Positions 1-64,000 of a stretch of 64,000 nucleotides of DNA are shown here, piece by piece. The translations under genes were made by a program, and so were the position numbers. How positions within the stretch are numbered: position 1 is the first letter of the stretch; every line of letters starts with the position of its first letter. Source of the DNA: Gemmobacter aquaticus (GTDB taxonomy: Bacteria; Pseudomonadota; Alphaproteobacteria; Rhodobacterales; Rhodobacteraceae). The notes beneath the pieces are model-generated. The model saw nothing but the letters and a program-made list of their open reading frames with translations, did no database searches and was not told the origin of the DNA. The stretch spans positions 82,406 to 146,405 of the forward strand of contig NZ_VOAK01000027.1 of assembly GCF_007859075.1 (NCBI RefSeq), written 5' to 3'.

Positions 1-884
1 CCGAGGCGGCCGTTGCCGCTGCCGAGGCCGCCGTCGATCTGGCCCGCGCACTGGTGATCCAGGCCGAGGCCACGCAGGAATATGCGGCAACCGAGGCTGA
101 ACGCGCGTTGCAGCTTTTTGATCGCGCGGCGCTGTCGCAGCGGCTGCTGGACAATGCCATTCTGGCACGCCGCACCGCCGATGCGGCGGTCGAAAGTGCG
201 CGGGCCAATCTGGCCGTGCGCGGTCGCGAGCTTGACAGTGCGCGTGCTGTGCTGGCCGATGGCGCCGTCACACCCGATGAGCGTTGCTGCGTCGAGATCG
301 TGACGCCCGTATCGGGCCGCATCCTGCGCGTCATGACCGAGGATGAACAGGTGGTGCAGCCCGGCATGCCGATCATCGAGATCGGAAATCCGGGTAATCT
401 TGAAATCGTTGTCCATGTCCTGTCGCGCGATGCGGTGCGCATCGTCCCCGGCGCAGGCGCCACGATCACCGGCTGGGGCGGCCCGCCCCTTCAGGCTGTG
501 GTTGACCGGATCGAGCCCGCCGCCGCCACCAAGATCTCGGCCCTTGGCATCGAGGAGCAGCGGGTCGAGGTCATCCTGTCGCTGACCGGCACCCCTGATG
601 ACTGGCAAGCCCTTGGTCACGGCTTCCGCGTCATCGCAGGGATCGAGGTCTGGCGCGGCGCCGAGGTGCTGTCGATCCCGGTGGGCGCGCTTTTCCGTGA
701 CGGGTCTGACTGGGCGGCCTTCGCGGTGGCCGAGGGCCGCGCCACACTGCGCACCTTGCGGATCGGAGAGCGGAACGAGGATCTTGCTCAGGTGCTGGAG
801 GGGCTGGCCGAGGGGGAACAGGTGATCCTGCACCCGGGCGACGCAGTGGCCGATGGCGCTCGCGTCGCGCCGCTTGCCGAATGA
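1..884 (+). CDS. HlyD/RND-type periplasmic efflux adaptor, 3' part
   Basis: The reading frame is open from the first bases of the window, so the start lies upstream and this is the C-terminal part (about 290 residues) of the protein. It opens with an Ala/Glu-rich helical stretch typical of the hairpin of membrane-fusion proteins. A lipoyl-like half follows (TPVSGRILRV, then VQPGMPIIEIGNPGNLEI), then a beta-barrel region, and a C-terminal membrane-proximal segment ending in LAEGEQVILHPGDAVADGARV. Proteins of this family bridge an inner-membrane pump and an outer-membrane channel. No pump gene follows it, so any partner must lie upstream, outside the window. The family is clear; whether the partner is an RND or a MacB-type ABC pump cannot be told here. 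Confidence 0.85.
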   Translation, partial: EAAVAAAEAAVDLARALVIQAEATQEYAATEAERALQLFDRAALSQRLLDNAILARRTADAAVESARANLAVRGRELDSARAVLADGAVTPDERCCVEIVTPVSGRILRVMTEDEQVVQPGMPIIEIGNPGNLEIVVHVLSRDAVRIVPGAGATITGWGGPPLQAVVDRIEPAAATKISALGIEEQRVEVILSLTGTPDDWQALGHGFRVIAGIEVWRGAEVLSIPVGALFRDGSDWAAFAVAEGRATLRTLRIGERNEDLAQVLEGLAEGEQVILHPGDAVADGARVAPLAE

Positions 885-1001
885 CGGGGAATGCGTCTGG
901 ACCCTTGCCGCGCTTTGCGCCTATGGTCGGGCCATGACGTGCGGTTGTAATATCCTCGGGGGCTGGATGATGCCCTGTTCCTTTGTCGCCGGGGTCCGGT
1001 C

Positions 1002-1757
1002 GTGACACTGGCGGATGCGTTGATTCTGGGGCTTGCCGCCTTTGGCGCGGGGATGCTGAACACCGTCGCGGGGGGTGGCACTTTCCTGACCTTCCCCGCG
1101 CTGGTCTTTACCGGCATCCCGCCAGTTGCCGCGAATGCCACCAGTGCTGTCGCGGTCTTTCCGGGCTATCTGGCGGGCGCCATCGGCTTTCGGGATGAGC
1201 TTGGCCGTATGTCGCGCGCGCGGCTCGTGCGGCTTTCCGCCATCACGCTTGCGGGTGGGCTTGCGGGTTCGCTCTTGCTTCTGGTGTCGTCGAACGAGGC
1301 GTTTTCGCGCATCGTGCCGGGCCTTCTGCTCTTCGCCACGCTGGTCTTTCTGTTCGGCGACAGGCTGCGGCAACTGGCTGCAGGATGGGCCAGCGGTGAG
1401 GGGCTCACCGGGATCGTCGGCCTCTTTCTGGTCAGTCTTTATGGCGGCTACTTCAACGGGGGCTTGGGCATCATGCTGCTTGCGCTGTTTTCGGTCTGGG
1501 GCATGCGCGACCTGCACGAGATGAACGGGCTGAAGAACGGGCTTTCTTTCGTGCTTTCGGCAATATCGGTTGCGGCATTCGCGCTGGCGGGGCTTGTGTC
1601 ATGGCCCGCGGCGGTGCTGATGATGGTCGCCTCAACCCTCGGGGGCTATGCCGGGGCGCCGGTTGCGCGCATCCTCCCCCGTCCCGTGCTGCGCGGGCTG
1701 ATCGCTGTTGTGGGCTTTGGCATGACGGCCGTCTTTGCCGCGCGGGCCTGGGGGTAG
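1002..1757 (+). CDS. TSUP/TauE-SafE family membrane permease
   Basis: A 251-residue hydrophobic protein with about eight predicted membrane segments. The N-terminal repeat carries the family pattern GAGMLNTVAGGGTFLTFPAL followed by PPVAANATSAVAVFPG. The second half repeats the pattern as YGGYFNGGLGIMLLALF. TSUP proteins export or import sulfite, sulfonates, sulfoacetate or related anions across the inner membrane. The GTG at 1002 is used because nearby upstream ATG codons are out of frame. It stands alone, 117 bases after the adaptor gene and about 100 bases before the nuclease pair, so the substrate cannot be inferred from neighbours. Confidence 0.88.
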   Translation: MTLADALILGLAAFGAGMLNTVAGGGTFLTFPALVFTGIPPVAANATSAVAVFPGYLAGAIGFRDELGRMSRARLVRLSAITLAGGLAGSLLLLVSSNEAFSRIVPGLLLFATLVFLFGDRLRQLAAGWASGEGLTGIVGLFLVSLYGGYFNGGLGIMLLALFSVWGMRDLHEMNGLKNGLSFVLSAISVAAFALAGLVSWPAAVLMMVASTLGGYAGAPVARILPRPVLRGLIAVVGFGMTAVFAARAWG

Positions 1758-1855
1758 ATCGGGTGCCGCAGACAGCGCCGGGCGACAGATTCTGACACCT
1801 TGGTGCCGTCAAGATCGGCCATCCTTTCCGCCGATTCCATTTCAGGGGTACTGCC

Positions 1856-2992
1856 ATGTCCGAATTCCGCTTTCTTCACACGGCCGACCTGCATCTGGGC
1901 AAGCGTTTTGGCGCCCTGCCCGAAGAGGTGCGCGCCCGCACGGCCGAGGCACGCCACGGCATTCTTGCCCATCTCGCGCAGGTGGCCCGGCAGCATGGCA
2001 CGCAGCACATCCTGATTGCGGGCGATACCTTTGACACCGAAACACCGACGGACCGGGTCTGGCGGCAGGCGGTTGCCGCGATGGGCGCGGCGGGAGATCT
2101 GCACTGGTGGCTTCTTCCCGGCAACCATGACAGCCTTGGTGCCGAGGCATTGTGGGATCGCCTGCGCGCCGCCGCCCCCGCGAACCTGCATGTGCTGACC
2201 GATATCGAGCCGATCGAGATGGCGCCCGGCGTCATGCTCTTGCCCGCCCCCCTGCCCCGTCGCTATCCGGGCCGTGACCTGACCGAGTGGATGAATGCCT
2301 GCGAGACCGATCCGCGTGCGCTGCGTATCGGCCTTGCCCATGGCGCGGTGCGCGACTTTTCCGAAGATGGCGGCGGCAATGACGCGCTTCTGGCCATTGA
2401 CCGGGCCGAGGCGGCGCGGCTCGATTACCTCGCGCTTGGCGACTGGCACGGGCAGATGCGGCTTGGCCCCCGTACCGCCTATGCCGGCACGCCCGAGCAG
2501 GACAGCTTCCGCCACGAAGGGCCGGGCGCCTGCCTGCTGATCACCCTGACCGCGCCGGGCGATGCCCCGCAGATCGAGCGGTTGGAGACCGGGCAGCTGG
2601 AGTGGCACGACCTCGCCCCCGATCTGGTGCCGGGGCAAGACCCGGCGGCGCTGGTGCTGGCCGCCCTTCCCGCCGATCCGGCGGCGCGGCGCAACCATCT
2701 GGTGCGGCTGCGCCCGCAAGGGCGCGCGCGGCTGGCCGAACATGCCGCACTCGAGGCGCTGGCCGCCGAGGTGGGCCCGCAGTTCTGCCATTTCGTGCTG
2801 GATTGTGGCGCACTTGCCATTGAGCCCGATGCCGCCGATCTGGACCGGATCGACCGCTCAGGCGCCCTGCGCGTTGCCGCCGACCGACTGGCCGAGGCCG
2901 CCGCCGACCCTGCCCGCGCGGCGCCGGATCGCGCCGTGGCGGCGGGGGCGCTGAACCGGCTTTACGGCTATCTGCAGGAAGGCGCGCAATGA
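1856..2992 (+). CDS. SbcD/Mre11-like metallophosphoesterase (DNA repair exonuclease)
   Basis: A 378-residue calcineurin-like phosphoesterase. Metal-binding motifs are in order: TADLHLG (Asp11, His13), AGDTFD (Asp57), PGNHD (Asn90, His91), GLAHGAV and LALGDWHG. It resembles the SbcD/Mre11/YhaO group, whose members are Mn-dependent nucleases working with a Rad50/SbcC-like ATPase. The ATPase gene follows with a 4-base ATGA overlap, strong evidence for translational coupling and a complex. The C-terminal third would be the capping and partner-binding region. The short family most like YhaO is the better fit; canonical SbcD is about 400 residues, so the distinction is soft. Confidence 0.88.
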   Translation: MSEFRFLHTADLHLGKRFGALPEEVRARTAEARHGILAHLAQVARQHGTQHILIAGDTFDTETPTDRVWRQAVAAMGAAGDLHWWLLPGNHDSLGAEALWDRLRAAAPANLHVLTDIEPIEMAPGVMLLPAPLPRRYPGRDLTEWMNACETDPRALRIGLAHGAVRDFSEDGGGNDALLAIDRAEAARLDYLALGDWHGQMRLGPRTAYAGTPEQDSFRHEGPGACLLITLTAPGDAPQIERLETGQLEWHDLAPDLVPGQDPAALVLAALPADPAARRNHLVRLRPQGRARLAEHAALEALAAEVGPQFCHFVLDCGALAIEPDAADLDRIDRSGALRVAADRLAEAAADPARAAPDRAVAAGALNRLYGYLQEGAQ

Positions 2993-5589
2993 AGATCCGC
3001 TCGATCACCCTGTCGGATATCCGCCAGTTCACCCGCCCCGTCACCGTGGGTGGGTTCGCAGCCGGCCTCAATGTGCTGGCCGCCCCGAACGAGGCCGGAA
3101 AATCCACGCTCTTCGATGCGATCCATGCACTGTTCTTCATTCCGCACCGGTCAAGCCGGATTGGCCATCTGCGCCCCGAGGCGGGTGGAAACCCTGAAAT
3201 CCGGGCCGAGCTTGATCTGCCCGATGGCCCCTGCACCATCGTCAAACGCTGGGGTCGCGGTGCGATGGCCGAGGTGATCCGCCAGGGTCACGTGATAGCC
3301 CGCGCCGATGCGGCCGAGGCTTTTGTCACCGGCCTGACCGCCCCGGCCGAGGAAGGCGGCCCTGCGGGGCTCCTCTGGGTGCGTCAGGGCGTCATTGCAC
3401 TGGATGACGGCAGCCGGAAAGAGGTGGAGGGCGCGCTCCTTGCCCGCCGCGACCTGATGAGCTCGGTCACCGGCGAGTTCGAGACGGTGACGGGGGGCCG
3501 CCGCATGGACCGCGCATTGGCCCGCGCCGAGGCCGATCTGGAACGGCTGGTCACATTGCGCGGTCCAAAGGCGGGCGGCCCCTATGATCGCGCGAAGAAG
3601 GCGGTCGAAAGCCTGACCGCCATGCGCGACGATCTGGCCCAAAAGCAGGCCGCATTGCGCGATGCGCTGGACCGTCGCCGGGCCGCGCGGGCCGAGATTG
3701 CGCAATGGTCTGATCCGGCTGAGGCCGCCCACCGGGCGCAGCGTCTTGTGGCGGCGCAAGCCGCGCATGAGGAAGCCACGCGCCACGCCGAACGGCTGGC
3801 GGGCTTGCAGGCAACCGCCGATCACGCCGCCCTGCGCGCATCCCAGGCCGAGGCCGAGCTGCGCCGTCTGACCGAAGCCGAGGCCGCCTTGCGCAGGGCC
3901 AGTGCCGGGGCGCGGTCAGCAGGCGAAGAGGCCCGTGCGGCGGAGGGTGCCCATCACACGGCACTTGCCGCACTGGGCGACAGCCGCGCGGCAGTCGAGG
4001 CTGCACGCGCCGGGCAGGAGCAGGCCGAAGGGGTGCTCGCCGCCGCGCATCGGGCCGTTGCGCAAGAGGCCGCGCAAAAGCGCCGGGCCGAGCTTTCGCA
4101 GCGCCTCGCCACGGCGCAAGAGCTGACGCAGCGCTTGCTCGGCGCCCGCGCCGCCGCACAGACCGGGCCAGAGGCCGCGGCGGTCGCCGCGCTGGAGCGC
4201 GCCGAAACCACGCTGGCGGTGCTGGAGCGTCAGGGCGCGGCGGCGGCACCGCAGATCGTGCTGCGCTATCTGCCGGGCATTGCGGCGCGGGCCAGCATCG
4301 ATGGTGCGGCACTGGAGGGGGATAGCCCCCTGCCCGTGCTGGCACCGCTGACGCTCGACCTGCCGGGGCTTGGCGCATTGTCCGTCACCCCCGGACAGAC
4401 GGTCGATGCGAGAGGGCTGGCCGAGGCTCGGGCCGAGCGGGACCGCGCACGGGCAGAGACAGGATGCGCCGACCTGCTCGCCGCACGGTCTGCACTGGCC
4501 ACCCGCACATCCGCGCAGGAAGCGGTGGCGCTGATCGAGGCGCAATTGCGCGGACTGGTGCCCGAAGGGATCGAGGCGCTGAAGGCCGAGCTTGCTACCC
4601 TGCCGGAACCCGCAGATATCACAGGCCCGGTTGACCCTGCTGCCGCCGAAGACCACGCCCGTCAGGCCCGCGCTACGCTGGAGGGTGCCCGTCAGACTGA
4701 GGCACGCGCCGCGGGGCTGGAGAGCGAGGCCCGCACGCGCGCCCTGCGTGCCACCATCGCGGCCGAGACCGCCGCGCGGGCCCTGCAACAGGCCGAGGCT
4801 ACGCTCGCAGCCTTTGGACCTGTCGATGAGGCCCGAACAACGCTTGCCGCCGCACTGGCCGCGGCAACGGCGGCAAGGGATACTGCCCGCGCGTCGCATG
4901 CGGCAATGGCCGAAACGGCGCCTGACCCATCCGCCACCGCAGCCGCCCTTGCCCGCGCGCGCTCGGTCGTCGAGGCCGCAGACCGCGAGGTCGCCCGCCT
5001 TGGTGAAGATCTGGTCCGGCTGGAAACCCTGATCGACGTCCACGCAGGCAACGGGGTCGAGGAAGAGCTCGCCGATTGCGAAGCCCGACTTGCCCGCGCC
5101 GGGGCCGACCTTGCCGCGCATGAGCATGAGGTGGCGGTCCTGCGCTGCCTGATCGCTGCACTGACCGAGGCGCAGGCGACCGCGCGTGACCGCTATTTCG
5201 CCCCCGTCATGGCCGAGCTGCGCCCGATGCTGCGCCTGCTCTGGCCCGGCGCCGAGCTGCGGTTTGACGGCGAAAGCCTGCTGCCCACGCAGCTGATCCG
5301 CGACGGGCGGGCCGAAGAGATTGGCACGCTTTCCGGCGGGACGCGCGAACAGATCGCGCTTTTGCTGCGGTTGGCCTTCGCCCGGCTTCTGGCAAAATCG
5401 GGGCGCCATGCCCCCGTCATCCTCGACGATGCGCTGGTCTATTCCGACGATGACCGGATCGAGCGGATGTTCGATGCGCTGCACCAGCAGGCGGGCGATA
5501 TCCAGATCATCGTGCTAAGCTGCCGCAACCGCGCCTTCCGTGACCTTGGCGGGCAGAAGCTGACTTTCACCGAGGCGGGCGCCGTCTGA
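2989..5589 (+). CDS. SbcC/Rad50-like AAA ATPase (YhaN-type), no zinc hook
   Basis: An 866-residue SMC-like ATPase. It has a Walker A at residues 32-40 (APNEAGKST), an ABC signature near residue 781 (LSGGTREQ) and a Walker B near residue 810 (PVILDDALVYSD). A long Ala/Arg/Glu-rich coiled-coil arm lies between them, interrupted near residues 415-480 by a more globular part. The few cysteines present do not form a CXXC, so the Rad50/SbcC zinc hook is absent. This matches the shorter YhaN-type proteins rather than SbcC (over 1000 residues). It overlaps the upstream nuclease gene by 4 bases, and together they should form a nuclease-ATPase complex for DNA end processing. The start is the ATG in the ATGA junction. 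Confidence 0.88.
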   Translation: MKIRSITLSDIRQFTRPVTVGGFAAGLNVLAAPNEAGKSTLFDAIHALFFIPHRSSRIGHLRPEAGGNPEIRAELDLPDGPCTIVKRWGRGAMAEVIRQGHVIARADAAEAFVTGLTAPAEEGGPAGLLWVRQGVIALDDGSRKEVEGALLARRDLMSSVTGEFETVTGGRRMDRALARAEADLERLVTLRGPKAGGPYDRAKKAVESLTAMRDDLAQKQAALRDALDRRRAARAEIAQWSDPAEAAHRAQRLVAAQAAHEEATRHAERLAGLQATADHAALRASQAEAELRRLTEAEAALRRASAGARSAGEEARAAEGAHHTALAALGDSRAAVEAARAGQEQAEGVLAAAHRAVAQEAAQKRRAELSQRLATAQELTQRLLGARAAAQTGPEAAAVAALERAETTLAVLERQGAAAAPQIVLRYLPGIAARASIDGAALEGDSPLPVLAPLTLDLPGLGALSVTPGQTVDARGLAEARAERDRARAETGCADLLAARSALATRTSAQEAVALIEAQLRGLVPEGIEALKAELATLPEPADITGPVDPAAAEDHARQARATLEGARQTEARAAGLESEARTRALRATIAAETAARALQQAEATLAAFGPVDEARTTLAAALAAATAARDTARASHAAMAETAPDPSATAAALARARSVVEAADREVARLGEDLVRLETLIDVHAGNGVEEELADCEARLARAGADLAAHEHEVAVLRCLIAALTEAQATARDRYFAPVMAELRPMLRLLWPGAELRFDGESLLPTQLIRDGRAEEIGTLSGGTREQIALLLRLAFARLLAKSGRHAPVILDDALVYSDDDRIERMFDALHQQAGDIQIIVLSCRNRAFRDLGGQKLTFTEAGAV

Positions 5590-5646
5590 TCCGTACCGCA
5601 GAGGTGTAGTTGCGCCGCGCGTAAATCAGGGCATATAAATCCATCG

Positions 5647-6726
5647 ATGACGCAGAACCCCTATAGTTCACTGCCAGACAGTGCCTTCTGGCGCACCGGC
5701 GCGGCGCTGGCCGATCCGATGGACATTCGCGGGCTATGGCACCCCAAGGCGGATATCGCGAAAACCACGCGCATCGTGACCGCAGGGTCCTGCTTTGCCC
5801 AGCACATCGGCCGGGCCTTCCGCGAGCGCGGCTATGCCTGGTTTGATGCAGAGGCAGCCCCCGGCACGCCGGAGGTGCAGAGGGCCTTCCACTACGGCAC
5901 CTTCAGTTTTCGCACCGGCAACATCTATACCACCCAGATGCTGCTGCAATGGGTGCGATGGGCGACTGGCTTGTCACCCGTTCCGGACCTGTTCTGGCAA
6001 GAGGGTGAGCGGTTCTTCGACCCCTTCCGCCCGGCCGTCGAGCCCGGCGGCTTTGCCTCGCTGATGGAGGCGCGCGCCTCGCGGCAGGCAACGCTTGCGG
6101 CAATCCGGCAGGCCATCCGGCGAGGGCAGCTCTTTGTCTTTACGCTGGGCCTGACAGAATGCTGGCGCGATGCGGAAACGGGCCTCGAATACGCTGTCTG
6201 CCCCGGCACTGTCGCCGGACGCTTCGACACTGACCGCCACCGCTTTCACAACATGACCTACCCCGAGGTCATGACCGCGCTGAAAAAGGCGATCACCATC
6301 CTGCGCCGGATCAACCGGAACATGCGCTTTCTGCTGACCGTCTCGCCCGTGCCACTGACGGCGACGGCAGGCGGGCAGCATGTGATCACAGCCACCACCC
6401 ATTCAAAATCGGTGCTGCGCGCCGTGGCGGGCGAGATGGCCGCGCAGCACGATTATGTCGACTACTTTCCGTCCTACGAGATCATCACAAGCCCGGTCTT
6501 TGGTGGGCGCTTCTACGCAGCCAACCGGCGCAGCGTCGAGCCTGAGGGGGTCGATCACGTCATGCGTTGCTTCTTCCACGATCTCGACACGGCCTTCGGG
6601 CGCGTCCCCGCCGCCGCCCCGCCCCGCCCCGCCATCGCGCCCAATGCCGAGGAGGACGCACCCGACCCCGCCGCCGAACTGCGCTGCGAGGAAGAGATGC
6701 TTGCAGCCTTCCAGACACGGACATGA
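5647..6726 (+). CDS. GSCFA-domain protein (SGNH-like, surface glycan context)
   Basis: A 359-residue protein with the diagnostic motif TAGSCFAQHIGRAF at residues 45-58, which names the GSCFA family (a GDSL/SGNH-hydrolase relative). Further blocks typical of the family are FTLGLTECW and FLLTVSPVPLTAT. A Pro/Ala-rich tail follows from about residue 320. GSCFA proteins are found in bacterial polysaccharide and capsule loci and are thought to be esterases or acyl/alkyl-modifying enzymes; the precise reaction is unknown. It starts an island of glycan-modification genes and lies 10 bases before the next gene, so the two are probably co-transcribed. Confidence 0.85.
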   Translation: MTQNPYSSLPDSAFWRTGAALADPMDIRGLWHPKADIAKTTRIVTAGSCFAQHIGRAFRERGYAWFDAEAAPGTPEVQRAFHYGTFSFRTGNIYTTQMLLQWVRWATGLSPVPDLFWQEGERFFDPFRPAVEPGGFASLMEARASRQATLAAIRQAIRRGQLFVFTLGLTECWRDAETGLEYAVCPGTVAGRFDTDRHRFHNMTYPEVMTALKKAITILRRINRNMRFLLTVSPVPLTATAGGQHVITATTHSKSVLRAVAGEMAAQHDYVDYFPSYEIITSPVFGGRFYAANRRSVEPEGVDHVMRCFFHDLDTAFGRVPAAAPPRPAIAPNAEEDAPDPAAELRCEEEMLAAFQTRT

Positions 6727-6736
6727 GGGGCGCTGC

Positions 6737-7537
6737 ATGAAGGTCATGCTCTTTGGTGACAGTCATCTGGCAGCGGTCCGCCGTGGGCTTGCAGCCATTC
6801 CGCCCGCGCGGTTGGACGGGGTGGAACTGCAGTTCTGGGGCACGCCGGGCAACCGCTTCCGGCATATCGACTGGCAGGATGGCAGGATCACGCCGCTGGA
6901 TGAGGCGACGGCCAATGCCTTTGCCCGCTTCAACGGGCAGGGAGTACGTGCGCTTGATCCGGTGCTTTATGACGCCGTGGTCTTTGTGGGTGCGCGGATC
7001 CGGCCCGGCGCCGTGATCCCCGACCTTCTCAACCACATCGCCGACCCTGACCGCTATCTGACGCGCGCCTATATCAAGGCGGTGATTGCCGCGCAGTTCC
7101 GCAGCCTTTCCACCTACCGAATGGCGCAGGCAATGGCGGCGGCGGGCAAGACCCGCGTGCTTCTGAACCCGATCTCGCTGTCCACCCACCGCGCGGGCGC
7201 GGCGCCACGCCCCTATGCGATGGCCCGGCGGGCAAGCCCTGCCGATATCGCGCTTCTTTGGTCGGTTATGGCCGAGGTTCTGGCCGAGGATGGAATCGGC
7301 GCGATCCTGCAACCACAGGACAGCGTGGTGGCAGGCTATCTGACGGATGAGCGTTACGGGCTGCCACCGGGCGACGATGCCCACAAGAACGCCGAATATG
7401 GCGCCCTGATCCTTGAGGCGATCCTGCAAGCGGTGCAGAGGCCCGCAGGATCACCAGTCAATAGTTCACATAATGGCTCTGGATCACCGGCTTTGGCCGC
7501 CCTTTCCGGGGCTGCTTTTGCACGACATAGAAGATGA
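6737..7537 (+). CDS. SGNH-like hydrolase domain protein, function unknown
   Basis: A 266-residue protein beginning MKVMLFGDSHLAAV. This is the block I motif of SGNH/GDSL hydrolases (Gly-Asp-Ser) placed at the extreme N terminus as usual. A possible block V may be GDDAHKNAEYG near residue 215, with Asp and His. The ATG at 6737 is chosen over an earlier in-frame ATG because it sits 10 bases after the GSCFA gene and starts directly before the conserved motif. Its last 80 bases overlap the convergent methyltransferase gene; the tail (GSPVNSSHNGSGSP onward) is low in complexity and probably not part of the fold. Likely a glycan esterase or a transferase partner of the GSCFA protein, by context only. 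Confidence 0.7.
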   Translation: MKVMLFGDSHLAAVRRGLAAIPPARLDGVELQFWGTPGNRFRHIDWQDGRITPLDEATANAFARFNGQGVRALDPVLYDAVVFVGARIRPGAVIPDLLNHIADPDRYLTRAYIKAVIAAQFRSLSTYRMAQAMAAAGKTRVLLNPISLSTHRAGAAPRPYAMARRASPADIALLWSVMAEVLAEDGIGAILQPQDSVVAGYLTDERYGLPPGDDAHKNAEYGALILEAILQAVQRPAGSPVNSSHNGSGSPALAALSGAAFARHRR

Positions 7538-8162
7538 ACTGCGGCTCGGCATAGCGATGCTCGGCCCCGCGTGAGGTCAGCGTCGGGTCAGGGATCTCGC
7601 GCGGGGCCTCGGCCATCTTGCGCGGGAAGGTCCAGCACCCCAGCATCTTGTAGCCAAGGCTCGCCACCCAATAGCGCCAGGGGATATCGGGGCCGACCTG
7701 ATAAAAGCCATGGCCGAACCAGCCATCTGTGCCCACGCAAGAGACGAAGATGCCGCCCTCGCGCAGCATGGCATCGACGTTGCGGAACGACTGGGCGATA
7801 TCGAACACATGTTCGGTGGTGCCACCGTCATAGATCAGATCGAAGCGGTTCTTCAGATCCTTGCCCACCGGGCGCGACAGATCATGCACATATTCCGCCC
7901 CCTCGATGGCCGAGAAGTCGAGGCTTTCAAGCTTGGGCCAGCCGATCGTCCGGAGATAGGTCTCGCAGAAGCCGTCCTTCTGAAAAAGGTCGTCCTTCCC
8001 GGCCTCGATCCCCAGCTTTCCAAGCTCGGCAATCAGGCGTGGGGTCCAGGATGCGGGGCGGAAATGCATCTTCTGCCGGCCCAGCATGATGCCGTTCTGG
8101 CAGTCTTTCAGAAGCGGGGCGATCCGGGCCAGCTGAATCGCGATATTGATGCTGATGCCCAT
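7458..8162 (-). CDS. class I SAM-dependent methyltransferase-like protein
   Basis: A 234-residue protein. The middle shows the second half of a Rossmann methyltransferase: RFDLIYDGGTTEHVFDIAQSFRNVDAMLREGGIFV (read as two linked motifs, the DGGTTEH acidic strand and the LREGG loop), about residues 105-140. The SAM-binding glycine loop itself is weak or replaced; residues 75-95 carry LDFSAIEGAEYVHDLSRP, the acidic post-II area. It is the most downstream gene of the minus-strand glycan block and converges with the SGNH-like gene, overlapping it by 80 bases. A sugar O-methyltransferase is likely, but it could be an inactive homologue. Confidence 0.7.
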   Translation of the reverse strand: MGISINIAIQLARIAPLLKDCQNGIMLGRQKMHFRPASWTPRLIAELGKLGIEAGKDDLFQKDGFCETYLRTIGWPKLESLDFSAIEGAEYVHDLSRPVGKDLKNRFDLIYDGGTTEHVFDIAQSFRNVDAMLREGGIFVSCVGTDGWFGHGFYQVGPDIPWRYWVASLGYKMLGCWTFPRKMAEAPREIPDPTLTSRGAEHRYAEPQFIFYVVQKQPRKGRPKPVIQSHYVNY

Positions 8163-8218
8163 TCCGATACCCTTTCAACGCGTTGAGCTGCTCTGACGTC
8201 ACACGGGCCCCACCCGCG

Positions 8219-9718
8219 TCAGGCCATCAGCGTTACCACCGACATGCTGCCATTTCGTGCACCGAAATCCGCCGCAGCGATATCTTGATGGCACAGTCCT
8301 TGCAAACGCAGCCGATCTGCAAAGCGGCGACCGCCGTCGCCCTGTGCGCTGGCCGCCACAACGACCGCATCGGGCGAAAGCAGCCCGCGCGCAAGCGTCA
8401 GGCTGCGCAGCGCGGCAACATCGGCATCGGCGAAAAGGACAAGGTCATAGCCACCCTCCGGCGCCGCCTCTTTGCCCGCCGTGGCAAGGAAGGAGGGCTC
8501 GGCCTCATCGCGGATGACCAGCCGGTCGGGAAAGCGATAGGCCAGCCATTCGCAGGCCAGCGGCACATAGCGCGCCCGCGCGGGTGGGTTGGGATCGCCT
8601 TCAAACGGCCAGCGCCGCGCATCGGTTGCCGCGATGCGCAGATCGGGATCAAGAAGCAGCGCCGACAGGATCAGATGCCCGGTGTCATAGCCAAGGACCA
8701 GCGCATTGCGCGCTGAACCAAGCCAGCCCAAAAGCTGGCGTCGCATCGGATCAGACCGGGTTTTCAGCGGGCTTTCGGTCAGGGGTTGTCCCTGCATGTG
8801 CCGGTAGAAATGCAGCCCCTGAAATTGCGCGGGCTGGCCGCGTGCCGCCATGCCATCGCAAAGCGTCTGGTTCAGCTCAAGGAAGCTGGACAGCACATCG
8901 GGGCGCGCCAGAAGGCCCGGCACGGCTGCGGCGGTCGTCCGGGCCAGCGCCACACGATCCGCGATCCGCCCGGCATCGGGTGCGCGCCTTTCGCCAAAGG
9001 CACCTGCCATGCGGGCAGTGAGGGCCGCGTGACGATCGGCCAGTTCAGCCCCCGTCAGCACCTTTTCCGACGGGCCACCCGCGCGGTTGTAGGACCACAT
9101 CGAGGTGCCCCACTTCTGTTCGGCATAGATCCGGTCGGGCCCCTTGTACCAGTCATCCGGGGCGCTTTTCTGCCATGGGATGAAGTAATGGGTCGGAAAG
9201 ATCTTCAGTTCCTCCTCGGCGGGGGCAAGGTCGCGGATCATCCGCATGAGGAAGCGGTTCCCGGTTGAGGTTTCAGGCCGACCAAGCTCCCACGGCTCCA
9301 GCTTTGCCAGCTCGTCAATCACCTTGCCGACAAAGGCGTTGCCCGGCTCACAGGCAAGGATCGGGCAGACCCCGCGAAAACGGTCGGTTTCGGGGCGGTC
9401 GTAGACGGTGTAGGCGCGCGGGCGGTCCAGAAGCTCGTCCACCGGATGCAGGCAGATCGCATCGGCATCCGCCATGAAGCCGCCATAACGGTAGAGCAGC
9501 TCATAGCGCATCATGTCCTGCGCGCCCGCCCAGGCCCCGCGCCAGGCATATTCGTTGATCAGCGCCCGCAACCGGAAGGGATAGCCCGCCAGCGTGTCAT
9601 TGCCAAAGATCGTATAGCTCCACCCCGGATGCGCCTTGGGCCAGGTCTCCATCCAGACCGTCGGCGCGGGCTTCGGCCCGATCCAGATATGTCCAAGTCG
9701 CTTCGGAAGGGCGGGCAT
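8219..9718 (-). CDS. glycosyltransferase (OCH1/DXD type) with C-terminal Rossmann-like domain
   Basis: A 499-residue two-part protein. Residues 1-210 match glycosyltransferases of the DXD sugar-binding group (OCH1/capsular type): RLGHIWIGPKPAP at the start, YELLYRYGGFMADADAI with the DXD at residues 84-86, and a later NRFLMRMIRDLAP. Residues about 300-499 look like a methyltransferase-type Rossmann fold: ARNALVLGYDTGHLILSALLL, then IAATDARRWPFEG and YDLVLFADADVAALRSL. The fusion suggests glycosyl transfer plus sugar methylation or product binding in one protein. It lies 15 bases downstream of the next glycosyltransferase gene in the same operon. Confidence 0.75.
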   Translation of the reverse strand: MPALPKRLGHIWIGPKPAPTVWMETWPKAHPGWSYTIFGNDTLAGYPFRLRALINEYAWRGAWAGAQDMMRYELLYRYGGFMADADAICLHPVDELLDRPRAYTVYDRPETDRFRGVCPILACEPGNAFVGKVIDELAKLEPWELGRPETSTGNRFLMRMIRDLAPAEEELKIFPTHYFIPWQKSAPDDWYKGPDRIYAEQKWGTSMWSYNRAGGPSEKVLTGAELADRHAALTARMAGAFGERRAPDAGRIADRVALARTTAAAVPGLLARPDVLSSFLELNQTLCDGMAARGQPAQFQGLHFYRHMQGQPLTESPLKTRSDPMRRQLLGWLGSARNALVLGYDTGHLILSALLLDPDLRIAATDARRWPFEGDPNPPARARYVPLACEWLAYRFPDRLVIRDEAEPSFLATAGKEAAPEGGYDLVLFADADVAALRSLTLARGLLSPDAVVVAASAQGDGGRRFADRLRLQGLCHQDIAAADFGARNGSMSVVTLMA

Positions 9719-9733
9719 CGGGGGGCTATCCTG

Positions 9734-11635
9734 TCAGAACAACGTGCTGAAGCGGTCGGGCAGTCGGTAAAGCTCGGCGCTGCGCATGCCACGGAAGAAC
9801 CAGTTGCCTGAGGTCGCCTGCGTGCGCCCCTCTCGCATCTTCTGCACGAAATCGGGAAACTCGGCGCGTTCCTCGACGGGGGTAAGCTTGCTCAGGATCT
9901 CGAAGCTCTCTGTCCCCTGATGCCATGTACTGCCGCCCTTCGCATTCTCGACCGTGGGCCCGGATTTCTCCTCGGCCCAAGCCTTGCGCGACAAGAGCCG
10001 CGCGCGGGACAGCGCATCATCCATGAAGCGCAGATGAAAGAGGAAAAGCTTTGGGTCCAGCGTCACGTCCTTGGTGGTGCTGCCATGGCCGCCTATGGAA
10101 AAGGCGATCCGTCCGCGGGTAATGCAGGGCTTGGCATAGTTCGAGTTCAGCCGGAAGTTCCGGCGCACCGACAGGATCGGCCGGTCGGGGTCAAGCGGCT
10201 CGGGCTCGGTGGCGGGCGTGTGGACGATCTCTATGGCAAAGGGCGAGATCACGCGCGGTGCGCGGCCGGCGGCAAAGAGCGCGTCGAGGTAGTCGGGCAG
10301 GGTTTGGCCAGTGGCCGGATCGGGGGCCACGATCTCATCAACATCGGTGCAGAGCACCCAGTTGTAGTAGAGCGTAAGGCCACCGGTGAACTGCGACAGT
10401 GTCGCCCACCGGCGCCGGTCAAACCCCGACTTGTCGCCGGTGTCAGGCAGGTGAACGACATTCGCACCCTCGGCAATCCGGTCAATCTCGGGGTCGGGTC
10501 CATGGCGCAAGATGTACAGGTTCTCGCGCCCGATGAGCGGACCATAATAGCCGATCCAGCGCGACAGGAAGGCGTGATCGCCCTTGACCATGGTGACAGC
10601 CGCCATGCGGGCCTTTGACGGATCGGGGCCCGTGGGGGTATCGGGTGTGGGGGCCGCGGTCGCGGGCGCCTCGGCTGCGGTGGCCGCAACCGGGGCGGAA
10701 GGCGCAGGGGCAGCCTCAGCCATGGGTGCAATGCCCGCTGGCAGCGGCGCACGGTAGATCCATTTGACACGGCTGGTCCCGACCTGCTCGCGCAAGCCCT
10801 CATAGGCCGCCTGCGCCATGCCTGCCTCGGCCAGAACCTCCCACTTGCGGTAATGGACGGCAAAGATCTGGTCGACGTTCGCAACCGCCTTGCCGCGCAG
10901 CGAGCCGCCAAGGATGTAGTGCTGGTTCTCGGTCAGTTCGTTCCATTCCAGACCCGCCCGGCGGATCGCGATGGGCAGGGTCATCTGATCCAGATAGGGG
11001 CGCTTGCTGTCAAGGTTCGGCAGCGCGTCGATGTGACGGGCGGTTTCATACCAGACCTGCGGAAAGCTTTTGCCCTCGGGCGTGCGATGCTGTTCGGGGA
11101 ACAGAACGAAGCCAGAGCTGTAATAAGGCACGACCGCCACCCGCCTGTCGCGCATCAGGCGGATACGCTCATCAGGCACGGGCATGTCGAAGGCGCCATA
11201 GAGCCGCTCCCACAGATCCGACGGGGCCCATCGCAGCGACGCGGCGGGCGAGGCCGAGACATGTCCGGCCCGCACAAGGCTTTCGACCGTATTGGCGCGC
11301 GTCATCACCACATCGCTGTCGACAAAGCCCGAAAACTCGGTCTCGCGCGGCTGAAGGCAGGCGAGGATCTTGTTGCCATGCGGATAGGCCGGCTCGAACA
11401 TCCCCTCGGCCTTGAACCCGCGCACCTCGCAGCCCATCCGGCGCAGCGTCTCGACGGCAGCGGGATCGACCTCGGACAGGCGGTGTTCCGGGCAATAGCC
11501 TACCAGTCGCACCTCGGGCGGAAAATGCTTGCGGATCGAGGCGGCCAGATAGCAGGCAAGATACTGATAGCTCGGCGGCTCGACGATGAAGAACAGGGTC
11601 AGGCTTGGCGGCATGGGATCGCTTTGCATCTGCAT
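9734..11635 (-). CDS. bifunctional glycosyltransferase (two GT domains joined by an Ala/Pro linker)
   Basis: About 633 residues. The N-terminal domain (1-290) resembles a GT8-like nucleotide-sugar transferase with FSGFVDSDVVM (DSD at 106-108). A low-complexity Ala/Pro/Thr linker spans about 295-330. The C-terminal domain (335-633) is a family-2-like transferase (AAVTMVKGDHAFLSRWIGYYG, later VLCTDVDEIVAPD). That second domain is clearly related to the next gene upstream: both share RLNSNYAKPC, a GGHG block and a final YRLPxRFxxLF. A TTG at 11644 is possible as start but ATG 11635 is preferred. The upstream gene stops 5 bases before it, so the two are coupled. The donor and acceptor sugars are unknown. 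Confidence 0.78.
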   Translation of the reverse strand: MQMQSDPMPPSLTLFFIVEPPSYQYLACYLAASIRKHFPPEVRLVGYCPEHRLSEVDPAAVETLRRMGCEVRGFKAEGMFEPAYPHGNKILACLQPRETEFSGFVDSDVVMTRANTVESLVRAGHVSASPAASLRWAPSDLWERLYGAFDMPVPDERIRLMRDRRVAVVPYYSSGFVLFPEQHRTPEGKSFPQVWYETARHIDALPNLDSKRPYLDQMTLPIAIRRAGLEWNELTENQHYILGGSLRGKAVANVDQIFAVHYRKWEVLAEAGMAQAAYEGLREQVGTSRVKWIYRAPLPAGIAPMAEAAPAPSAPVAATAAEAPATAAPTPDTPTGPDPSKARMAAVTMVKGDHAFLSRWIGYYGPLIGRENLYILRHGPDPEIDRIAEGANVVHLPDTGDKSGFDRRRWATLSQFTGGLTLYYNWVLCTDVDEIVAPDPATGQTLPDYLDALFAAGRAPRVISPFAIEIVHTPATEPEPLDPDRPILSVRRNFRLNSNYAKPCITRGRIAFSIGGHGSTTKDVTLDPKLFLFHLRFMDDALSRARLLSRKAWAEEKSGPTVENAKGGSTWHQGTESFEILSKLTPVEERAEFPDFVQKMREGRTQATSGNWFFRGMRSAELYRLPDRFSTLF

Positions 11636-11640
11636 AAGGG

Positions 11641-12543
11641 TCAAAACAGGCCGTTGAAGCGTTCGGGCAACCGATAGACGTCACTGGGGCGCCCTCCACC
11701 CATCAGCGTGAAGGGCGGGCGGGAAATGCTCTGCTCGATCATCGCCTTGCGGAACTCGGGGTGGTCGATGGTTTCAGCCACCGGCGCGCGCTGCGAGAGC
11801 GCGCGGAACGTGCCCTCGACCGAGGCCCAGCCCCATCCCGCCTTCTGCATCTGTTGCTGCTCTTCCTCGGACTTGCCTGCCAGCCGGCGTTCAAGGCTTT
11901 TGCGGAAGCGGGCCATGCAATAGTCGTGATCGATGAAGCGCAGGTGAAAGTTGTAAAGGTGCGGATCAACGGTGATCTGCGTGTGGTTGGCGCCATGCCC
12001 GCCCGCCTTGTATTCGGTCGGCCGGCTGATCAGGCAGGGCTTGGCGTAGTTGGAGTTCAACCGATAGCAGCGGCGCGGGCCAAGGATCGGCTGGCCCGGC
12101 ATCAGCTCCTCGGTCTCGGTATCGACGTTATGCACCATCTCGATGGCAAAGCAGGTCAGTGCCGGGGGCACCCGGTCGCGGCCTGCGATCTGCATCAGAT
12201 AGCCCACCAGATCGGTGGAGATGGCCGGGTCCAGAACCACCATCTCGTCCACGTCATTGCAGGCGACCCAATGGTAGAAACCCGTCAGCGCCGAGGCATG
12301 TTGCGACAGGATCTGCCAACGCCGCTGATTGACGGATTTCTTCAGACGGTCATAGGGCAGCCTGATGACGTTGCACCCGGCGGCAATGCGCGCGACGTCG
12401 GCGTTGCCACCGTGGTTGAGCACATAGATCGCATCATCGGGCAAAAAACGCCGCCAGTAGCTGACCCACCGCTCCAGAAAGAAATCTTCCTCATGCACCA
12501 TAGTCAATGCGGCAAGAGGGGCCTTCGAGCGGTCAATCGGCAT
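11641..12543 (-). CDS. glycosyltransferase family 2-like protein
   Basis: About 300 residues, a single-domain transferase of the Glyco_tranf_2_4 type. It opens PLAALTMVHEEDFFLERWVSYW, has WVACNDVDEMVVLDP as the acidic metal site (DVDE), and ends with the RLNSNYAKPC, GGHG and FHLRFIDHDY blocks shared with the second domain of its downstream neighbour. That points to an in-locus duplication. ATG 12543 is preferred to an in-frame ATG at 12606 because homology-like sequence begins right after it; the extra 21 residues of the longer form look non-conserved. Presumably adds a sugar to a surface glycan in the cytoplasm; specificity unknown. Confidence 0.78.
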   Translation of the reverse strand: MPIDRSKAPLAALTMVHEEDFFLERWVSYWRRFLPDDAIYVLNHGGNADVARIAAGCNVIRLPYDRLKKSVNQRRWQILSQHASALTGFYHWVACNDVDEMVVLDPAISTDLVGYLMQIAGRDRVPPALTCFAIEMVHNVDTETEELMPGQPILGPRRCYRLNSNYAKPCLISRPTEYKAGGHGANHTQITVDPHLYNFHLRFIDHDYCMARFRKSLERRLAGKSEEEQQQMQKAGWGWASVEGTFRALSQRAPVAETIDHPEFRKAMIEQSISRPPFTLMGGGRPSDVYRLPERFNGLF

Positions 12544-12617
12544 GCGGGCGCAGTATCCAGGGGTCAGAACCGGCGGCATCATGGCAGAGCCGCGCAGGGC
12601 GTGCAATCAGGACGGGA

Positions 12618-14951
12618 TCACCGGTCAAGCCGGTCGAGGAAGGACTGGACCGGCGCCTGCAACCCTTCGATCTGCTCGGGCAGTGCCTCAGGGTCATCAA
12701 CATCATGCAGGTCGATGATCGAGAGCGCCAGCCGCAGCCGGACGTGGCCCTTTGCCATCGGCGTGATCTCGGGGAAGCCCGGCCAGTCATTCAGGATCAG
12801 CCGCATGGTCGGACCCCAGTTCCGGATCACCGTGACGCCACCATAGGCGATGTGGAACTTGACGGCGCCAGTGCCTGCGTCGATCTCGTTCACGCCGGTG
12901 CCGACGTGAACGGTGTCGTCACCCTCTGACAGCGAGACGATGTTGCGCCCCGGCCCGGTATGGATGACCGAGGTTCCGTCGCCGTCAAAGATCTGGTCGT
13001 TGCCATGGCCGCCGTAGATCAGGTTGTTGTTGCGCTTGCCATGAATCACATCGTCGCCCGTGCCGCCGTCGAGCGTATCCTTGCCCGGCCCGCCATAAAG
13101 CGTGTCATTCCCGGCCCCGCCGTAAAAGGCGTGGCGGCTGCCGGTCAGCGTGGCGATGGCGCGCATCTCGTCATTGCCCGCCCCGCCCCGGAAGATCGCG
13201 CCGCCGTATTTCGGGCCCAGCATGATATCGCCACGATCCGAGCCTGTGACCTCGACTTCTACCCGTTCGGAGGTCTCGAAATGGATGGGGCTGTCGGGAT
13301 GGGCGACGATCTTCAGCGTCTTGCGTGTCTCGCCGTCGGATTCGTTGCGCGCGACCACCGTGGCAATGCGGATGCGTTCAACGTTGGGAGGGCAGTGCAG
13401 CACATAGGAATCCGGCCCCGCCATGTACCAAAGGGTATCCATCCCGCCATTGCGGCCCTCATGGATGTTTTCGGCATCGGCGCCATAGGCCCAATAGTCG
13501 TTGTCGCCATCGCCGCCCGCCATGATGACGCTGCCATCCACCGCCATCATCGCATTGACGCCAAGGGCCGGGTTTTCAAACCCGCGCAGGTCAAGGCCCA
13601 GCCCAAGCGCGCCTTTCACCAACTCGCTGCGCAGAAACTCCAGCGGGGCCTCATCGCGGATGTTCTTCGTCTCGCCCGGATCGGCCTCGATGTCATAGAC
13701 ATGCTCCTCGCCGTTCGGATAGCGGAAGTAGCGCAGATGGGTGTAGCCCTCCACCGAGGGGCGCACCGAGAGCGTGCCGAAAACGCTGGTGACGGGCGAG
13801 GTACTGCGGTCATAGCTGCCGAAGGACGGGTCGATCAGCGGCAGCAGGCTTTGCCCATGCGTCCAGTCCGGGCGCGGCGGAAGGCCCGCGATCTGCATCA
13901 GGGTTTTGGGCACATTGCCCAATGAGACCGGCAGCGGAACCTCGGTCGCCTCTAGATCCGGGTGCCAGATCGCCAGCGGCACATGGGCTGCGCTGTCCCA
14001 CTGGCTCATCTTGTGGAAACTGTCATGGGTGCCAAGGTTGAAGCCGTTGTCCGACAGGAAGACGACCGTGGTGTCCTGCCCAAGCGCAGATGCCTCCAGC
14101 GCGCGCATGAAACGGCCGATCTCATGATCGACATGGCTGACGGCGGCGAAATAGGCGCGCACGACCTGGCGCCAGGCCTCATCGCTGGAGCGTTCCGGCG
14201 TCCAGCGCCCGTTGGTGATATAGGCGGCCTCATAGACGGCAAAGCCGGGCTGCGGTCCGAAGTAATCCTCGGGTGCGGCGATGCTGGGCCAGCGGATCTC
14301 GGCCGGATCGTAAAGCTGATAGAAGCGGTCCGGGCAATCGAGGTTGTAATGGGGATGCTTGAAGCCCAGCTGGATCAGCTGGCGCCGCCCCGGATCGGCC
14401 CGCTTCAGATAGCGGATCGCGTTTTCAGCCACCCAGTAGTCATAGAACACATTGTCCTGCTCACCCTGATCGTTGGGGTGGTTCACCCCCCGGATGCCGG
14501 GTCCTGCGTCCAGATATTCATGCACGCCCGTGCGTTCCGCCTTGTCGGCGGCAGGGGGATTTTCGTGGAACAGCAGCCGCCGATAGGCATCGGGCATGGG
14601 ACGGTAATTGGCATCGACCTTGCCGGTCGTGAAGGTATGGAACCCCGCGCGGCGCAGATCATGCGCCCAGGCCTTTTCCGGCGGCATGAGGTCGCGCCAA
14701 AAGCGGTTGAGGTCAACCAGGCCGCTGCGGAACGGTGCAAGGCCGGTCGCAAGTTCCGCCCGGCACGGCGCGCAAAGCGGCACCGTGGCATAGGCGTTGG
14801 TGAACCGCGCGGCCTTTAGCATAAGCCGGTCGAGGTTCGGCGTCTGGATACGCAGCCCGAATGTGTCGCGCCAAGTGTAGACATCGATCATGTCATCCAC
14901 CCAGATGACGCAGAGATGCCCGCCCGCAAGGCGCGTCGCGTCAAAGGCCAT
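12618..14951 (-). CDS. sulfatase with C-terminal RTX calcium-binding repeats
   Basis: A 777-residue protein. The N-terminal 430 residues are an alkaline-phosphatase-superfamily sulfatase. It has metal site VIWVDDM (Asp19, Asp20) and the formylglycine motif PLCAPCRAELATG, where Cys60 fits the CxPxR consensus with Pro62 and Arg64. Further blocks are GFHTFTTGKVDANY, VVFLSDNGFNLGTH and VYDIEADPGETKNI. From about residue 590 the protein changes to Gly/Asp nonapeptide repeats (GGAGNDTLYGGPGKDTLDGG and further copies to about 690), the RTX calcium-binding roll used by type I-secreted proteins. There is no N-terminal signal peptide, which fits type I export. Sulfatases need an FGE or anSME maturase, not seen here. 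An O-sulfate ester or phosphonate substrate on a glycan is inferred. Confidence 0.85.
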   Translation of the reverse strand: MAFDATRLAGGHLCVIWVDDMIDVYTWRDTFGLRIQTPNLDRLMLKAARFTNAYATVPLCAPCRAELATGLAPFRSGLVDLNRFWRDLMPPEKAWAHDLRRAGFHTFTTGKVDANYRPMPDAYRRLLFHENPPAADKAERTGVHEYLDAGPGIRGVNHPNDQGEQDNVFYDYWVAENAIRYLKRADPGRRQLIQLGFKHPHYNLDCPDRFYQLYDPAEIRWPSIAAPEDYFGPQPGFAVYEAAYITNGRWTPERSSDEAWRQVVRAYFAAVSHVDHEIGRFMRALEASALGQDTTVVFLSDNGFNLGTHDSFHKMSQWDSAAHVPLAIWHPDLEATEVPLPVSLGNVPKTLMQIAGLPPRPDWTHGQSLLPLIDPSFGSYDRSTSPVTSVFGTLSVRPSVEGYTHLRYFRYPNGEEHVYDIEADPGETKNIRDEAPLEFLRSELVKGALGLGLDLRGFENPALGVNAMMAVDGSVIMAGGDGDNDYWAYGADAENIHEGRNGGMDTLWYMAGPDSYVLHCPPNVERIRIATVVARNESDGETRKTLKIVAHPDSPIHFETSERVEVEVTGSDRGDIMLGPKYGGAIFRGGAGNDEMRAIATLTGSRHAFYGGAGNDTLYGGPGKDTLDGGTGDDVIHGKRNNNLIYGGHGNDQIFDGDGTSVIHTGPGRNIVSLSEGDDTVHVGTGVNEIDAGTGAVKFHIAYGGVTVIRNWGPTMRLILNDWPGFPEITPMAKGHVRLRLALSIIDLHDVDDPEALPEQIEGLQAPVQSFLDRLDR

Positions 14952-14957
14952 GGCCCC

Positions 14958-15731
14958 TCACCTCCAGAGCGCGAAGCGTTCGAGCCGGGCCTGATGCCCC
15001 TCGTCGCGCGCATTGCGCGGCATCAGCAGGCTGACGCCCGGCCAGAACATCACATCCTCGATCACCGAGGCGCCAAGCGTCTTTTGCAACCCCCCGCGAT
15101 GGCTGCGCGCGCCGATGAAGAGCGAAGCGGGCGTGGGCAGGTCGGGGCGGGTGCCGCGTGCGGTGTGGATTTCGCCGAACCCCTCTTGCAGCGCCACGCG
15201 ATCGCCGCTGACTGTGACGATCAGCACGCGCAGGCCCGCTGCTCCCGATGGGCCAGGCACCTCAAGTGACAGGCATTGCCCGGTGTCCTTGACCACCAGC
15301 CCGTCGCCGTTGTCGGACAGGAACAGATAGCTCGATCCGCGCCCCCTGCCCTCTCCGTTCAAGGTGAGCAATGTGCGCGGTTCTGCCTGCGGGTCCGCGT
15401 GGAAAAAGACCGCCATGCTGAAGGTCTCAACCTGTTCGGTCAGTTCGGCCAGATGAAAGCCGCAGTTTTCGCCGCTGACACAGCGCAGGCCCTGCCCCGT
15501 CTCGGTCAGCGCGAGACGGCCATGCCCCTCGTTCGGCTTGATGGGCAGCGCCTCGCGCAGACCATCCATCGAGCGCCAGCCGATCAGCGTCTCGCCATCA
15601 TCGGCAAGACGCAGCGAGGCCTCATCGCCATGCAGCCATGTGCCGCCGCAGGCGGTAATTGCGGCGGAAAGCTCGGCCGCGCAGCCGTTCAGAAGCGCGC
15701 CCTGCGGAAGGTCGATATCCAGCTCGATCAC
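14958..15731 (-). CDS. hypothetical protein, possible LamG/concanavalin-like fold
   Basis: A 257-residue protein without a family motif I recognise. It is beta-rich by composition, with alternating hydrophobic strands such as FSMAVFFHADPQ, RTLLTLNGEGRG, SSYLFLSDNGDGLVV and LRVLIVTVSGDRVAL. These follow the order seen in LamG/concanavalin-like carbohydrate-binding jelly rolls, including a late SLFIGARSHRGG. It has no signal peptide. It lies 6 bases upstream of the sulfatase gene and overlaps the next upstream gene by 4 bases (ATGA), so the three should be made together. A carbohydrate-binding or structural partner of the sulfatase is an inference from fold appearance and position only. Confidence 0.6.
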   Translation of the reverse strand: MIELDIDLPQGALLNGCAAELSAAITACGGTWLHGDEASLRLADDGETLIGWRSMDGLREALPIKPNEGHGRLALTETGQGLRCVSGENCGFHLAELTEQVETFSMAVFFHADPQAEPRTLLTLNGEGRGRGSSYLFLSDNGDGLVVKDTGQCLSLEVPGPSGAAGLRVLIVTVSGDRVALQEGFGEIHTARGTRPDLPTPASLFIGARSHRGGLQKTLGASVIEDVMFWPGVSLLMPRNARDEGHQARLERFALWR

Positions 15732-17275
15732 GATGCGGCCCCCCCGGCATGGATGGGCAGCCGGCAGGGTAAGGCCCAGCGGTGCAGGATGCGGCCATCC
15801 TGCGCGCCAAGCTGCCAGTCGTCGCGCACCGCCACACGCGCCACGCCGTCGGGTGCCGCGCCATAGCCGTAGCGCAGCCGCAGATCGCCCCCTTCAGGCC
15901 GGCGGTCGAGCTTGATGAGCAGGGTCTGGCTGTCTTTGGCATCGATGCTGACCGACAGGATGCTGGCGCCCGAGGTGTCGCCGTCAATAGTGAACCCCAC
16001 GGCCTGATCGCCACCCGGAGCATTCCCCGGCGTCAGGTCCAGATCGCCCAGGGCGCGGCCAATCACCCGCAAGGTCACGCTGCCATCTTTGGCCGGCCTC
16101 TGGTCAAGCTCTGCCAGATGGAACACCGGGCAGCGCCAGCCATCCAGCAGCGGATCGGGCTCCAGCGCGCGCTGCGCGGCGGCGCTGACGGCGGCGGCCG
16201 ACATCTCGGCCATATGGCGGCGCGCGGCGGGCGTTGGGCGGTCATGTGCGTCAAGGCTGAACATGTAGCTCGGGGCCGAGATCACCAACCGGTGCCCGCC
16301 CGCGTTCCACGCGAGTTCCCATTGCGCATCGATGATGCGGTCGCTGATCAGGCTGGGGCGACCGGCCTCAAGCCGGGCGACAAAGATCGGCCGTTCAAAG
16401 CCCAGCCGGGCAAGCCCGGTGCTGATCTTGTCCATGGCGCGGATCATGCCGTCTCGATAGTCGGTGGCCGTACCTTCCAGCGCCTCAAGCGCGAAATCGA
16501 GCGTCACGGCAAAGATCCGCGCGGGTTTGCCAAGCCGGGCCGCCGCCTGTTTCAGGTTCGCCGCCGCCAGCAGCAGGTTTTCAAGCGCCACGCCATCAGC
16601 CAGTGCTGCAGCCGAGGTGGAACTGTCGGTTTCCACCCGCGTCACGAACAGCGGCAGGCTGCCATGCTTGTCCATCTGCCAGTCAAGGCAGGCCTCGGCC
16701 ATCAGCGCCTCATGCGTCATCTCGCGCAGGGCGGCCAGCAAATCGATCCGCGCGGCACGCTCGATCCCCGCATGGCCCACCGCGCCGATATCATCGGCAG
16801 GGGCAAGGATATGGAACGGATAGCCCGCGCCGCCGGGGCTCGCCAATGCCGCGCGCGGACCACCGAGGCCAAGGATTCCGGTCAGGGCGCCGGGCGCCTC
16901 GGCCAGAATGGCGCCGCCCGCACGGTTGCGGCGAAAGTCTCGCGCGCCCTGCCGACCGGGCAGACGGCCCGAAAACCGCAGCCACTCTCCCTCGGCCCGG
17001 ATGTTCCAGACGTCAAAGCCATCGAGCATCGCCTCAAGGCTTTCCAGATCGTCTGCACCTGCCGCGCTGGCATCGCCACTCGCAGACGGGCGCGCACCCA
17101 CCGGAAGCCGGTCGCGCAGGCGCAGGGCGATATCGTCGATCACCTTGTCGGCCAGCCGCATCACAAGGCCGGTGCTGTCATAGGCGATGACGTCGCCGTT
17201 GCGGGCCCGCACCAGAACGCCGTGCCCTGCCCGGACAGCCGGAACGACCGGGGTCTCTTCACGCTTGTCGGTCAC
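15728..17275 (-). CDS. hypothetical protein of the sulfatase operon
   Basis: About 515 residues from a GTG at 17275; the frame stays open further upstream but would run into the divergent promoter and gene, so the GTG is preferred. I recognise no domain with certainty. The middle has FVTRVETDSSTSAAALADGVALENL, VISAPSYMFSLDAHDRPTPAARRH and an Ala-rich helix. The combination of a Ser-containing turn and a late Asp-x-x-His is faintly like an SGNH carbohydrate esterase. The N-terminal RNGDVIAYDSTGLVMRLADKV suggests a small beta domain. The C-terminal 120 residues are beta-rich with repeated Gly/Asp. It is coupled by a 4-base overlap to the LamG-like gene; a role in handling the same extracellular glycan is a guess. 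Confidence 0.6.
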   Translation of the reverse strand: MTDKREETPVVPAVRAGHGVLVRARNGDVIAYDSTGLVMRLADKVIDDIALRLRDRLPVGARPSASGDASAAGADDLESLEAMLDGFDVWNIRAEGEWLRFSGRLPGRQGARDFRRNRAGGAILAEAPGALTGILGLGGPRAALASPGGAGYPFHILAPADDIGAVGHAGIERAARIDLLAALREMTHEALMAEACLDWQMDKHGSLPLFVTRVETDSSTSAAALADGVALENLLLAAANLKQAAARLGKPARIFAVTLDFALEALEGTATDYRDGMIRAMDKISTGLARLGFERPIFVARLEAGRPSLISDRIIDAQWELAWNAGGHRLVISAPSYMFSLDAHDRPTPAARRHMAEMSAAAVSAAAQRALEPDPLLDGWRCPVFHLAELDQRPAKDGSVTLRVIGRALGDLDLTPGNAPGGDQAVGFTIDGDTSGASILSVSIDAKDSQTLLIKLDRRPEGGDLRLRYGYGAAPDGVARVAVRDDWQLGAQDGRILHRWALPCRLPIHAGGAAS

Positions 17276-17425
17276 TGATCCACTCTCGCTTGTGCAGCTG
17301 CCGTGCCTGCCGGGCGCAATCTTGCAATGACGGCCTGCGTTGCTATAACCGATTGATAGATTTCGTTCCAGCGGAACGCAAAGGCGCCAGCGGCGCGAAG
17401 TGTACAGGGCCGGGGTCACGCCGCA

Positions 17426-18337
17426 ATGTCCATCGTCAGCGATGATCCCGCCGACATGCCTCCCCTGCTCAGACCGGGTGAGAGCGCCGATCCCGCACAG
17501 GCCTTCCGCGTGCTGCGCGACAGGGCCGCGCTGTGGTTTGAGCCCGGCGGACAGACGCTGATCGTGACATTCGACAATCTTGCGACGCTCGATCATCCCT
17601 ACCCGCGGCAGCCATGGCTCAAGTCCCTGGTGCAGGGCATGGGGTTTGCCCTGCTGGGCGTGCAGTCTTTTGCCAAGGACTGGTATCGCAACCCCGATGC
17701 CGCGCCACTGGTGCAGGGGTTGGTGGCCGAGGGGTTCTTTGCCCGTTTCGATCGGGTGGTGTTCATCGGCGCCTCAATGGGGGCTTTTGGCGCGATCAAC
17801 ATGGCGACACTGGTGCCGGGGGCCGCCGTCATTGCGCTGTCGCCGCAGTCAACCATGTCGAAAAAGATCGCCCCGTTTGAAGGCCGCTTCGGCTGGGCTG
17901 TGCGGCGGGGCGACTGGACGACGCCTGCCTTCCTCGATGCGGCAGATGCCATTCGCCAGATCGGGCATGCGGTGGTTCTGTTCGATGGTCGCATCACCGA
18001 AGACCGGCTGCATGCCGCGCGTCTGGCCGGCCCGAGTGTGCAACTGCTGCGCATCGATCACACCACGCATGAGGCGGTGCGTGTCGTGCTGAAATGCGGC
18101 GCCCTTGGGCCGCTGATCGCCGGTGTGGCCGCCACCGGGCGGGCGGGGCCAGAGTTCTGGCAGGCGATGCGCAATCGCCGCAGCGTGCGCAAATGGGCGC
18201 GGGCGTTTTTTGAAACCGTCACGGCCGAGGCGCATCCCGCGCGTATCCGGGCCGCGGGGGGTGTGCTTTTGAAGCAGGATGACTATCTGTTCGTGCATCG
18301 CGGCTTGCAGACGCTGGCCCAAACCCCGCAGGACTAG
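17426..18337 (+). CDS. alpha/beta-hydrolase-like protein, function unknown
   Basis: A 303-residue protein with a clear nucleophile elbow, VVFIGASMGAFGAINMA (GxSxG, residues about 112-128), following a strand-helix pattern of alpha/beta hydrolases. VVLFDGRITEDRLHA and a later LRIDHTTHEAV supply a possible acid and His. The N-terminal 45 residues are unrelated. It lies alone on the plus strand between two minus-strand glycan operons, 151 bases from the divergent hypothetical gene and converging with a glycosyltransferase. It may be an esterase or a depolymerase-like protein of the same glycan, or a member of the group annotated only as hypothetical in marine Rhodobacterales. Confidence 0.6.
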   Translation: MSIVSDDPADMPPLLRPGESADPAQAFRVLRDRAALWFEPGGQTLIVTFDNLATLDHPYPRQPWLKSLVQGMGFALLGVQSFAKDWYRNPDAAPLVQGLVAEGFFARFDRVVFIGASMGAFGAINMATLVPGAAVIALSPQSTMSKKIAPFEGRFGWAVRRGDWTTPAFLDAADAIRQIGHAVVLFDGRITEDRLHAARLAGPSVQLLRIDHTTHEAVRVVLKCGALGPLIAGVAATGRAGPEFWQAMRNRRSVRKWARAFFETVTAEAHPARIRAAGGVLLKQDDYLFVHRGLQTLAQTPQD

Positions 18338-18364
18338 GCCCGCAGAACCGGGGTTACGCGGGCC
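18337..18364. terminator. bidirectional hairpin between convergent genes
   Basis: GGCCCGC (18337-18343) pairs with GCGGGCC (18358-18364), and the loop contains a further AACC/GGTT pairing. The hairpin spans the stop region of the plus-strand hydrolase-like gene and the stop of the convergent glycosyltransferase, where a bidirectional terminator is expected. There is no T-run on either side, so intrinsic termination would be weak. Confidence 0.4.
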
Positions 18365-20198
18365 GCTGGAACAGGGCCGATCCATTGCGCGCAGCCTCGG
18401 CATCCTCGGCAAAGCCCTGGGCCGCCAGCAGGGGGCCAAAGGCCGTGCGGCAGGCCTCAAGCTCGGCATCGCTATCGACCGGCAGCACGATCTTGCGCAC
18501 GCTGTCGAGGGGGGCGGCGGCCAGCACCTCGGGCGCAAGCCCGGCACGCCGGTTGACCCGCAGTACATCGGGGCGGAAGTCGCGCAAATACGCCGCAAGC
18601 CCCGTCGCCTCGGCCCCCTGATCATGGGCCAACCGCAGCTTGCCGCTGACAAGCTTCAGCGTCGCGGTATCGGTCAGCCCATTGCGCCGATGGATCGCGG
18701 CGGCGGCGGACACCATCCCCGGGCCCTCGTCCTGCAGCATGGCAACAAGGCCCTGCACCTCGCGCAGCGCCTTGATCGGGCTCAGGCCAACGCCCGCGCC
18801 AAGGTCAAGCAGACGGCGCGCACCGGCAACATAAAAGGCGATGTTGCGGGCGTGACGGCGGTCAAACTTGCCGGCAAGCACCGCCATCACCGCCTCGGGC
18901 GAAAAGAGCTGCGGGTCGGCGGGCAGCTCGATTTCCTGGCTGCGGACCCAGTCGATGGGGGTGTCCTGCGACAGCGCCACCTTGCCCGGCCGGTAGGGAT
19001 CAACCCCCTTGGCGTTCCAGCCGGAAACCGGCGCGGGTTCCTTGCGCGGCGTGGCGGCGGCGGTCTCGATGGTGCGCTTTTCAACCCGGCTCATCAGCTC
19101 GGCGATCTTGGCGGGGTCGCGGGCCTGCGGCGGCTTGGCCTCAACCTCGGTGATCGGCACCTTGCTGGCCTCGATCAGCTCGGCCCGCATCGCCTTGTAG
19201 GCTTCAGTCTCGCGCAACTCGGCCAGGCGCTGCTCCACCCGGTTCAACGCGGCCTCGTGCAGCGCGCGCAGAACCGGGTCCGTCAGCAGCTGCGTCATGA
19301 TTGCGGCACGCCGTTCCGCATGGCGCAGGATGCGGGTGTCAGGCACTTCGTTGCGGTCCTGCAGCGACCAGTAATCGGCGTTGTACTTGTTTGCCTTGTT
19401 GTTCACATTGCCGCGCAACTTGCGGATGGCATAGCTGTCGATCGACTTGACCGCATAGTGGTTCATCTGCGCCCAGTCGAACCCCACCGTCCGGCGGATC
19501 GAGCGCCAGCCGCGAAACTTGAAGTAATCCTCCATCTTCGCACCCGAGCCGTTCAGCCAGTGAACCGTATCGGGGAAGCCGTCCTCAAGATGCTTGTTCT
19601 TGATGGTGGGGCGATGGATGCCAAGCTTCCAGTATTCGGGGTCAAACTTGAACAGGGTCTTGACCCCCCACCCCATCCGCCAGAGCGGCGGCGCCGCGCG
19701 GGTGTATTGTTCTGTCACCGGCGCGCGTGACCAGTCTGCCACACCGTTCGACCCGAAGATGCGCCACGTGACCACGATGCCGTTTGCACCAAGGGCCACG
19801 GCATCGTCCAGCATCCCGTCCAGATGGCCCGAGGGGTGGTTGATTGACAGAAACTCGTCGGCGTCAAAGACCATGACCCAATCGGCCGCACCCACCAGTG
19901 GCTCGGCCTGCGCATGTGCCAGGGCCGAGGGCTGCGGCTTGACCCCCTCGCGGATCACATTCGGGCGGTGGTATCCCAGCCCAAGTTCTTCCAGACGCTG
20001 CAGCATCTCGACTGTGCCGTCGGTGCAGTCATTGGTATAGACAAGGATATCGGTGAACCCCACCGCCAGATGATGCGCGAACCATTCCAGAAGATAGGGC
20101 GCCTCGTCCTTCATCATCGACACGGCCATGACCGTGCCATGCGAGCTGGTGTGCTTCAGATTGCGGAGGGCAAGAGCGTCATCCGGCGCGGCGGACAT
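18354..20198 (-). CDS. glycosyltransferase family 2 fused to a Rossmann-like C-terminal domain
   Basis: A 614-residue protein. Residues 20-310 form a family-2-like transferase: VMAVSMMKDEAPYLLEWFAHH, LVYTNDCTDGTVEML, and MVFDADEFLSINHP with the DXD at 112-114. Residues about 310-400 are charged and probably helical. The last 200 residues include ARRLLDLGAGVGLSPIKAL, a SAM-binding type glycine loop, without the remaining methyltransferase motifs being obvious. This is the second transferase-Rossmann fusion in the island. Its stop faces a convergent gene; the FkbM methyltransferase gene ends 6 bases upstream, so they form one operon with the next gene. Donor and acceptor are unknown. Confidence 0.78.
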   Translation of the reverse strand: MSAAPDDALALRNLKHTSSHGTVMAVSMMKDEAPYLLEWFAHHLAVGFTDILVYTNDCTDGTVEMLQRLEELGLGYHRPNVIREGVKPQPSALAHAQAEPLVGAADWVMVFDADEFLSINHPSGHLDGMLDDAVALGANGIVVTWRIFGSNGVADWSRAPVTEQYTRAAPPLWRMGWGVKTLFKFDPEYWKLGIHRPTIKNKHLEDGFPDTVHWLNGSGAKMEDYFKFRGWRSIRRTVGFDWAQMNHYAVKSIDSYAIRKLRGNVNNKANKYNADYWSLQDRNEVPDTRILRHAERRAAIMTQLLTDPVLRALHEAALNRVEQRLAELRETEAYKAMRAELIEASKVPITEVEAKPPQARDPAKIAELMSRVEKRTIETAAATPRKEPAPVSGWNAKGVDPYRPGKVALSQDTPIDWVRSQEIELPADPQLFSPEAVMAVLAGKFDRRHARNIAFYVAGARRLLDLGAGVGLSPIKALREVQGLVAMLQDEGPGMVSAAAAIHRRNGLTDTATLKLVSGKLRLAHDQGAEATGLAAYLRDFRPDVLRVNRRAGLAPEVLAAAPLDSVRKIVLPVDSDAELEACRTAFGPLLAAQGFAEDAEAARNGSALFQRPA

Positions 20199-20203
20199 GG
20201 GCG

Positions 20204-20899
20204 TCAGATCCAGTCAAGGTTCACGCGAGAGGGCGAGTGCCGCGCCGCGATATCAGCGCGCATGCGGGCAAAATCGTCCCGGCGGGCGCGGAACTTGCGC
20301 TCATGCGTCTCGACCACCGTGCAGCGGATATGGTCGAACAGCCCGGCTGCATCTATCGCGGGGATCAGGTCCAGCTCGGCCCCTTCGATATCCATCTTCA
20401 GAAAGGCGATCTCGCCCCGACGCGCGATCTGGTCGCGCAGGAAGGCGACAAAGTCGATCTGTTCGACTGCGATCGTGTTGCCCTCGGTCTCATCAATCAT
20501 CCGGCCGCCGGTCACGACAGTGCTTTTGACAGACCCGAGTGCGGCATTGTCGTCAAAGTTGCTGGCGCGCATCAGATGGACGGTGCCCTTGCAGGTGCCG
20601 ACCGCCGCCCCGATCAGCTGAAAGCGCGCCTCGTCGGCAAACCGGTGGCGCAGCTTTTCAACCGCGAAGGGTTCAGGGTCAAAGGCAATGACATCGGCGC
20701 CGCTGGCCAGGAGCCGGGCCGAGATATCGCCCACATTCGCGCCGCAGTCGATGGCCAGATCACCGGGCCGCAACATGCCGCAGACTGCGGTCAGGAAGCC
20801 TGACGCCCATTCCGCCCGTTCGTTCCGGCGCTGACGGCGGCGCAACTTGTCGAGCTTCTGCTGAAGCTCTTCGACGGTCGCAGGGGCCTGCGCGCCCAT
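20204..20899 (-). CDS. FkbM family methyltransferase
   Basis: About 231 residues. It has the FkbM pattern: DLAIDCGANVGDISARLLASGADVIAFDPEP as the SAM-binding loop and following acidic strand, FLKMDIEGAELDLIP, and VVETHERKF near the end. FkbM enzymes O-methylate sugars or polyketides, and here a sugar hydroxyl of the surface glycan is likely. ATG 20899 is chosen; a GTG at 20914 overlapping the upstream stop is an alternative, and its GAGTGAG bases may instead act as ribosome-binding site for the ATG. The first 45 residues are a short charged helix (EELQQKLDKLRRRQRRNE). Confidence 0.85.
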   Translation of the reverse strand: MGAQAPATVEELQQKLDKLRRRQRRNERAEWASGFLTAVCGMLRPGDLAIDCGANVGDISARLLASGADVIAFDPEPFAVEKLRHRFADEARFQLIGAAVGTCKGTVHLMRASNFDDNAALGSVKSTVVTGGRMIDETEGNTIAVEQIDFVAFLRDQIARRGEIAFLKMDIEGAELDLIPAIDAAGLFDHIRCTVVETHERKFRARRDDFARMRADIAARHSPSRVNLDWI

Positions 20900-20910
20900 C
20901 ACCGGACCGC

Positions 20911-21729
20911 TCACTCGCCCAAGGCCTGGGCGGGGTCGATCCCCACCTGATCGCACATCCGCGCAACATAGGAGTTCTTCAGCGGCGGGTTCTGGCGCCA
21001 CCATGGCTTGGTGCCATTGGTGTAGAGATGGACCGACACCGTCGCATCGGTGAAGTGCCCCTCAACCCGGCCATAGGGGTCAAAGAACACATCGTTCAGC
21101 TGGAATGGCACCGGATAAAGCACATCGGGCGTCATCGCCTTGTCATAGTCGCCCGACTGTTGCGCGAAATAGGTAAAGGCCTGCGGGCCAAAGGCCGTGC
21201 GCTCGGTCTTGTAGATCGCGGCCGCATGCGACAGCCCGCCCTTTTCGGTGTTGCGATCCATCTGCTTGCGCTGCTTCTTGCCCCACCATGCCGGATAGTC
21301 CGGCAGGTTGTCGTAATAGTCGAGCAACATGTCCATCAACTGGCACTGCACCGGCAGGCCCACGACACCACAGTTCAGCGCTCCGCGCATCCCGTGGCCT
21401 GCAAAGACATACTCCCATTCATCGGGAAAGGGTTTGTGGCAGAAGGCATCGCAGTCGATCCACAGCGCGCCGGTCTTGCGGATCATCTTGTAGCGAAAGA
21501 CGTTCGACAGGAAAGAGGCCGAAGTGGCCTCGACCAGCGCCATGTCGATCTCCATGATCTCGGTTGCGGGCCGGATCACCACGCCTTCGGGCGCGTTGGT
21601 CACTTTGTCGGTGCAGTAGAGCGTGACCGGATGACCGTGCAGCAGGTGGGACTTCAGGCAAAGCTGGTTGATGTAGTGCAGCTTTTCACCGATCCACAGA
21701 GAAGCCACGGGGCGACGGTTCAGGGTCAT
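20911..21729 (-). CDS. DXD-type glycosyltransferase
   Basis: A 272-residue protein similar to the Gly_transf_sug group. It has ASLWIGEKLHYINQLCLKSHLLHGHPVTLYC at the start (given here in two parts: IGEKLHYINQL, then GHPVTLYC), SNVFRYKMIRKTGALWIDCDAFC with DCD at residues 92-94, and a terminal VHLYTNG as the usual His block. It is the first gene of the minus-strand operon that continues with the FkbM methyltransferase and the large glycosyltransferase. The upstream 108 bases before the UPF0261 gene should hold its promoter. Confidence 0.8.
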   Translation of the reverse strand: MTLNRRPVASLWIGEKLHYINQLCLKSHLLHGHPVTLYCTDKVTNAPEGVVIRPATEIMEIDMALVEATSASFLSNVFRYKMIRKTGALWIDCDAFCHKPFPDEWEYVFAGHGMRGALNCGVVGLPVQCQLMDMLLDYYDNLPDYPAWWGKKQRKQMDRNTEKGGLSHAAAIYKTERTAFGPQAFTYFAQQSGDYDKAMTPDVLYPVPFQLNDVFFDPYGRVEGHFTDATVSVHLYTNGTKPWWRQNPPLKNSYVARMCDQVGIDPAQALGE

Positions 21730-21837
21730 GTCCGAAGATATCCGTTTTGACGGGAAGCGTTACGAGGCGTGCAGAATCCTCCTATCTGATCGGCCCACAG
21801 GTGACAACACGCACGGCTTGCGTAGGGGAAAAGGGCG

Positions 21838-23103
21838 TCACTCCGCCGTAACGGATTGCCCTTCCGCCACGCTGGCCTGCGGCAGAACCCCCGCCGCGAT
21901 CCAGCCATCGATCACCGCCAGCGCCGCCTCGGCAAAGCCGATGTCGTTGATGTGGAACTCAAGATCCACCAGCCGCACGTTTGACGGGCAAGCTGCGCGC
22001 AACTCGGTCAGGAACGCCGAAAGACCCGCACTGTCCTGCAATGGGCCACCCTCGCGATCCCATTCATGCGCGCCCTTTGCGGGCAGAAGCAGCGTGACCG
22101 GACCCTTGGCCTGACCGATCCGCGCGATGATGGCACGGGCGACCTGCCGCCGCTCTTCCGCGCTCAGGACGACCGACGAAAGGATCCGGTTATGGGCGTG
22201 AAAGGGGCTGTCGCGAAAGCGGTCGGGCACCGGATGCCAGCCGACGAGGTCAACCAGATCATGGCAGCCGATCGAGACCACCTGCGGGATCGCCTTGCGC
22301 CCGGCGGCGGTCATCCGGTCAGGCCCCGCGCTGATGGCCGAGCCGAAGAGATGGTTGCCCACCTCTTGCGGGGCAAAATCCAGAACGGCGGCAAAGGCTC
22401 CCTCGGCGGCGAGGCTTTCAAAGGCCCGCCCGCCCATACCCGTCGCATGAAAGACCGCGACCTCGAACCCCCGCGCCTCGAGCGCGGGCTTCAGATGCAC
22501 CATATAGCGCAGGACGGTCTTGCCAAAGCTGGTCATCCCGATCAGCGGCCGGTCGCGGCGCGGGGGCTCGACCGCGCGGGCCGCGCCCAGAACCGCCCCC
22601 GCCGCCTGGCTGAGCGAGGCCTTGCAGATCGAGTTGAGTCCGTAAAGCCCGCCTGCCCACAGGATCATCTGCACATCCGCCGGGATCCGCTCTGGCGGGA
22701 TCATGGGCGAGAAGCTGACGGTCGAGACGATGTATTTCGGCACACCAAGCGGCAGGGCCGAGACAAGATCCAGTGCAAGATCTGTGCCCATCGTGCCGCC
22801 CAGAACGATGGCGGCATCGATGCGCCCCTCGGCATGCAGCCGCGCGGCAAGACTGGCCGCACCGCTCGCCATGATCTGCATGGCGACATTTTCATCCTCG
22901 GCCGCGATGGCCGCCGCAATGGACGATCCCGCCGCCGCCGCCACGTCATGCTTCGTAATGTCGACGGGAAGCGAAGGGTCACCCAGAACAGAGACATCCA
23001 TCGCCAGAACCTCACCCCCCTGGCCAAGGATCACATCGCGTATGTAGCCAAGCTCATCGTTCTTCGTGTCCCATGTCCCGGCGACGAGGATACGGTTTCC
23101 CAT
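21838..23103 (-). CDS. UPF0261/Tm-1-like ATP-binding domain protein
   Basis: A 421-residue protein of the UPF0261 family, recognised from RILVAGTWDTKNDELGYIRD at the start, AIVLGGTMGTDLALDL, IGMTSFGKTVLRYMV and the C-terminal HINDIGFAEAAL. Its relatives include the ATP-binding domain of the tomato Tm-1 resistance protein; the bacterial function is not known to me. The ATG at 23103 has a good ribosome-binding site (AAAAGGGAG) and the earlier frame extension is not conserved. It is the last gene of the permease-aldehyde dehydrogenase operon, 61 bases after the dehydrogenase. Context suggests a role in amine or amino-acid-derived metabolism, without a reaction. Confidence 0.85.
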   Translation of the reverse strand: MGNRILVAGTWDTKNDELGYIRDVILGQGGEVLAMDVSVLGDPSLPVDITKHDVAAAAGSSIAAAIAAEDENVAMQIMASGAASLAARLHAEGRIDAAIVLGGTMGTDLALDLVSALPLGVPKYIVSTVSFSPMIPPERIPADVQMILWAGGLYGLNSICKASLSQAAGAVLGAARAVEPPRRDRPLIGMTSFGKTVLRYMVHLKPALEARGFEVAVFHATGMGGRAFESLAAEGAFAAVLDFAPQEVGNHLFGSAISAGPDRMTAAGRKAIPQVVSIGCHDLVDLVGWHPVPDRFRDSPFHAHNRILSSVVLSAEERRQVARAIIARIGQAKGPVTLLLPAKGAHEWDREGGPLQDSAGLSAFLTELRAACPSNVRLVDLEFHINDIGFAEAALAVIDGWIAAGVLPQASVAEGQSVTAE

Positions 23104-23164
23104 GTCAGTCTCCCTTTTGGGACCCCGGCCTTCTGATGGGCCGGTCAGCTCCCCTGCGTTGGTA

Positions 23165-24655
23165 TCAAAGCTGAATCCAGGCGGTCTTGAGGTCGGTGTA
23201 TTTCTCAAGCGCGTGCAGCGATTTGTCATGGCCGTTGCCCGACTGCTTGACGCCGCCCAGCGGAACGGTCCCGTCGGAACCGCCATACGTGTTCACATGC
23301 ACCACCCCGGCCCGCAGGCCACGGATCATCCGGTGTGCCCGGCCAAGGTTGCCCGTCCAGACACCCGAGGCAAGACCATAGTCGGTGGCATTGGCAAGCT
23401 GCAGGGCCTCGGCCTCGGTCTCAAACGGGGTAACGGCCAGCACAGGGCCGAACACCTCTTCGCGAAACAGCCGGTGGCTGGGCCGCACGCCGGTCACGAT
23501 GGTCGGCTCCATGTACCAGCCGCCGGTTTCCGTCAGTGCCTGCCGGCCGCCGGTGACGATGGTGCCACCTTCGGCGGCGGCATCCGCCACGAAGCGCAGG
23601 TTGCCCTGCAACTGCTGCGCTGAATTGACGGCCCCGATCTGGGTTGAAAGATCCAGCGGATTGCCCAGCTTCATTGCCGCCGTGACCTTGGCGACCTCGG
23701 CCACAAAGGCGTCATGGATGCCCGCCTCGACCAGCAGGCGCGACCCCGCGACGCAGACCTGGCCTGCATTGCGGAAGATGCCGGTTGCCGCCACCTTGGC
23801 CGCCTGTGCCAGATCCGGCGCATCGGCAAAGACGATGTTGGGGGATTTGCCGCCCAGTTCCAGATAGACCCGCTTCAGGTTCGACTGGGCGCTGTATTGC
23901 ATCAGGCGCCGCCCGGTTGCCCCCGATCCGGTAAAGACCAGCACGTCAACATCCATCGAGAGCGCCAGCGCCTCGCCCGTCACGCGGCCCGGCCCGGTCA
24001 CAACGTTGAAGACACCCGGCGGCACGCCTGCCTCAAGCGCAAGCTCGGCCAGCCGCAGCAACGACAGTGACGCCGTCTCGGCCGGTTTCAGCACCACGGA
24101 ATTGCCCATGGCAAGCGCGGGCGCAATCTTCCATGCCCCGATCATCAGGGGGAAGTTCCAGGGCACGATGGCACCAACCACGCCCACGGCCTCACGATGA
24201 ACCAGACCCAGAACCGTGTCGGCGGTGGGCGCGATCTCACCGTAAACCTTGTCGATCGCCTCTGCATAGTAGCGGAAGGTTCCCGCAGCACTTCCCGGCT
24301 CGGCCTTCAGCGCCATGGACATTTCGGTGCCATTGTCGCGCACGCCCAGAACCGCCAGTTCCAGCGCATGCACCTCGATCAGATCGGCCAGCCGGTGCAG
24401 AACCCGTTTGCGCTCGGCCGGTGCGCGGCGCGACCAGCGGCCATCGTCAAAGGCCGCGCGGGCACTGGCGACGGCGCGGTCCACATCGGCGGCGCTGGCC
24501 GAGGCGGTGCGGGTCAATTGCCGCCCGTCGATGGGTGAAAGCACGGGCGTCGGCGCGTCTTGCCCCTCGACCCATGTGCCGTCGATCAAGAGGCGCCCTT
24601 CTGCAAGGTCGCGCGCGGCAAGGATGTCGATTTCGGTCTGTGCAGGGTTGGCCAT
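23165..24655 (-). CDS. aldehyde dehydrogenase (aminoaldehyde type)
   Basis: A 496-residue NAD(P)-dependent aldehyde dehydrogenase. Catalytic residues are visible: PWNFP with Asn167, LELGGKSPNIV with Glu266, and NAGQVCVAGSR with Cys301. The cofactor loop is FTGSGATGRR near 241-250. It resembles the PuuC/gamma-glutamyl-gamma-aminobutyraldehyde and betaine aldehyde group, which oxidise aminoaldehydes to amino acids. It follows the APC permease gene by 57 bases and lies across the divergent promoter from a class III aminotransferase. A route of uptake, transamination to an aldehyde and oxidation is therefore likely. The exact aldehyde is not determined. Confidence 0.92.
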   Translation of the reverse strand: MANPAQTEIDILAARDLAEGRLLIDGTWVEGQDAPTPVLSPIDGRQLTRTASASAADVDRAVASARAAFDDGRWSRRAPAERKRVLHRLADLIEVHALELAVLGVRDNGTEMSMALKAEPGSAAGTFRYYAEAIDKVYGEIAPTADTVLGLVHREAVGVVGAIVPWNFPLMIGAWKIAPALAMGNSVVLKPAETASLSLLRLAELALEAGVPPGVFNVVTGPGRVTGEALALSMDVDVLVFTGSGATGRRLMQYSAQSNLKRVYLELGGKSPNIVFADAPDLAQAAKVAATGIFRNAGQVCVAGSRLLVEAGIHDAFVAEVAKVTAAMKLGNPLDLSTQIGAVNSAQQLQGNLRFVADAAAEGGTIVTGGRQALTETGGWYMEPTIVTGVRPSHRLFREEVFGPVLAVTPFETEAEALQLANATDYGLASGVWTGNLGRAHRMIRGLRAGVVHVNTYGGSDGTVPLGGVKQSGNGHDKSLHALEKYTDLKTAWIQL

Positions 24656-24712
24656 CTGTCTTTCCCGGTGTGGCGCGAAGGGCGGCAGACCGCCCCTCGC
24701 CGGTTGACTGCG

Positions 24713-26182
24713 TCAGCGATGTTGACCAAGGGCGCGAAAGCGGATCTGGTCACGGTTGCGCAGGTTCCAGGCCAGGATCAGCCCCAGAAGGGCCGCCACG
24801 ATCACCAGCGACGGCAGTGCGATCCCAAGCCAGCCCTGTGCCCCGGTCATCGCGCCGAACTGGCTGAAGATCAGAACAAAGAGGACGACAAGGATGATCC
24901 CGCTGATCAAGGGCAGGATTTTCGTCGCAAGGATGCTTTCGCCCAGATTCCCCTTTTTCGAGAAGAAGCCGATCACCGCAAACGAGACGAGCCCCATCAG
25001 ACCCAGCACACCCAGGGTGCCAAGCTGCGTCAGCCAGGTGAACAGCTGCAGCACCGGATCAAGGCCGAAGCCCGCGAAGAGACCGATCACCAGAACCGCG
25101 ATCCCCGTCTGGATGATCGAGCCGATGTGCGGGCTGCGGTATTCGGCATGGGTCTGGCCCACGCGGTCGGGCAGCAGCCCTTCACGCCCGGCCACGTATT
25201 TGTAGCGTGCCACGCCGTTATGGAAGGCGAGGACCGCAGCAAAGAGCGACGAGATGAACAAAAGCCCCATGATCGTCGGCACCGGCCCACCCACATAGCG
25301 ACCCGCCAGATCAAAGAGGAAGGTCGTCGGATCGGGCAGCGCGGCAAGCGTCGGCACCAGCTTGTCCACGCCCGCGCCATTGGCCATCAGCCAGGCGGTG
25401 GCCATGTAGAAGATGCCGATCAGCAGAACCGAGCCATAGGTTGCCACCGGGATCGAACGGCGGGGATCGCGGGCTTCCTCGGAATAGATCGTGGTCGATT
25501 CGAACCCGATGAAGAAGGCAAAGCAAAAGAGGACCGCGATCGACGGCACGCCCGACATGATCTGCGAGGGCGCGAAGGGCGCCATGGACAATGTGCCGCT
25601 GTCGCCGCCAGCAAAGAAGATCGCCGCGTTGATGATCAGCACGATCAGATATTCCAGCGCGACAAGGATCACGAGGATCTTGGCCGATAGGTCAACCTGC
25701 CGGTAGCCCAGCACCGCCGTCAGCGCGATGAAGATATAGGACCAGACCCACCACGGCAGGGTCAGCCCCATGGCTCCAAAGGTTCCGGCCGAGGCTGCGC
25801 CCAAAAGGCCAAGGATGCCGATCTGCATACAGTTGTAGGACAGGATCGCAACCATGGCCGCAGCACCGCCGAAATGCCCGCCAAGCCCCTGCGCCGCAAA
25901 GGCGTAAAAGGCGCCGGCGTTGCGGACATGCCGGGACATGGCGACATAGCCGACCGCGAACAGCATCAGGATCAGCGTGACGATCCCCACGGCACCGGCG
26001 ACGCCTGCACCATTGCCAAGCAACATGGCCAGCGGCACGCCGCCCGCCACCGCCGTCAGGGGCGCCGCGGCGGACACCACGAGAAACATGATCGATGCCG
26101 CACCAAGCACATTCGGGCGCAGCTGGTTCGAGGAAGCGGTGGCGCTTCCCTCTGTCTTGGCGGGCGCGTCAGAGATTGACAT
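24713..26182 (-). CDS. APC superfamily amino acid/amine permease
   Basis: A 489-residue membrane protein with about 12-14 hydrophobic segments. It carries the APC pattern near the N terminus (FLVVSAAAPLTAVAGGVPLAML), then RNAGAFYAFAAQGLG and GFESTTIYSEEARDPRRSIPVA, a loop conserved in APC transporters. The N-terminal 25 residues are polar. Members import amino acids, polyamines or related amines, often by proton symport. It begins the operon with the aldehyde dehydrogenase and UPF0261 genes; transcription starts from the region shared with the IclR gene. Confidence 0.9.
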   Translation of the reverse strand: MSISDAPAKTEGSATASSNQLRPNVLGAASIMFLVVSAAAPLTAVAGGVPLAMLLGNGAGVAGAVGIVTLILMLFAVGYVAMSRHVRNAGAFYAFAAQGLGGHFGGAAAMVAILSYNCMQIGILGLLGAASAGTFGAMGLTLPWWVWSYIFIALTAVLGYRQVDLSAKILVILVALEYLIVLIINAAIFFAGGDSGTLSMAPFAPSQIMSGVPSIAVLFCFAFFIGFESTTIYSEEARDPRRSIPVATYGSVLLIGIFYMATAWLMANGAGVDKLVPTLAALPDPTTFLFDLAGRYVGGPVPTIMGLLFISSLFAAVLAFHNGVARYKYVAGREGLLPDRVGQTHAEYRSPHIGSIIQTGIAVLVIGLFAGFGLDPVLQLFTWLTQLGTLGVLGLMGLVSFAVIGFFSKKGNLGESILATKILPLISGIILVVLFVLIFSQFGAMTGAQGWLGIALPSLVIVAALLGLILAWNLRNRDQIRFRALGQHR

Positions 26183-26212
26183 TGCCTTCCCCTTCCTGTT
26201 GGTTTATTATGT

Positions 26213-26225
26213 GAACCATCGGTTC
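26213..26225. promoter_or_regulatory. candidate IclR operator in divergent promoter
   Basis: GAACC-ATC-GGTTC is a perfect 5-base inverted repeat 31 bases upstream of the permease start and about 90 bases before the iclR start. It lies in the AT-richer 130-base region between the two divergent transcripts. IclR proteins bind palindromes of similar size, so it is a reasonable operator for the adjacent regulator; binding is inferred. Confidence 0.5.
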
Positions 26226-26312
26226 TTTTTTAGATTGACAGGAAGGGGTCTCTTCTGTCAACAAAAATACATGAACCGGACAAATGCCTTTTGGACGGGA
26301 GCGCGAAGGCCC

Positions 26313-27122
26313 ATGGGAACAACATCCAAAGCCCTGACATTGCTGGACCTTTTCACCAGATCACGCCCGCAGATCGGGTTGTCCGAGCTTGCGCGCCTGT
26401 CGGGCACCAACAAGGCGACCTGCTATCGGCTGATGTCTGAACTGGTCGAACATGGCTTGGTCGAGCAGGTGGTCAGCAGCAAGGAATATCGAATCGGCCC
26501 TGCCGTCCTGCGCCTTGCCGCCCTGCGTGAGGCGACCGTTCCCACGCGGGAAGCGGCGCTGCCGATCCTGCAGGCACTGGCCGCCGCAACGGGCGAGACG
26601 GCGCATATGTCGCATCTGGTGGCCGGACAGCTTGTGACGCTGTCCTTCGCCTATCCGGCCGCGCATGGCATGCGCGTGATGATGGAGGATGCCGACCGCC
26701 TGCCCTTCCATGCCACCTCGTCGGGCCATGCCGTTCTGGGCTGGATGGAGGATGCGGCGCTGGCGCGGGTTCTGGAGGGGCCACTTGCCACGGCGCCGGG
26801 GCTGGTGCCGGTGACTGCCGACGATCTGCGCGCCCGTGTTGCCGCCGCCCGCGCACGTGGCTGGGCCGAAACGGCAAATACCTTCGAGGCCGATGTCAGC
26901 AGCTTTGCGGTGCCGCTCTTTGATGCCCAGGGCCAGGTGCAGGGCGCACTGGCGGTTGCCGCCGCCGCCCCGCGGCTGACCGATGCGGCCCGCATCACGA
27001 TTCCGCGCCAGCTGATCGCCGCCGCACGCGAGATCATGGCGCTTTGGGGTGGGCATCCGCCCGCCGAGCTTTCCGCGCTTTGGCGCAAGACCGAACAACC
27101 GACAGAAAAGGTGCAGGGATGA
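26313..27122 (+). CDS. IclR family transcriptional regulator
   Basis: About 269 residues. The N-terminal winged helix is clear: SKALTLLDLFTRSRPQIGLSELARLSGTNKATCYRLMSELVEHGLVEQ (helix-turn-helix around LSELARLSGTNKATCYRL). The C-terminal effector domain includes RLPFHATSSGHAVLGWM and GWAETANTFEADVSSFAVPLFD, hallmarks of IclR. ATG 26313 is chosen because GGGAG/GAAGG lie upstream; ATG 26271 is an alternative adding 14 residues without a Shine-Dalgarno sequence. Its stop overlaps the aminotransferase start (ATGA), so regulator and enzyme are made together. It probably controls both divergent operons in response to the catabolised amine or a product. Confidence 0.88.
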   Translation: MGTTSKALTLLDLFTRSRPQIGLSELARLSGTNKATCYRLMSELVEHGLVEQVVSSKEYRIGPAVLRLAALREATVPTREAALPILQALAAATGETAHMSHLVAGQLVTLSFAYPAAHGMRVMMEDADRLPFHATSSGHAVLGWMEDAALARVLEGPLATAPGLVPVTADDLRARVAAARARGWAETANTFEADVSSFAVPLFDAQGQVQGALAVAAAAPRLTDAARITIPRQLIAAAREIMALWGGHPPAELSALWRKTEQPTEKVQG

Positions 27123-28471
27123 AGGACGAGAATTTCCTCAAGGCGAACAATGCGCGCAGCCTCTGGCATCCGATGACCGCCCCGTCGGACAGTCTGAAGA
27201 ACCCGCCTGCAATCATCGTCGGCGGGTCAGGCACCCGCATCCGTGATATCGATGGGCATGAGGTGGTCGACGGCGTCGGCGGGCTCTGGAACGTGAACCT
27301 CGGCTATTCCTGCCAGCCGGTGAAACAGGCCATCGCCGACCAGTTGGAGGCCCTGCCCTACTACTCGATCTTCCGCGGCACCTCGAATGACAAGGTGATC
27401 GAGCTGGCCGAAGAGTTGCGCACCTTCTTTGCCCCCGACGGGCTGACACGCGCATTCTTTACCAGCGGCGGGTCGGACAGCGTTGAAACCGCGCTGCGCC
27501 TTGCGCGGCAGTATCACAAAATCCGGGGCGAAGCTGGCCGGATCAAGTTCCTGTCGCTGAAAAAGGGCTATCACGGCACGCATATCGGCGGCGCTTCGGT
27601 CAATGGCAACGCAAACTTCCGCACCGCCTATGAGCCGCTTCTGCCCGGCTGCCATCATATCCCCGCGCCCTACACCTATCGCAATCCCTTCAACGAGAGC
27701 GACCCGGCGAAGCTTGCCCAGCTTTGCCTGCAGGCGCTGGAGGATGAGATCGCCTTTCAGGGCGCCGGAACCATAGCGGCGTTCATCATGGAGCCGATCC
27801 TTGGTGCGGGCGGCGTCATCCCGCCCCACCCCAGCTTCATGCCGGGGGTCGAGGCGATCTGCCGCAAGAACGGCATCCTCTTGATCGCGGATGAGGTGAT
27901 CACCGCGTTCGGTCGCAGCGGCGCATGGTCGGGCAGCCGTCTTTGGGGCGTGAAGCCCGATTTCATGTGTACCGCCAAGGCGATCACCAACGGCTATTTC
28001 CCCTTCGGCGCGGTGATGATCTCCGAAGGCGTGGCCGAAGTTTTCGAGGGCGACGAGACCGGCCGCGCGGCCATCGGCCATGGCTACACCTATTCCGGCC
28101 ACCCGGTCGGTGCAGCCGCCGCGCTGGCCTGTCTGGCCGAGACACAGCGGTTGAACCTTGTCGAGAACGCCTCTGCCCGTGGCGCGCAGCTTTGGGCGGG
28201 GATCAACCGGCTGAAGGACAAATACACCGTCATCGGTGATGTGCGCGGCGGCCACGGCCTGATGCTGGCGATCGAGCTGGTGGGCGAGCGGGCCAGCAAA
28301 ACTGCCCCGCCCAAATCGCAGCCCGGACAGGTGCAAGAGGTGGCCTACAAGGCCGGGGCCATGGTCCGCGTCTCGGGGCCGAACATCATCCTGTCACCGC
28401 CCCTTGTTCTGACCTCGGCCGATGCCGAGACGATCCTTGCGGCCCTCGATGCAGGCTTCGCCGCACTGTGA
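27119..28471 (+). CDS. class III (omega) aminotransferase, PLP-dependent
   Basis: A 450-residue fold-type I aminotransferase. Residues include LWHPMT at 15-20, TSGGSDSVETALRLAR, ILLIADEVITAFGRSG with Asp258, and TAKAITNGYFP with Lys287 as the PLP Schiff-base lysine. It matches the omega-amino acid/putrescine:pyruvate aminotransferase group, which turns a primary amine into an aldehyde with pyruvate as acceptor. The start ATG overlaps the iclR stop, and the MBL hydrolase gene overlaps its end (GTGA). The aldehyde would be the substrate for the divergently encoded dehydrogenase. Beta-alanine, taurine or a diamine are all possible substrates; sequence reading cannot choose. Confidence 0.92.
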   Translation: MKDENFLKANNARSLWHPMTAPSDSLKNPPAIIVGGSGTRIRDIDGHEVVDGVGGLWNVNLGYSCQPVKQAIADQLEALPYYSIFRGTSNDKVIELAEELRTFFAPDGLTRAFFTSGGSDSVETALRLARQYHKIRGEAGRIKFLSLKKGYHGTHIGGASVNGNANFRTAYEPLLPGCHHIPAPYTYRNPFNESDPAKLAQLCLQALEDEIAFQGAGTIAAFIMEPILGAGGVIPPHPSFMPGVEAICRKNGILLIADEVITAFGRSGAWSGSRLWGVKPDFMCTAKAITNGYFPFGAVMISEGVAEVFEGDETGRAAIGHGYTYSGHPVGAAAALACLAETQRLNLVENASARGAQLWAGINRLKDKYTVIGDVRGGHGLMLAIELVGERASKTAPPKSQPGQVQEVAYKAGAMVRVSGPNIILSPPLVLTSADAETILAALDAGFAAL

Positions 28472-29322
28472 GCGGTTTCGTCGCACTTCTGGGCACGAAG
28501 GGCGGGCCGGCGATCCGGAAAGGATCGCCGATGCCCACGGCCTCGCTGCTGTCCCTCGCAGGGCAGAGCGTGGTCATCGACTGCGGATTGGGCGTCACAC
28601 GGGGGCTGGCGGATCAGGGCTTCGCCCTGAAAGACCTGTCGGCCATCGTGATCACCCATCTGCACTCGGACCACTACCTTGAGCTTGGCGCGCTGATCCA
28701 CACGGCATGGACCGCCGGGCTGAAGGCGCCGGTCACCGTCTGGGGCCCGGCAGGTCTGGTACGCTACTGGCGCGGTTTTCTCGACGCGATGGCCGATGAT
28801 CTGGCCTATCGCATCCATGAGGAAGGCCGCCCCGATCTGGCGGGACTGGTGACGATCCAGCCCTTGCAGGTTGGCCAGACGGTGCAGATGGGTCCGATCA
28901 GCATGACCGTTGGCCAGTCGATCCACCCGCCACTGACCGAAACCTTCGCCCTGCGGTTTGAGGGTGCGGGAAAGACCGTGGTCTTTTCGGGGGACACCGC
29001 GCATAACCCGGCGCTTGCCGATTTCGCGCGCGGTGCCGACCTTCTGGTGCATGAGGCGATGCTGGCCGAGGGGCTGGAGCCGCTGCTTGCACGGATCGGC
29101 AATGGCGACGGGCGGTTGATGGCGCATTGGCTGCGCGGCCATACGCTGGCCCATGACGCGGCAGCGGTGGCCAAGGCGGCGGGCGCCAAGGCGCTGGCGC
29201 TGAACCACCTGATCCCGTCGGATGATCCCGATTTCGGCCCCGAGGTCTGGGCGCGCTGCCTTGCGCCGCATTGGAGCGGCGCGCTGCACATCGGAACAGA
29301 CGGGCTGAAGATCCCGCTTTGA
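28468..29322 (+). CDS. MBL-fold metallohydrolase
   Basis: A 284-residue metallo-beta-lactamase-fold hydrolase with THLHSDH (His64, His66, Asp68, His69), VFSGDTAHN as the later Asp-containing strand, HEAM, GHTLAHDAA and NHLIPSDDP. The fold is like RNase Z/arylsulfatase-type MBL proteins. It starts at a GTG overlapping the aminotransferase stop (GTGA), so it belongs to that operon. A step hydrolysing an ester, amide or lactone in the same pathway is plausible; the substrate is unknown. A strong hairpin follows the stop. Confidence 0.87.
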   Translation: MSGFVALLGTKGGPAIRKGSPMPTASLLSLAGQSVVIDCGLGVTRGLADQGFALKDLSAIVITHLHSDHYLELGALIHTAWTAGLKAPVTVWGPAGLVRYWRGFLDAMADDLAYRIHEEGRPDLAGLVTIQPLQVGQTVQMGPISMTVGQSIHPPLTETFALRFEGAGKTVVFSGDTAHNPALADFARGADLLVHEAMLAEGLEPLLARIGNGDGRLMAHWLRGHTLAHDAAAVAKAAGAKALALNHLIPSDDPDFGPEVWARCLAPHWSGALHIGTDGLKIPL

Positions 29323-29329
29323 AACGGCC

Positions 29330-29361
29330 AAAGGCCCGCAGGGGGGAACCTGCGGGCCTTT
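29330..29361. terminator. strong bidirectional hairpin terminator
   Basis: AAAGGCCCGCAGG (29330-29342) pairs perfectly with CCTGCGGGCCTTT (29349-29361) around a GGGGAA loop, giving a 13-base stem with A/T ends on both sides. It lies between the stop of the MBL hydrolase (plus) and the stop of the DUF2783 gene (minus), so it can end both transcripts. Confidence 0.88.
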
Positions 29362-29364
29362 GTG

Positions 29365-29565
29365 TCAGGCGGCCTCTGTGCCAGTCTCTCGCGCGAGCCG
29401 CATTGCTTCGGCCAACACGGCGTCATCACCGATATGGTTCATCAGGATCAGGATCAGCCGGGCATTGAGCGCGTGGCTCCCTGCCTCGTCCAGACCCTCA
29501 TGAGTGGCGATAAGACGCGCATAGCTTTCATCCGGTCGCGTCAGGTTCGGGGTGGTAATCAGCAT
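29365..29565 (-). CDS. DUF2783 family small protein
   Basis: A 66-residue protein starting MLITTPNLTRPDESYARLIATHEGLD and ending RLARETG, of the DUF2783 type. It begins with a good ribosome-binding site (GAAAGGAGTAG) and follows the FAD monooxygenase gene by 4 bases, so it is the last gene of the homogentisate operon. Small proteins of this family accompany such monooxygenases in aromatic catabolic clusters; a helper or subunit role is inferred, not known. Confidence 0.8.
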   Translation of the reverse strand: MLITTPNLTRPDESYARLIATHEGLDEAGSHALNARLILILMNHIGDDAVLAEAMRLARETGTEAA

Positions 29566-29569
29566 TTGC

Positions 29570-31186
29570 CTACTCCTTTCCGATGGCGCGGGCGGTGGCG
29601 GCTGCAACCGCATCGGCATCGTAATGGTCCCACCGCGCGGCGACATGCTGATCGGGACGGATCAGATAGACCGCGCCTTTCGCCCCACCAAGATACCGCG
29701 CCGCAAGCTCGGGCGTTGCCTCGAGCGCGAGGCGCGGCACAGTCAGGCCATGCGCCATCACGCTTTCGGGGGCATCAAGGCCGATGGTCAGCAAGATGAA
29801 GCCCTGACCCAGATGCGACAGGAGCCACCCCTGCCCCACCGGCGCATCCGGGCAGGGTGATCCCGGCCGTGTGCGGGCAGGCATCTCGGGGTGATCGGGG
29901 CCGTTCAGGGCTGATCTGTCATAGGTGCAGGGCACCGACAGGCGGCCCGAGTTCACGATGGTCCGCGCAAAGGGCAGCGTCTCGGCCAGCGTCAGCACCG
30001 CATTGCGGAACATCTTCGACACCGGGGTCTTGGGCGTGATGAAATCCGTCGCACGGGTCGAGTTCAGGATGTTCTCGTCCGCGCCATGCACCCGCTCGGC
30101 ATCATAGCTGTCCAGCAGACTATCGGGGGCAATCCCCTGCACCACCAGCGCAAGCTTCCAGCCAAGGTTGTCGGCGTCCTGCACCCCTGAATTCGCGCCG
30201 CGCGCCCCAAAGGGGCTGACCTGATGCGCCGCATCCCCGGCAAAGAGCACCCGGCCATGGCGGAACTGTGCCATCCTTCGGCACTGGAAGGTGTAGATCG
30301 AGCACCAGTCGAGCTCATAGTCCACATCCGGCCCCAGCATCGCATCGACGCGGGCGCGGATGCGGGCGGGTTCCAGCTCTTTCGCGCGGTCGATGTTCCA
30401 GCCCAGCTGAAAGTCGATGCGCCAGATATCGTCAGGCTGCTTGTGCAGCAGTGCCGAGTCGCCCGATTTGAAATGCGGCTCGAACCAGAACCAGCGCTCG
30501 GTCGGGAAATCGGCCTTCATCTTCACGTCGGCAATCAGGAAGTTGTCCTCGAACACCCGACCGTCGAAGCCAAGGCCGAGCATGTTTCGCAAGGGGCTGC
30601 GCGCACCGTCGCAGGCGATCAGCCAGTCGGCCTCGATCCGGTAGGGACCGTCGGGCGTCATCACCTCCAGCGTCACATGGTCGGCGGCGGGGATCACCGC
30701 ATCGACGCGGTTGCGTCCACGAAGCTCGATCGGGGCGCCTTCGGCCTGCGCGGCGGTGATGGCGTCATGCAGGAACTTTTCGAACCACGGCTGCTGCAGG
30801 TTGATGAAGGCCGGCATCGCATGGCCGCCCTCGGGCAAGAGGTTGAATTCGTAGAGCAGCCTGTCATCGTGAAAGACCTTGCCAAGGTTCCACTGCACGC
30901 CCTTGTCCAGCATGGGGGCAGCCGCCCCCAGACGGTCGCAGATTTCAAGCGTGCGCTTGGCAAAGCACAGCGCCCGGCTGCCCAGCCCCGCGCCTTCATG
31001 GTCATCCAGCAGCACGACCGGCACACCGCGCCTGCCAAGATCAAGCGCCGTGGCCAGACCGATCGGCCCGCCGCCGACCACAATAGCCTTGTGACGAACC
31101 GGTGCGGTGGCATCCTGATCCGGCGATCGGGCATAGGGGTAGAGGCGGAACGCCAGTGCATAGCGTTCCGGAACCAAGTCCTTCAT
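29570..31186 (-). CDS. FAD-dependent aromatic monooxygenase (PHBH/MhpA-like)
   Basis: A 538-residue flavoprotein. It has the FAD-binding GGGPIGLATALDLGRRG loop at residues 38-54, an Asp-Gly motif at LIACDGARSPLR, and LFAGDAAHQVSPFGARGANSGVQDADNLGWKL, the GD motif of group A monooxygenases. These hydroxylate phenolic rings with NAD(P)H and oxygen. It is in the operon hmgA-fahA-MBL-this gene-DUF2783, so the substrate is probably a hydroxyphenyl compound feeding homogentisate, such as a hydroxyphenylacetate; this is inference. ATG 31186 is preceded by AGGGAGGA. Length is a little short of MhpA (about 550). Confidence 0.88.
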   Translation of the reverse strand: MKDLVPERYALAFRLYPYARSPDQDATAPVRHKAIVVGGGPIGLATALDLGRRGVPVVLLDDHEGAGLGSRALCFAKRTLEICDRLGAAAPMLDKGVQWNLGKVFHDDRLLYEFNLLPEGGHAMPAFINLQQPWFEKFLHDAITAAQAEGAPIELRGRNRVDAVIPAADHVTLEVMTPDGPYRIEADWLIACDGARSPLRNMLGLGFDGRVFEDNFLIADVKMKADFPTERWFWFEPHFKSGDSALLHKQPDDIWRIDFQLGWNIDRAKELEPARIRARVDAMLGPDVDYELDWCSIYTFQCRRMAQFRHGRVLFAGDAAHQVSPFGARGANSGVQDADNLGWKLALVVQGIAPDSLLDSYDAERVHGADENILNSTRATDFITPKTPVSKMFRNAVLTLAETLPFARTIVNSGRLSVPCTYDRSALNGPDHPEMPARTRPGSPCPDAPVGQGWLLSHLGQGFILLTIGLDAPESVMAHGLTVPRLALEATPELAARYLGGAKGAVYLIRPDQHVAARWDHYDADAVAAATARAIGKE

Positions 31187-31208
31187 CTGATCCTCCCTGA
31201 TCCGGGTT

Positions 31209-32159
31209 TCAGCCCTGCAGCGCCGCCCACATCTCCAGATCGCGGGCGGCGGTCCAGATGCGGGGATGGTGGATGCCGCGCGCCTCGTCATAGGCACGCG
31301 CGACGTTGAACGGCAGGCAATGCTCATAGATCGCGTAATTCATGAATTTCGGGTCACATTCGGCGCGCGCGGCATCCCATGCCTCACGCAATGACCCACC
31401 ACGCGCGACAATCCGGGCGACGGGGCGATATGTCGACTCGACGAAATCGCGGGTGCGATCCAGCGCCGCGTTAACCGCCTGCCGGCCCACAACCGCATCC
31501 CCCCGCCCCGGCGCGATGGCCGCAAGGTCATAGGCGCGGATGGCCTCAAGCGTAGTGCCCCAATCGGCGAAATGGCCATCGCCGCAATAGCAGGCCGAAT
31601 GCGCCTCGACGATATCTCCGGTGAACATGACGTTCTGGTCGGGCACATGGATCACCGCGTCGCCCGCCGTATGGGCGCGACCCAGTTGCAGGATATCCAC
31701 CCGCCGCTTGCCCAGCCAGACCGTCATCTTGCCGTTGAAGGTAGTGGTGGGCCAGGTCAAGCCGGGGATCGATTCATGCCCCTGAAAGAGCCGTGGAAAC
31801 CGCTGAAACTCACTGTCCCAATCCTCTTGCCCGCGCTCGACGACCATGTTGCGCGCGGCTTCCGACATGATGACCTGACCCGCGCCAAAGGCCGATGCGC
31901 CAAGCACGCGGACGGCGTGGTAATGGGTCAGCACGACATGGCTGATCGGCTTGTCCGTCACCTGACGGATGCAGTCGATCACCTTTTGCGCCAGACGCGG
32001 TGTGGCCTGCGCCTCGACCACCATGACCGAGTCATCCCCGATGATGACGCCAGAGTTGGGATCGCCCTCGGCGGTAAAGGCATAGAGCCCGTCGCCGATC
32101 TGGGTGAAGCTGATGGTTTTTTCCGCAAGATCGCCCTGCGAGGCGAAAGCCTTGGCCAT
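31209..32159 (-). CDS. MBL-fold protein with altered metal motif
   Basis: A 316-residue metallo-beta-lactamase-fold protein. The usual HxHxDH is replaced: THYHAVRVLGASAF (His79, His81, then Val83 and Arg84), so the Asp and last His ligands of the motif are missing. Other MBL strands remain (HTAGDAVIHVP, MFTGDIVEAHSACYCGDGHFADW). It may bind one metal or none. It follows fahA by 11 bases and precedes the FAD monooxygenase by 22 bases in the homogentisate operon. I believe related proteins keep the same HAVR change, which would make it a family feature and not a mutation; function unknown. Confidence 0.82.
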   Translation of the reverse strand: MAKAFASQGDLAEKTISFTQIGDGLYAFTAEGDPNSGVIIGDDSVMVVEAQATPRLAQKVIDCIRQVTDKPISHVVLTHYHAVRVLGASAFGAGQVIMSEAARNMVVERGQEDWDSEFQRFPRLFQGHESIPGLTWPTTTFNGKMTVWLGKRRVDILQLGRAHTAGDAVIHVPDQNVMFTGDIVEAHSACYCGDGHFADWGTTLEAIRAYDLAAIAPGRGDAVVGRQAVNAALDRTRDFVESTYRPVARIVARGGSLREAWDAARAECDPKFMNYAIYEHCLPFNVARAYDEARGIHHPRIWTAARDLEMWAALQG

Positions 32160-32170
32160 GTTGCTGTTCC

Positions 32171-33430
32171 TTAGCGTGCGTAGGGATCGGCCAGTGCGGG
32201 GATCACTTTCCCCGCGCAGTCGCCGAAACCGATGGTGAATCCGTCGCCGCGCGCTGCGCCGCGCAGCACGAGCGTGTCATTGTCTTCGATGAAGCTGCGG
32301 GTGCCGCCTGCAATCGCGATGGGCTCTTTCCCGCCCCAGGACATCTCCAGCAGACTGCCGCGACTGTCCTTCGTGGGGCCGGAAATCGTGCCAGATCCCA
32401 GCAGATCGCCCGTGTTCATCGCACACCCACTTGTGGTGTGATGCGCCAGTTGCTGAGCTGCGGAATAGTACATCTCTGCATAGTTGGTGCGCGCGATTAC
32501 CGTCTCGGTCCCGCCCTCAGGGGTCAGGCCCACCTCGAGCGCGATGTCATAGAGCATGGGGCCAGGCTCCTGCAGATGCGGCAGCAGCGGCACTTCGCGA
32601 GGCGGCGTCGAGGTGCGGAAGGGCTCCAGCGCCGCACGGGTCACGATCCACGGGCTGATGGTCGTGGCCGTCGCCTTGGCCTGGAAGGGGCCGAGCGGCT
32701 GATACTCCCATGCCTGAATGTCGCGCGCCGACCAGTCGTTCAACAGCACATAGCCAAAGATCATCGCATCCGCTTCGGCCACCGTCACCGGCTGGCCAGA
32801 CTCGGACGGCAGGCCCACGACGGCCCCCATCTCAAGCTCGATGTCAAATCGGCGGGAGGGCTGAAAGCTGGGCGCCGCCTGATCGGGTGCTTTTACCTGA
32901 CCCCATGGCCGTCGCACCTCGGTGCCCGATACAACAACCGACGACGCCCGCCCGTTATAGCCGATGGGAATATGCAGCCAGTTTGGCGGAAGCGCGTTTT
33001 CAGGCCCGCGGAACATGGTTCCCACGTTGAAGGCGTGATGACGGCCCGCGTAGAAATCTGTGTACTCGCTGACGAGAAACGGCATGTGCAGCGTCACCTC
33101 GGCCAGCGGCACGAGGAACGGCTCCACCGCCGCGCGGTGGGGCGATCCTTCGGCCAGAAGTTCGATCAGGCGCGCGCGCAGTGCGGCCCAGACCCCTGGG
33201 CCCGCACCCATCACCTCATTCCAGAACGGCACGTCGAGAAGCGGCCCGCCATCAAGGGCGAGGATGCCACCATGCTCAAGCCCCGCCACATCAAGCACAT
33301 GGGCCCCGATCGCCACACCGCAAACGGGCTCTTCCGCGCCCAGAGAGAACACGCCGCACGGCAGGTTGTTCAGGGGAAACGGGCAGTCCGCAGCATTCGC
33401 GCTTTCCACCCAAGACCGCATCAGTCCCAT
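32171..33430 (-). CDS. fahA: fumarylacetoacetase
   Basis: A 419-residue FAH-family hydrolase splitting 4-fumarylacetoacetate into fumarate and acetoacetate, the last step of homogentisate breakdown. The N-terminal FAH domain (NLPCGVFSLGAEEPVCGVAIG) precedes the catalytic domain. Metal ligands appear in TDFYAGRHHA, FDIELEMGAVVG and LLNDWSARDIQAWEYQPLGPF, all characteristic of fumarylacetoacetase. Another ATG three codons downstream (33421) is possible. It is 77 bases downstream of hmgA in the same operon. Expressed from the hmgA promoter with the GTTGCATATGCAAC operator. Confidence 0.95.
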   Translation of the reverse strand: MGLMRSWVESANAADCPFPLNNLPCGVFSLGAEEPVCGVAIGAHVLDVAGLEHGGILALDGGPLLDVPFWNEVMGAGPGVWAALRARLIELLAEGSPHRAAVEPFLVPLAEVTLHMPFLVSEYTDFYAGRHHAFNVGTMFRGPENALPPNWLHIPIGYNGRASSVVVSGTEVRRPWGQVKAPDQAAPSFQPSRRFDIELEMGAVVGLPSESGQPVTVAEADAMIFGYVLLNDWSARDIQAWEYQPLGPFQAKATATTISPWIVTRAALEPFRTSTPPREVPLLPHLQEPGPMLYDIALEVGLTPEGGTETVIARTNYAEMYYSAAQQLAHHTTSGCAMNTGDLLGSGTISGPTKDSRGSLLEMSWGGKEPIAIAGGTRSFIEDNDTLVLRGAARGDGFTIGFGDCAGKVIPALADPYAR

Positions 33431-33507
33431 GGACTATCCTTTACTCTGGCTATCGATCTGGCCCAATTACCTCGGGGTGCGGGGGCAAAGCCCCCATGTC
33501 TGCCGTC

Positions 33508-34863
33508 TCACTTCTCGCCGGGGGTTCCGTCGAACTTCTTGTCGAGGCTGTCCCAGCAGTCGATGTAATCATCCTGCAAGGGCGCCGAGGTAGCGGCCCA
33601 TTCCGTCAGGTGCTGCGGGAAGCGTGTCTCGAACATGAAGGACATGGTCTCGTCCAGCTTCTCGGGCTTCAGCTCACCGTTCGAGGCGCCCTCAAAGGCG
33701 TTGCGGTCCGGTCCATGCGGCAACATGCAGTTGTGCAGCGACATGCCACCTGGAACGAACCCCTTGGGCTTGGCGTCATAGATGCCGTAGATGTTGCCCA
33801 TCAGCTCGGACATGACATTCTTGTGGTACCACGGCGGGCGGAACGAATGTTCAGCCACCAGCCAGCGTTCCCGGAACAGCACGAAGTCGATGTTCGCCGT
33901 CCCCTCAAGCCCCGAAGGCGCGGTCAGCACGGTAAAGATCGACGGATCGGGGTGGTCAAAGAGGATTGCCCCGACCGGGCTATAGGTCCGCAGATCGTAT
34001 TTCCAGGGCGCGTAGTTGCCGTGCCAGGCAACCACGTCGAGCGGGCTATGCCCGATCCGGGTGCGGTGGAACTGGCCGCACCACTTCATCACGACCGAGG
34101 ACGGCGCATCGCGATCCTCAAAGGCGGCGACCGGGGTCTTGAAGTCGCGCGGGTTGGCCATGCAGTTGGCGCCGATCGGTCCCCGGTTGGGCAGCGTGAA
34201 GGGCACGCCATAGTTTTCGCAGACAAACCCCCGTGCCGGGCCTTCCAGCACCTCGACCCGGTAGACCAGGCCGCGCGGCAGGATCGCAATCTCCTTGGGC
34301 TCAAGATCGATGATCCCAAGCTCGGTGCAAAATCGCAGCCGGCCCTCTTGCGGAACCACAAGGATCTCGCCATCGGCCGAATAGAAGTATTCGTCCTCCA
34401 TCGACCGCGTCACAAGGTAAATATGCGAGGCCATGCCGGTCTGGGTGTTCACATCGCCTGCCGTCGTCACCGTGCGCATGCCCGTGATCCAGGTCAGATC
34501 CTCTGCCGCGTGCGGGATCGGGTCCCAGCGATATTGGCCAAGGCTGATCACATCGGGCAGGATATGCGGCGCCGATTTCCACAGCGGCACGTCGATCTTT
34601 TCAAACCGGGTCGTGTGTTTGACGCTGGGACGGATGCGATAGCACCAGGTGCGTTCGGGATGTGGCTTGGTGAAGGCCGAACCCGATAGCTGTTCGGCAT
34701 AGAGCCCATAGGCGCATTTCTGCGGGCTGTTCTGCCCCTGCGGCAGCGCGCCCGGCAGCGCCTCGGTTTCAAAGTCATTGCCGAAGCCCGGCATGTAGCC
34801 CTGATGCGGACCGGTGGTCGAGACCGCGCGGATCATGCCCGCGGGAAGGGTCTGGCTGGTCAT
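33508..34863 (-). CDS. hmgA: homogentisate 1,2-dioxygenase
   Basis: A 451-residue non-haem iron dioxygenase opening the ring of homogentisate to maleylacetoacetate. The N terminus [19 protein letters not shown] is characteristic. Iron ligands can be seen in [19 protein letters not shown] (His and Glu) and in [10 protein letters not shown] (His). It is first in the operon that continues with fahA. ATG 34863 is preceded by AGGAGGA. Divergent from maiA across an intergenic region containing a 14-base palindrome for the MarR-type regulator. Confidence 0.96.
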
Positions 34864-34914
34864 GGTGTCCTCCTGCGTCGGCCTGAAGCCCCGATCGCTT
34901 GAGTCGCATTAATA

Positions 34915-34928
34915 GTTGCATATGCAAC
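34915..34928. promoter_or_regulatory. 14-base palindromic operator between hmgA and maiA
   Basis: GTTGCATATGCAAC is a perfect palindrome centred in the 115-base divergent promoter, about 52 bases from the hmgA start and 51 from maiA. MarR-family repressors bind such short palindromes, and a marR gene lies directly after maiA. It is well placed to control both operons, with a homogentisate-pathway intermediate as likely effector. Binding is inferred. Confidence 0.7.
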
Positions 34929-34978
34929 CAAGTCAAGATAAACCTGCATCAGGGTCGCAACTTTGCGAAAGGCAGGCC

Positions 34979-35617
34979 ATGAGCGGATCCATCGTGCTGC
35001 ATGACTATTGGCGCTCATCCTCGGCCTATCGGGTCCGGATCGCGCTGAACCTGCTTGGGCTTGGCTATCGGTCGCGCCCGGTCGATCTGGTCGCAGGTGA
35101 CCAGCGCGGGGCCGAGAACCTTGCGGCCAATCCCCAAGGCTTGGTGCCGGTGCTGGAGATTGACGGCCAGCGGCTGACGCAATCGCTTGCGATCATCGAA
35201 TATCTTGATGAAACGCGCGCGGCAGGCTTTCTGCCTGATGAGCCGGCCGAACGGGCGCGTGCGCGTGCGCTGGCCCATGCTATCGCGATGGAAATTCAGC
35301 CCGTCTGCAACCTTCGCGTCGCGCGCCACGCCGTCAGCCTTGGCGGAGCGGCCACGATGGATGGCTGGATGGCCCATTTCATCGCCCTGGGCCTTGAGGG
35401 CGTCGAAGGACTGCTCTTGCAGCGCCCTGCCCTGCCCTTCTGTCATGGCGCGCGGCCCGGCCTTGCCGATATCTGCCTTGTGCCGCAGGTCTATAATGCG
35501 CGCCGATGGGGCGTCGATCTTTCGGCATTCCCGCGTCTGGCGGCCATTGCCGAACGGGCGGAGGCATTGCCTGCCTTTGCCGCGGCCCACCCGGATCGCG
35601 TAAAGCCGGACAGGTGA
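34979..35617 (+). CDS. maiA: maleylacetoacetate isomerase (GST zeta class)
   Basis: A 212-residue glutathione transferase of the zeta class with LHDYWRSSSAYRVRIALNLLGL (the SSxSxRVRIAL signature, Ser13-Ser15), NPQGLVPVLEIDGQ and LTQSLAIIEYLDE in the thioredoxin fold, and the C-terminal helical domain. It isomerises maleylacetoacetate to fumarylacetoacetate with glutathione. ATG 34979 is chosen over an earlier ATG at 34916 that overlaps the operator. It is divergent from hmgA and followed by a marR gene 51 bases on. In-pathway position between HmgA and FahA is complete here. Confidence 0.93.
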   Translation: MSGSIVLHDYWRSSSAYRVRIALNLLGLGYRSRPVDLVAGDQRGAENLAANPQGLVPVLEIDGQRLTQSLAIIEYLDETRAAGFLPDEPAERARARALAHAIAMEIQPVCNLRVARHAVSLGGAATMDGWMAHFIALGLEGVEGLLLQRPALPFCHGARPGLADICLVPQVYNARRWGVDLSAFPRLAAIAERAEALPAFAAAHPDRVKPDR

Positions 35618-35668
35618 CATCAGGGGGCCTCTGTGGCAGGGTCCGACCGGCGGAAAGGACCGACAGAC

Positions 35669-36133
35669 ATGGACAAGCCCGGCACCCAGGATTTCGACCT
35701 TGAAGGCTTCCTGCCCTACCTGCTCAATCAGGCGGCCGAGGCCACGTCGAAGTCCTTTCACGATACCTACAAGGCCGCCTATGGCATGACGCGCACGCAG
35801 TGGCGGGTGCTTGCCAACCTCGGCAAGTTCGGCTCGATGACCGCGCGCGACATCTGCACCATCAGCCATATCGAAAAGACCAAGGTCAGCCGCGCCGTCG
35901 CCGCGTTGGAGGCAGAGGGCCTGCTTTCGCGCAGCATCAGCCCGCAGGACCGCAGGGCCGAGATTCTGTGCCTGACCGAGCGCGGCCGCGTGGTCTTTGC
36001 CGATCTCGGCCAGCGCGCCATCGACTATGATCGCAGCCTGCGCGCCAAGATCGGGCCAGAAATCGCGGCGCAGCTGGATGATCTGCTGCGCCGGATCATT
36101 GCCGAGGGCAACCCCGACGGTGACGAGGATTAG
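35669..36133 (+). CDS. MarR family regulator of the homogentisate operons
   Basis: A 154-residue winged-helix protein. The helix-turn-helix lies in MTARDICTISHIEKTKVSRAVAALEAEGLLSRS and is followed by the wing DRRAEILCLTERGR, typical of MarR. It is in the maiA transcription unit, 51 bases downstream. It converges with hppD with a 4-base overlap of stop codons. It very likely represses hmgA and maiA through the nearby palindrome. It may be equivalent to a MarR-type HmgR of other alphaproteobacteria, but that name is not firm. Confidence 0.85.
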   Translation: MDKPGTQDFDLEGFLPYLLNQAAEATSKSFHDTYKAAYGMTRTQWRVLANLGKFGSMTARDICTISHIEKTKVSRAVAALEAEGLLSRSISPQDRRAEILCLTERGRVVFADLGQRAIDYDRSLRAKIGPEIAAQLDDLLRRIIAEGNPDGDED

Positions 36134-37227
36134 GACGCCTTCAGGACGCCACGCTCGATCTGGTCTTGCTCGATGCTTTCAAAGAGCGCGCGGAAGTTGC
36201 CCTCTCCGAACCCGTCATCCCCTTTGCGCTGGATGAACTCGAAGAAGATCGGGCCAATCACCGTTTTGGAGAAGATCTGCAGCAGGATGCGGGTCTCGCC
36301 CCCGTCGACGACACCCTCTCCATCGATCAGGATGCCGTGCTTCGCCAGCGCCTCCAGCGGCTCTTCATGGCCAGCCACGCGGGTGCGGGACAGCTCATAA
36401 TAGGTCATCGGCGGCTTCGGCATGAACTTGAGCCCGCGATCGGCAATCGCGTCTGTGCTGGCATAGATGTTGTCGCACCCCACGGCGATGTGCTGGATGC
36501 CCTCACCCTTGTAGCGCTTCAGATATTCGACGATCTGCCCGGTTTCGCCCCGATCCTCGTTGATCGGAATACGAATGCGACCGCAAGGCGAGGTCAGCGC
36601 CCGGCTGAAGAGGCCAGTATACTTCCCCTCGATGTCGAAAAAGCGGATCTGACGAAAGTTGAACAGGCGGCTGTAGAAGTCGAACCAGACATCCATATTG
36701 CCCTTGAAGACATTATGGGTCAGGTGGTCGAGGTAGTGGAAGCCCACGCCTGCCGGTTTGGGGGCAGCGACAAACTCGAACTCGGCCGCATAGGGGTTGG
36801 CGCCCGCGCCGTAGACATCGGTAAAGTAGATGAGCGAGCCGCCGATCCCCACGATCGCCGGCCAGTCGAGCGTCTTGTCGCCGGCCGTATAGGGTGTCGC
36901 ACCATTCTTGACCGCGTGATCGAAGGCATGCTGTGCATCGACCACCCGCCATGCCATGGCAGGCGCGCAGGGCCCATGCTCTTCGACAAAGCGGCGGGCA
37001 TGGCTGCCGGGCTCATCGGTCAGCACATAGGTGATATCGCCCTGCTGCCACAGCTCAACCGCCTTGGTGCGGTGACGGGCGACACGTTCAAAGCCCATTC
37101 GGGTGAACAGCGCCCGCGCCTCTTCGGGGTTCGGATGGGCAAACTCCACGAACTCGAAACCATCGGTTCCGGCGGGGTTCGCCGGGCTGATCGTGGCGCG
37201 CGGGGCGTCATGCGGAAAGGGTCCCAT
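36130..37227 (-). CDS. hppD: 4-hydroxyphenylpyruvate dioxygenase
   Basis: A 365-residue alpha-ketoacid-type dioxygenase making homogentisate from 4-hydroxyphenylpyruvate with iron and oxygen. The vicinal oxygen chelate fold and the iron ligands are visible: YLDHLTHNVFKG (His), GIQHIAVGCDNI (His) and PIFFEFIQRKGDDGFGEGNF (Glu), the last being the diagnostic block. Length is typical. It is transcribed alone, divergent from an Lrp-type gene 138 bases away and convergent with marR. It links tyrosine catabolism to the hmgA-fahA-maiA genes. Lrp-type regulation is likely. Confidence 0.96.
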   Translation of the reverse strand: MGPFPHDAPRATISPANPAGTDGFEFVEFAHPNPEEARALFTRMGFERVARHRTKAVELWQQGDITYVLTDEPGSHARRFVEEHGPCAPAMAWRVVDAQHAFDHAVKNGATPYTAGDKTLDWPAIVGIGGSLIYFTDVYGAGANPYAAEFEFVAAPKPAGVGFHYLDHLTHNVFKGNMDVWFDFYSRLFNFRQIRFFDIEGKYTGLFSRALTSPCGRIRIPINEDRGETGQIVEYLKRYKGEGIQHIAVGCDNIYASTDAIADRGLKFMPKPPMTYYELSRTRVAGHEEPLEALAKHGILIDGEGVVDGGETRILLQIFSKTVIGPIFFEFIQRKGDDGFGEGNFRALFESIEQDQIERGVLKAS

Positions 37228-37322
37228 CCTGTCTCTCCCAAAAGGAATGCGGCGAATTCAACTTTCCCATGGGTGGGCTGCCGAAAGGGCGCAAAATTTC
37301 TCCTATCTTTGCTGCGCCATGC

Positions 37323-37335
37323 GCGTAGACTACGC
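37323..37335. promoter_or_regulatory. palindrome, candidate Lrp operator upstream of hppD
   Basis: GCGTAG-A-CTACGC is a perfect 6-base inverted repeat about the middle of the hppD/lrp divergent region. Size and form fit binding sites of Lrp/AsnC regulators. A second inverted repeat ATGCG-N7-CGCAT overlaps the lrp start (37350-37366). Both are only seen as sequence; function is inferred. Confidence 0.5.
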
Positions 37336-37364
37336 TAAATCGCCATTTAATGCGGGATTTTCGC

Positions 37365-37820
37365 ATGATCGATTCGACGGATGCCCGTCTGCTGGCGGAA
37401 GTTCAGCGCAAGGCGAACATCACCGCGCAAGAGCTGGGCGAGGCGCTGAACCTCTCGGCCAGTCAGGCCGCGCGCCGCCGCGCGCGACTGGAGGATGACG
37501 GGGTGATCGCAGGCTACCGTGCCCGGCTGGACCCGGCAAAGCTGGGCCTGACCGTGCAGGCCTTTGTTCAGGTCCAGATGGCCGCCCACAATGCCGACAA
37601 CGCGGCGGGCTTTGTTCGCCTGATCGCCACCCTGCCCGAAGTCGTGGGCTGCTGGACCCTGACCGGAGAGGCCGATTACCTGCTGCGGGTCTGGGTTGCC
37701 GATCTGCCCGCGCTGAATGCGCTGATCCATCATCGCCTGTTGCCGCACCCTGCAGTCGCGCGGGTGCAAAGCCAGATCGTCATGGATCAGCCAAAGGCGG
37801 ATGCAGGGCTTCCGGTTTGA
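37365..37820 (+). CDS. Lrp/AsnC family regulator
   Basis: A 151-residue Lrp-type regulator. It has STDARLLAEVQRKANITAQELGEALNLSASQAARRRARLEDDGVIAGY as the helix-turn-helix and adjoining helix, and a RAM-like C-terminal domain (FVQVQMAAH, EVVGCWTLTGEADYLLRVWVADLPALNALI). ATG 37365 gives the usual Lrp start; an in-frame ATG at 37350 adds five residues. It is divergent from hppD, suggesting control of hppD in response to tyrosine, phenylalanine or 4-hydroxyphenylpyruvate. Confidence 0.88.
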   Translation: MIDSTDARLLAEVQRKANITAQELGEALNLSASQAARRRARLEDDGVIAGYRARLDPAKLGLTVQAFVQVQMAAHNADNAAGFVRLIATLPEVVGCWTLTGEADYLLRVWVADLPALNALIHHRLLPHPAVARVQSQIVMDQPKADAGLPV

Positions 37821-38101
37821 TGCGCACTGCAGCGCGAGCCAGTCTGCCAACATAACGCCGCCCTGCTGTTCGGCCCATGACGCGAGATCACCCGGGTGCA
37901 TGCTTCGGTCCGTGGTCGGCTCCTGGGCCGCCACAAGTCCGGACCACGGCATCACCTGAACCGCGTCCCTGGGGCGACCTCATGGGCCTGCAATCCGGTC
38001 GACGACAGGTCGGAACTCCAAGCTACAGGCCGCATCGGGCGTCTGAATGTCGGCTCGAAAGTCGACATCATCAACCCACATTCGATACAGGATCACTGCG
38101 A

Positions 38102-38266
38102 GGCATCTGCCTGAATCCTTACAGGTTCATGACCCTTGCTGATGCGGCAGAGAAGCTGGAGGCTTGGCGCAGATACCACAATGAGGAACGGCCACACGGC
38201 GCGATTGGCCAATAGTTCCCGATCATGCTGACGAAATCGGGGGGCGTCACCAGCCCGTCACCCTGA
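38102..38266 (+). pseudogene. IS3 family transposase fragment (C terminus)
   Basis: In frame from 38102 the translation includes NPYRFMTLADAAEKLEAWRRYHNEERPHGAIGQ, the conserved end of the IS3 orfB integrase domain. A TAG at 38213-38215 interrupts it, then the frame continues FPIMLTKSGGVTSPSP, also typical of these transposases, to a TGA at 38264-38266. The rest of the element is gone, so this is a remnant. Confidence 0.75.
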
Positions 38267-38664
38267 GCGAGACCTCAAATGTCTGCCTCCGGGCGGTCCA
38301 AGGTCGGGGATCGGATCACGTCCTTGCAGGCCAGCTCGACTGTCGGACGATAGATCGGCGTCAGCACCTGAAAGGATTTTCACCCTTCGACATACTTTGC
38401 ATCTTCAGCCTACGCCGGGTCAGGTTCGGCGCTCCCAGACCAGGCCAATCCTACGTACTGCCTGGCCCGCAGACCTCATTTTGAAGCGAAGGTCTTTGAA
38501 TTCGTTCGGCGTCTGTCGATGGGCCGTGCTACAGGAAGCAATCCGTCCGGATCGGCCCGGATCAACCAGCTTGCGGGCGTGCCGAAACCATGCGTGGTCA
38601 CGCCCTCGTGGAGGTTCAGCTATGCGGGCAGCCACGGAATAGAAATTTTGCTGTCGAGGATATC
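38267..38664. other. gene-free stretch after IS3 remnant
   Basis: About 400 bases with no convincing gene on either strand. The short minus-strand frame around 38420-38635 has no recognisable motif. It may contain more IS debris or the promoter of the glyoxalase-like gene. I see no clear terminal repeats. Confidence 0.4.
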
Positions 38665-39477
38665 ATGCCCCGTCGGATCGACCACCTCGTGCTAGCAGTA
38701 AATGATCTGGATGCCGCCGCGTCCTTTTATGAGGCGCTCGGGTTCATTGTTGGCGCCCGCAACCGCCATCCTTGGGGGACAGAGAACCGGATTGTACAAT
38801 TCACCTCATCCTTTCTGGAACTGATCACGATTGGCGAAGGCGCGCAGATACCGCCCCACGAACCGGGCCAATTCAGCTTTGGCGCCTTTGTTCGAGACTA
38901 TCTGGAAAAGGGCGAAGGCTTGGCTATGCTGGTGCTGGATTCAAATGACGCGCGTGCCGACGCCGTTCACTTTTCGACATCAGGCCTTGGCGCGTATGCG
39001 CCCTTCTACTTTGAACGAAAGGGGCAAAGGCCTGATGGCCGCGAAACCCATGTTGCGTTCACACTCGCTTTCGCCACGGACGTCAACCTGCCCAACGCTG
39101 GCTTCTTTGTCTGCCAGCAGCACTTCCCGAATGCATTCTGGAACCCCGAACTGCAAGCCCATCCGAATGGTGCATCCAATATTGTGGGGGTCGATATCGG
39201 AGCCACTGCACCGCTGCGGCACGTCGGCTTTCTGTCGGAGTTCGCCGGATCTCCCATCGATGACACGCTGAGGGTAAGCCTTGAGTGCGAGGGCACGATC
39301 ACCCTGTGCAAATCACAGACCGAAGGGCTTATCGGCTTTACCATAGCGGTGCCCGACCTGACCAGAATCCGTGCCAGCCTGAAGGCGGCAGGGCTGGCCT
39401 GCACGGAATCTGCTCGCGAACTGACACTGAAAGCACACGCCGGTCGCGGCATGGCCATCCGGTTCGCTCTCTGCTGA
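38665..39477 (+). CDS. glyoxalase-like (VOC family) protein
   Basis: A 270-residue protein. It begins MPRRIDHLVLAVNDLDAAASFYEALGF, a classic first VOC beta-alpha-beta module with His7. The rest fits a glyoxalase-like domain (RIVQFTSSFLELITIG, GLAMLVLDSNDARA) with a second half ending VPDLTRIRASLKAAGL. ATG 38665 follows a GAGGA sequence. The function, whether isomerase, dioxygenase or resistance, is unknown. Base composition is slightly lower in GC than its neighbours and an IS3 remnant is adjacent, hinting at transfer. It converges with nnrS. Confidence 0.78.
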   Translation: MPRRIDHLVLAVNDLDAAASFYEALGFIVGARNRHPWGTENRIVQFTSSFLELITIGEGAQIPPHEPGQFSFGAFVRDYLEKGEGLAMLVLDSNDARADAVHFSTSGLGAYAPFYFERKGQRPDGRETHVAFTLAFATDVNLPNAGFFVCQQHFPNAFWNPELQAHPNGASNIVGVDIGATAPLRHVGFLSEFAGSPIDDTLRVSLECEGTITLCKSQTEGLIGFTIAVPDLTRIRASLKAAGLACTESARELTLKAHAGRGMAIRFALC

Positions 39478-39539
39478 CAGGCTACGCAGGGGCAGGCGAT
39501 CTGAGGCCGCCGGGTGCAGGCTCCAGGACCTTCGCCGCG

Positions 39540-40667
39540 TCACGATCGGCAAGCGCTCAGAACGGGCCGTGGAACTGAATGGAAGACGGCGGCAACCGCA
39601 GCGATGCTTGCCAGCGACCATCCCGCACTCCAGCTCAAAGCGGCGAGGCCGTGGTACATCGTTAACAGACGCAGAACCGTGGCCAACTGTACCAGTGCGA
39701 AGGCCATCCCAATCAAAGCCCCCAGTTGCAACGCGCCAGGCACGCGACGCATCCAGGCCCTTGCCATGACTGCAAGGACCATGCTTCCCATCAGCCCCAT
39801 GGTCAGGGCATGGCTTGCAGTGGGCAGGCCAAGACCGACTGCGGGACTGAGCGACATGCTGACAAGGGCCAGACCAAGCGGAAGCCAGCACCAGGCGATC
39901 ACCAATACGGCGAGATCGGCCTGCCTTTCGCGAAGACCTCTGGCGAGAGGCCAGGCGATCACCCGCGCGATCTGGCCCAGGGCGGCTAGCAGAAGAAGCA
40001 ATCCTGTCCATCGCGCCCCAAGATCCGCCAGATGCACCATTAAGGCCAATCCCAAGGGAAGGCTTGCCGCAGTTGCCAGCGGCAGCAAGGACACACGGAT
40101 CGGCGTCTTGTCACCCGCCCTCGCATGCAGGAAGGCAGGGATGATACGGCCTCCGACCAGTGCCACCAGAAGTGCGATGCCCAGAACGGCAGTCAAGCCA
40201 TCGGCATCCAGCCGCATGCGGACGGCAAAAAGCACCATAATCAGCGGAGCCAACGCCATCGGAAGCCGCTTCCAGACCCGCGCAGTGATAACGGGCAGGG
40301 CCAAAGCGACGGCCAGTCCGATGGGGTAAAGGCACTGCCCGACAAGGGCTGGCGCGTCCGGCATGCAGGGCCCACCGAGGAGCCTTCCCAGACCCCACGC
40401 CAGCACCAGCCCCTGCGTGGCCGTTGGTCCGTGCCCGATGCACGCGCGGTCGCGCCCAGCCTGCATCAGCCAATGGGGGAGCGCCGTCAACAGGTAGCCG
40501 CCCACCGCCGCCCCTGCAACGCCCAGCACAAGTTCTTGCCGATGCCACACAACGGGATCGCAGACAAACCCCGGCACGAGCCAGACCAGCGGCACCAAAG
40601 CGGCCCATAGTGATGCCAGCAGGAACAGCGAAAGATGAGGTGCGCGCCAGAGGCCCCGGACAGCCAT
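39540..40667 (-). CDS. nnrS: NnrS family membrane protein
   Basis: A 375-residue polytopic protein with about 10-12 membrane segments. The motif WHRQELVLGVAGAAVGGYLLTALPHW is the diagnostic NnrS block, and VGGRIIPAF and TASHALTMGLMGSMVLAVMARA follow. NnrS is a haem- and copper-containing membrane protein linked to protection from nitric oxide and to denitrification. It is the last gene of the ubiD-ubiX-dnrN-nnrS operon, 9 bases after dnrN. Length is typical. Confidence 0.88.
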   Translation of the reverse strand: MAVRGLWRAPHLSLFLLASLWAALVPLVWLVPGFVCDPVVWHRQELVLGVAGAAVGGYLLTALPHWLMQAGRDRACIGHGPTATQGLVLAWGLGRLLGGPCMPDAPALVGQCLYPIGLAVALALPVITARVWKRLPMALAPLIMVLFAVRMRLDADGLTAVLGIALLVALVGGRIIPAFLHARAGDKTPIRVSLLPLATAASLPLGLALMVHLADLGARWTGLLLLLAALGQIARVIAWPLARGLRERQADLAVLVIAWCWLPLGLALVSMSLSPAVGLGLPTASHALTMGLMGSMVLAVMARAWMRRVPGALQLGALIGMAFALVQLATVLRLLTMYHGLAALSWSAGWSLASIAAVAAVFHSVPRPVLSACRS

Positions 40668-40676
40668 GGTGACGGG

Positions 40677-41336
40677 TCAAACAGCTTCGAAGCGCGGGGT
40701 GAGGACCGTGTTTTCCAAGTGAATGTGGGCGATCAGATCCTCGGTGAACTTGGCGAGACCCGTATAGAGCGCAGACCAGGACCGACAGGCACCGTCTGGT
40801 AAAGTCAGGCCGCGCGTTGTGTGCTCAATGCCGCGAAGAAGAACCGAGACTTCATCATGTTCTTGCCGCATCGCACTTATCAGCTGCACCATCGTTGGAT
40901 GCCCGCCCTGCCTCATCATCGGAAAGAGAGCCTGCTCTTGCCTGATCATGTGACTTTCCAGCACGTCGCGCAGCGCGAGAAGTCTCTCGGTCAGTCCGTT
41001 GGGCGCCTCGTCGTGGTCGCCATGGACGAATTCAACCTTCTGCGCCAGCGGGATCAGCCAGTCGAGTTCGGAGCGGTGGGTGTCGTGGTAGCGCGTCACC
41101 AAGTGGGCAATCAGCGGCAGTGTCTCTTGCGGCGCGTCGTGGCCCGCAGATATGGCCAAGGCACGAAGTTCATCCAGCAAAGTCTCCGCCGCAAGTCCAT
41201 GCTTTGCGCTCGCGTCGGTGACAGACAACTTCCCACCGCAGCAGAAGCTGATCCCATGCCGGCGGAACACTTCGGCGGCACCGGGCAAGTCGGATGCAAT
41301 GTCGCCAACAAGCGCGGAAGGGGACAGGTCGGTCAT
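40677..41336 (-). CDS. dnrN: di-iron protein for Fe-S cluster repair (RIC/YtfE/DnrN)
   Basis: A 219-residue protein. The N-terminal ScdA_N domain has FRRHGISFCCGGK, with the Cys pair conserved. The C-terminal hemerythrin-like domain carries the di-iron ligands in RYHDTHRSELDWL, LESHMIRQEQALFPM, MRQEHDEV and IAHIHLENTVLTP. RIC proteins repair iron-sulfur clusters damaged by nitric oxide. Its start overlaps the ubiX stop by 4 bases (ATGA), so it is coupled to the ubiquinone decarboxylase genes, and nnrS follows. Confidence 0.92.
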   Translation of the reverse strand: MTDLSPSALVGDIASDLPGAAEVFRRHGISFCCGGKLSVTDASAKHGLAAETLLDELRALAISAGHDAPQETLPLIAHLVTRYHDTHRSELDWLIPLAQKVEFVHGDHDEAPNGLTERLLALRDVLESHMIRQEQALFPMMRQGGHPTMVQLISAMRQEHDEVSVLLRGIEHTTRGLTLPDGACRSWSALYTGLAKFTEDLIAHIHLENTVLTPRFEAV

Positions 41337-41911
41337 GGGGCAAATCCTTCAGTTGGAACCCATGCGCGCGCTTGAGGCGGCGCAATTTGCAGAAGATCGA
41401 CCGCGCGCGCGGCGATCTGGGCCGTGATCTGCGCGACTGTATCGGGACGCAGATAGAACGCGGGGACCGGGGGCATGACGATGCCCCCCATTTCGGTCAC
41501 GGCAGCCATGTTGCGCAGATGCGCCAGCGTCAGCGGCGCCTCGCGCGCAAGCAGGACCAGCGGACGACGCTCTTTCAACTGCACGCTTGCCGAGCGTGTC
41601 AGCAGGTTGTCATCCAACCCATGCGCGATGGCCGCAAGACTGCGCATGGAGCAGGGAGCTATGATCATGCCATGGACGGGAAACGAGCCTGAGGCGATGG
41701 CTGCACCAAGGTCGATCACCGAATGCAGTCGGCAAGACAGCGTAACCAGTTCGTGGCGTGCCGCGGGCCCGATCTCAAGCGCCAGAGTGCGCTCGGCCAT
41801 GGCAGAGAGAACCAGTTCCACGGTTGCGCCAGCCGTTTTCAGCGCGCGGGCACAATCCAGCGCCAGCGCCGCGCCTGAGGCACCGGATACGCCAAGGATG
41901 ATACGAGTCAT
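41333..41911 (-). CDS. ubiX: flavin prenyltransferase UbiX family
   Basis: A 192-residue flavoprotein-family enzyme with RIILGVSGASGAALALDCARAL, LSAMAERTL, MIIAPCSMRSLAAIAHGLDDNLLTR and MPPVPAFYLRP, all typical of UbiX/Pad1. It makes prenylated FMN, the cofactor of UbiD. ATG 41911 overlaps the ubiD stop (ATGA) and its stop overlaps dnrN, so the operon is tightly coupled. Because of the ubiTUV neighbours it probably serves ubiquinone synthesis, though a phenolic acid decarboxylase role is possible. Confidence 0.94.
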   Translation of the reverse strand: MTRIILGVSGASGAALALDCARALKTAGATVELVLSAMAERTLALEIGPAARHELVTLSCRLHSVIDLGAAIASGSFPVHGMIIAPCSMRSLAAIAHGLDDNLLTRSASVQLKERRPLVLLAREAPLTLAHLRNMAAVTEMGGIVMPPVPAFYLRPDTVAQITAQIAARAVDLLQIAPPQARAWVPTEGFAP

Positions 41912-43392
41912 GCCAGCACCCGCTGCAGCAAGCATTCGGCCCGAGCCTCATGTTCAGGGTCAATCTGCATGACACGGCCCCATTCGCGGTTCGTCTCAGC
42001 ACCGATCTTGGTGGTCGCGTCGATTCCAAGCTTGCCCGCCAATCCCTCGCGCGGGGAGGCGAAGTCGAGGTAATCCATCGGCGTTCGGTCGAGCACCATG
42101 ACGTCCCGCACAGGGTCCATACGCGTCGCCATGGCCCAGACCACATCGTCCCAGGAGCGAGGGTTGATATCGCGGTCCACCACGATGATGGTCTTGGTGT
42201 AGCTGAACTGCGTCAACATGCCCCAAAGCGCCATCATCACTCGCCGCGCCTGCCCTGGATAGCGCTTGTCGATCTGCACCACCGCCATCCGGTAGGAGCA
42301 GGCGGCAGCGGGAAGCCAAAGATCGATGACTTCAGGGACCTGTGCGCGGATCACCGGCAAGGCAAGGGAGTTGAACACCTCTCCGATGACCGATGGCTCG
42401 TCAGGTGGGCGGCCGGTGACGGTGGACAGATACAGGGGATCCTGACGATGGGTGATGGTCGAAACACGCATCACTGGGAACGGCTCGACCGAATTGTAAT
42501 AGCCAGTGTGGTCGCCAAACGGGCCTTCCGACGCTGTCTCCCCGGGGTGGACCCAGCCCTCCAGAATGACCTCGGCATGGGCAGGCACCAGCAGCGGCAC
42601 AGTCTTTGCCGCCACAAGCTCTGCCCGTGCGCCGCGCAGAACGCCCGAGAACGCGAGCTCCGAGACGGTCTCTGGCAGGGGCAGTGCTGCTGAAAGGAGA
42701 GTCGCCGGGTCGCAACCAAGCGCGATGGCAACTGGCATCGGCTCGTTCGCGTGCAACCAGCTGCAGTAATGTGCCGCCCCGCCTCGATGCGCGAGCCAGC
42801 GCAGGATCAGTCGGTCGGGGCCAAGCACCTGCGCCCGATAAACACCGAGGTTGTAACGCGACAGCTGGCCCCTGTCTGACGCGTGCGGTCGGGTGACAAC
42901 GACGGGCCAGGTGATGAGCGGCCCGGCATCACCGGACCATGGCGTTTGTGCCGGGATCAGGGATAAATCTGGCGGCGCAGCCACCTCTTGCACCGGACCA
43001 CGTCGAAGAAGCTTGGGGCGACTTTGCAGCGCAGCGCGCAACACCGGCCAGCGCGACAGGGCATCGCGCATCCCCTCTACCGGGGAAGGACTGCGCAGGG
43101 CGGCAAGAAACTCTCCGAAGGTGGGCACCTGATCCAGCGTCAGCCCCATCCCCGCCGCCACTCGTTCGGACGTGCCGAACAGGTTTGTGATGACCGGCAT
43201 CTGGGCCCGCCGCTCGCCTTGGCGTGCATCGTCAAAGCGAAGTATCGGCCCGCCCAACCGCAGAGCTGCGAGTTGCACCGCAGTCATCTCGTGTCGCAGT
43301 TGCACGGGTTCGGCTATATGTGCCAGTTCACCCTGCCCTTCCGCATAGGCCAGAAAGGCGCGAAGGTCGGGAAAGACTGGCAGGCTACGCAT
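41908..43392 (-). CDS. ubiD: UbiD family decarboxylase
   Basis: A 494-residue prFMN-dependent decarboxylase. Motifs include RYNLGVYRAQVLGPDRLILRW (shown here in part), HYCSWLHANEPMPVAIALG, ASEGPFGDHTGYY with the acidic catalytic block, and TKTIIVVDRDINPRSWDDVVWA. UbiD removes the carboxyl group of the polyprenyl-hydroxybenzoate precursor. ATG 43392 has AAGGAAG upstream; ATG 43428 is a weaker alternative. First gene of the operon, divergent from ubiT, with the FNR-type box 52 bases upstream. Other UbiD family members decarboxylate phenolic acids, but the surrounding genes favour quinone synthesis. Confidence 0.92.
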   Translation of the reverse strand: MRSLPVFPDLRAFLAYAEGQGELAHIAEPVQLRHEMTAVQLAALRLGGPILRFDDARQGERRAQMPVITNLFGTSERVAAGMGLTLDQVPTFGEFLAALRSPSPVEGMRDALSRWPVLRAALQSRPKLLRRGPVQEVAAPPDLSLIPAQTPWSGDAGPLITWPVVVTRPHASDRGQLSRYNLGVYRAQVLGPDRLILRWLAHRGGAAHYCSWLHANEPMPVAIALGCDPATLLSAALPLPETVSELAFSGVLRGARAELVAAKTVPLLVPAHAEVILEGWVHPGETASEGPFGDHTGYYNSVEPFPVMRVSTITHRQDPLYLSTVTGRPPDEPSVIGEVFNSLALPVIRAQVPEVIDLWLPAAACSYRMAVVQIDKRYPGQARRVMMALWGMLTQFSYTKTIIVVDRDINPRSWDDVVWAMATRMDPVRDVMVLDRTPMDYLDFASPREGLAGKLGIDATTKIGAETNREWGRVMQIDPEHEARAECLLQRVLA

Positions 43393-43443
43393 TGGTCGGG
43401 ACTTCCTTTTCCGACCGGATAACCTCACCCGACGGGCCGCGAC

Positions 43444-43457
43444 TTGACTATCGTCAA
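43444..43457. promoter_or_regulatory. FNR/Dnr-type box between ubiD and ubiT
   Basis: TTGAC-TATC-GTCAA is a perfect inverted repeat fitting the FNR/FnrL/Dnr pattern TTGAN-N4-NTCAA. It lies about 52 bases from the ubiD start and 58 from the ubiT start, in the middle of a divergent promoter. This fits low-oxygen or nitric-oxide control of both operons. The exact regulator cannot be told from the site. Confidence 0.75.
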
Positions 43458-43514
43458 TCCTGCCGCCGAGGCTTTTGCCTAAGTGGGGGAGGTCAGCTGT
43501 TCAGGGACAAACCG

Positions 43515-44048
43515 ATGCCTGCTTTGTTGCCGCGCCTGCCGCGAGCGTTCCAGCTCGTCGCGATGCCGCTTCCTGTGGTGCCGCTAAGCCTGTTACTGGG
43601 CGCCGTCACCCGCCGCATGGCCCGTACGCATCCGGTGATGCTGCGCCGCTTGGGCGCCTACGCCGGGAAGCGGTTTCTGATTGACCCTACAGACCTGCCC
43701 TTTGTTCTGCTTTTGCAGCCCCTCGCCTCGCAGATGACTGCGCACCGCCGGTCGAGCCCGCCCGAACACGATGCCCGCATAGCCGGGCCGCTCTCTGCGT
43801 TCCTCGCGATGATGCATGGGGCCGAGGATGGAGACGCGCTCTTTTTCTCGCGTGACCTGACAGTTGAAGGGGACACCGCCGCCCTCCTTGCGCTGCGCAA
43901 CGCGATCGACGACGCCGAACTGGACCTGACCGAAGAGTTTGCCGCTCTCTCGGGTCCGCTAGCCGCCCCGCTGCGCCTTGCGCTTGCGCGGGCAGAACGC
44001 GCCACCGGGCTTGCGCTGCACCGGATTGATATCGGGGTCTTGGGATGA
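43515..44048 (+). CDS. ubiT: SCP2-domain protein UbiT
   Basis: A 177-residue protein with an SCP2 sterol-carrier-like fold: RFLIDPTDLPFVLLLQPL, then HDARIAGPLSAFLAMMHGAEDGDALFFSRDLTVEGDTAALLALRNAIDDAEL. The acidic ending of this block is conserved in UbiT (YhbT). UbiT is the lipid-binding accessory factor for oxygen-independent ubiquinone synthesis and works with UbiU and UbiV. It overlaps ubiU by 4 bases, ATGA. ATG 43515 is the first reasonable start downstream of the FNR-type box. Confidence 0.9.
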   Translation: MPALLPRLPRAFQLVAMPLPVVPLSLLLGAVTRRMARTHPVMLRRLGAYAGKRFLIDPTDLPFVLLLQPLASQMTAHRRSSPPEHDARIAGPLSAFLAMMHGAEDGDALFFSRDLTVEGDTAALLALRNAIDDAELDLTEEFAALSGPLAAPLRLALARAERATGLALHRIDIGVLG

Positions 44049-45025
44049 TGGAACTGGTCTGCCCCGCGGGTACCCCCGCAGCATTGCGGGCCGCAGTCGA
44101 TGCGGGTGCGCATTCGGTCTATTGCGGATTTGCCGATGAAACCAATGCCCGGAACTTTCCCGGATTGAATTTCTCCCCCGACGATATGGCACAGGCGGTG
44201 GCCTACGCGCATGCGAGGGGCGCCAAGGTCCTTGTCGCCATCAACACCTTTCCGCGTGCCGGGGCCGAGCCCATCTGGCACCGTGCTTTGTCATGCGCGG
44301 AACAGTCGGGGGTGGATGCCGTGATTCTGGCTGACATCGGGCTTCTGGCCCATGCGGCCGCGCGTCATCCAAAGCTCCGCCGCCACCTGTCGGTGCAAGC
44401 GGCGGCGGCAAATCCTGATGCGATCAACCTTTATGCTGAAGCCTTCGGGGTCCGCCGTGTTGTCCTGCCCCGCGTGCTGACGGTCGAGGAGATATCCGCA
44501 ATCAATCGCGAGGTGGAGGTCGAGACAGAGGTCTTCGTCTTCGGCGGCCTCTGCGTCATGGCTGAGGGGCGCTGTTCGCTTTCGTCCTACGCCACAGGCC
44601 AGTCACCCAACATGAATGGTGTCTGCTCACCGGCCGAGCATGTCGCCTACTCCGAGGAAGGCCATGAACTGGCCGCAAGACTGGGCGGCTTTACCATCCA
44701 CCGCACGCCGAAGGGCGCGCCAGCGCCCTACCCTACGCTCTGCAAGGGCTGTTTCACTTCCGGGCCTCAGACCGGGCATATCTTCGAAGACCCGGTTTCT
44801 CTGGACGCGACCCGCCTTATTCCCCGGCTTGCCAAGGCAGGTGTGTCAGCATTGAAGATCGAGGGCAGACAACGCAGCCGCTCCTATGTCGCCCAGGTCG
44901 TCCGCGCCTTTCGCGCAGCAGTCGAAGCGCAGGCGGCTGGCGATCCTATGCCGGAAGGCGCGCTCGCGCGGCTGACCGAAGGGCAGGCCGCCACGACTGG
45001 TGCCTATGCCAAGAGATGGAGATGA
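44045..45025 (+). CDS. ubiU: 4Fe-4S hydroxylase subunit UbiU (U32 peptidase family)
   Basis: A 326-residue U32-family protein. The Fe-S cysteines are Cys170, Cys177, Cys194 and Cys233 (in GGLCVMAEGRCSLSS, NGVCSPAEH and TLCKGCF), with spacings that match E. coli UbiU. UbiU and UbiV together hydroxylate the ubiquinone ring without oxygen, using prephenate as oxygen donor. Length is typical. It overlaps ubiT by 4 bases and ubiV by several bases, so the three are coupled. Confidence 0.94.
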   Translation: MMELVCPAGTPAALRAAVDAGAHSVYCGFADETNARNFPGLNFSPDDMAQAVAYAHARGAKVLVAINTFPRAGAEPIWHRALSCAEQSGVDAVILADIGLLAHAAARHPKLRRHLSVQAAAANPDAINLYAEAFGVRRVVLPRVLTVEEISAINREVEVETEVFVFGGLCVMAEGRCSLSSYATGQSPNMNGVCSPAEHVAYSEEGHELAARLGGFTIHRTPKGAPAPYPTLCKGCFTSGPQTGHIFEDPVSLDATRLIPRLAKAGVSALKIEGRQRSRSYVAQVVRAFRAAVEAQAAGDPMPEGALARLTEGQAATTGAYAKRWR

Positions 45026-45927
45026 GGATGGACCTGACCGTTGGGCCGAATTTCTTCTTCTGGCCGTCTGATACCGTCCGGGAATTCTACGGCAGGCTGT
45101 CACGCACGACTGTCGCACGCGTTGTACTGGGAGAGCTTGTTTGCTCAAAGCGCCTGCCGTTCTGGCAGGAGGAGATCCCTACCGCCGTTGAAGCCCTGAT
45201 CGCCGCCGGGAAAGAGGTGGCGGTCACTTCACTCGCGCTGATTACCCTGAAGCGCGAACGCAATCTGACAGCTGACCTCATTGACATCGGCCTTCCGGTC
45301 GAGGTCAACGATCTTTCCGCCCTGGCGCATGTTCCGCTTGGCACACCGTTCTGGGTTGGCCCGCTGGTGAATGTCTACAACGAAGGCACCCTCAACTGGC
45401 TTATCCGTCGTGGCGCAACACGGATCTGTCTGCCGCCAGAACTGCCACTGGCCTCCGTTGCCGTACTTGCGAAAATGGGGCGTGATGAGGGGGTTGCGGT
45501 CGAAGTCTGGGGCCATGGGCGCCTGCCGCTGGCAATCTCGGGCCGCTGCTATCACGCCCGGCTTCACGACCGGGCCAAGGACTCTTGCCAGTTCGTCTGC
45601 GGTGACGATCCCGACGGCAGAGAGGTGGAGACATTGGACGGCCAGCCCTTTCTGGCGGTAAACGGGGTGCAGACGCTCAGTCAGTCCACCGCAAGCGTGG
45701 CGCATCAGGTTCAGGTACTGCGCGAGGTCGGGGTCGCCGCCCTGCGTCTGTCGCCGCAGTCAAAGGGGTTCACCACCATCTGCGATGTTTGGAGCCAGCA
45801 CCTCGCAGGAAGGCTGACTGCACCCGAACTTGTCGCGAAGCTGCGACCAACCGCCCCCGCAGGCAGGCTCTCCGACGGCTTTCTCGCTGGCACTGTCGGT
45901 GCTGCATGGTCTGGTGGCCGCGCCTGA
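45016..45927 (+). CDS. ubiV: 4Fe-4S hydroxylase subunit UbiV (U32 peptidase family)
   Basis: A 303-residue partner of UbiU. Cys43, Cys178, Cys191 and Cys195 (LVCSKR, SGRCYHAR, KDSCQFVCGDD) reproduce the spacing of E. coli UbiV. It starts TVGPNFFFWPSDTVREFYG, and has NDLSALAHVPLGTPFWVGPLVNVYNEGTLNWL as two linked family blocks. Possible starts are ATG 45016, 45022 or 45028, all within the end of ubiU. The ubiU-ubiV complex makes ubiquinone hydroxylation possible under anoxia. Confidence 0.93.
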   Translation: MEMRMDLTVGPNFFFWPSDTVREFYGRLSRTTVARVVLGELVCSKRLPFWQEEIPTAVEALIAAGKEVAVTSLALITLKRERNLTADLIDIGLPVEVNDLSALAHVPLGTPFWVGPLVNVYNEGTLNWLIRRGATRICLPPELPLASVAVLAKMGRDEGVAVEVWGHGRLPLAISGRCYHARLHDRAKDSCQFVCGDDPDGREVETLDGQPFLAVNGVQTLSQSTASVAHQVQVLREVGVAALRLSPQSKGFTTICDVWSQHLAGRLTAPELVAKLRPTAPAGRLSDGFLAGTVGAAWSGGRA

Positions 45928-45993
45928 CGGCCCACAGGAAAGGGCTGACAGAAATCCGCACGCCCTGGCAAAGCCAAAGGTAAGGGGCGGCGA

Positions 45994-46608
45994 TCACGCC
46001 TGTGACTCCGATGCAATCATTGAGTGCAGCAGCCCCGCGTCAGTGAGTTGCTCCATGTCCGGCAGGTCGCGCAAGCTCTCGATCCCGAAGGCCACCAGAA
46101 ACGTCTCGGTGGTAACAAAGGTATAGGGCGCGCCGCGGCGGGGCTCGCGGGGGCCGGTTGCGATCAGGTTCTGCCCGGCCAGACGTCCGATCAGGTCGCG
46201 GCTGACCTCTGTCCCGAAGATCTCCTTCAACCCGTCCCGGCTGATCGGCTGGTGGAAGGCAATCGCCGCGAGTACGGCCATGTCGAACTCGGACAGGTTC
46301 AGGGCCTGCCCGCCCGGATCTGCGGCCGCGCGGATGGCCGGGGCATAGGCAGGGCGTGTCCGCAACATCCAGCTGCCCGCCACTCGGGCAATCTCGAAGG
46401 AGCGACCTTCGAGATCGATCCTCAGATCCTCGATCAGAAGGTCGACCGAAACCCCTTGCCCCACCACCTTTGCCAGATCGTCCCGCGCGACCGGCGTGGC
46501 GGAGGCAAAGAGCACCGCCTCGATCCGGCGCATCCATTCGCGCCAGCGCAGATCGGAGGGCAGATCGGCCAGGTCGCGGTCAAGCCCGGGGTCCTCGCGC
46601 GCGCCCAT
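45994..46608 (-). CDS. ScpB-like SMC-Scp complex subunit (plasmid paralogue)
   Basis: A 204-residue winged-helix protein of the ScpB type: RIEAVLFASATPVARDDLAKVVG, LNLSEFDMAVLAAIAFHQPISRDGLKEIFG, and LIGRLAGQNLIATGPREPRRGAPYTFVTTETFL. ScpB binds SMC and ScpA in chromosome condensation. No smc or scpA is nearby, so this is a solitary paralogue. It follows the DUF1403 gene by 2 bases, and with it and the recombinase forms a group next to repABC. A role in plasmid structure or segregation is possible but not established. Confidence 0.82.
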   Translation of the reverse strand: MGAREDPGLDRDLADLPSDLRWREWMRRIEAVLFASATPVARDDLAKVVGQGVSVDLLIEDLRIDLEGRSFEIARVAGSWMLRTRPAYAPAIRAAADPGGQALNLSEFDMAVLAAIAFHQPISRDGLKEIFGTEVSRDLIGRLAGQNLIATGPREPRRGAPYTFVTTETFLVAFGIESLRDLPDMEQLTDAGLLHSMIASESQA

Positions 46609-46610
46609 CG

Positions 46611-47513
46611 TCAGAGCCCGTAGAGGCGGAAGCTGTCCCGCCCGGTCAACTCGCGCAAGGCGCCCAGCTCCACCAGCCGGTCGCAGAGCCGCCGGGCTGC
46701 GCGGTCCGACAAGGTGCTGTGCACGTCGTTCGCCAAAGCAACCGGCGTCAGCGCGTCCTCGGTGAGGAAGAGCTCCACCGCCCGCGCCGCGCCCTTGGCG
46801 CGCAGCTTCGGTGTCACCGCCCGCAGCCGAGCGGCCCGGCGGGCCAGATCGGCGGCCAGCGGCACGGCGAACCGGACCCCGGTCGCCACGGCTCGGTGAC
46901 AGGCCAGCCGGAGGTCTTCGCCTGTGCGCGCCACATCCCGCGGCTTCAGCGCCAGGGACAGCAGCGGCAGGACATGATCCAGGCCGATCGAGGCCGACAG
47001 GACCGCATCTGCAAGGATGAAGGCCGCGGTCTCGGCGCGTGAGGTGTCGGCCAGAGCGGCCTCGATCACCTGCGCCGCCCGGTCAACCGGCGTTGACCCG
47101 CTGGCATCAAGGCTGAGGGCGATGCGCGAGGACGCGGCGCCCTCCAACATGCGGCCAAGATGTGTGACCGAGATCGGCCGCGCCACGACCCGCGACCATT
47201 GTCGAAAGATCCGGCCTGCCGGTCCGGGATCATCACCCGCCCTTGTCAGATACGCCGCATCGCGCAACGCCCCCTGCCCTTCCCGACGCCCCGCAATCGC
47301 TGCGCAGGTTTCGGCTGCGGCCAGCGCCAGCCGCTGGCGCCACAGCGCCACGGGCAGATCGGCGGATGCGGCGACCAGCATCAGATGCGCCAGGGCGGCC
47401 CCGGACCGGAACGCTGCGCCCTCAAGGGTTTCGTCGGAGGCAGACCCGATCCAGCCCGGCAGCGGGGGGAGCGCCGGCAAAGTGTCGCGGGACTGGGGAC
47501 AGGATCGGGTCAT
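46611..47513 (-). CDS. DUF1403 family protein
   Basis: A 300-residue protein I recognise as DUF1403. It begins LPPLPGWIGSASDETLEGAAFRSGAALAHLMLVA and ends RLCDRLVELGALRELTGRDSFRLYGL, a winged-helix-like tail. The middle is Ala/Leu-rich helical. The function is not known. It precedes the ScpB-like gene with a 2-base gap, probably one operon. It is divergent from the recombinase gene by about 125 bases. Confidence 0.75.
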   Translation of the reverse strand: MTRSCPQSRDTLPALPPLPGWIGSASDETLEGAAFRSGAALAHLMLVAASADLPVALWRQRLALAAAETCAAIAGRREGQGALRDAAYLTRAGDDPGPAGRIFRQWSRVVARPISVTHLGRMLEGAASSRIALSLDASGSTPVDRAAQVIEAALADTSRAETAAFILADAVLSASIGLDHVLPLLSLALKPRDVARTGEDLRLACHRAVATGVRFAVPLAADLARRAARLRAVTPKLRAKGAARAVELFLTEDALTPVALANDVHSTLSDRAARRLCDRLVELGALRELTGRDSFRLYGL

Positions 47514-47638
47514 GTCGGGAGCATAATTCGTTGCGGCGCTTTTGGCGAGATTAAAGCATCGTTAGCGCCGCTTCTTGCAGTGCGCAGTTGTGTCCAATAA
47601 TGTTGCATTATCGGACCTGAGAAGATAGGCTTATCCGC

Positions 47639-48727
47639 ATGGCCGAACTGCACCGGAAATCTCCCTCAGACGCGCAAGAGTTGTCCGGTCCCAACGAACG
47701 GGACGCGCTTCAGGACTGCGTGCTATCCCTGCCTTCCCATATCGCGGGCTCCGGCACGCTCGACCGTTTGGTGGAAACCGCGCGGGACTATGCCAGGGCC
47801 GCTGCCTCTGAGAACACGCTGAAGGCCTATGCCAAGGACTGGGTCCAGTTCGCGCGCTGGTGCCGGATGCGCGGCGCCGATCCCCTGCCCGCTTCGCCAG
47901 AGCTCATCGGCCTCTACATTGCCGATCTGGCTGCACCGGCAGGAAGGGCCCCTGCCCTCTCCGTCCCCTCGATCGAGCGGCGGTTGAGTGGTCTGTCTTG
48001 GGGCTATGCGCAGCGCGGGGAAAGGCTGGACCGCAAGGACCGCCATATTGCCACCGTGCTGGCCGGTATCCGGCGCAAACATGCGCGGCCGCCGGTCCAG
48101 AAGGCGGCGATCTTGCCGGAAGATCTGCGCGCCCTGCTGGCCACCCTGCCCCACGACCTGCGCGGCCTGCGCGACCGGGCGCTGTTGCTGATCGGTTTTG
48201 CCGGCGGCCTGCGCCGGTCCGAGATTGTCAGCCTCGATCACGGCAAGGATGACACGCCGGAGTCGGGTGGCTGGGTCGAGGTGCTGGATGGCGGTCTGCT
48301 GATCACCCTGCGTGGCAAGACCGGCTGGCGCGAGGTGGAGATCGGACGCGGGTCGAGCGATCAGACTTGCCCGGTGCAGGCCCTCACCCAATGGCTGCAT
48401 TTCGGACGCATCGACTTCGGCCCGATTTTCGTTGCGGTCTCGCGGGATGGCCTTCGCGCCACCCCCGACCGCCTGAGTGACAAGCACGTCGCCCGGCTGA
48501 TCAAACAGTGCGTCCGCGATGCGGGCCTGCGCCCCGACCTGCCCGAAAAAGAGCGGATGCAGCTTTACTCTGGCCACTCCCTGCGCGCCGGCCTTGCCAG
48601 CAGCGCTGACGTGGATGAGCGCTACGTCCAGAAGCAGCTCGGCCATGCCAGCGCCGAGATGACCCGCCGCTACCAGCGCCGCCGGGACAGATTCCGGGTG
48701 AACCTCACCAAGGCGGCAGGGCTGTAA
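47639..48727 (+). CDS. tyrosine recombinase/integrase
   Basis: A 362-residue site-specific recombinase with an N-terminal SAM-like core-binding domain (ENTLKAYAKDWVQFARWC, residues 58-75). The catalytic residues are Arg192 (GGLRRSEIVSLD), Lys227 (TLRGKTGW), His313 and Arg316 (HSLRAGL), His336 (QLGHAS) and Tyr345 (TRRYQRRR). All catalytic positions are present, so it should be active. Near repABC it could resolve plasmid multimers or be left from an integrated element. The att sites are not visible. Confidence 0.9.
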   Translation: MAELHRKSPSDAQELSGPNERDALQDCVLSLPSHIAGSGTLDRLVETARDYARAAASENTLKAYAKDWVQFARWCRMRGADPLPASPELIGLYIADLAAPAGRAPALSVPSIERRLSGLSWGYAQRGERLDRKDRHIATVLAGIRRKHARPPVQKAAILPEDLRALLATLPHDLRGLRDRALLLIGFAGGLRRSEIVSLDHGKDDTPESGGWVEVLDGGLLITLRGKTGWREVEIGRGSSDQTCPVQALTQWLHFGRIDFGPIFVAVSRDGLRATPDRLSDKHVARLIKQCVRDAGLRPDLPEKERMQLYSGHSLRAGLASSADVDERYVQKQLGHASAEMTRRYQRRRDRFRVNLTKAAGL

Positions 48728-48794
48728 GCGGTCGGGCCCGCGAGAAGTGCCCTTCCTCATCCCAGCTTAGGCCGGCTTTGCGGCTGCAGTTCAC

Positions 48795-48908
48795 CTACCC
48801 GTCGTCCCTCACCAGATCGATCTGGTCGCCGTCCTTCAGTCCGAGCTCGCGCACGAGCTCTGCGGGCAGGCGGACGGCGAGCGATTTGCCCCATTTCGCG
48901 ACCTGCAT
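48795..48908 (-). CDS. truncated AbrB/MazE-type antitoxin fragment
   Basis: A 37-codon frame starting at ATG 48908 reads MQVAKWGKSLAVRLPAEL then VRELGLKDGDQIDLVRDDG, stopping at a TAG. This is the swapped-hairpin AbrB DNA-binding domain of MazE/VapB antitoxins. Normal antitoxins are about 75-85 residues with a C-terminal toxin-binding tail, so it is shortened here, and no PIN or MazF toxin is next to it. It may be a decayed addiction module or an orphan DNA-binding peptide. Confidence 0.6.
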   Translation of the reverse strand: MQVAKWGKSLAVRLPAELVRELGLKDGDQIDLVRDDG

Positions 48909-49123
48909 CTTGGACGCACGGTTCGGATGGACATGTGTCTATGGATATCACCCCGATGTTCAGCCAAGCCCGACCGCGAGATCTGGTCCTTGTTGTGCGC
49001 GTCGCCAGTCTGGCCACTAAATCTGGAAAGGACTTGCGCGAATCTTAGTCCTTCGGCAATAGTCACGGAAAAAGACGACCAAACGACGACTTCCGTGAAC
49101 ACGCCACGGACGCGAGAGAGCAG

Positions 49124-50308
49124 ATGAGCAGAGCCGACACACAAGAAGACCTGAACGCTGTTATCCGTCAGCATTCCGAGTTGCTGGCGGCGCAGCTGCA
49201 TTCTCAACGTGAGAGCCTGTTCCCTCCCGACGCATCAAAGTCTATGCGCAAATTCACTTCGGGAGAAGCGGCAGCTCTTCTGGGTGTCAACGACTCATAT
49301 CTCAGAAAGCTCCACCTGGACGGCAAAGGGCCCTCTCCGGAAGTTTCTTCTGGGAACCGTCGCCACTACTCGGCTGAGGATATTCATAACCTACGTATTT
49401 TGTTGGAGAAAACCGCCAGAAAGCCGGGTGACTATCTTCCTGGTCGTCGTGCTGGCGATCATCTTCAGATCATCGGCGTTATGAACTTCAAGGGCGGTAG
49501 TGGAAAAACGACGTCCGCGGCACATCTCGCACAGCGGCTGGCTCTGACAGGTTACCGTGTGCTGGCGATCGATCTCGACCCTCAGGCATCGCTGACAGCC
49601 CTGCACGGGGTTCAACCAGAGTTCGACCTGCTGGATGGCGGTACGCTCTACGACGCAATTCGGTACGAAGATCCGGTTCCGATTTCTAACATCATCCGCA
49701 GGACTTACATCCCCAACCTTGATCTGATCCCCGGCAACCTTGAACTCATGGAGTTCGAGCATGAAACGCCTCGGGCCCTCGCCCAGGGCAATGCCGGCCT
49801 GTTCTTCTTTCGGGTAAAGGAGGCACTGGCCCAGGTCGATGATCAATACGATGTCGTTGTGATCGACTGCCCTCCACAACTCGGGTTTCTCACGATGTCC
49901 GCCCTATCGGCCGCAACCGGTGTTCTCGTGACGATCCATCCCGAGATGCTCGACGTGATGTCGATGAGCCAGTTCCTTCGGATGACAGCTGACCTGATGG
50001 ACGTCATCGCCGACAGCGGGGCCGACATGTCGCATGACTGGATGAGATATCTTTTGACCCGCTACGAGCCGACAGATGCACCACAGAACCGCATCGTCGC
50101 GTTCTTGCGTACCATGTACGGTGACAAGGTCCTGAACGCGCCGATGCTTAAGTCGACCGCGATATCCGATGCGGGACTGACCAAACAGACCCTCTATGAG
50201 GTCGAACGTAGCGCTTTCACCCGTACGACCTATGACCGGGCCGTTGAAAGCTTGAACGCAGTTAACGACGAGATCGCCCAACTCATTCAGAAGACGTGGG
50301 GGCGCTGA
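49124..50308 (+). CDS. repA: plasmid partition ATPase RepA (ParA type)
   Basis: A 394-residue ParA-type ATPase of repABC replicons. The N-terminal winged helix with FTSGEAAALLGVNDSYLRKLHLDGKGP is followed by the deviant Walker A KGGSGKTT (residues 123-130), IDLDPQASLTALHG, and VVIDCPPQLGFLTMSAL. RepA powers segregation and represses the operon. Its stop overlaps the repB start in TGATG. The promoter is expected in the 200 bases upstream. The gene is lower in GC than its neighbours, usual for rep genes. Confidence 0.96.
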   Translation: MSRADTQEDLNAVIRQHSELLAAQLHSQRESLFPPDASKSMRKFTSGEAAALLGVNDSYLRKLHLDGKGPSPEVSSGNRRHYSAEDIHNLRILLEKTARKPGDYLPGRRAGDHLQIIGVMNFKGGSGKTTSAAHLAQRLALTGYRVLAIDLDPQASLTALHGVQPEFDLLDGGTLYDAIRYEDPVPISNIIRRTYIPNLDLIPGNLELMEFEHETPRALAQGNAGLFFFRVKEALAQVDDQYDVVVIDCPPQLGFLTMSALSAATGVLVTIHPEMLDVMSMSQFLRMTADLMDVIADSGADMSHDWMRYLLTRYEPTDAPQNRIVAFLRTMYGDKVLNAPMLKSTAISDAGLTKQTLYEVERSAFTRTTYDRAVESLNAVNDEIAQLIQKTWGR

Positions 50309-51300
50309 TGACCGACAGCAAAAAGAAGCGCATGTCCATGCTCGACAATCTCGCAGCTGCGGGGGCGCATCCCGCGGCGGGTAGCATGATGTCGAGCAAC
50401 CGGGCCCTGCGCTCCGCGCGAGATGCGGTAGATGCTCACCATGTGTGGGAAATCGATCCGGCAGAGATCGAAGACGAGCGGTATACAGATCGCCTCGATC
50501 CCCAAGATGTGCATGATCTGCGTGCTTCAATCGAGCAGAATGGACAGATTGTTCCGATCCTGGTTCGTCGTCACCCCACCGAGACGAACCGTTATCTCCT
50601 TGTCTATGGTCGCAGACGCCTAGAGGCCATCCGCGGCTCCGACAAGGTCAGCAAGGTCCGGGCGCTTATCGCAAAATTGGATGACACGGCGGCGCTTCGC
50701 GCCCAAGTGTCCGAAAACACCGGAAGGCGTGACCTCAGTTACATCGAGCGCGCCCTCTTCGCGAGGGAACTGCTCGATAGCGGTTTTGGTTCTCAGGCGC
50801 AGATTGCCGAAGTACTGAACGTGACACGTTCGGCGGTATCGATGTCGATTTCGGTCGCCAACGCGGTTGGTGCAGCCTTGGCCCATGCCATCGGACCAGC
50901 CCATGGTGTCGGCCGCCCCCGCTGGGAGGCTTTGGCAAAAGAGCTTTCCGATTTCGGTATCGATCAAGATGAACTTTGCCGCATCGCCATTGACGTTCGC
51001 ACCAAGGCAGGTGCCAGTGAACAGGTCGTGGATGAGCCCCAACTCGATCCATCCGTTTTGGCCTTTGACGCCGTCGCACGGCACCTGAAAAAGAGCGCCA
51101 GCCAATCCCGCGGTCAAAAGCCGAAGACTAAGGCAACGGCGCTTTTGATCGATGGCATGCCAGTAGGCACCATCAAGCGATCACGCCAGGCGGTTCGGTT
51201 GGACCTGACACATGTGGACGTTGCCTTTGCAGAGTGGCTCGACGTTCGTGCGCAGGAGGTCCTGGAAGAACTTCACGGACGCTGGAAGCGCGAGACGTGA
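50308..51300 (+). CDS. repB: plasmid partition protein RepB (ParB type)
   Basis: A 330-residue ParB/Spo0J-type protein: RLDPQDVHDLRASIEQNGQIVPILVRRHP is the ParB N domain, and YLLVYGRRRLEAI the GxRR block. The helix-turn-helix is SQAQIAEVLNVTRSAVSMSISVA (near SGFGSQAQIAEVLNVTRSAV). It should bind parS at 52693 and 52738. The start ATG 50308 overlaps the repA stop (TGATG). RepB and RepA form the partition complex of the repABC module. Confidence 0.94.
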   Translation: MTDSKKKRMSMLDNLAAAGAHPAAGSMMSSNRALRSARDAVDAHHVWEIDPAEIEDERYTDRLDPQDVHDLRASIEQNGQIVPILVRRHPTETNRYLLVYGRRRLEAIRGSDKVSKVRALIAKLDDTAALRAQVSENTGRRDLSYIERALFARELLDSGFGSQAQIAEVLNVTRSAVSMSISVANAVGAALAHAIGPAHGVGRPRWEALAKELSDFGIDQDELCRIAIDVRTKAGASEQVVDEPQLDPSVLAFDAVARHLKKSASQSRGQKPKTKATALLIDGMPVGTIKRSRQAVRLDLTHVDVAFAEWLDVRAQEVLEELHGRWKRET

Positions 51301-51342
51301 GGAGAGGTAGAGCAACAATAAAAAGGAGGCACGGTACAGGCT

Positions 51343-51383
51343 AAAGAAAAGGTCCCGCAAAGCTTGCGCTCCACGAGACCCCG
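51343..51383 (-). ncRNA. candidate antisense ctRNA (incompatibility RNA) of repABC
   Basis: On the minus strand, between repB and repC, a GGTCTCGT arm (51380-51373) pairs with GCGGGACC (51358-51351). It is followed by TTTTCTTT, an intrinsic terminator. Upstream on the same strand TGGACC and TAAGAT (51390-51395) with 16 bases between give a sigma-70-like promoter. This predicts an RNA of about 41 bases opposite the repC leader, the place of the counter-transcribed RNA that limits RepC in repABC plasmids. Ends are estimates. Confidence 0.6.
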
Positions 51384-51482
51384 ACTTTGATCTTAGCACT
51401 TTCAAGGTAGTGGTCCAGCGCGCAAACCGCAAGTCATATGTGATTCGCGGTACGACTTTTCTGCGCCTTCGTGAATAACATC

Positions 51483-52691
51483 ATGAACTATACACCGATT
51501 TCGCCGTTTATGCGGCCGGTCTCGTATGCCCATTTGCGTGTGATCGAGCGACCGGAGGGGGCTGTTCTCGGCAAGCCAATCAACAAGTGGGAAGTTCTCC
51601 GTGAGTTGTCCAAGTCGCAAGCGGCCTTTGGGGTCTCTGAGCGCGATCTGACTGTCCTGCAGGGGCTTCTCAGTTTTTTCCCGGACGATGTGCTTGGCGG
51701 TAACTCCGAAATGGTCGTGTTCCCGTCCAACAAGGCGCTCTGTGAGCGACTGAACGGCATGCCCTGCTCGACGATGCGTCGCCATCTAGTCCGTCTCGTC
51801 GAGGCTGGCTTGCTTATTCGGCGCGACAGCCCCAACGGCAAACGCTATGTCCGCAAGCATGGCGAAGAGCGCGTGACCTTCGGCTTCGATCTCTCCCCCC
51901 TCCACTGCCGAGCTGAGGAGATTGCACGAGCCGCAGAGGCTGTGCGTGAGGCCGAGGACCGTGTGCGCCGCACCAGAGAGGTCGTGAGCCTGATGCGGCG
52001 CGACGTCGCTGCTCTGGCGGAGTTCGGCGAGGATATCCGGCCTGGGCTCGGCCTTTGGGACCAGCTTCGCGATACGGCCGTTCTTGCAGCCAGGGCTTTG
52101 CGCCGTAAGCTGTCACTCGAGGACCTGACGTCCCTTCGCGCGGATCTTGAGGTGCTTCTCGATCAGGCCCGTAACGTCATTGATGGACCTGAAACAAAAG
52201 AAATGAGCACCAATGATGCCCATTTCGAGCGTCACTATCATAATTCAAATAAAGACTCCAAAGATCTTGAACCTGCCTTGGAAAAAGGCTGGGTGGCGGC
52301 CGATGCGCTAGAAGCGGATGCGAACGAGCTTGAGGCTGTTCAGGAACTCGACACAAGACCGGTGCCGAAAATCCCGCTCCATCTGGTGATTGCAGGCTGT
52401 CCGGCCATCAAGACCTACTACCAAGGCGATATCCGCCACTGGCACCAGCTTTTCGATGCGGCTTGCCATGTACGTCCGGCAATGGGGATCAGTGTCGCAG
52501 CTTGGGAAGATGCCCTGCGTTTCATGGGACCAGAACAAGCGTCGATCGTGCTTGTCGCGATGCTGGAACGCTTCGCTGATATCAGATCCCCCGGCGGATA
52601 CCTCCGCGCGCTAACGTCCAAGGCGGCGGCGGGCGAGTTCTCCTGCGGACCGATGGTCATGGCTCTGATCGCTCGACGGAACGCGGCGTAA
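51483..52691 (+). CDS. repC: replication initiator RepC
   Basis: A 402-residue repABC initiator beginning MNYTPISPFMRPVSYAHL, the typical start. It continues with GVSERDLTVLQGLLSFFPDD, VVFPSNKALCERLNGMPCSTMRRHLVRLVEAGL (a winged helix), and SPGGYLRALTSKAAAGEFSCGPMVMALI at the end. A GTG at 51471 in frame is an alternative start. RepC initiates at an origin inside its own gene. The 172-base gap to repB holds the antisense RNA. Confidence 0.95.
   Translation: MNYTPISPFMRPVSYAHLRVIERPEGAVLGKPINKWEVLRELSKSQAAFGVSERDLTVLQGLLSFFPDDVLGGNSEMVVFPSNKALCERLNGMPCSTMRRHLVRLVEAGLLIRRDSPNGKRYVRKHGEERVTFGFDLSPLHCRAEEIARAAEAVREAEDRVRRTREVVSLMRRDVAALAEFGEDIRPGLGLWDQLRDTAVLAARALRRKLSLEDLTSLRADLEVLLDQARNVIDGPETKEMSTNDAHFERHYHNSNKDSKDLEPALEKGWVAADALEADANELEAVQELDTRPVPKIPLHLVIAGCPAIKTYYQGDIRHWHQLFDAACHVRPAMGISVAAWEDALRFMGPEQASIVLVAMLERFADIRSPGGYLRALTSKAAAGEFSCGPMVMALIARRNAA
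52186..52280. other. AT-rich tract in repC, candidate oriV
   Basis: Within repC, a locally AT-rich stretch (including AAACAAAAGAAATGAGC and CATAATTCAAATAAAGAC) stands out from the surrounding high-GC coding sequence. In repABC plasmids the replication origin lies in an AT-rich part of repC, so this is the best candidate. Inferred from position and composition only. Confidence 0.4.
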
Positions 52692-52692
52692 G

Positions 52693-52708
52693 GTTCACAG
52701 CTGTGAAC
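52693..52708. promoter_or_regulatory. parS centromere copy 1
   Basis: GTTCACAGCTGTGAAC is a perfect 16-base palindrome fitting the repABC parS consensus GTTNNCNNNNGNNAAC. It starts 2 bases after the repC stop. RepB should bind it to segregate the plasmid. Confidence 0.92.
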
Positions 52709-52737
52709 TGACCGGGGTGAGCCAATCCCTCGGCCGA

Positions 52738-52753
52738 GTTCACAGCTGTGAAC
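52738..52753. promoter_or_regulatory. parS centromere copy 2
   Basis: A second identical GTTCACAGCTGTGAAC, 29 bases after the first. Paired parS copies directly downstream of repC are a recurring arrangement in repABC replicons. Confidence 0.92.
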
Positions 52754-52867
52754 TCGGCACACTATCCCGTGTTCCTGGGTTAATGACAGGAAAACGCCTG
52801 TCGGTTTGAGGGTGGCGATGAATGAGATCGACAGAGTGACTTCCGGCACCTGTATTGGAGAAGATCG

Positions 52868-53265
52868 GATGGCCAAGGCAGTCCAGAAAGCGACCCTGCC
52901 CTTCTCGACCGGCTGGTGGCCGAGAGGCTCCAGACTGAAGCCGAGGCGCTTGCCATTGAGCGCTGGAAGTGAATCGAGGTGGCGACCGACCTGTCCTACG
53001 GCTATGGCTTGACACGTCTGGCCAGTGATCCCGCGCCGATGACTGTCAAAGAAAGCACGACCCTCGTGACGCTGCTTGCCGAGTATCGTGCGCAGGAGGA
53101 AGATTGCTGCGGCGAGGACGAGCCGCGAGAGAAGTCCGCGATCAAAGACGTCCGCGGCGCGGCGGCCATGGGGCAGGGGCCACGCAACTGCTCGGCCATC
53201 TAAAGAAGGGTGAGATGGTGATCGGAGCGAAACGCCTCCTTAATGGCGGTGGCTGGTGCTGCGGT
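52868..53265 (+). pseudogene. decayed ParB-like protein gene
   Basis: In one frame from 52868 the translation reads DPALLDRLVAERLQTEAEAL, then AIERWK, a TGA (in place of the expected TGG Trp codon), and IEVATDLSYGYGLTRLASDPAP through TLLAEYRAQEED. This is the middle of the plasmid ParB-like nuclease-domain proteins that often follow repABC. A later part in another frame, HLKKGEMVIGAKRLLNGGGW (about 53197-53256), matches their C-terminal segment. So the gene has at least one internal stop, a frame change and a missing piece. It is not functional as read. Confidence 0.65.
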
Positions 53266-53494
53266 CAGTTCCCGTATTCAACGCCGTATCACACTCTCCA
53301 ATTTCCCGGACACGATCCTGTCTTCGTCTCAATGAAACCGGCTGCTGCGCACTGCAGGGAACTTCCGTTGAGTGAGCGGCGCAAGACTGAGGATTGGCTT
53401 TGGGCGGCGCTGCGAATTGACATGAATTCAGCCAACCGCAGAAGGCACCTCGGGGCAGCCTATTGAGACATCCCGTTCGGCGCATGAGTGCCGG
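53266..53494. other. gene-free stretch between ParB-like remnant and LysR gene
   Basis: About 230 bases with no recognisable gene or strong structure on either strand. It probably marks the junction of plasmid backbone and the biuret cluster. Confidence 0.4.
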
Positions 53495-54409
53495 TCAGCG
53501 CGGCGGTTCAGTCTCGTCAAATGCTTCGAGAGCGGCGGCCAATTGGTGCGCGAACTTGGCCGAAGCGACCGGCAGCGTACGACCACGCAACTGGCCGAGC
53601 AGCAGCGTTCCGACCGGAAGGTCTCGTTTGTCGAGCTCGCGCACGACCAGCCGCGGATCGCCCCCCGGCTGCAGACCAATAGGAATCTGGAAGCAGACGG
53701 CCTTTTCGTAAAGCACATAGCGGCGCATCAGCTCAAAACTGTCAGCTTCGACCACCGGGCTCAAGCCGCGCGATCGGCCCCGCGTCGCCAGTTCCAGCAG
53801 ATGTCGCACTCCATATTCCGCAGAAGGGATGACATGGGGCACACCCAGACAGTCGCGCAGCCGCAGCCCCGGCTTCTGTGCCAGTGGATGATCCGCCGCC
53901 ATCACCGCACAGACCGGCTGTGGGACAGCCTTCAGGATCTCGAAATCCGCCAGATGGATCGGCTCGAACACTAGGGCGATGTCGCTCGAGAAGGTGCGCA
54001 AGTCGTGTTCTGCCGCAGTGCGGTCGCGCAGACGGACACTGAATGTCACGCCGGGGTGCTTGGCCCGGTAGCGAGAAATCTGGTCGGGCAGGAACAAAGG
54101 GTTAAGACCCTGGCTGCAACCGATGGTGACATGGCCGCGTCGTTCTCCCGACAGATCCGCCACCTGATTTCGCACGCGGTCCAGATCTGCGCGCTGGCTG
54201 CGTACATGCTGCAACAACAACTCCCCCGCCGGGTTGAGTCGCACGCCGCGTGGCAGGCGCTCGAAGATCTGGGTGCCGAATTCCTCTTCCAGCCGCTGAA
54301 TCTGGCGGTTCAGCGCCGAGGAGGTGATGTTCATATCCTCGGCCGCCTTGCGGATCGACCCCGCACGGGCAACGTCGTGAATTAGAGAATACGCGTGCAA
54401 GTACTTCAT
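53495..54409 (-). CDS. LysR family transcriptional regulator
   Basis: A 304-residue LysR regulator. The N-terminal helix-turn-helix is GSIRKAAEDMNITSSALNRQIQRLEEEFGTQIFERLPRGVRLNPAGE (motif around IRKAAEDMNITSSALNRQIQ). The effector domain starts near residue 92 (GHVTIGCSQGLNPLFLPD). It is divergent from atzF with a 155-base gap that contains a T-N11-A-type palindrome, so it probably activates the atzF-biuH-permease-atzGE operon in response to a ureide or nitrogen compound. Confidence 0.9.
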   Translation of the reverse strand: MKYLHAYSLIHDVARAGSIRKAAEDMNITSSALNRQIQRLEEEFGTQIFERLPRGVRLNPAGELLLQHVRSQRADLDRVRNQVADLSGERRGHVTIGCSQGLNPLFLPDQISRYRAKHPGVTFSVRLRDRTAAEHDLRTFSSDIALVFEPIHLADFEILKAVPQPVCAVMAADHPLAQKPGLRLRDCLGVPHVIPSAEYGVRHLLELATRGRSRGLSPVVEADSFELMRRYVLYEKAVCFQIPIGLQPGGDPRLVVRELDKRDLPVGTLLLGQLRGRTLPVASAKFAHQLAAALEAFDETEPPR

Positions 54410-54431
54410 CTTGAACGACTTTCATGGCAGC

Positions 54432-54448
54432 GCTGCATAAAACGCAGC
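54432..54448. promoter_or_regulatory. LysR-type binding site upstream of atzF
   Basis: GCTGC-ATAAAAC-GCAGC is an inverted repeat with 5-base arms and a T-N11-A core (CTGCATAAAACGCAG). It lies 23 bases from the lysR start and about 115 bases from atzF, as expected for the regulatory-binding site of the divergently encoded LysR protein. Binding is inferred. Confidence 0.55.
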
Positions 54449-54564
54449 ATTGTGCTGAAAACATAGCATTAGATTTCAGCGCGAAACAGCCGCAACCTTC
54501 TGCAGTGCAGCAACGGCAATGCCGATCGGCTGGAAACAGGGGTCGTGAAAAGGTCTTGGAGGCA

Positions 54565-56409
54565 ATGGATGACACCGGATATGCAGGTCAGACCGTGCGG
54601 CGGACGCGCCACATGATCGAAAGCCTTGCCTTCACCCTGCCTGAATTGCGCCGGGCCTACGCTGCCGGGCTGCGTCCCTCCGAGGTGATCGCCGAGTTTG
54701 CGCGGCGGTTGGCCGTGGCCGATGACCCTGGCATCTTCCTGCATCTGATCGAAACCGACCGCCTGCTGGCCGAGGCAGAGGCCCTGGGTGCCTATGACAG
54801 TGATCGGCCGCTTTGGGGCGTTCCATTCGCGGTCAAGGACAACATTGACGTCGCGGGCTGCCCGACCACTGCAGCCTGTCCCGCCTTTGCCTATGTGGCG
54901 GAACGCGACGCTTTCGTTGTGGCGCGCCTGCGGGCAGCAGGGGCGCTGCCGGTGGGCAAGACAAATCTCGACCAGTTCGCGACCGGACTGGTCGGCGTGC
55001 GCACTCCCTGGCCGGTGCCGCGCAATGCGCTGGACCCGCAGATCGTGCCGGGTGGATCGTCGTCCGGCTCGGCGGTGGCGGTTGCGCGCGGTCTCGTGGC
55101 CTTTTCGCTGGGCACCGATACGGCAGGGTCCGGGCGAGTGCCGGCAGCGCTGAACAATATCGTCGGGCTGAAGCCCAGCCTCGGCGCGCTCTCTACTTCG
55201 GGCGTGGTACCTGCCTGCCGAACGCTGGATGCGGTGTCGATCTTCGCGCTGACCGTGGAAGATGCTCATGCAGTGTTCCGCCAAGCTTGCGCCTATGACG
55301 CGGCCGATCCCTTTGCGCGTCCAATCGCTGCGCCGCCTGCGGCGCGCCTGCCACCGGAGATGCGTATCGGCATTCCTGACCCAGCGACGATCCGGTTCTT
55401 CGGCGACACTGAACAGCAGGCGGCGTTTGATGCGGTCTGCGCACGGCTTGGCGAGATTGCCACTGTGGTCGAGGTGGATTTCACTCCCTTCTTCGCCATT
55501 GCCGAGATGCTTTATGCGGGGGCATGGGTGGCCGAGCGGCATACCGTTGTCGGCCCGCTGATGGAAAGCGCACCCGAGGCTGTCTTGCCGGTGATCCGTA
55601 GCATCGTCGGAAGGGCCGAAAAGATGACGGCGGCCGACGCCTTTCGCGACCTCTATCAAATGGCGGCGCTTCGGCGCGAGGTTCAGCCGACTCTGGACGG
55701 CCTGGACATGCTTTGCGTGCCGTCGATCCCGACCTTTCCGACCTTGCGCGATCTTGAGGCTGATCCGATCAGGCCGAACTCACAGCTTGGCACCTATACC
55801 AACTTTGCCAATCTGCTCGGCCTTTGCGGGCTGGCGGTGCCTGCGCCGGCGCGCGGCGATGGCCGACCGGGCGGTGTGACGCTGCTGGCGCAGGCGGGGC
55901 GAGACGCCATGCTGGCCGCGCTTGGCGCGCAGATCGAGCAATGGGGTGTACGTAATCTGGGCGCCACCGGCTGGCCCGTGCCTGCCGCGCTGCCGCCTGA
56001 AGATGGTGCCGCTCCGGGTGAGATCGAAGTTGCAGTCTGCGGCGCTCATATGTCGGGCCTTCCGCTCAATCCCGAGCTTACTCGGCTTGGCGCACGCTTC
56101 CTGCGTCGCGGGCCAACCCTGCCGGAGTACCGGCTGTACAGCCTGCCGGGCGGGCCGCCCCGGCGCCCCGGGCTTGTGCGCAGCGCAACCGGCGGCACGG
56201 CGATCGAAGTCGAGGTCTGGGCACTGCCGGCCGCGCATTTCGGCACTTTCATGGAAGGAATACCAGCGCCCCTTAGCATCGGCACCCTGCGTCTGGCCGA
56301 TGGCACCATGCCGAAGGGTTTTCTATGCGAGGCCGCAGCGATTGGCGCGGCCGAGGATGTCAGTGCCTTTGGCGGCTGGCGCCGCGTACTGGCGGAGACG
56401 GCGACATGA
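54565..56409 (+). CDS. atzF: allophanate hydrolase (amidase family)
   Basis: A 614-residue protein. The N-terminal amidase-signature domain has the Ser-cisSer-Lys catalytic set: Lys91 in FAVKDNIDVAG, Ser165/Ser166 in GGSSSGSA and Ser189 in TDTAGSGRVP. The C-terminal domain (about 480-610) has GAHMSGLPLNPELTRLGARF and GFLCEA, typical of AtzF, where it aids decarboxylation and assembly. It hydrolyses allophanate to ammonia and CO2, the last step of biuret and cyanuric acid use. ATG 54565 has a close GGAGG. It is the first plus-strand gene after the LysR gene. Confidence 0.92.
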   Translation: MDDTGYAGQTVRRTRHMIESLAFTLPELRRAYAAGLRPSEVIAEFARRLAVADDPGIFLHLIETDRLLAEAEALGAYDSDRPLWGVPFAVKDNIDVAGCPTTAACPAFAYVAERDAFVVARLRAAGALPVGKTNLDQFATGLVGVRTPWPVPRNALDPQIVPGGSSSGSAVAVARGLVAFSLGTDTAGSGRVPAALNNIVGLKPSLGALSTSGVVPACRTLDAVSIFALTVEDAHAVFRQACAYDAADPFARPIAAPPAARLPPEMRIGIPDPATIRFFGDTEQQAAFDAVCARLGEIATVVEVDFTPFFAIAEMLYAGAWVAERHTVVGPLMESAPEAVLPVIRSIVGRAEKMTAADAFRDLYQMAALRREVQPTLDGLDMLCVPSIPTFPTLRDLEADPIRPNSQLGTYTNFANLLGLCGLAVPAPARGDGRPGGVTLLAQAGRDAMLAALGAQIEQWGVRNLGATGWPVPAALPPEDGAAPGEIEVAVCGAHMSGLPLNPELTRLGARFLRRGPTLPEYRLYSLPGGPPRRPGLVRSATGGTAIEVEVWALPAAHFGTFMEGIPAPLSIGTLRLADGTMPKGFLCEAAAIGAAEDVSAFGGWRRVLAETAT

Positions 56410-56414
56410 TCGGC

Positions 56415-56792
56415 TCACCCTTCAAGACTGACATGGGCGCAGGCGATCTTCCAACCCTCCGGCCCCCGCTGCCAGACCTGAGTCTGCGCGCCATTCAGGC
56501 CCGATCCGGTTCGGCGGTACTCGGCGGTTGCCACTGCGATGTCAGCCGCGAGAACCCGGATCTCCACCCGCAAGAGATCGCGCGCCATGTCGGTGGCGTC
56601 TCGGGTCTTTCGGAAATTCGCAATCTCTTCGATGCCATAGAGCCCGCTGCCGGTCATCATGCGGATCGCCTGCGCATCGGGGCGGAAAAATCCGATCAGC
56701 GCTGCCACGTCGTTTCCGACCAGCGCCGCCTCGTATCGGTCGAACTCGGCGCGGATCTGCTGCGCCACCGCCTCGCTGTCGTAACCGACCAT
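56415..56792 (-). CDS. AtzH/HpxZ-like protein (DUF3225)
   Basis: A 125-residue NTF2-like protein: [50 protein letters not shown], and [22 protein letters not shown] at the end. This is the AtzH/HpxZ family (DUF3225). In Pseudomonas ADP atzH lies between atzE and atzF of the cyanuric acid cluster and, from memory, acts on a carboxylated urea intermediate; HpxZ belongs to oxalurate use. Here it is on the opposite strand between atzF and the biuH-like gene, with its own GGAGG site. It cannot be in the same transcript, so it is antisense inside the operon. Confidence 0.82.
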
Positions 56793-56881
56793 CTTTCTGC
56801 CTCCAGACCCGATGCTGCACTTGCATCGTGGCGGGTCTGCCCCACCGGCTGTCAAGCCCTTTCCCGAAAGGAGCCTCACCG

Positions 56882-57568
56882 ATGACCACGGTTTTGCTTC
56901 AGGCCGAACCCGGCCCGATCCCGATTGCCGCTTCGCGATGCGCACTTGTCATCATCGACATGCAACGCGACTTTCTCGAACCCGGTGGGTTCGGAGAAAC
57001 GCTGGGCAATGACGTGTCCTTGTTGCAAGCGGCGGTTGGGCCGTGCCGGGCGGCGCTGGCGGCGGCACGCGATGCCGGGATGCTGGTCGTCCACACCCGC
57101 GAAGGCCATCGCCCCGATCTGCTGGACGCGCCGCGCGCCAAGATTGACCGGGGCGCGCCTTCAAAGCGCATCGGCGATCCTGGCCCGATGGGGCGTATCC
57201 TGATCCGGGGCGAGCCGGGCCATGACATCGTGCCGGGCCTTGCCCCGGTCGACGGCGAGCCGGTGATCGACAAGCCCGGGAAGGGCGCCTTCCACCAGAC
57301 CGATCTGGAGCAACTTCTGCGCAATAACGCCATCGACACGCTGATCGTCTGTGGGGTCACCACAGAGGTCTGCGTCCATACCACGATCCGCGAGGCCAAT
57401 GACCGCGGCTATCGTTGTGTTGCGCTATCGGATGCCTGCGCCTCGTATTTCCCGGAGTTCCACCGGATCGGGCTGGAGATGATCAAGGCCCAAGGCGGAA
57501 TCTTCGGCTGGGTCAGCGACACCACCAGTTTCGTCACTGCCCTGGACCCTGCCGCAGCAGCGGCCTGA
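56882..57568 (+). CDS. biuH: biuret amidohydrolase-like cysteine hydrolase (isochorismatase family)
   Basis: A 228-residue cysteine hydrolase. The Asp-Lys-Cys catalytic triad is visible: [11 protein letters not shown] (Asp26), IDKPGKGAF (Lys131/134) and [11 protein letters not shown] (Cys164). Blocks [30 protein letters not shown] and [11 protein letters not shown] agree closely with what I recall of BiuH, which hydrolyses biuret to allophanate. The product is the substrate of the adjacent atzF. It starts 90 bases after atzH on the other strand, with AAAGGAG before ATG 56882. A related ureide amidohydrolase is the alternative. Confidence 0.82.
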
Positions 57569-57597
57569 CCTCAACCCACCCATCGCGGAGAGAGCCC

Positions 57598-59181
57598 ATG
57601 CAGACCACTCCAAGACTTTGGACACCGGGCGATTGGAACGCCCTTTTTGGCTTTGGCACCAATATCCTTGTAAACCTTCTGGTGCTGACGGGGCTGTTGC
57701 GCTTCGTGCTGCAGATGCCCGATGAAATCGTGTTCGGGCGGATTCTGCCCGCGCTTGGCCTGATGATGCTGCTCTCAACCGGATATTATGCCTGGCTGGC
57801 CTACCGTCTGGCCCAAAAGACCGGGCGCAGCGATGTCTGCGCGCTGCCATCGGGCATCTCGGTGCCGCATATGTTCGTGGTTACGTTCGTGATCATGCTG
57901 CCGATCTCGCTTTCGACGGGTGACCCCGTGAAAGGCTGGGAGGCCGGTCTGGTTTGGGTATTCTTCCAGAGCTTCATCTTGATGATTGGCGGCTTTGTCG
58001 CGCCTTGGGTCCGCAAGGTGACGCCGCGGGCGGCCCTTCTGGGCACGCTGGCGGGCGTTTCGATTGCCTTCATCTCGATGCGCCCGGCGCTTGAGATGTT
58101 CATGAACCCGGTGATCGGGGTCGTCTGCCTGTCAATCATCCTCGTGTCCTGGTTCGGCGGTGCGCGCTACCCGCGCGGCATTCCGGCCGGGCTGGTGGCG
58201 ATCGCCTTCGGGATGCTGATTGCCTGGGGTGCGGCGGCACTGGGCTTCGAGGTGGCCGGCATCAGTGTGGCAGGTGTCGGCGCAGCGGTCTCGAGCTTCG
58301 GATTTTCGCTGCCGATCCCAGCTTTCGATCATGTGTTCAATGGGTTCCAGTTCCTTGGGATCATCCTTGTGACCGCCATTCCCTTCGGCATCTACGATCT
58401 GGTCGAAGCGATGGACAATGTTGAATCCGCTGAGGCCGCCGGTGACCATTACCCCACCACGCGGGTGCTGACCGCCGATGGCGTGGTTTCGTTGATCGGC
58501 TGCCTGATGGGCAATCCGTTCATCAACGCGGTCTATATCGGCCATCCGGGGTGGAAGTCGATGGGCGGGCGGATCGGCTATTCCGCCGCCACTGGCGTGA
58601 TCGTTGCCCTGTTGTGCTGGTTCGGGGTGATCGCCCTGCTGCTGGCGCTGGTGCCGGTCGTCGCCATCTCGCCGATCCTGCTCTACATTGGCATGCTGAT
58701 CGGGGCGCAGGCGTTCCAGACCACGCCCATGACCCATGCCCCGGCGATCGTGTTGGGGATGCTGCCGCACCTTGCCGCCTGGGCAAAAACGCTGATCGAC
58801 GGCGCGCTTGGCGCGGCGGGTGTGCAGATGTCACCCGAGTTGATCAGTGGCATGGCGACCGGTGGCGTGCTTTACGAAGGCCTGGTGGTCTTTGGCAGCG
58901 GCGCCATCCTCTCGGGGCTCGTGCTTGCGGCCATCGCGGTTTTCATCATCGAACGCAAGTTTGAAATGGCCGCGGCCTTCGCACTGGCCGGGGCGGCGAT
59001 GACCTTCCTGGGCTTCATGCATGGCGAGACGCTGGGCTTCAACGTAACGCCAATGGTGTCGCTGGCCTATGTGATTGTCGCGGGCTTTCTCATGGCCTGC
59101 TCCAAGGCTGGCGCGATCAGCTTTTCGACCGCGCCCGAGCCTGTGGCCTCGGATGCCCCTTCGGCGCATCCTGCGGAATGA
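57598..59181 (+). CDS. NCS2-type purine/ureide permease
   Basis: A 527-residue permease with about 12-14 membrane segments. NALFGFGTNILVNLLVLTGLL, CALPSGISVPHMF, GIYDLVEAMDNVESAEAAGDHYPT and GNPFINAVYIGHPGWKSMGGRIGYS fit the AzgA/NCS2 nucleobase-transporter group. The ATG 57598 is preceded by GGAGAGAG. In this cluster the likely load is biuret, cyanuric acid or a related ring. It overlaps atzG by 4 bases (ATGA). Confidence 0.85.
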   Translation: MQTTPRLWTPGDWNALFGFGTNILVNLLVLTGLLRFVLQMPDEIVFGRILPALGLMMLLSTGYYAWLAYRLAQKTGRSDVCALPSGISVPHMFVVTFVIMLPISLSTGDPVKGWEAGLVWVFFQSFILMIGGFVAPWVRKVTPRAALLGTLAGVSIAFISMRPALEMFMNPVIGVVCLSIILVSWFGGARYPRGIPAGLVAIAFGMLIAWGAAALGFEVAGISVAGVGAAVSSFGFSLPIPAFDHVFNGFQFLGIILVTAIPFGIYDLVEAMDNVESAEAAGDHYPTTRVLTADGVVSLIGCLMGNPFINAVYIGHPGWKSMGGRIGYSAATGVIVALLCWFGVIALLLALVPVVAISPILLYIGMLIGAQAFQTTPMTHAPAIVLGMLPHLAAWAKTLIDGALGAAGVQMSPELISGMATGGVLYEGLVVFGSGAILSGLVLAAIAVFIIERKFEMAAAFALAGAAMTFLGFMHGETLGFNVTPMVSLAYVIVAGFLMACSKAGAISFSTAPEPVASDAPSAHPAE

Positions 59182-59384
59182 ACTTCGTGCCAGAGGACAC
59201 CTACATCGACGCGGCTTCAGGGATGGTCGGGCTGACCATCCCTGAAACCTGGCGCCCGGGCGTCCGGCGCTTTCTTGGCATCGCGGCAGAGATGGCGGCG
59301 GTGCTGGAGGCGGTGCCGCTGGAGGATGGCGAACTGGCGCTTGCGCCGGTCTATCGGCTGCCTGGAGTGACGCATGACCGATGA
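59178..59384 (+). CDS. atzG: AtzG-like small subunit (DUF4089)
   Basis: A 68-residue protein, DTYIDAASGMVGLTIPETWRPGVRRFL then GIAAEMAAVLEAVPL, of the AtzG/DUF4089 family. AtzG is the small subunit that stabilises the amidase AtzE, together acting as 1-carboxybiuret hydrolase in Pseudomonas ADP. It overlaps both neighbours (permease by 4 bases, atzE by 11 bases), so it is coupled to them. HpxX of oxalurate clusters is a relative; atzE next door supports either. Confidence 0.88.
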   Translation: MNFVPEDTYIDAASGMVGLTIPETWRPGVRRFLGIAAEMAAVLEAVPLEDGELALAPVYRLPGVTHDR

Positions 59385-60846
59385 TCCGCTGTCGCCCTGG
59401 GCCAGTGCCACCGTGATCGCCAACGCCCTGCGCACGGGCGGGGTCAGCGCAGTTGAGGTGGCCGAAGCTGCGCTAAATCGGGTGCAGGCTGTAAATCCCC
59501 GGATCAATGCCTATACGGAGGTCACGACCGCCCGCGCCTTGCGCGAGGCACGGTCGCTTGACGCAGCGCGGACTGCGGGCAGGCCGCTTGGCCCGCTGGC
59601 TGGAGTGCCTTTTGCAGTAAAGAACCTGTTCGACATCGTCGGTCTGCCGACGCGCGCAGGATCTCGGATCAACCGCGACCGCGCGCCCGCGCGGACGGAC
59701 GCCACACTAGTTTCCCGGATGAACAGGGCGGGAGCTGTCTTGCTGGGGGCCTTGGGCATGGGCGAGTACGCCTATGACTTCACCGGCGAGAATGCCCATG
59801 ACGGCGCGTGCCGTAACCCGCACGATCCAGCCCGGATGAGCGGTGGGTCCTCCTCTGGATCTGGCGCCGCGACGGCGGCAGGGATTGCGCCGGTTTCGCT
59901 CGGGTCCGACACCAATGGATCGCTCCGCGTCCCGGCCTCGCTGTGTGGGGTGTTCAGCCTGAAGCCGACCTATGGCCGGCTGTCGCGGGGCGGCACTTTC
60001 CCCTTCGTGGACAGTCTCGACCATCTCGGCCCCATGGCGCGCAGCGTGCTGGATCTGGCCATCGTCTATGACGCACTGCAAGGGCCAGACCCCGCCGATC
60101 ACGCCTGCACCGACCACCCCGTAACGCCAATGGCTTCTGTGCTGCCAGATGTTCGGGGTCTGCGGATCGGCGTGCTGGACGGGTGGTTCCACGACAATGC
60201 AGGGCATGAGGCGCAGGCGGCGGTTGCGACGGTGGCCGCAGCGCTGGCGCCGGACTGCCACGTCTTGCCAGTCCGCTTTGACGCTGCCGAGCCGGTGCGG
60301 GCGGCGGCCTATCTGATTACCAACAGCGAAAGTGCCGCCTTCCACCTTGATCGGCTCCGCCTGCGGGCAGCAGAGTTTGATCCCGATACCAGGGACCGGT
60401 TTCTGGCCGGGGCGTTGGTGCCTGCAGCATGGGTCAGCCGGGCGCAGCGGGTCAGGCACTGGGGGCTTCATCAGGCGCAGGAGTTGTTCCGCTCGGTCGA
60501 TATCCTGATTGCTGCTGCCACCCCCTGTCCCGCACCGCTGGGCGGAAGCAAGGTACTGCATGTGGCCGGGCGCGATTTGCCGCTTCGCCCCAACCTTGGG
60601 CTGCTGGCACAACCCTTCTCTGCTATCGGCCTGCCCGTGACGACGGTTCCGGTATTCGCGCCGGGCACCATGCCAATCGGCGTTCAGATCGTCGCCCCAC
60701 CATGGCGCGAAGATCTAAGCCTGAGAGTCGCGCGATTTCTTGAGGCCGCCGAGGTCGCCGTGGCCCACGCGCCCGTAACGAAATCGGTAGGGGAACGGGC
60801 AGGGGAACGGGCAGGGGGGCGGGTGGCCAGCGCAACGGCCCGGTAG
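59374..60846 (+). CDS. atzE: amidase AtzE-like (1-carboxybiuret hydrolase)
   Basis: A 490-residue amidase-signature enzyme. Catalytic set: Lys83 in FAVKNLFDIVG, Ser159/Ser160 in MSGGSSSGSG and Ser183 in DTNGSLRVPASL. It overlaps atzG, its expected partner, by 11 bases. In cyanuric acid degradation AtzEG removes an amino group from 1-carboxybiuret. The C terminus is a short Gly/Arg-rich repeat (ERAGERAGGR), unlike the normal enzyme end. HpxY is the alternative family member. Confidence 0.86.
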   Translation: MTDDPLSPWASATVIANALRTGGVSAVEVAEAALNRVQAVNPRINAYTEVTTARALREARSLDAARTAGRPLGPLAGVPFAVKNLFDIVGLPTRAGSRINRDRAPARTDATLVSRMNRAGAVLLGALGMGEYAYDFTGENAHDGACRNPHDPARMSGGSSSGSGAATAAGIAPVSLGSDTNGSLRVPASLCGVFSLKPTYGRLSRGGTFPFVDSLDHLGPMARSVLDLAIVYDALQGPDPADHACTDHPVTPMASVLPDVRGLRIGVLDGWFHDNAGHEAQAAVATVAAALAPDCHVLPVRFDAAEPVRAAAYLITNSESAAFHLDRLRLRAAEFDPDTRDRFLAGALVPAAWVSRAQRVRHWGLHQAQELFRSVDILIAAATPCPAPLGGSKVLHVAGRDLPLRPNLGLLAQPFSAIGLPVTTVPVFAPGTMPIGVQIVAPPWREDLSLRVARFLEAAEVAVAHAPVTKSVGERAGERAGGRVASATAR

Positions 60847-61013
60847 CGAATGCAGCCCGGCCCCGGCGGCTGGCTCTGGAGCCACTTCGATCACCTTCAT
60901 CCGCTACACCAGGTGGACCGACGCGGCCGGTGTAGACCTTCTGGGCCGGCCGGAGGCAGCCGAAGATGAAAACCCCCGGCACGTCGACTGCAGCGCTCAG
61001 ATCCTGGGGGTGC
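60847..61013. other. gene-free stretch after atzE
   Basis: About 170 bases with no gene seen. It starts a region of about 850 bases to the EF-hand gene that contains only the RTX-repeat fragment. No transcription terminator is clear. Confidence 0.4.
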
Positions 61014-61216
61014 TCAGCAGGTGCCTCCGAAAAACTGAACACCTGATATCCCACCGAGCATCTTGGGGTCGGTGCCACCGAAAATCCGGTCTGCGCTGTC
61101 ATTTCCATCGATGACGTCTGCATCGCTTCCGCCAAACAGCGTGTCATCTCTCGTGCCACCGCCCATCGAGGCGTTCCTGCCACTTGCACGGACCACGTCG
61201 CCGCCTTGGACGACGC
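61014..61216 (-). pseudogene. RTX calcium-binding repeat fragment
   Basis: The minus strand translates to GRNASMGGGTRDDTLFGGSD, then ADVIDGNDSADRIFGGTD, and stops after a short tail. These are degenerate RTX nonapeptide repeats (GGxGxD type). The piece is cut off at both ends and has no secretion module, so it is a remnant of a larger hemolysin-type protein. Similar repeats occur in the sulfatase at 12.6-15 kb, but the two are not obviously the same sequence. Confidence 0.6.
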
Positions 61217-61700
61217 ATAGGGGTGCATGGCGGTTCCGGAAGACCATTTGTCCCTGCGCCCTGCGGTACATTTACGTGGCAGCAATCCAGTGGAGAGGAG
61301 TGCCTCCTGAGGGCGACGCACTATTTTGGCGACGTCAATGGGCCGGGCACCCACGCGAGCTATCGCCTGGTGGAACGAATGCTGTCGGTGGCATTGATCT
61401 GCATCAATGCAGGGCGCACAGATATATGTGATGCAAAAATATGAATATTGGCATTTTGAGGCCGATCCGCGGGAGTGTGCGGCCGTAGGGCCATCGCCGG
61501 GCTCTTTCCGAGCGGGGGAAGATGCCGAGGCAGCCCGGAGGGTCAAACGACTTGGCGAAGGCAAGAGCAACAAGCCCGAGGCCCCAGCACGGTAACCGAC
61601 CGAGGGCTGGTTTGTGAGAAGTACCTGCTGTCAGGCGGGTGGCAACGATTTGTGCGAGTGCAGAGCGTCCAACATCATATCGTCGAGGAGAATGGGTGAA
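61217..61700. other. gene-free stretch before the EF-hand gene
   Basis: About 480 bases. A short plus-strand frame (61407-61595, 62 codons) has no recognisable family or clear ribosome-binding site, so I do not call it a gene. The last 40 bases hold the GAGGAG site for the next gene. Confidence 0.4.
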
Positions 61701-62297
61701 ATGAGGATCAGTATTCTTTTCGTTGCCGTCATTGCGGCTATGGCCACGCCGTCCCTTGCGCAGATGGGGCCGGGATATGGGCCGCAGTGGGGCGGCCCCA
61801 ATGGTGGCTGGATGCCATGGCAGGGTTCCCCCAATGCGCCAATGATGGGGTGGGGGTCAGGGTATGGCATGGGGCCTGGAGCTCCTGATAGCAACCCTGG
61901 GTACGGTGGTATGCGGGCTTGGGGTGACCCGAACATGCCCGGTCGCGGCCGGTTTGCCTCAATCGACGCCAACGAGGACGGTTACGTTTCGAGCGAAGAA
62001 GCAGCCTCAAGCGCCGATATGGTGTTCTCGGCAATGGATACCGATGATGATGGCGTGATCACTCTTGATGAATTCATGGCGGTTCGAATGGGGGCGCAAA
62101 TCGCAGTGAACCCAGACCGACAGGCGCTGATGCAGGCGCGCAAGAAAGCCAGGTTTGATCCAATGGACTCTGACAGCGACGGCTCAGTATCCAAGGCGGA
62201 GTTCATGGCGGCATCCAAAGCTCATTTTGATGCGGCCGACACCGACCAGGACGGCAAGGTCACGCCATGGGAGATCCGTGCCTCCATCTGGAACTGA
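61701..62297 (+). CDS. secreted EF-hand calcium-binding protein
   Basis: A 198-residue protein with a signal peptide (MRISILFVAVIAAMATPSLA, cleavage near 20). A Gly/Pro/Met/Trp-rich segment follows to about residue 80. Four EF-hand-like loops are seen: DANEDGYVSSEE, DTDDDGVITLDE, DSDSDGSVSKAE and DTDQDGKVTPWE. It should be exported to the periplasm and bind calcium. ATG 61701 is preceded by GAGGAG; an ATG at 61692 is nearer to that site. The partner is unknown. Confidence 0.85.
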   Translation: MRISILFVAVIAAMATPSLAQMGPGYGPQWGGPNGGWMPWQGSPNAPMMGWGSGYGMGPGAPDSNPGYGGMRAWGDPNMPGRGRFASIDANEDGYVSSEEAASSADMVFSAMDTDDDGVITLDEFMAVRMGAQIAVNPDRQALMQARKKARFDPMDSDSDGSVSKAEFMAASKAHFDAADTDQDGKVTPWEIRASIWN

Positions 62298-62597
62298 ACG
62301 CCGGGTCAGGATCGCTTTTCCCCTGTGGCGATAGCTGTCTGACTGGCGAGGTGCGGTCTGTGCCGCGCCCTCCTATTCTGATGTGCAGTGGCGGCTTCTG
62401 GCCAGAGAAGCCGTGAACCTTCCCGTGGGGAACTATTCGCCTGCATCATACACGCGGCGGCCATCCGGCCTACCACTGCGATGAAGTGCCCCATTACCGT
62501 CGGAGCAAAAATTCGGGTTAAGGCGGCTGGAAGCGGCGGTGCCAAATTGGGCAACGTTAGGGGCGTGAATGTCTCGCAGTGGGCGAGGCGGGGCCCT
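62298..62597. other. gene-free stretch after EF-hand gene
   Basis: About 300 bases with no gene recognised. Frames here are short and look like continuations of the IS256 remnant on the minus strand after it has lost its homology. Confidence 0.35.
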
Positions 62598-62705
62598 GAT
62601 CAGGCCGCCGACATCGGCCTCCATGATCAGCTGATGCACGGCCTCGGCCATGCCGCTCAGAAAGTTGCCCTGTTCGTGCTTGGCCAGAAGCTCGGACAGG
62701 TCCAT
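62598..62705 (-). pseudogene. IS256 family transposase N-terminal fragment
   Basis: From ATG 62705 the minus strand reads MDLSELLAKHEQGNFLSGMA then EAVHQLIMEADVGGLI, the conserved N terminus of IS256 transposases. The homology ends abruptly there. Only about 36 codons survive, so it is a remnant of an insertion sequence. Confidence 0.65.
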
Positions 62706-63119
62706 GTTGGATTTGCCCAATGGGGTCTCCGTAGAGTTCGTGGTTGAAGTGTCGAAACTCCTCCTCGACCGTACACCTTGATGGCCACCCGGGATTGCAC
62801 CGTCGAAGGCGCTGAAACGATACGACGTGCGCGGACGCTAACGCCCTGAAGCCCATACCTTGCAGGTGTTTTCGAAAGGGGTGAGGCTGCTAGGAGTATT
62901 CCGCCTGCGAGCAAAATTGTGTGCGGCGAGGAAGTCACCGAGGTGCGCACGCAGTTGCGCCGCGTCATGTATACCCCCGCAAACATCCGTGCAAACAGCC
63001 GCGTGCCGTTAATGACAGCTTCCGCCGTCCTGCTCCGACATTGACGTCGCAAAGCAGATAGTCCCGGCACGCCATCCGTATCACTATCGACATAGTCCAC
63101 CCCGACATCAGGATCAGCC
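62706..63119. other. gene-free stretch before the Rieske oxygenase gene
   Basis: About 410 bases with no clear gene. It probably contains IS256 edge sequence and the promoter of the oxygenase gene; neither is visible as a strong motif. Confidence 0.35.
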
Positions 63120-64000
63120 ATGACGCGACCTGCCAAGGAACTGCACGACAACGTCTCGGTGCCCTTCAATCGCGCCCGGGCCATGCCAAAGTCCGTCTAC
63201 ACCAGTGCCGAGTTCGTGGCGCTGGAAGAGCGGCATATCTTTGCGCATGACTGGATCTGTGCAGGACGGGCCGAAACGCTGCCAAACCCCGGCGACTTTC
63301 TGACCCTCACCCTTGCCGGAGAGCCGGTCATCGTGCTGCGTGACCGTGACGGTCAGGTGCGGGCCATGTCCAACGTCTGCCGCCATCGCATGTCGACGCT
63401 GCTTGAGGGGCGTGGCCATGTCCGCTCCATCGTCTGCCCCTACCACGCATGGACCTACAATCTGGATGGCAGCCTGCGCGGCGCGCCAGCGATGACCTTG
63501 AACGAGGGCTTCTGCAAAGAGGACATCACCCTGCCAAAGATCCGCTGCGAGGTCTGGCAGGGCTGGATCATGGTGACGCTGAACAGGAAGGCCGCAGCCC
63601 CCGAAATCGCTCTGCGGGGGGTACGGGATCTGATCCCCAATCTCGACATGTCGACCTATACCGAAACCTACCGTGAAACCTTTCGCTGGGCGACGAACTG
63701 GAAGGTTCTGGCTGAGAACTTCATGGAAAGCTACCACCTGCCCATGTGCCACGCCGGGACAATCGGCGGTGCCTCGCGGCTGGAAGAGATGGTCTGCCCC
63801 GAAGGTACAGACGCCTTCAATTACCATTGGATCCTCAAGAATGACACGGTGCCGCTGGCGCTGGCGCATCCATCCAACACAACGCTGACCGGCGATGACC
63901 GCCGCAAGACATGGCTTCTGGCGATCTATCCTTCGCTGCTGATCACGCTGACGCCGGGTTACTTCTGGTATCTGTCGCTGACCCCGGATGGTCCAGGGCA
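63120..64000 (+). CDS. Rieske aromatic ring-hydroxylating oxygenase alpha subunit, 5' part
   Basis: The frame starts at ATG 63120 and runs off the window (about 293 residues seen). The Rieske cluster is CRHRMSTLLEGRGHVRSIVCPYHAW, with Cys87, His89, Cys106 and His109. The mononuclear iron site begins ENFMESYHLPMCHAG with His206 and His211. These enzymes hydroxylate or demethylate aromatic and quaternary-amine substrates with a reductase partner. The C-terminal catalytic part and any partner gene are outside the window, so the substrate is unknown. TCAGGA precedes the ATG. Confidence 0.88.
   Translation, partial: MTRPAKELHDNVSVPFNRARAMPKSVYTSAEFVALEERHIFAHDWICAGRAETLPNPGDFLTLTLAGEPVIVLRDRDGQVRAMSNVCRHRMSTLLEGRGHVRSIVCPYHAWTYNLDGSLRGAPAMTLNEGFCKEDITLPKIRCEVWQGWIMVTLNRKAAAPEIALRGVRDLIPNLDMSTYTETYRETFRWATNWKVLAENFMESYHLPMCHAGTIGGASRLEEMVCPEGTDAFNYHWILKNDTVPLALAHPSNTTLTGDDRRKTWLLAIYPSLLITLTPGYFWYLSLTPDGPG

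Follow-up and report, generated by a model that had tools for sequence, protein, structure and literature searches.

Denitrifiers need ubiquinone without oxygen and make it by means of Fe-S hydroxylases, in a cell that is itself producing nitric oxide (NO). How the clusters of such enzymes could survive is a question raised by a locus of Gemmobacter aquaticus, which lies within the 64,000-nucleotide stretch of DNA analysed here (the window) and in which genes predicted to serve ubiquinone synthesis are joined to genes of NO-response families. It may be asked whether this join is an accident of one strain, whether it recurs, and what it would mean if it does.

Genes of the locus

A preliminary description of this DNA had placed seven genes here, with nnrS-dnrN-ubiX-ubiD divergent from ubiT-ubiU-ubiV, and all seven lie where it placed them (Table 1). 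The close packing that it described was also seen: ubiT with ubiU and ubiU with ubiV overlap head to tail by 4-base ATGA junctions, as do ubiD with ubiX and ubiX with dnrN, and nnrS follows dnrN after 9 bases. The start of ubiX was placed at 41911 (the open reading frame opens at 41935) because of the ATGA overlap with ubiD.

Table 1. Features of the locus and its surroundings (positions in the window)
Feature	Position	Strand	Basis
nnrS-like gene	39540..40667	-	PF05940 154.6 bits; divergent NnrS subfamily, follows dnrN in relatives
dnrN/ric, di-iron Fe-S cluster repair protein (RIC/YtfE type)	40677..41336	-	Hemerythrin and ScdA_N
ubiX, flavin prenyltransferase	41333..41911	-	TIGR00421 above cut-off; junction
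ubiD, UbiD-family decarboxylase	41908..43392	-	TIGR00148 446.6 bits
Divergent promoter region common to both operons	43393..43514	.	122 bases
FNR/DNR-type box TTGACTATCGTCAA	43444..43457	+	TTGAY-N4-RTCAA palindrome
ubiT, SCP2-type accessory factor	43515..44048	+	NF047962 above cut-off
ubiU, predicted [4Fe-4S] O2-independent hydroxylase subunit	44045..45025	+	NF047963 above cut-off; four ligand cysteines
ubiV, predicted [4Fe-4S] O2-independent hydroxylase subunit	45022..45927	+	NF047965 above cut-off; four ligand cysteines
repABC-type replication/partition module (context)	49124..52691	+	ParA, ParB/RepB and RP-C (RepC) Pfam matches

All seven products match the families first named for them, with qualifications in the case of DnrN, which falls just below the RIC cut-off, and of NnrS, which is divergent. 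In profile searches UbiT, UbiU and UbiV, whose genes are co-located, exceed curated NCBIfam cut-offs, and UbiD and UbiX belong to their families, with TIGR00148 and TIGR00421 above cut-off. Against the E. coli-type UbiD equivalog NF008175, the window UbiD scores 533.7 bits over nearly the full length, below the cut-off of 788. It is the only TIGR00148 match in its own genome, as the window UbiU is the only UbiU. DnrN carries ScdA_N and hemerythrin domains across its full length and matches E. coli YtfE chains in PDB (1e-46 to 3.5e-45); its full-length match to TIGR03652 (RIC) reaches 199 bits against a cut-off of 204.7, and these scores make DnrN a RIC-type protein rather than a strict equivalog. 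The locus NnrS is well above the PF05940 gathering score (154.6 versus 28 bits), has no NCBIfam match in the profile search and no PDB relative up to E = 1, and in the NnrS tree falls in a clade (support 97) with nine others, all on the dnrN side and in the same orientation. The other NnrS of the genome, on contig C2, scores 330 bits against 154, and these scores, together with the divergent clade, rule out the locus NnrS as the genome's canonical nor-side NnrS.

The cysteine patterns of UbiU and UbiV had been said to match those of the E. coli proteins. Alignments were made of E. coli, the window and further loci (78 for UbiU, 71 for UbiV, with loci yielding fewer than 200 residues excluded); UbiU C170/C177/C194/C233 correspond to E. 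coli C169/C176/C193/C232 in all 80 rows, and UbiV C41/C176/C189/C193 to E. coli C39/C180/C193/C197 in all 73. In E. coli UbiU and UbiV these are described as ligand cysteines of essential [4Fe-4S] clusters (Pelosi 2019, PMC6747719).

The replicon is plasmid-like, as had been proposed, with ParA, ParB/RepB and RepC matches on a contig (C27) of 146,405 bases that ends where the window ends. The description of the strain as a denitrifier fits its gene content, since contig C2 carries nirS (505.7 bits) together with nor genes and matches to nos. Besides the RIC and NnrS of the locus, nothing on contig C27 was matched by the denitrification queries.

A conserved core with a probable role in ubiquinone synthesis without oxygen

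Of 80 loci fetched from relatives, 78 allowed the layout to be judged, and in 76 of these ubiD and ubiT diverge (two of the 76 are incomplete); the loci compared are related, and the counts are therefore non-independent. A chance joining of ubiDX to ubiTUV in this strain is ruled out, since the layout is the rule in relatives; the ubiXD|ubiTUV core was already known and is not confined to this strain. A TIGR00148 UbiD above cut-off is found in 45 of 48 locus-bearing genomes, G. aquaticus included, and three have a second. In a sample of 120 genomes of the family, for which thresholds of 400 bits (UbiD) and 365 bits (UbiU) were set after viewing the scores, at clear gaps, a UbiD of at least 400 bits is present in 11 and lies next to UbiU in 10 of them; within this sample of the family, a UbiD of the window kind thus hardly occurs outside the anoxic locus. 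Such a UbiD is missing from 15 of the 25 UbiU-bearing genomes, in which another anoxic decarboxylase is therefore expected; Thioclava is an example of a UbiTUV strain that lacks it. At the UbiD cut-off of 244.85 bits, a UbiD is counted in 11 of the 25 UbiU-bearing genomes and in 5 of the 95 others.

UbiN is the aerobic decarboxylative hydroxylase of Rhodobacter capsulatus. Deletions of ubiD-X and of ubiU-V in this organism each give wild-type growth with oxygen and none without it, and the ubiD-X deletion accumulates decaprenyl-hydroxybenzoate (PMC10626278). These deletions and the family sample support the original reading of the locus as one for anoxic ubiquinone synthesis, and UbiD and UbiX are more tightly part of that synthesis than the preliminary description claimed.

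The promoter region

The proposal that one promoter region serves both operons agrees with the finding that the gap between them holds a single perfect FNR-type palindrome, whose centre is 58.5 bases away from the start of ubiD and 64.5 bases from that of ubiT. Two FNR-type boxes are observed in the window, where 0.09 are expected. Such a box is present in 68 of 75 assessable loci, against a mean of 0.94 and a largest value of 5 when segments of equal size were drawn 1000 times from those loci. For R. sphaeroides, binding of FnrL has been reported at the corresponding divergent promoter, as a peak on TTGATgtagGTCAA that separates RSP0466-4 from RSP0467-8, with activation noted for both sides. 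The regulator of the window box could be FnrL or an NO-sensing DNR/NNR, and the FNR, FixK and DNR groups are described as having very similar recognition sites (PMC2908626); FNR control of the E. coli UbiTUV pathway has been demonstrated (PMC10470549).

In several rhizobia, the gap beside ubiD has NnrR-type boxes in place of FNR boxes. SMa1289 presumably lies near UbiU on pSymA in Sinorhizobium meliloti 1021 and may belong to ubiTUV. This S. meliloti gene is reported to be induced by NO and by NnrR (PMC3147055).

Linkage to NO genes

The new part is the recurrent join of the ubi locus to NO genes. Of 19 RIC-bearing genomes, 14 have a RIC no more than 2.5 kb from a UbiD, against 0.03 by chance; the RIC threshold of at least 140 bits was chosen after viewing the scores and excluded five weaker matches, none above 34 bits. 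For NnrS, a distance of at most 6 kb from a UbiD is seen in 19 of 46 genomes (one NnrS being a 35-bit fragment), against 0.25 by chance, and its join takes four positions/orientations, involves several NnrS clades and occurs on either side of the locus. When relatives were searched for the seven-gene order, as had been suggested, six of the 80 loci proved to have exactly this order, as does a Defluviimonas plasmid, which rules out an order peculiar to this strain. Degraded second copies of the locus occur on plasmid-like contigs of two species. RIC directly follows ubiV in Rhizobium SSA_523, and in the betaproteobacterium Ideonella it lies beyond a Crp/Fnr gene that follows ubiUVT. Paracoccus denitrificans and Paracoccus MKU1 have two RICs each, the second belonging to a lineage separate from the ubi-linked one; P. 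denitrificans, with both kinds, is thus a suitable test organism.

RIC is absent beside ubiX in 53 of 70 judged loci, is kept elsewhere than beside UbiD in 5 of the 19 RIC genomes, and has no match in 28 of 48 locus-bearing genomes, including R. capsulatus DSM 1710. The link with denitrification genes that had been anticipated did not appear in its simple form: NirS or NirK is found in 10 of 14 RIC-adjacent genomes versus 26 of 34 others (Fisher p 0.73), so that RIC adjacency is no commoner where nitrite reductase is present and is unsupported as a mark of denitrifiers. Four genomes with a UbiD-linked RIC (G004, G007, G016 and G042) have no full-score NirS/NirK match. Among open PMC papers, no description of ric or dnrN in a ubiXD operon was found, subscription journals lying mostly outside the search, and no paper in which UbiU or UbiV was tested with NO was found in the open PMC literature.

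Explanations of the linkage

The observed gene families, overlaps, cysteine ligands, box and conservation of layout would probably be best explained by a two-operon module for anoxic ubiquinone synthesis in which DnrN and NnrS keep the UbiU and UbiV clusters working under NO. In this model, the loss of oxygen would switch on both operons through the one FNR-type box common to them, and ubiD to nnrS would be read as one transcript. UbiDX would then decarboxylate, and UbiUV hydroxylate, the ring precursor without oxygen, while DnrN and the divergent NnrS would maintain the Fe-S clusters of UbiU and UbiV against the NO arising from denitrification; the targets of RIC and NnrS would be these two proteins rather than the Fe-S proteins of the cell at large. 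The part concerning anoxic ubiquinone is almost certainly right. The specific protection step, in which RIC and NnrS guard the UbiU/UbiV clusters, is a plausible prediction with about an even chance of being correct.

One rival reading has a different aromatic acid, instead of the ubiquinone precursor, as the substrate of UbiD and UbiX, and could appeal to the breadth of the UbiD family and to the score of the window UbiD below the E. coli equivalog cut-off; it is made very improbable by the growth defect and decaprenyl-hydroxybenzoate accumulation of the R. capsulatus ubiD-X deletion (PMC10626278), by the ubiXDTUV set of Hyphomicrobium denitrificans (PMC12423496) and by the co-occurrence of UbiD with UbiU in the family genomes. 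It is also rather unlikely that the order goes back to a single ancestral plasmid and was passed on by transfer, the join having no functional meaning. The Defluviimonas plasmid does carry the same order, and R. capsulatus SP108 has a second, degraded copy on a repABC-type contig that groups with the window clade (support 89, not strong) and not with the strain's other copy. However, NnrS is joined in its several arrangements and from several clades, Rhizobium and Ideonella have RIC attached at other sides, and QY30 (L013) has the order on a record titled chromosome. In addition, RIC adjacency requires eight changes on the UbiUV tree, six of them forced by strongly supported branches, with gains and losses undistinguished.

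A stronger contender, whose chances fall only slightly short of even, is that RIC and NnrS cluster with anoxia and NO genes in mobile denitrification islands as members of a shared regulon, simply because the cell needs all of them under anoxia and NO, RIC serving Fe-S proteins in general with no special tie to UbiU/UbiV. In 16 of 18 plasmid regions around UbiU, a nar, nir, nor, nos, nap, NnrS, NnrU or RIC gene lies within 8-12 kb (15 from annotation and P. yeei from tblastn alone; none in Shinella or Ruegeria THAF33). Moreover, NnrS and NnrU join the locus as well as RIC, the RIC of Rhodobacter SW2 adjoins nnrS and nor genes, and the adjacency is untied to Nir. Nevertheless, the proportion of RIC genomes in which RIC adjoins a UbiD, its ATGA overlap with ubiX in the window, and the separate lineage of the second RIC in the two-RIC Paracoccus strains all argue against this reading. 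Under the preferred reading of a module that maintains its own clusters, the recurrent RIC/NnrS linkage is a concrete candidate for how UbiU and UbiV clusters survive. A bolder version, which we regard as possible though doubtful, would make the ubi-linked RIC a dedicated UbiU-UbiV maintenance factor and the locus a self-contained, plasmid-mobile, NO-proof cassette, with the coupling of NO to quinone synthesis recurring at rhizobial promoters.

Comparison with known systems

The window shares with E. coli the three proteins UbiT, UbiU and UbiV and the same [4Fe-4S] cysteines (PMC6747719). However, ubiTUV forms one operon divergent from ubiDX in the window, whereas E. coli ubiT lies opposite ubiUV, and ubiD, ubiX, ric and nnrS are absent from the 7.5 kb around E. 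coli ubiTUV. R. capsulatus (L032, L033) has the same divergent layout but no RIC beside ubiX. In H. denitrificans, ubiX, ubiD and ubiTUV also occur together and are co-regulated with denitrification; unlike the window, the set as given there names no ric or nnrS, and dnrN is absent from the main text (PMC12423496). DnrN/RIC and NnrS are both described as core members of NO-responsive regulons (Rodionov 2005, PMC1274295), in an account whose main text names no ubi gene and no peptidase (0 occurrences). A further counterpart is the circular plasmid of Defluviimonas sp. SAOS-178_SWC (NZ_CP156080.1; 164,706 bases), on which, unlike the window, a gene with a DnaA N-terminal domain, not repC, is annotated beyond nnrS, and which has the identical seven-gene order and the same 14-base box.

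Gene layout and proteins

The locus is a real, conserved and largely understood module for anoxic ubiquinone synthesis, and the variant found here, which has nitric oxide (NO)-response genes in the same gene string, rides on plasmid-like replicons. Because there are ATGA overlaps at four junctions of the seven-gene locus and only 9 bases at the fifth, dnrN/nnrS, the arrangement suggests two transcripts with translational coupling. The 122 bases between ubiD and ubiT hold a single perfect FNR-type palindrome, one of two in the whole 64-kb window, where 0.09 would be expected. Counted from its centre, the ubiD start is 58.5 bases away and the ubiT start 64.5; at such distances, which are usual for activators, a single box could act on both promoters.

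Features of the locus and its surroundings in the window
Feature	Position	Strand	Remarks
homogentisate-route genes	32171-37227		same replicon; HPPD-like protein, homogentisate 1,2-dioxygenase, fumarylacetoacetase-like protein, glutathione transferase, MarR regulator
integrase remnant	37877-38215	+	IS-type integrase core (rve_3), immediately left of the cluster
nnrS	39540-40667	-	NnrS family match
dnrN/ric	40677-41336	-	ScdA_N and hemerythrin domains
ubiX	41333-41911	-	family match
ubiD	41908-43392	-	family match; divergent to ubiT
FNR-type box	43444-43457		TTGACTATCGTCAA
ubiT	43515-44048	+	curated cut-off passed
ubiU	44045-45025	+	curated cut-off passed
ubiV	45022-45927	+	curated cut-off passed
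ScpB-like gene and DUF1403 gene	45994-47513	-	between ubi cluster and replication module; no match >60 bits among the other loci compared

The identities proposed for UbiT, UbiU and UbiV in a preliminary description held up, all three scoring above the curated cut-offs, as did the likeness of their cysteine patterns to those of the E. coli 4Fe-4S proteins: all eight cluster-binding cysteines established in E. coli UbiU and UbiV (PMC6747719) are present in the window. When loci yielding fewer than 200 residues were excluded, the ligand cysteines were kept in 80/80 aligned UbiU rows (E. coli, the window, and 78 loci) and in 73/73 UbiV rows (E. coli, the window, and 71 loci). DnrN, a predicted iron-sulfur cluster repair protein of the RIC type, scores 199 bits, where the RIC cut-off is 204.7; its PDB matches include E. 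coli YtfE chains (1e-46 to 3.5e-45). Its histidine/glutamate stretches, the presumed place of the iron-binding residues, line up with those of YtfE chain 7bhc, and its CCGGK is AAGGK in that chain as displayed. The NnrS of the locus is genuine but divergent (154 bits), and a second NnrS of the same genome (330 bits) adjoins norC on contig C2.

The conserved core and the anoxic pathway

A genome scan with UbiU gave at least 568 confirmed stretches, of which the best 80 were used as comparison loci. By tblastn, ubiD is divergent to ubiT in 76 of these best 80 and is not next to ubiT in two Roseibium loci (L048, L049); at L016 and L028, contig ends are too near to judge ubiD. UbiD is shortened in L021 and L071 (tblastn). 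Among the 75 of the best 80 in which both starts could be placed, 68 have an FNR-type box in the ubiD-ubiT gap, while equal windows from the same loci average 0.94, with a maximum of 5 in 1000 draws. This agrees with published site data: in R. sphaeroides, FnrL binds TTGATgtagGTCAA between RSP0466-4 and RSP0467-8 (ubiD), both marked as activated (PMC2908626), and in Pseudomonadota, FNR sites precede ubiTUV in 1362 of 1566 triplets (PMC11707229). One record, L014, is titled an Acidovorax MAG, yet its locus groups with Rhodobacterales UbiUV and RIC, and it is probably a mis-binned contig.

UbiDX is most likely a member of the anoxic ubiquinone pathway. With oxygen, R. capsulatus ubiD-X and ubiU-V deletions match the wild type in growth; without it, neither grows, and the UbiN of that species performs a decarboxylating hydroxylation when oxygen is present (PMC10626278). 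In H. denitrificans, a ubiXDTUV set is co-regulated with denitrification (PMC12423496). Among 120 genomes of the family (requested completeness at least 95%), UbiU at ≥365 bits is found in 25 and UbiD at ≥400 bits in 11; ten of these 11 are UbiU genomes, with UbiD adjoining UbiU every time, versus one UbiD in the 95 genomes without UbiU (Fisher 2.7e-7). Besides these 11, nine genomes show UbiD-family matches of lower score (135 to 338 bits); at the UbiD family's own cut-off, the counts are 11/25 versus 5/95. The ten with UbiU-adjacent UbiD are exactly the ten with UbiU at about 500 bits; in the other 15, UbiU scores 366 to 463 bits and a UbiD of ≥400 bits is absent, although one of them (G160) has a weaker UbiD elsewhere in the genome. 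A further set comprised 48 whole genomes, namely those of 47 of the 48 isolate loci requested (L058 missing) and the window's own; UbiD is above cut-off in 45 of these, with a second such UbiD in three (G007, G011, G038).

UbiTUV is also seen without an adjacent UbiD of this kind, in 15 of the 25 UbiU family genomes, on Thioclava and Azospirillum plasmids (L119, L112), and at the two Roseibium loci; anoxic decarboxylation there is therefore not accounted for by such a UbiD. Roseibium suaedae (the genome of L048) has a UbiD away from ubiTUV, 18 kb from nirK and 6 kb from nnrS.

The join to RIC and NnrS

The seven-gene order is not unique to this strain. It recurs with strict order and orientation in six of the best 80 loci (L003, L005, L007, L013, L014, L015) and is also carried by a complete Defluviimonas plasmid; L010 differs by one extra ORF. 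In the Paracoccus form (L020, L022, L031, and a P. kondratievae plasmid), RIC keeps its position and NnrS follows ubiV. With ten of the best 80 loci left unjudged at contig ends, RIC adjoins ubiX in 17 of 70, one of which (L035) has no ubiX detected between RIC and ubiD. At least 23 of the best 80 have an NnrS no farther than 6.2 kb from ubiU, a lower bound given the contig ends. In the 48 genomes, RIC has a match in 20, at ≥140 bits in 19; in 14 of these 19, no more than 2.5 kb separates it from a UbiD (0.03 expected). Both NnrS and UbiD are present in 46 genomes, and in 19 of these the two are at most 6 kb apart (a 35-bit NnrS fragment in one, G010; 0.25 expected). Both expected values are for even placement in 4.2 Mb, with kinship disregarded.

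The most economical account has one main joining event in Rhodobacterales, with later relocation and loss, and independent joins in other groups. On the UbiUV tree, 8 changes are needed to explain RIC adjacency; strongly supported branches force 6, and gains are inseparable from losses. On the RIC tree, a single group of 25 rows (22 linked, 3 unlinked), of modest support (83/75), takes in most ubiX-linked RICs, and the second RIC of P. denitrificans and of Paracoccus MKU1 is of a different lineage (98/95). NnrS near the locus shows four arrangements in several clades, and 10 of the 11 dnrN-side NnrS in operon orientation form one clade (support 97). Outside Rhodobacterales, RIC directly follows ubiV in Rhizobium SSA_523, and in Ideonella it lies past a Crp/Fnr gene, after ubiUVT.

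Replicon and mobility

The contig bearing the locus, C27, has 146,405 bases, and its description as plasmid-like is borne out by matches to ParA, ParB/RepB and RepC at a distance of 3 to 7 kb past ubiV. The strain is a denitrifier, as had been supposed, with nirS, nor genes, and NosD/NosZ matches, all on C2; a denitrification panel run against all of C27 (L088-L092 plus the window) gave nothing above 60 bits except the locus itself. The genome has one UbiU, one UbiD, one RIC and two NnrS; since both the UbiU and the UbiD are on C27, the only ones detected in this denitrifier sit on a plasmid-like replicon.

Plasmid records that encode a UbiU relative (E 1e-40 or better) number 170 of 72,556; a few of the 170 exceed 4 Mb and may be chromosomes. 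In 18 plasmid regions picked to cover different organisms, divergent UbiD is present in 14 and absent in Azospirillum, Thioclava, Cupriavidus and Ideonella. An annotated nar, nir, nor, nos, nap, NnrS, NnrU or RIC gene lies within 8-12 kb in 15 of the 18; the P. yeei region adds a RIC detected by tblastn alone, and the Shinella and Ruegeria THAF33 regions have none of these genes within that distance.

Second copies also occur. R. capsulatus SP108 has one (L096) on a contig, C170, with ParA, ParB and RepC-like genes. There, ubiT, ubiU and ubiV, the last of which extends as far as the contig does, face fragments left of ubiD and ubiX; next come dnrN and nnrS, both still open. The UbiU of L096 shares 86% identity with that of the window, and the copy groups in the window's clade (support 89), apart from the strain's other copy. 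The second copy of P. litorisediminis (L095) has norCB on one side and nos genes on the other, and its contig, C11, has ParA/ParB matches; ubiU is shortened, and ubiV had no match in the stretch.

Nitric oxide and the ubiquinone genes

It is a good, testable guess that RIC and NnrS protect UbiU and UbiV, keeping their iron-sulfur clusters working under NO. Against this, RIC is absent beside most judged loci, and 28 of the 48 genomes have no RIC match. Furthermore, the comparison with denitrification genes suggested in the preliminary description showed no excess of nitrite reductase: NirS or NirK is present in 10/14 genomes with RIC adjacency versus 26/34 of the others.

NO regulation elsewhere favors a connection. 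Eight Hyphomicrobiales plasmid loci with divergent ubiD were inspected for gap boxes, and in six (Chelatococcus, Shinella, Agrobacterium, S. meliloti, Mesorhizobium, and Rhizobium SSA_523; L108, L110, L115, L116, L117, L118), the gap holds a TTG-N8-CAA dyad with a CG half-site (TTGCG/CGCAA) like that of NnrR, whose consensus is TTGcgnnnncgCAA (PMC1274295). Of the remaining two, Ensifer has a different dyad, and in Labrenzia the box is of the FNR type. In Agrobacterium and Mesorhizobium, a small gene, differing by organism, stands between ubiD and ubiT, so that the gap is beside only one of them. At the same promoter, which has FNR-type boxes in Rhodobacterales, an oxygen switch may have been changed to an NO switch. 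In a B. diazoefficiens nnrR mutant, bll7628 (sterol-binding protein) changes by -10.3 fold and bll7627 (U32 peptidase) by -15 fold (PMC6710368); by family, these are likely UbiT and UbiU, and the word "ubiquinone" is absent from the main text of that paper. In one isolate (locus tags CBBG8), ubiX, ubiD and nnrS are induced 24-, 31- and 61-fold under denitrifying conditions (PMC12883736). Given the NnrR-like gap boxes and these expression data, the anoxic ubiquinone genes are therefore likely to be NO-responsive in some rhizobia, which supports a physiological tie.
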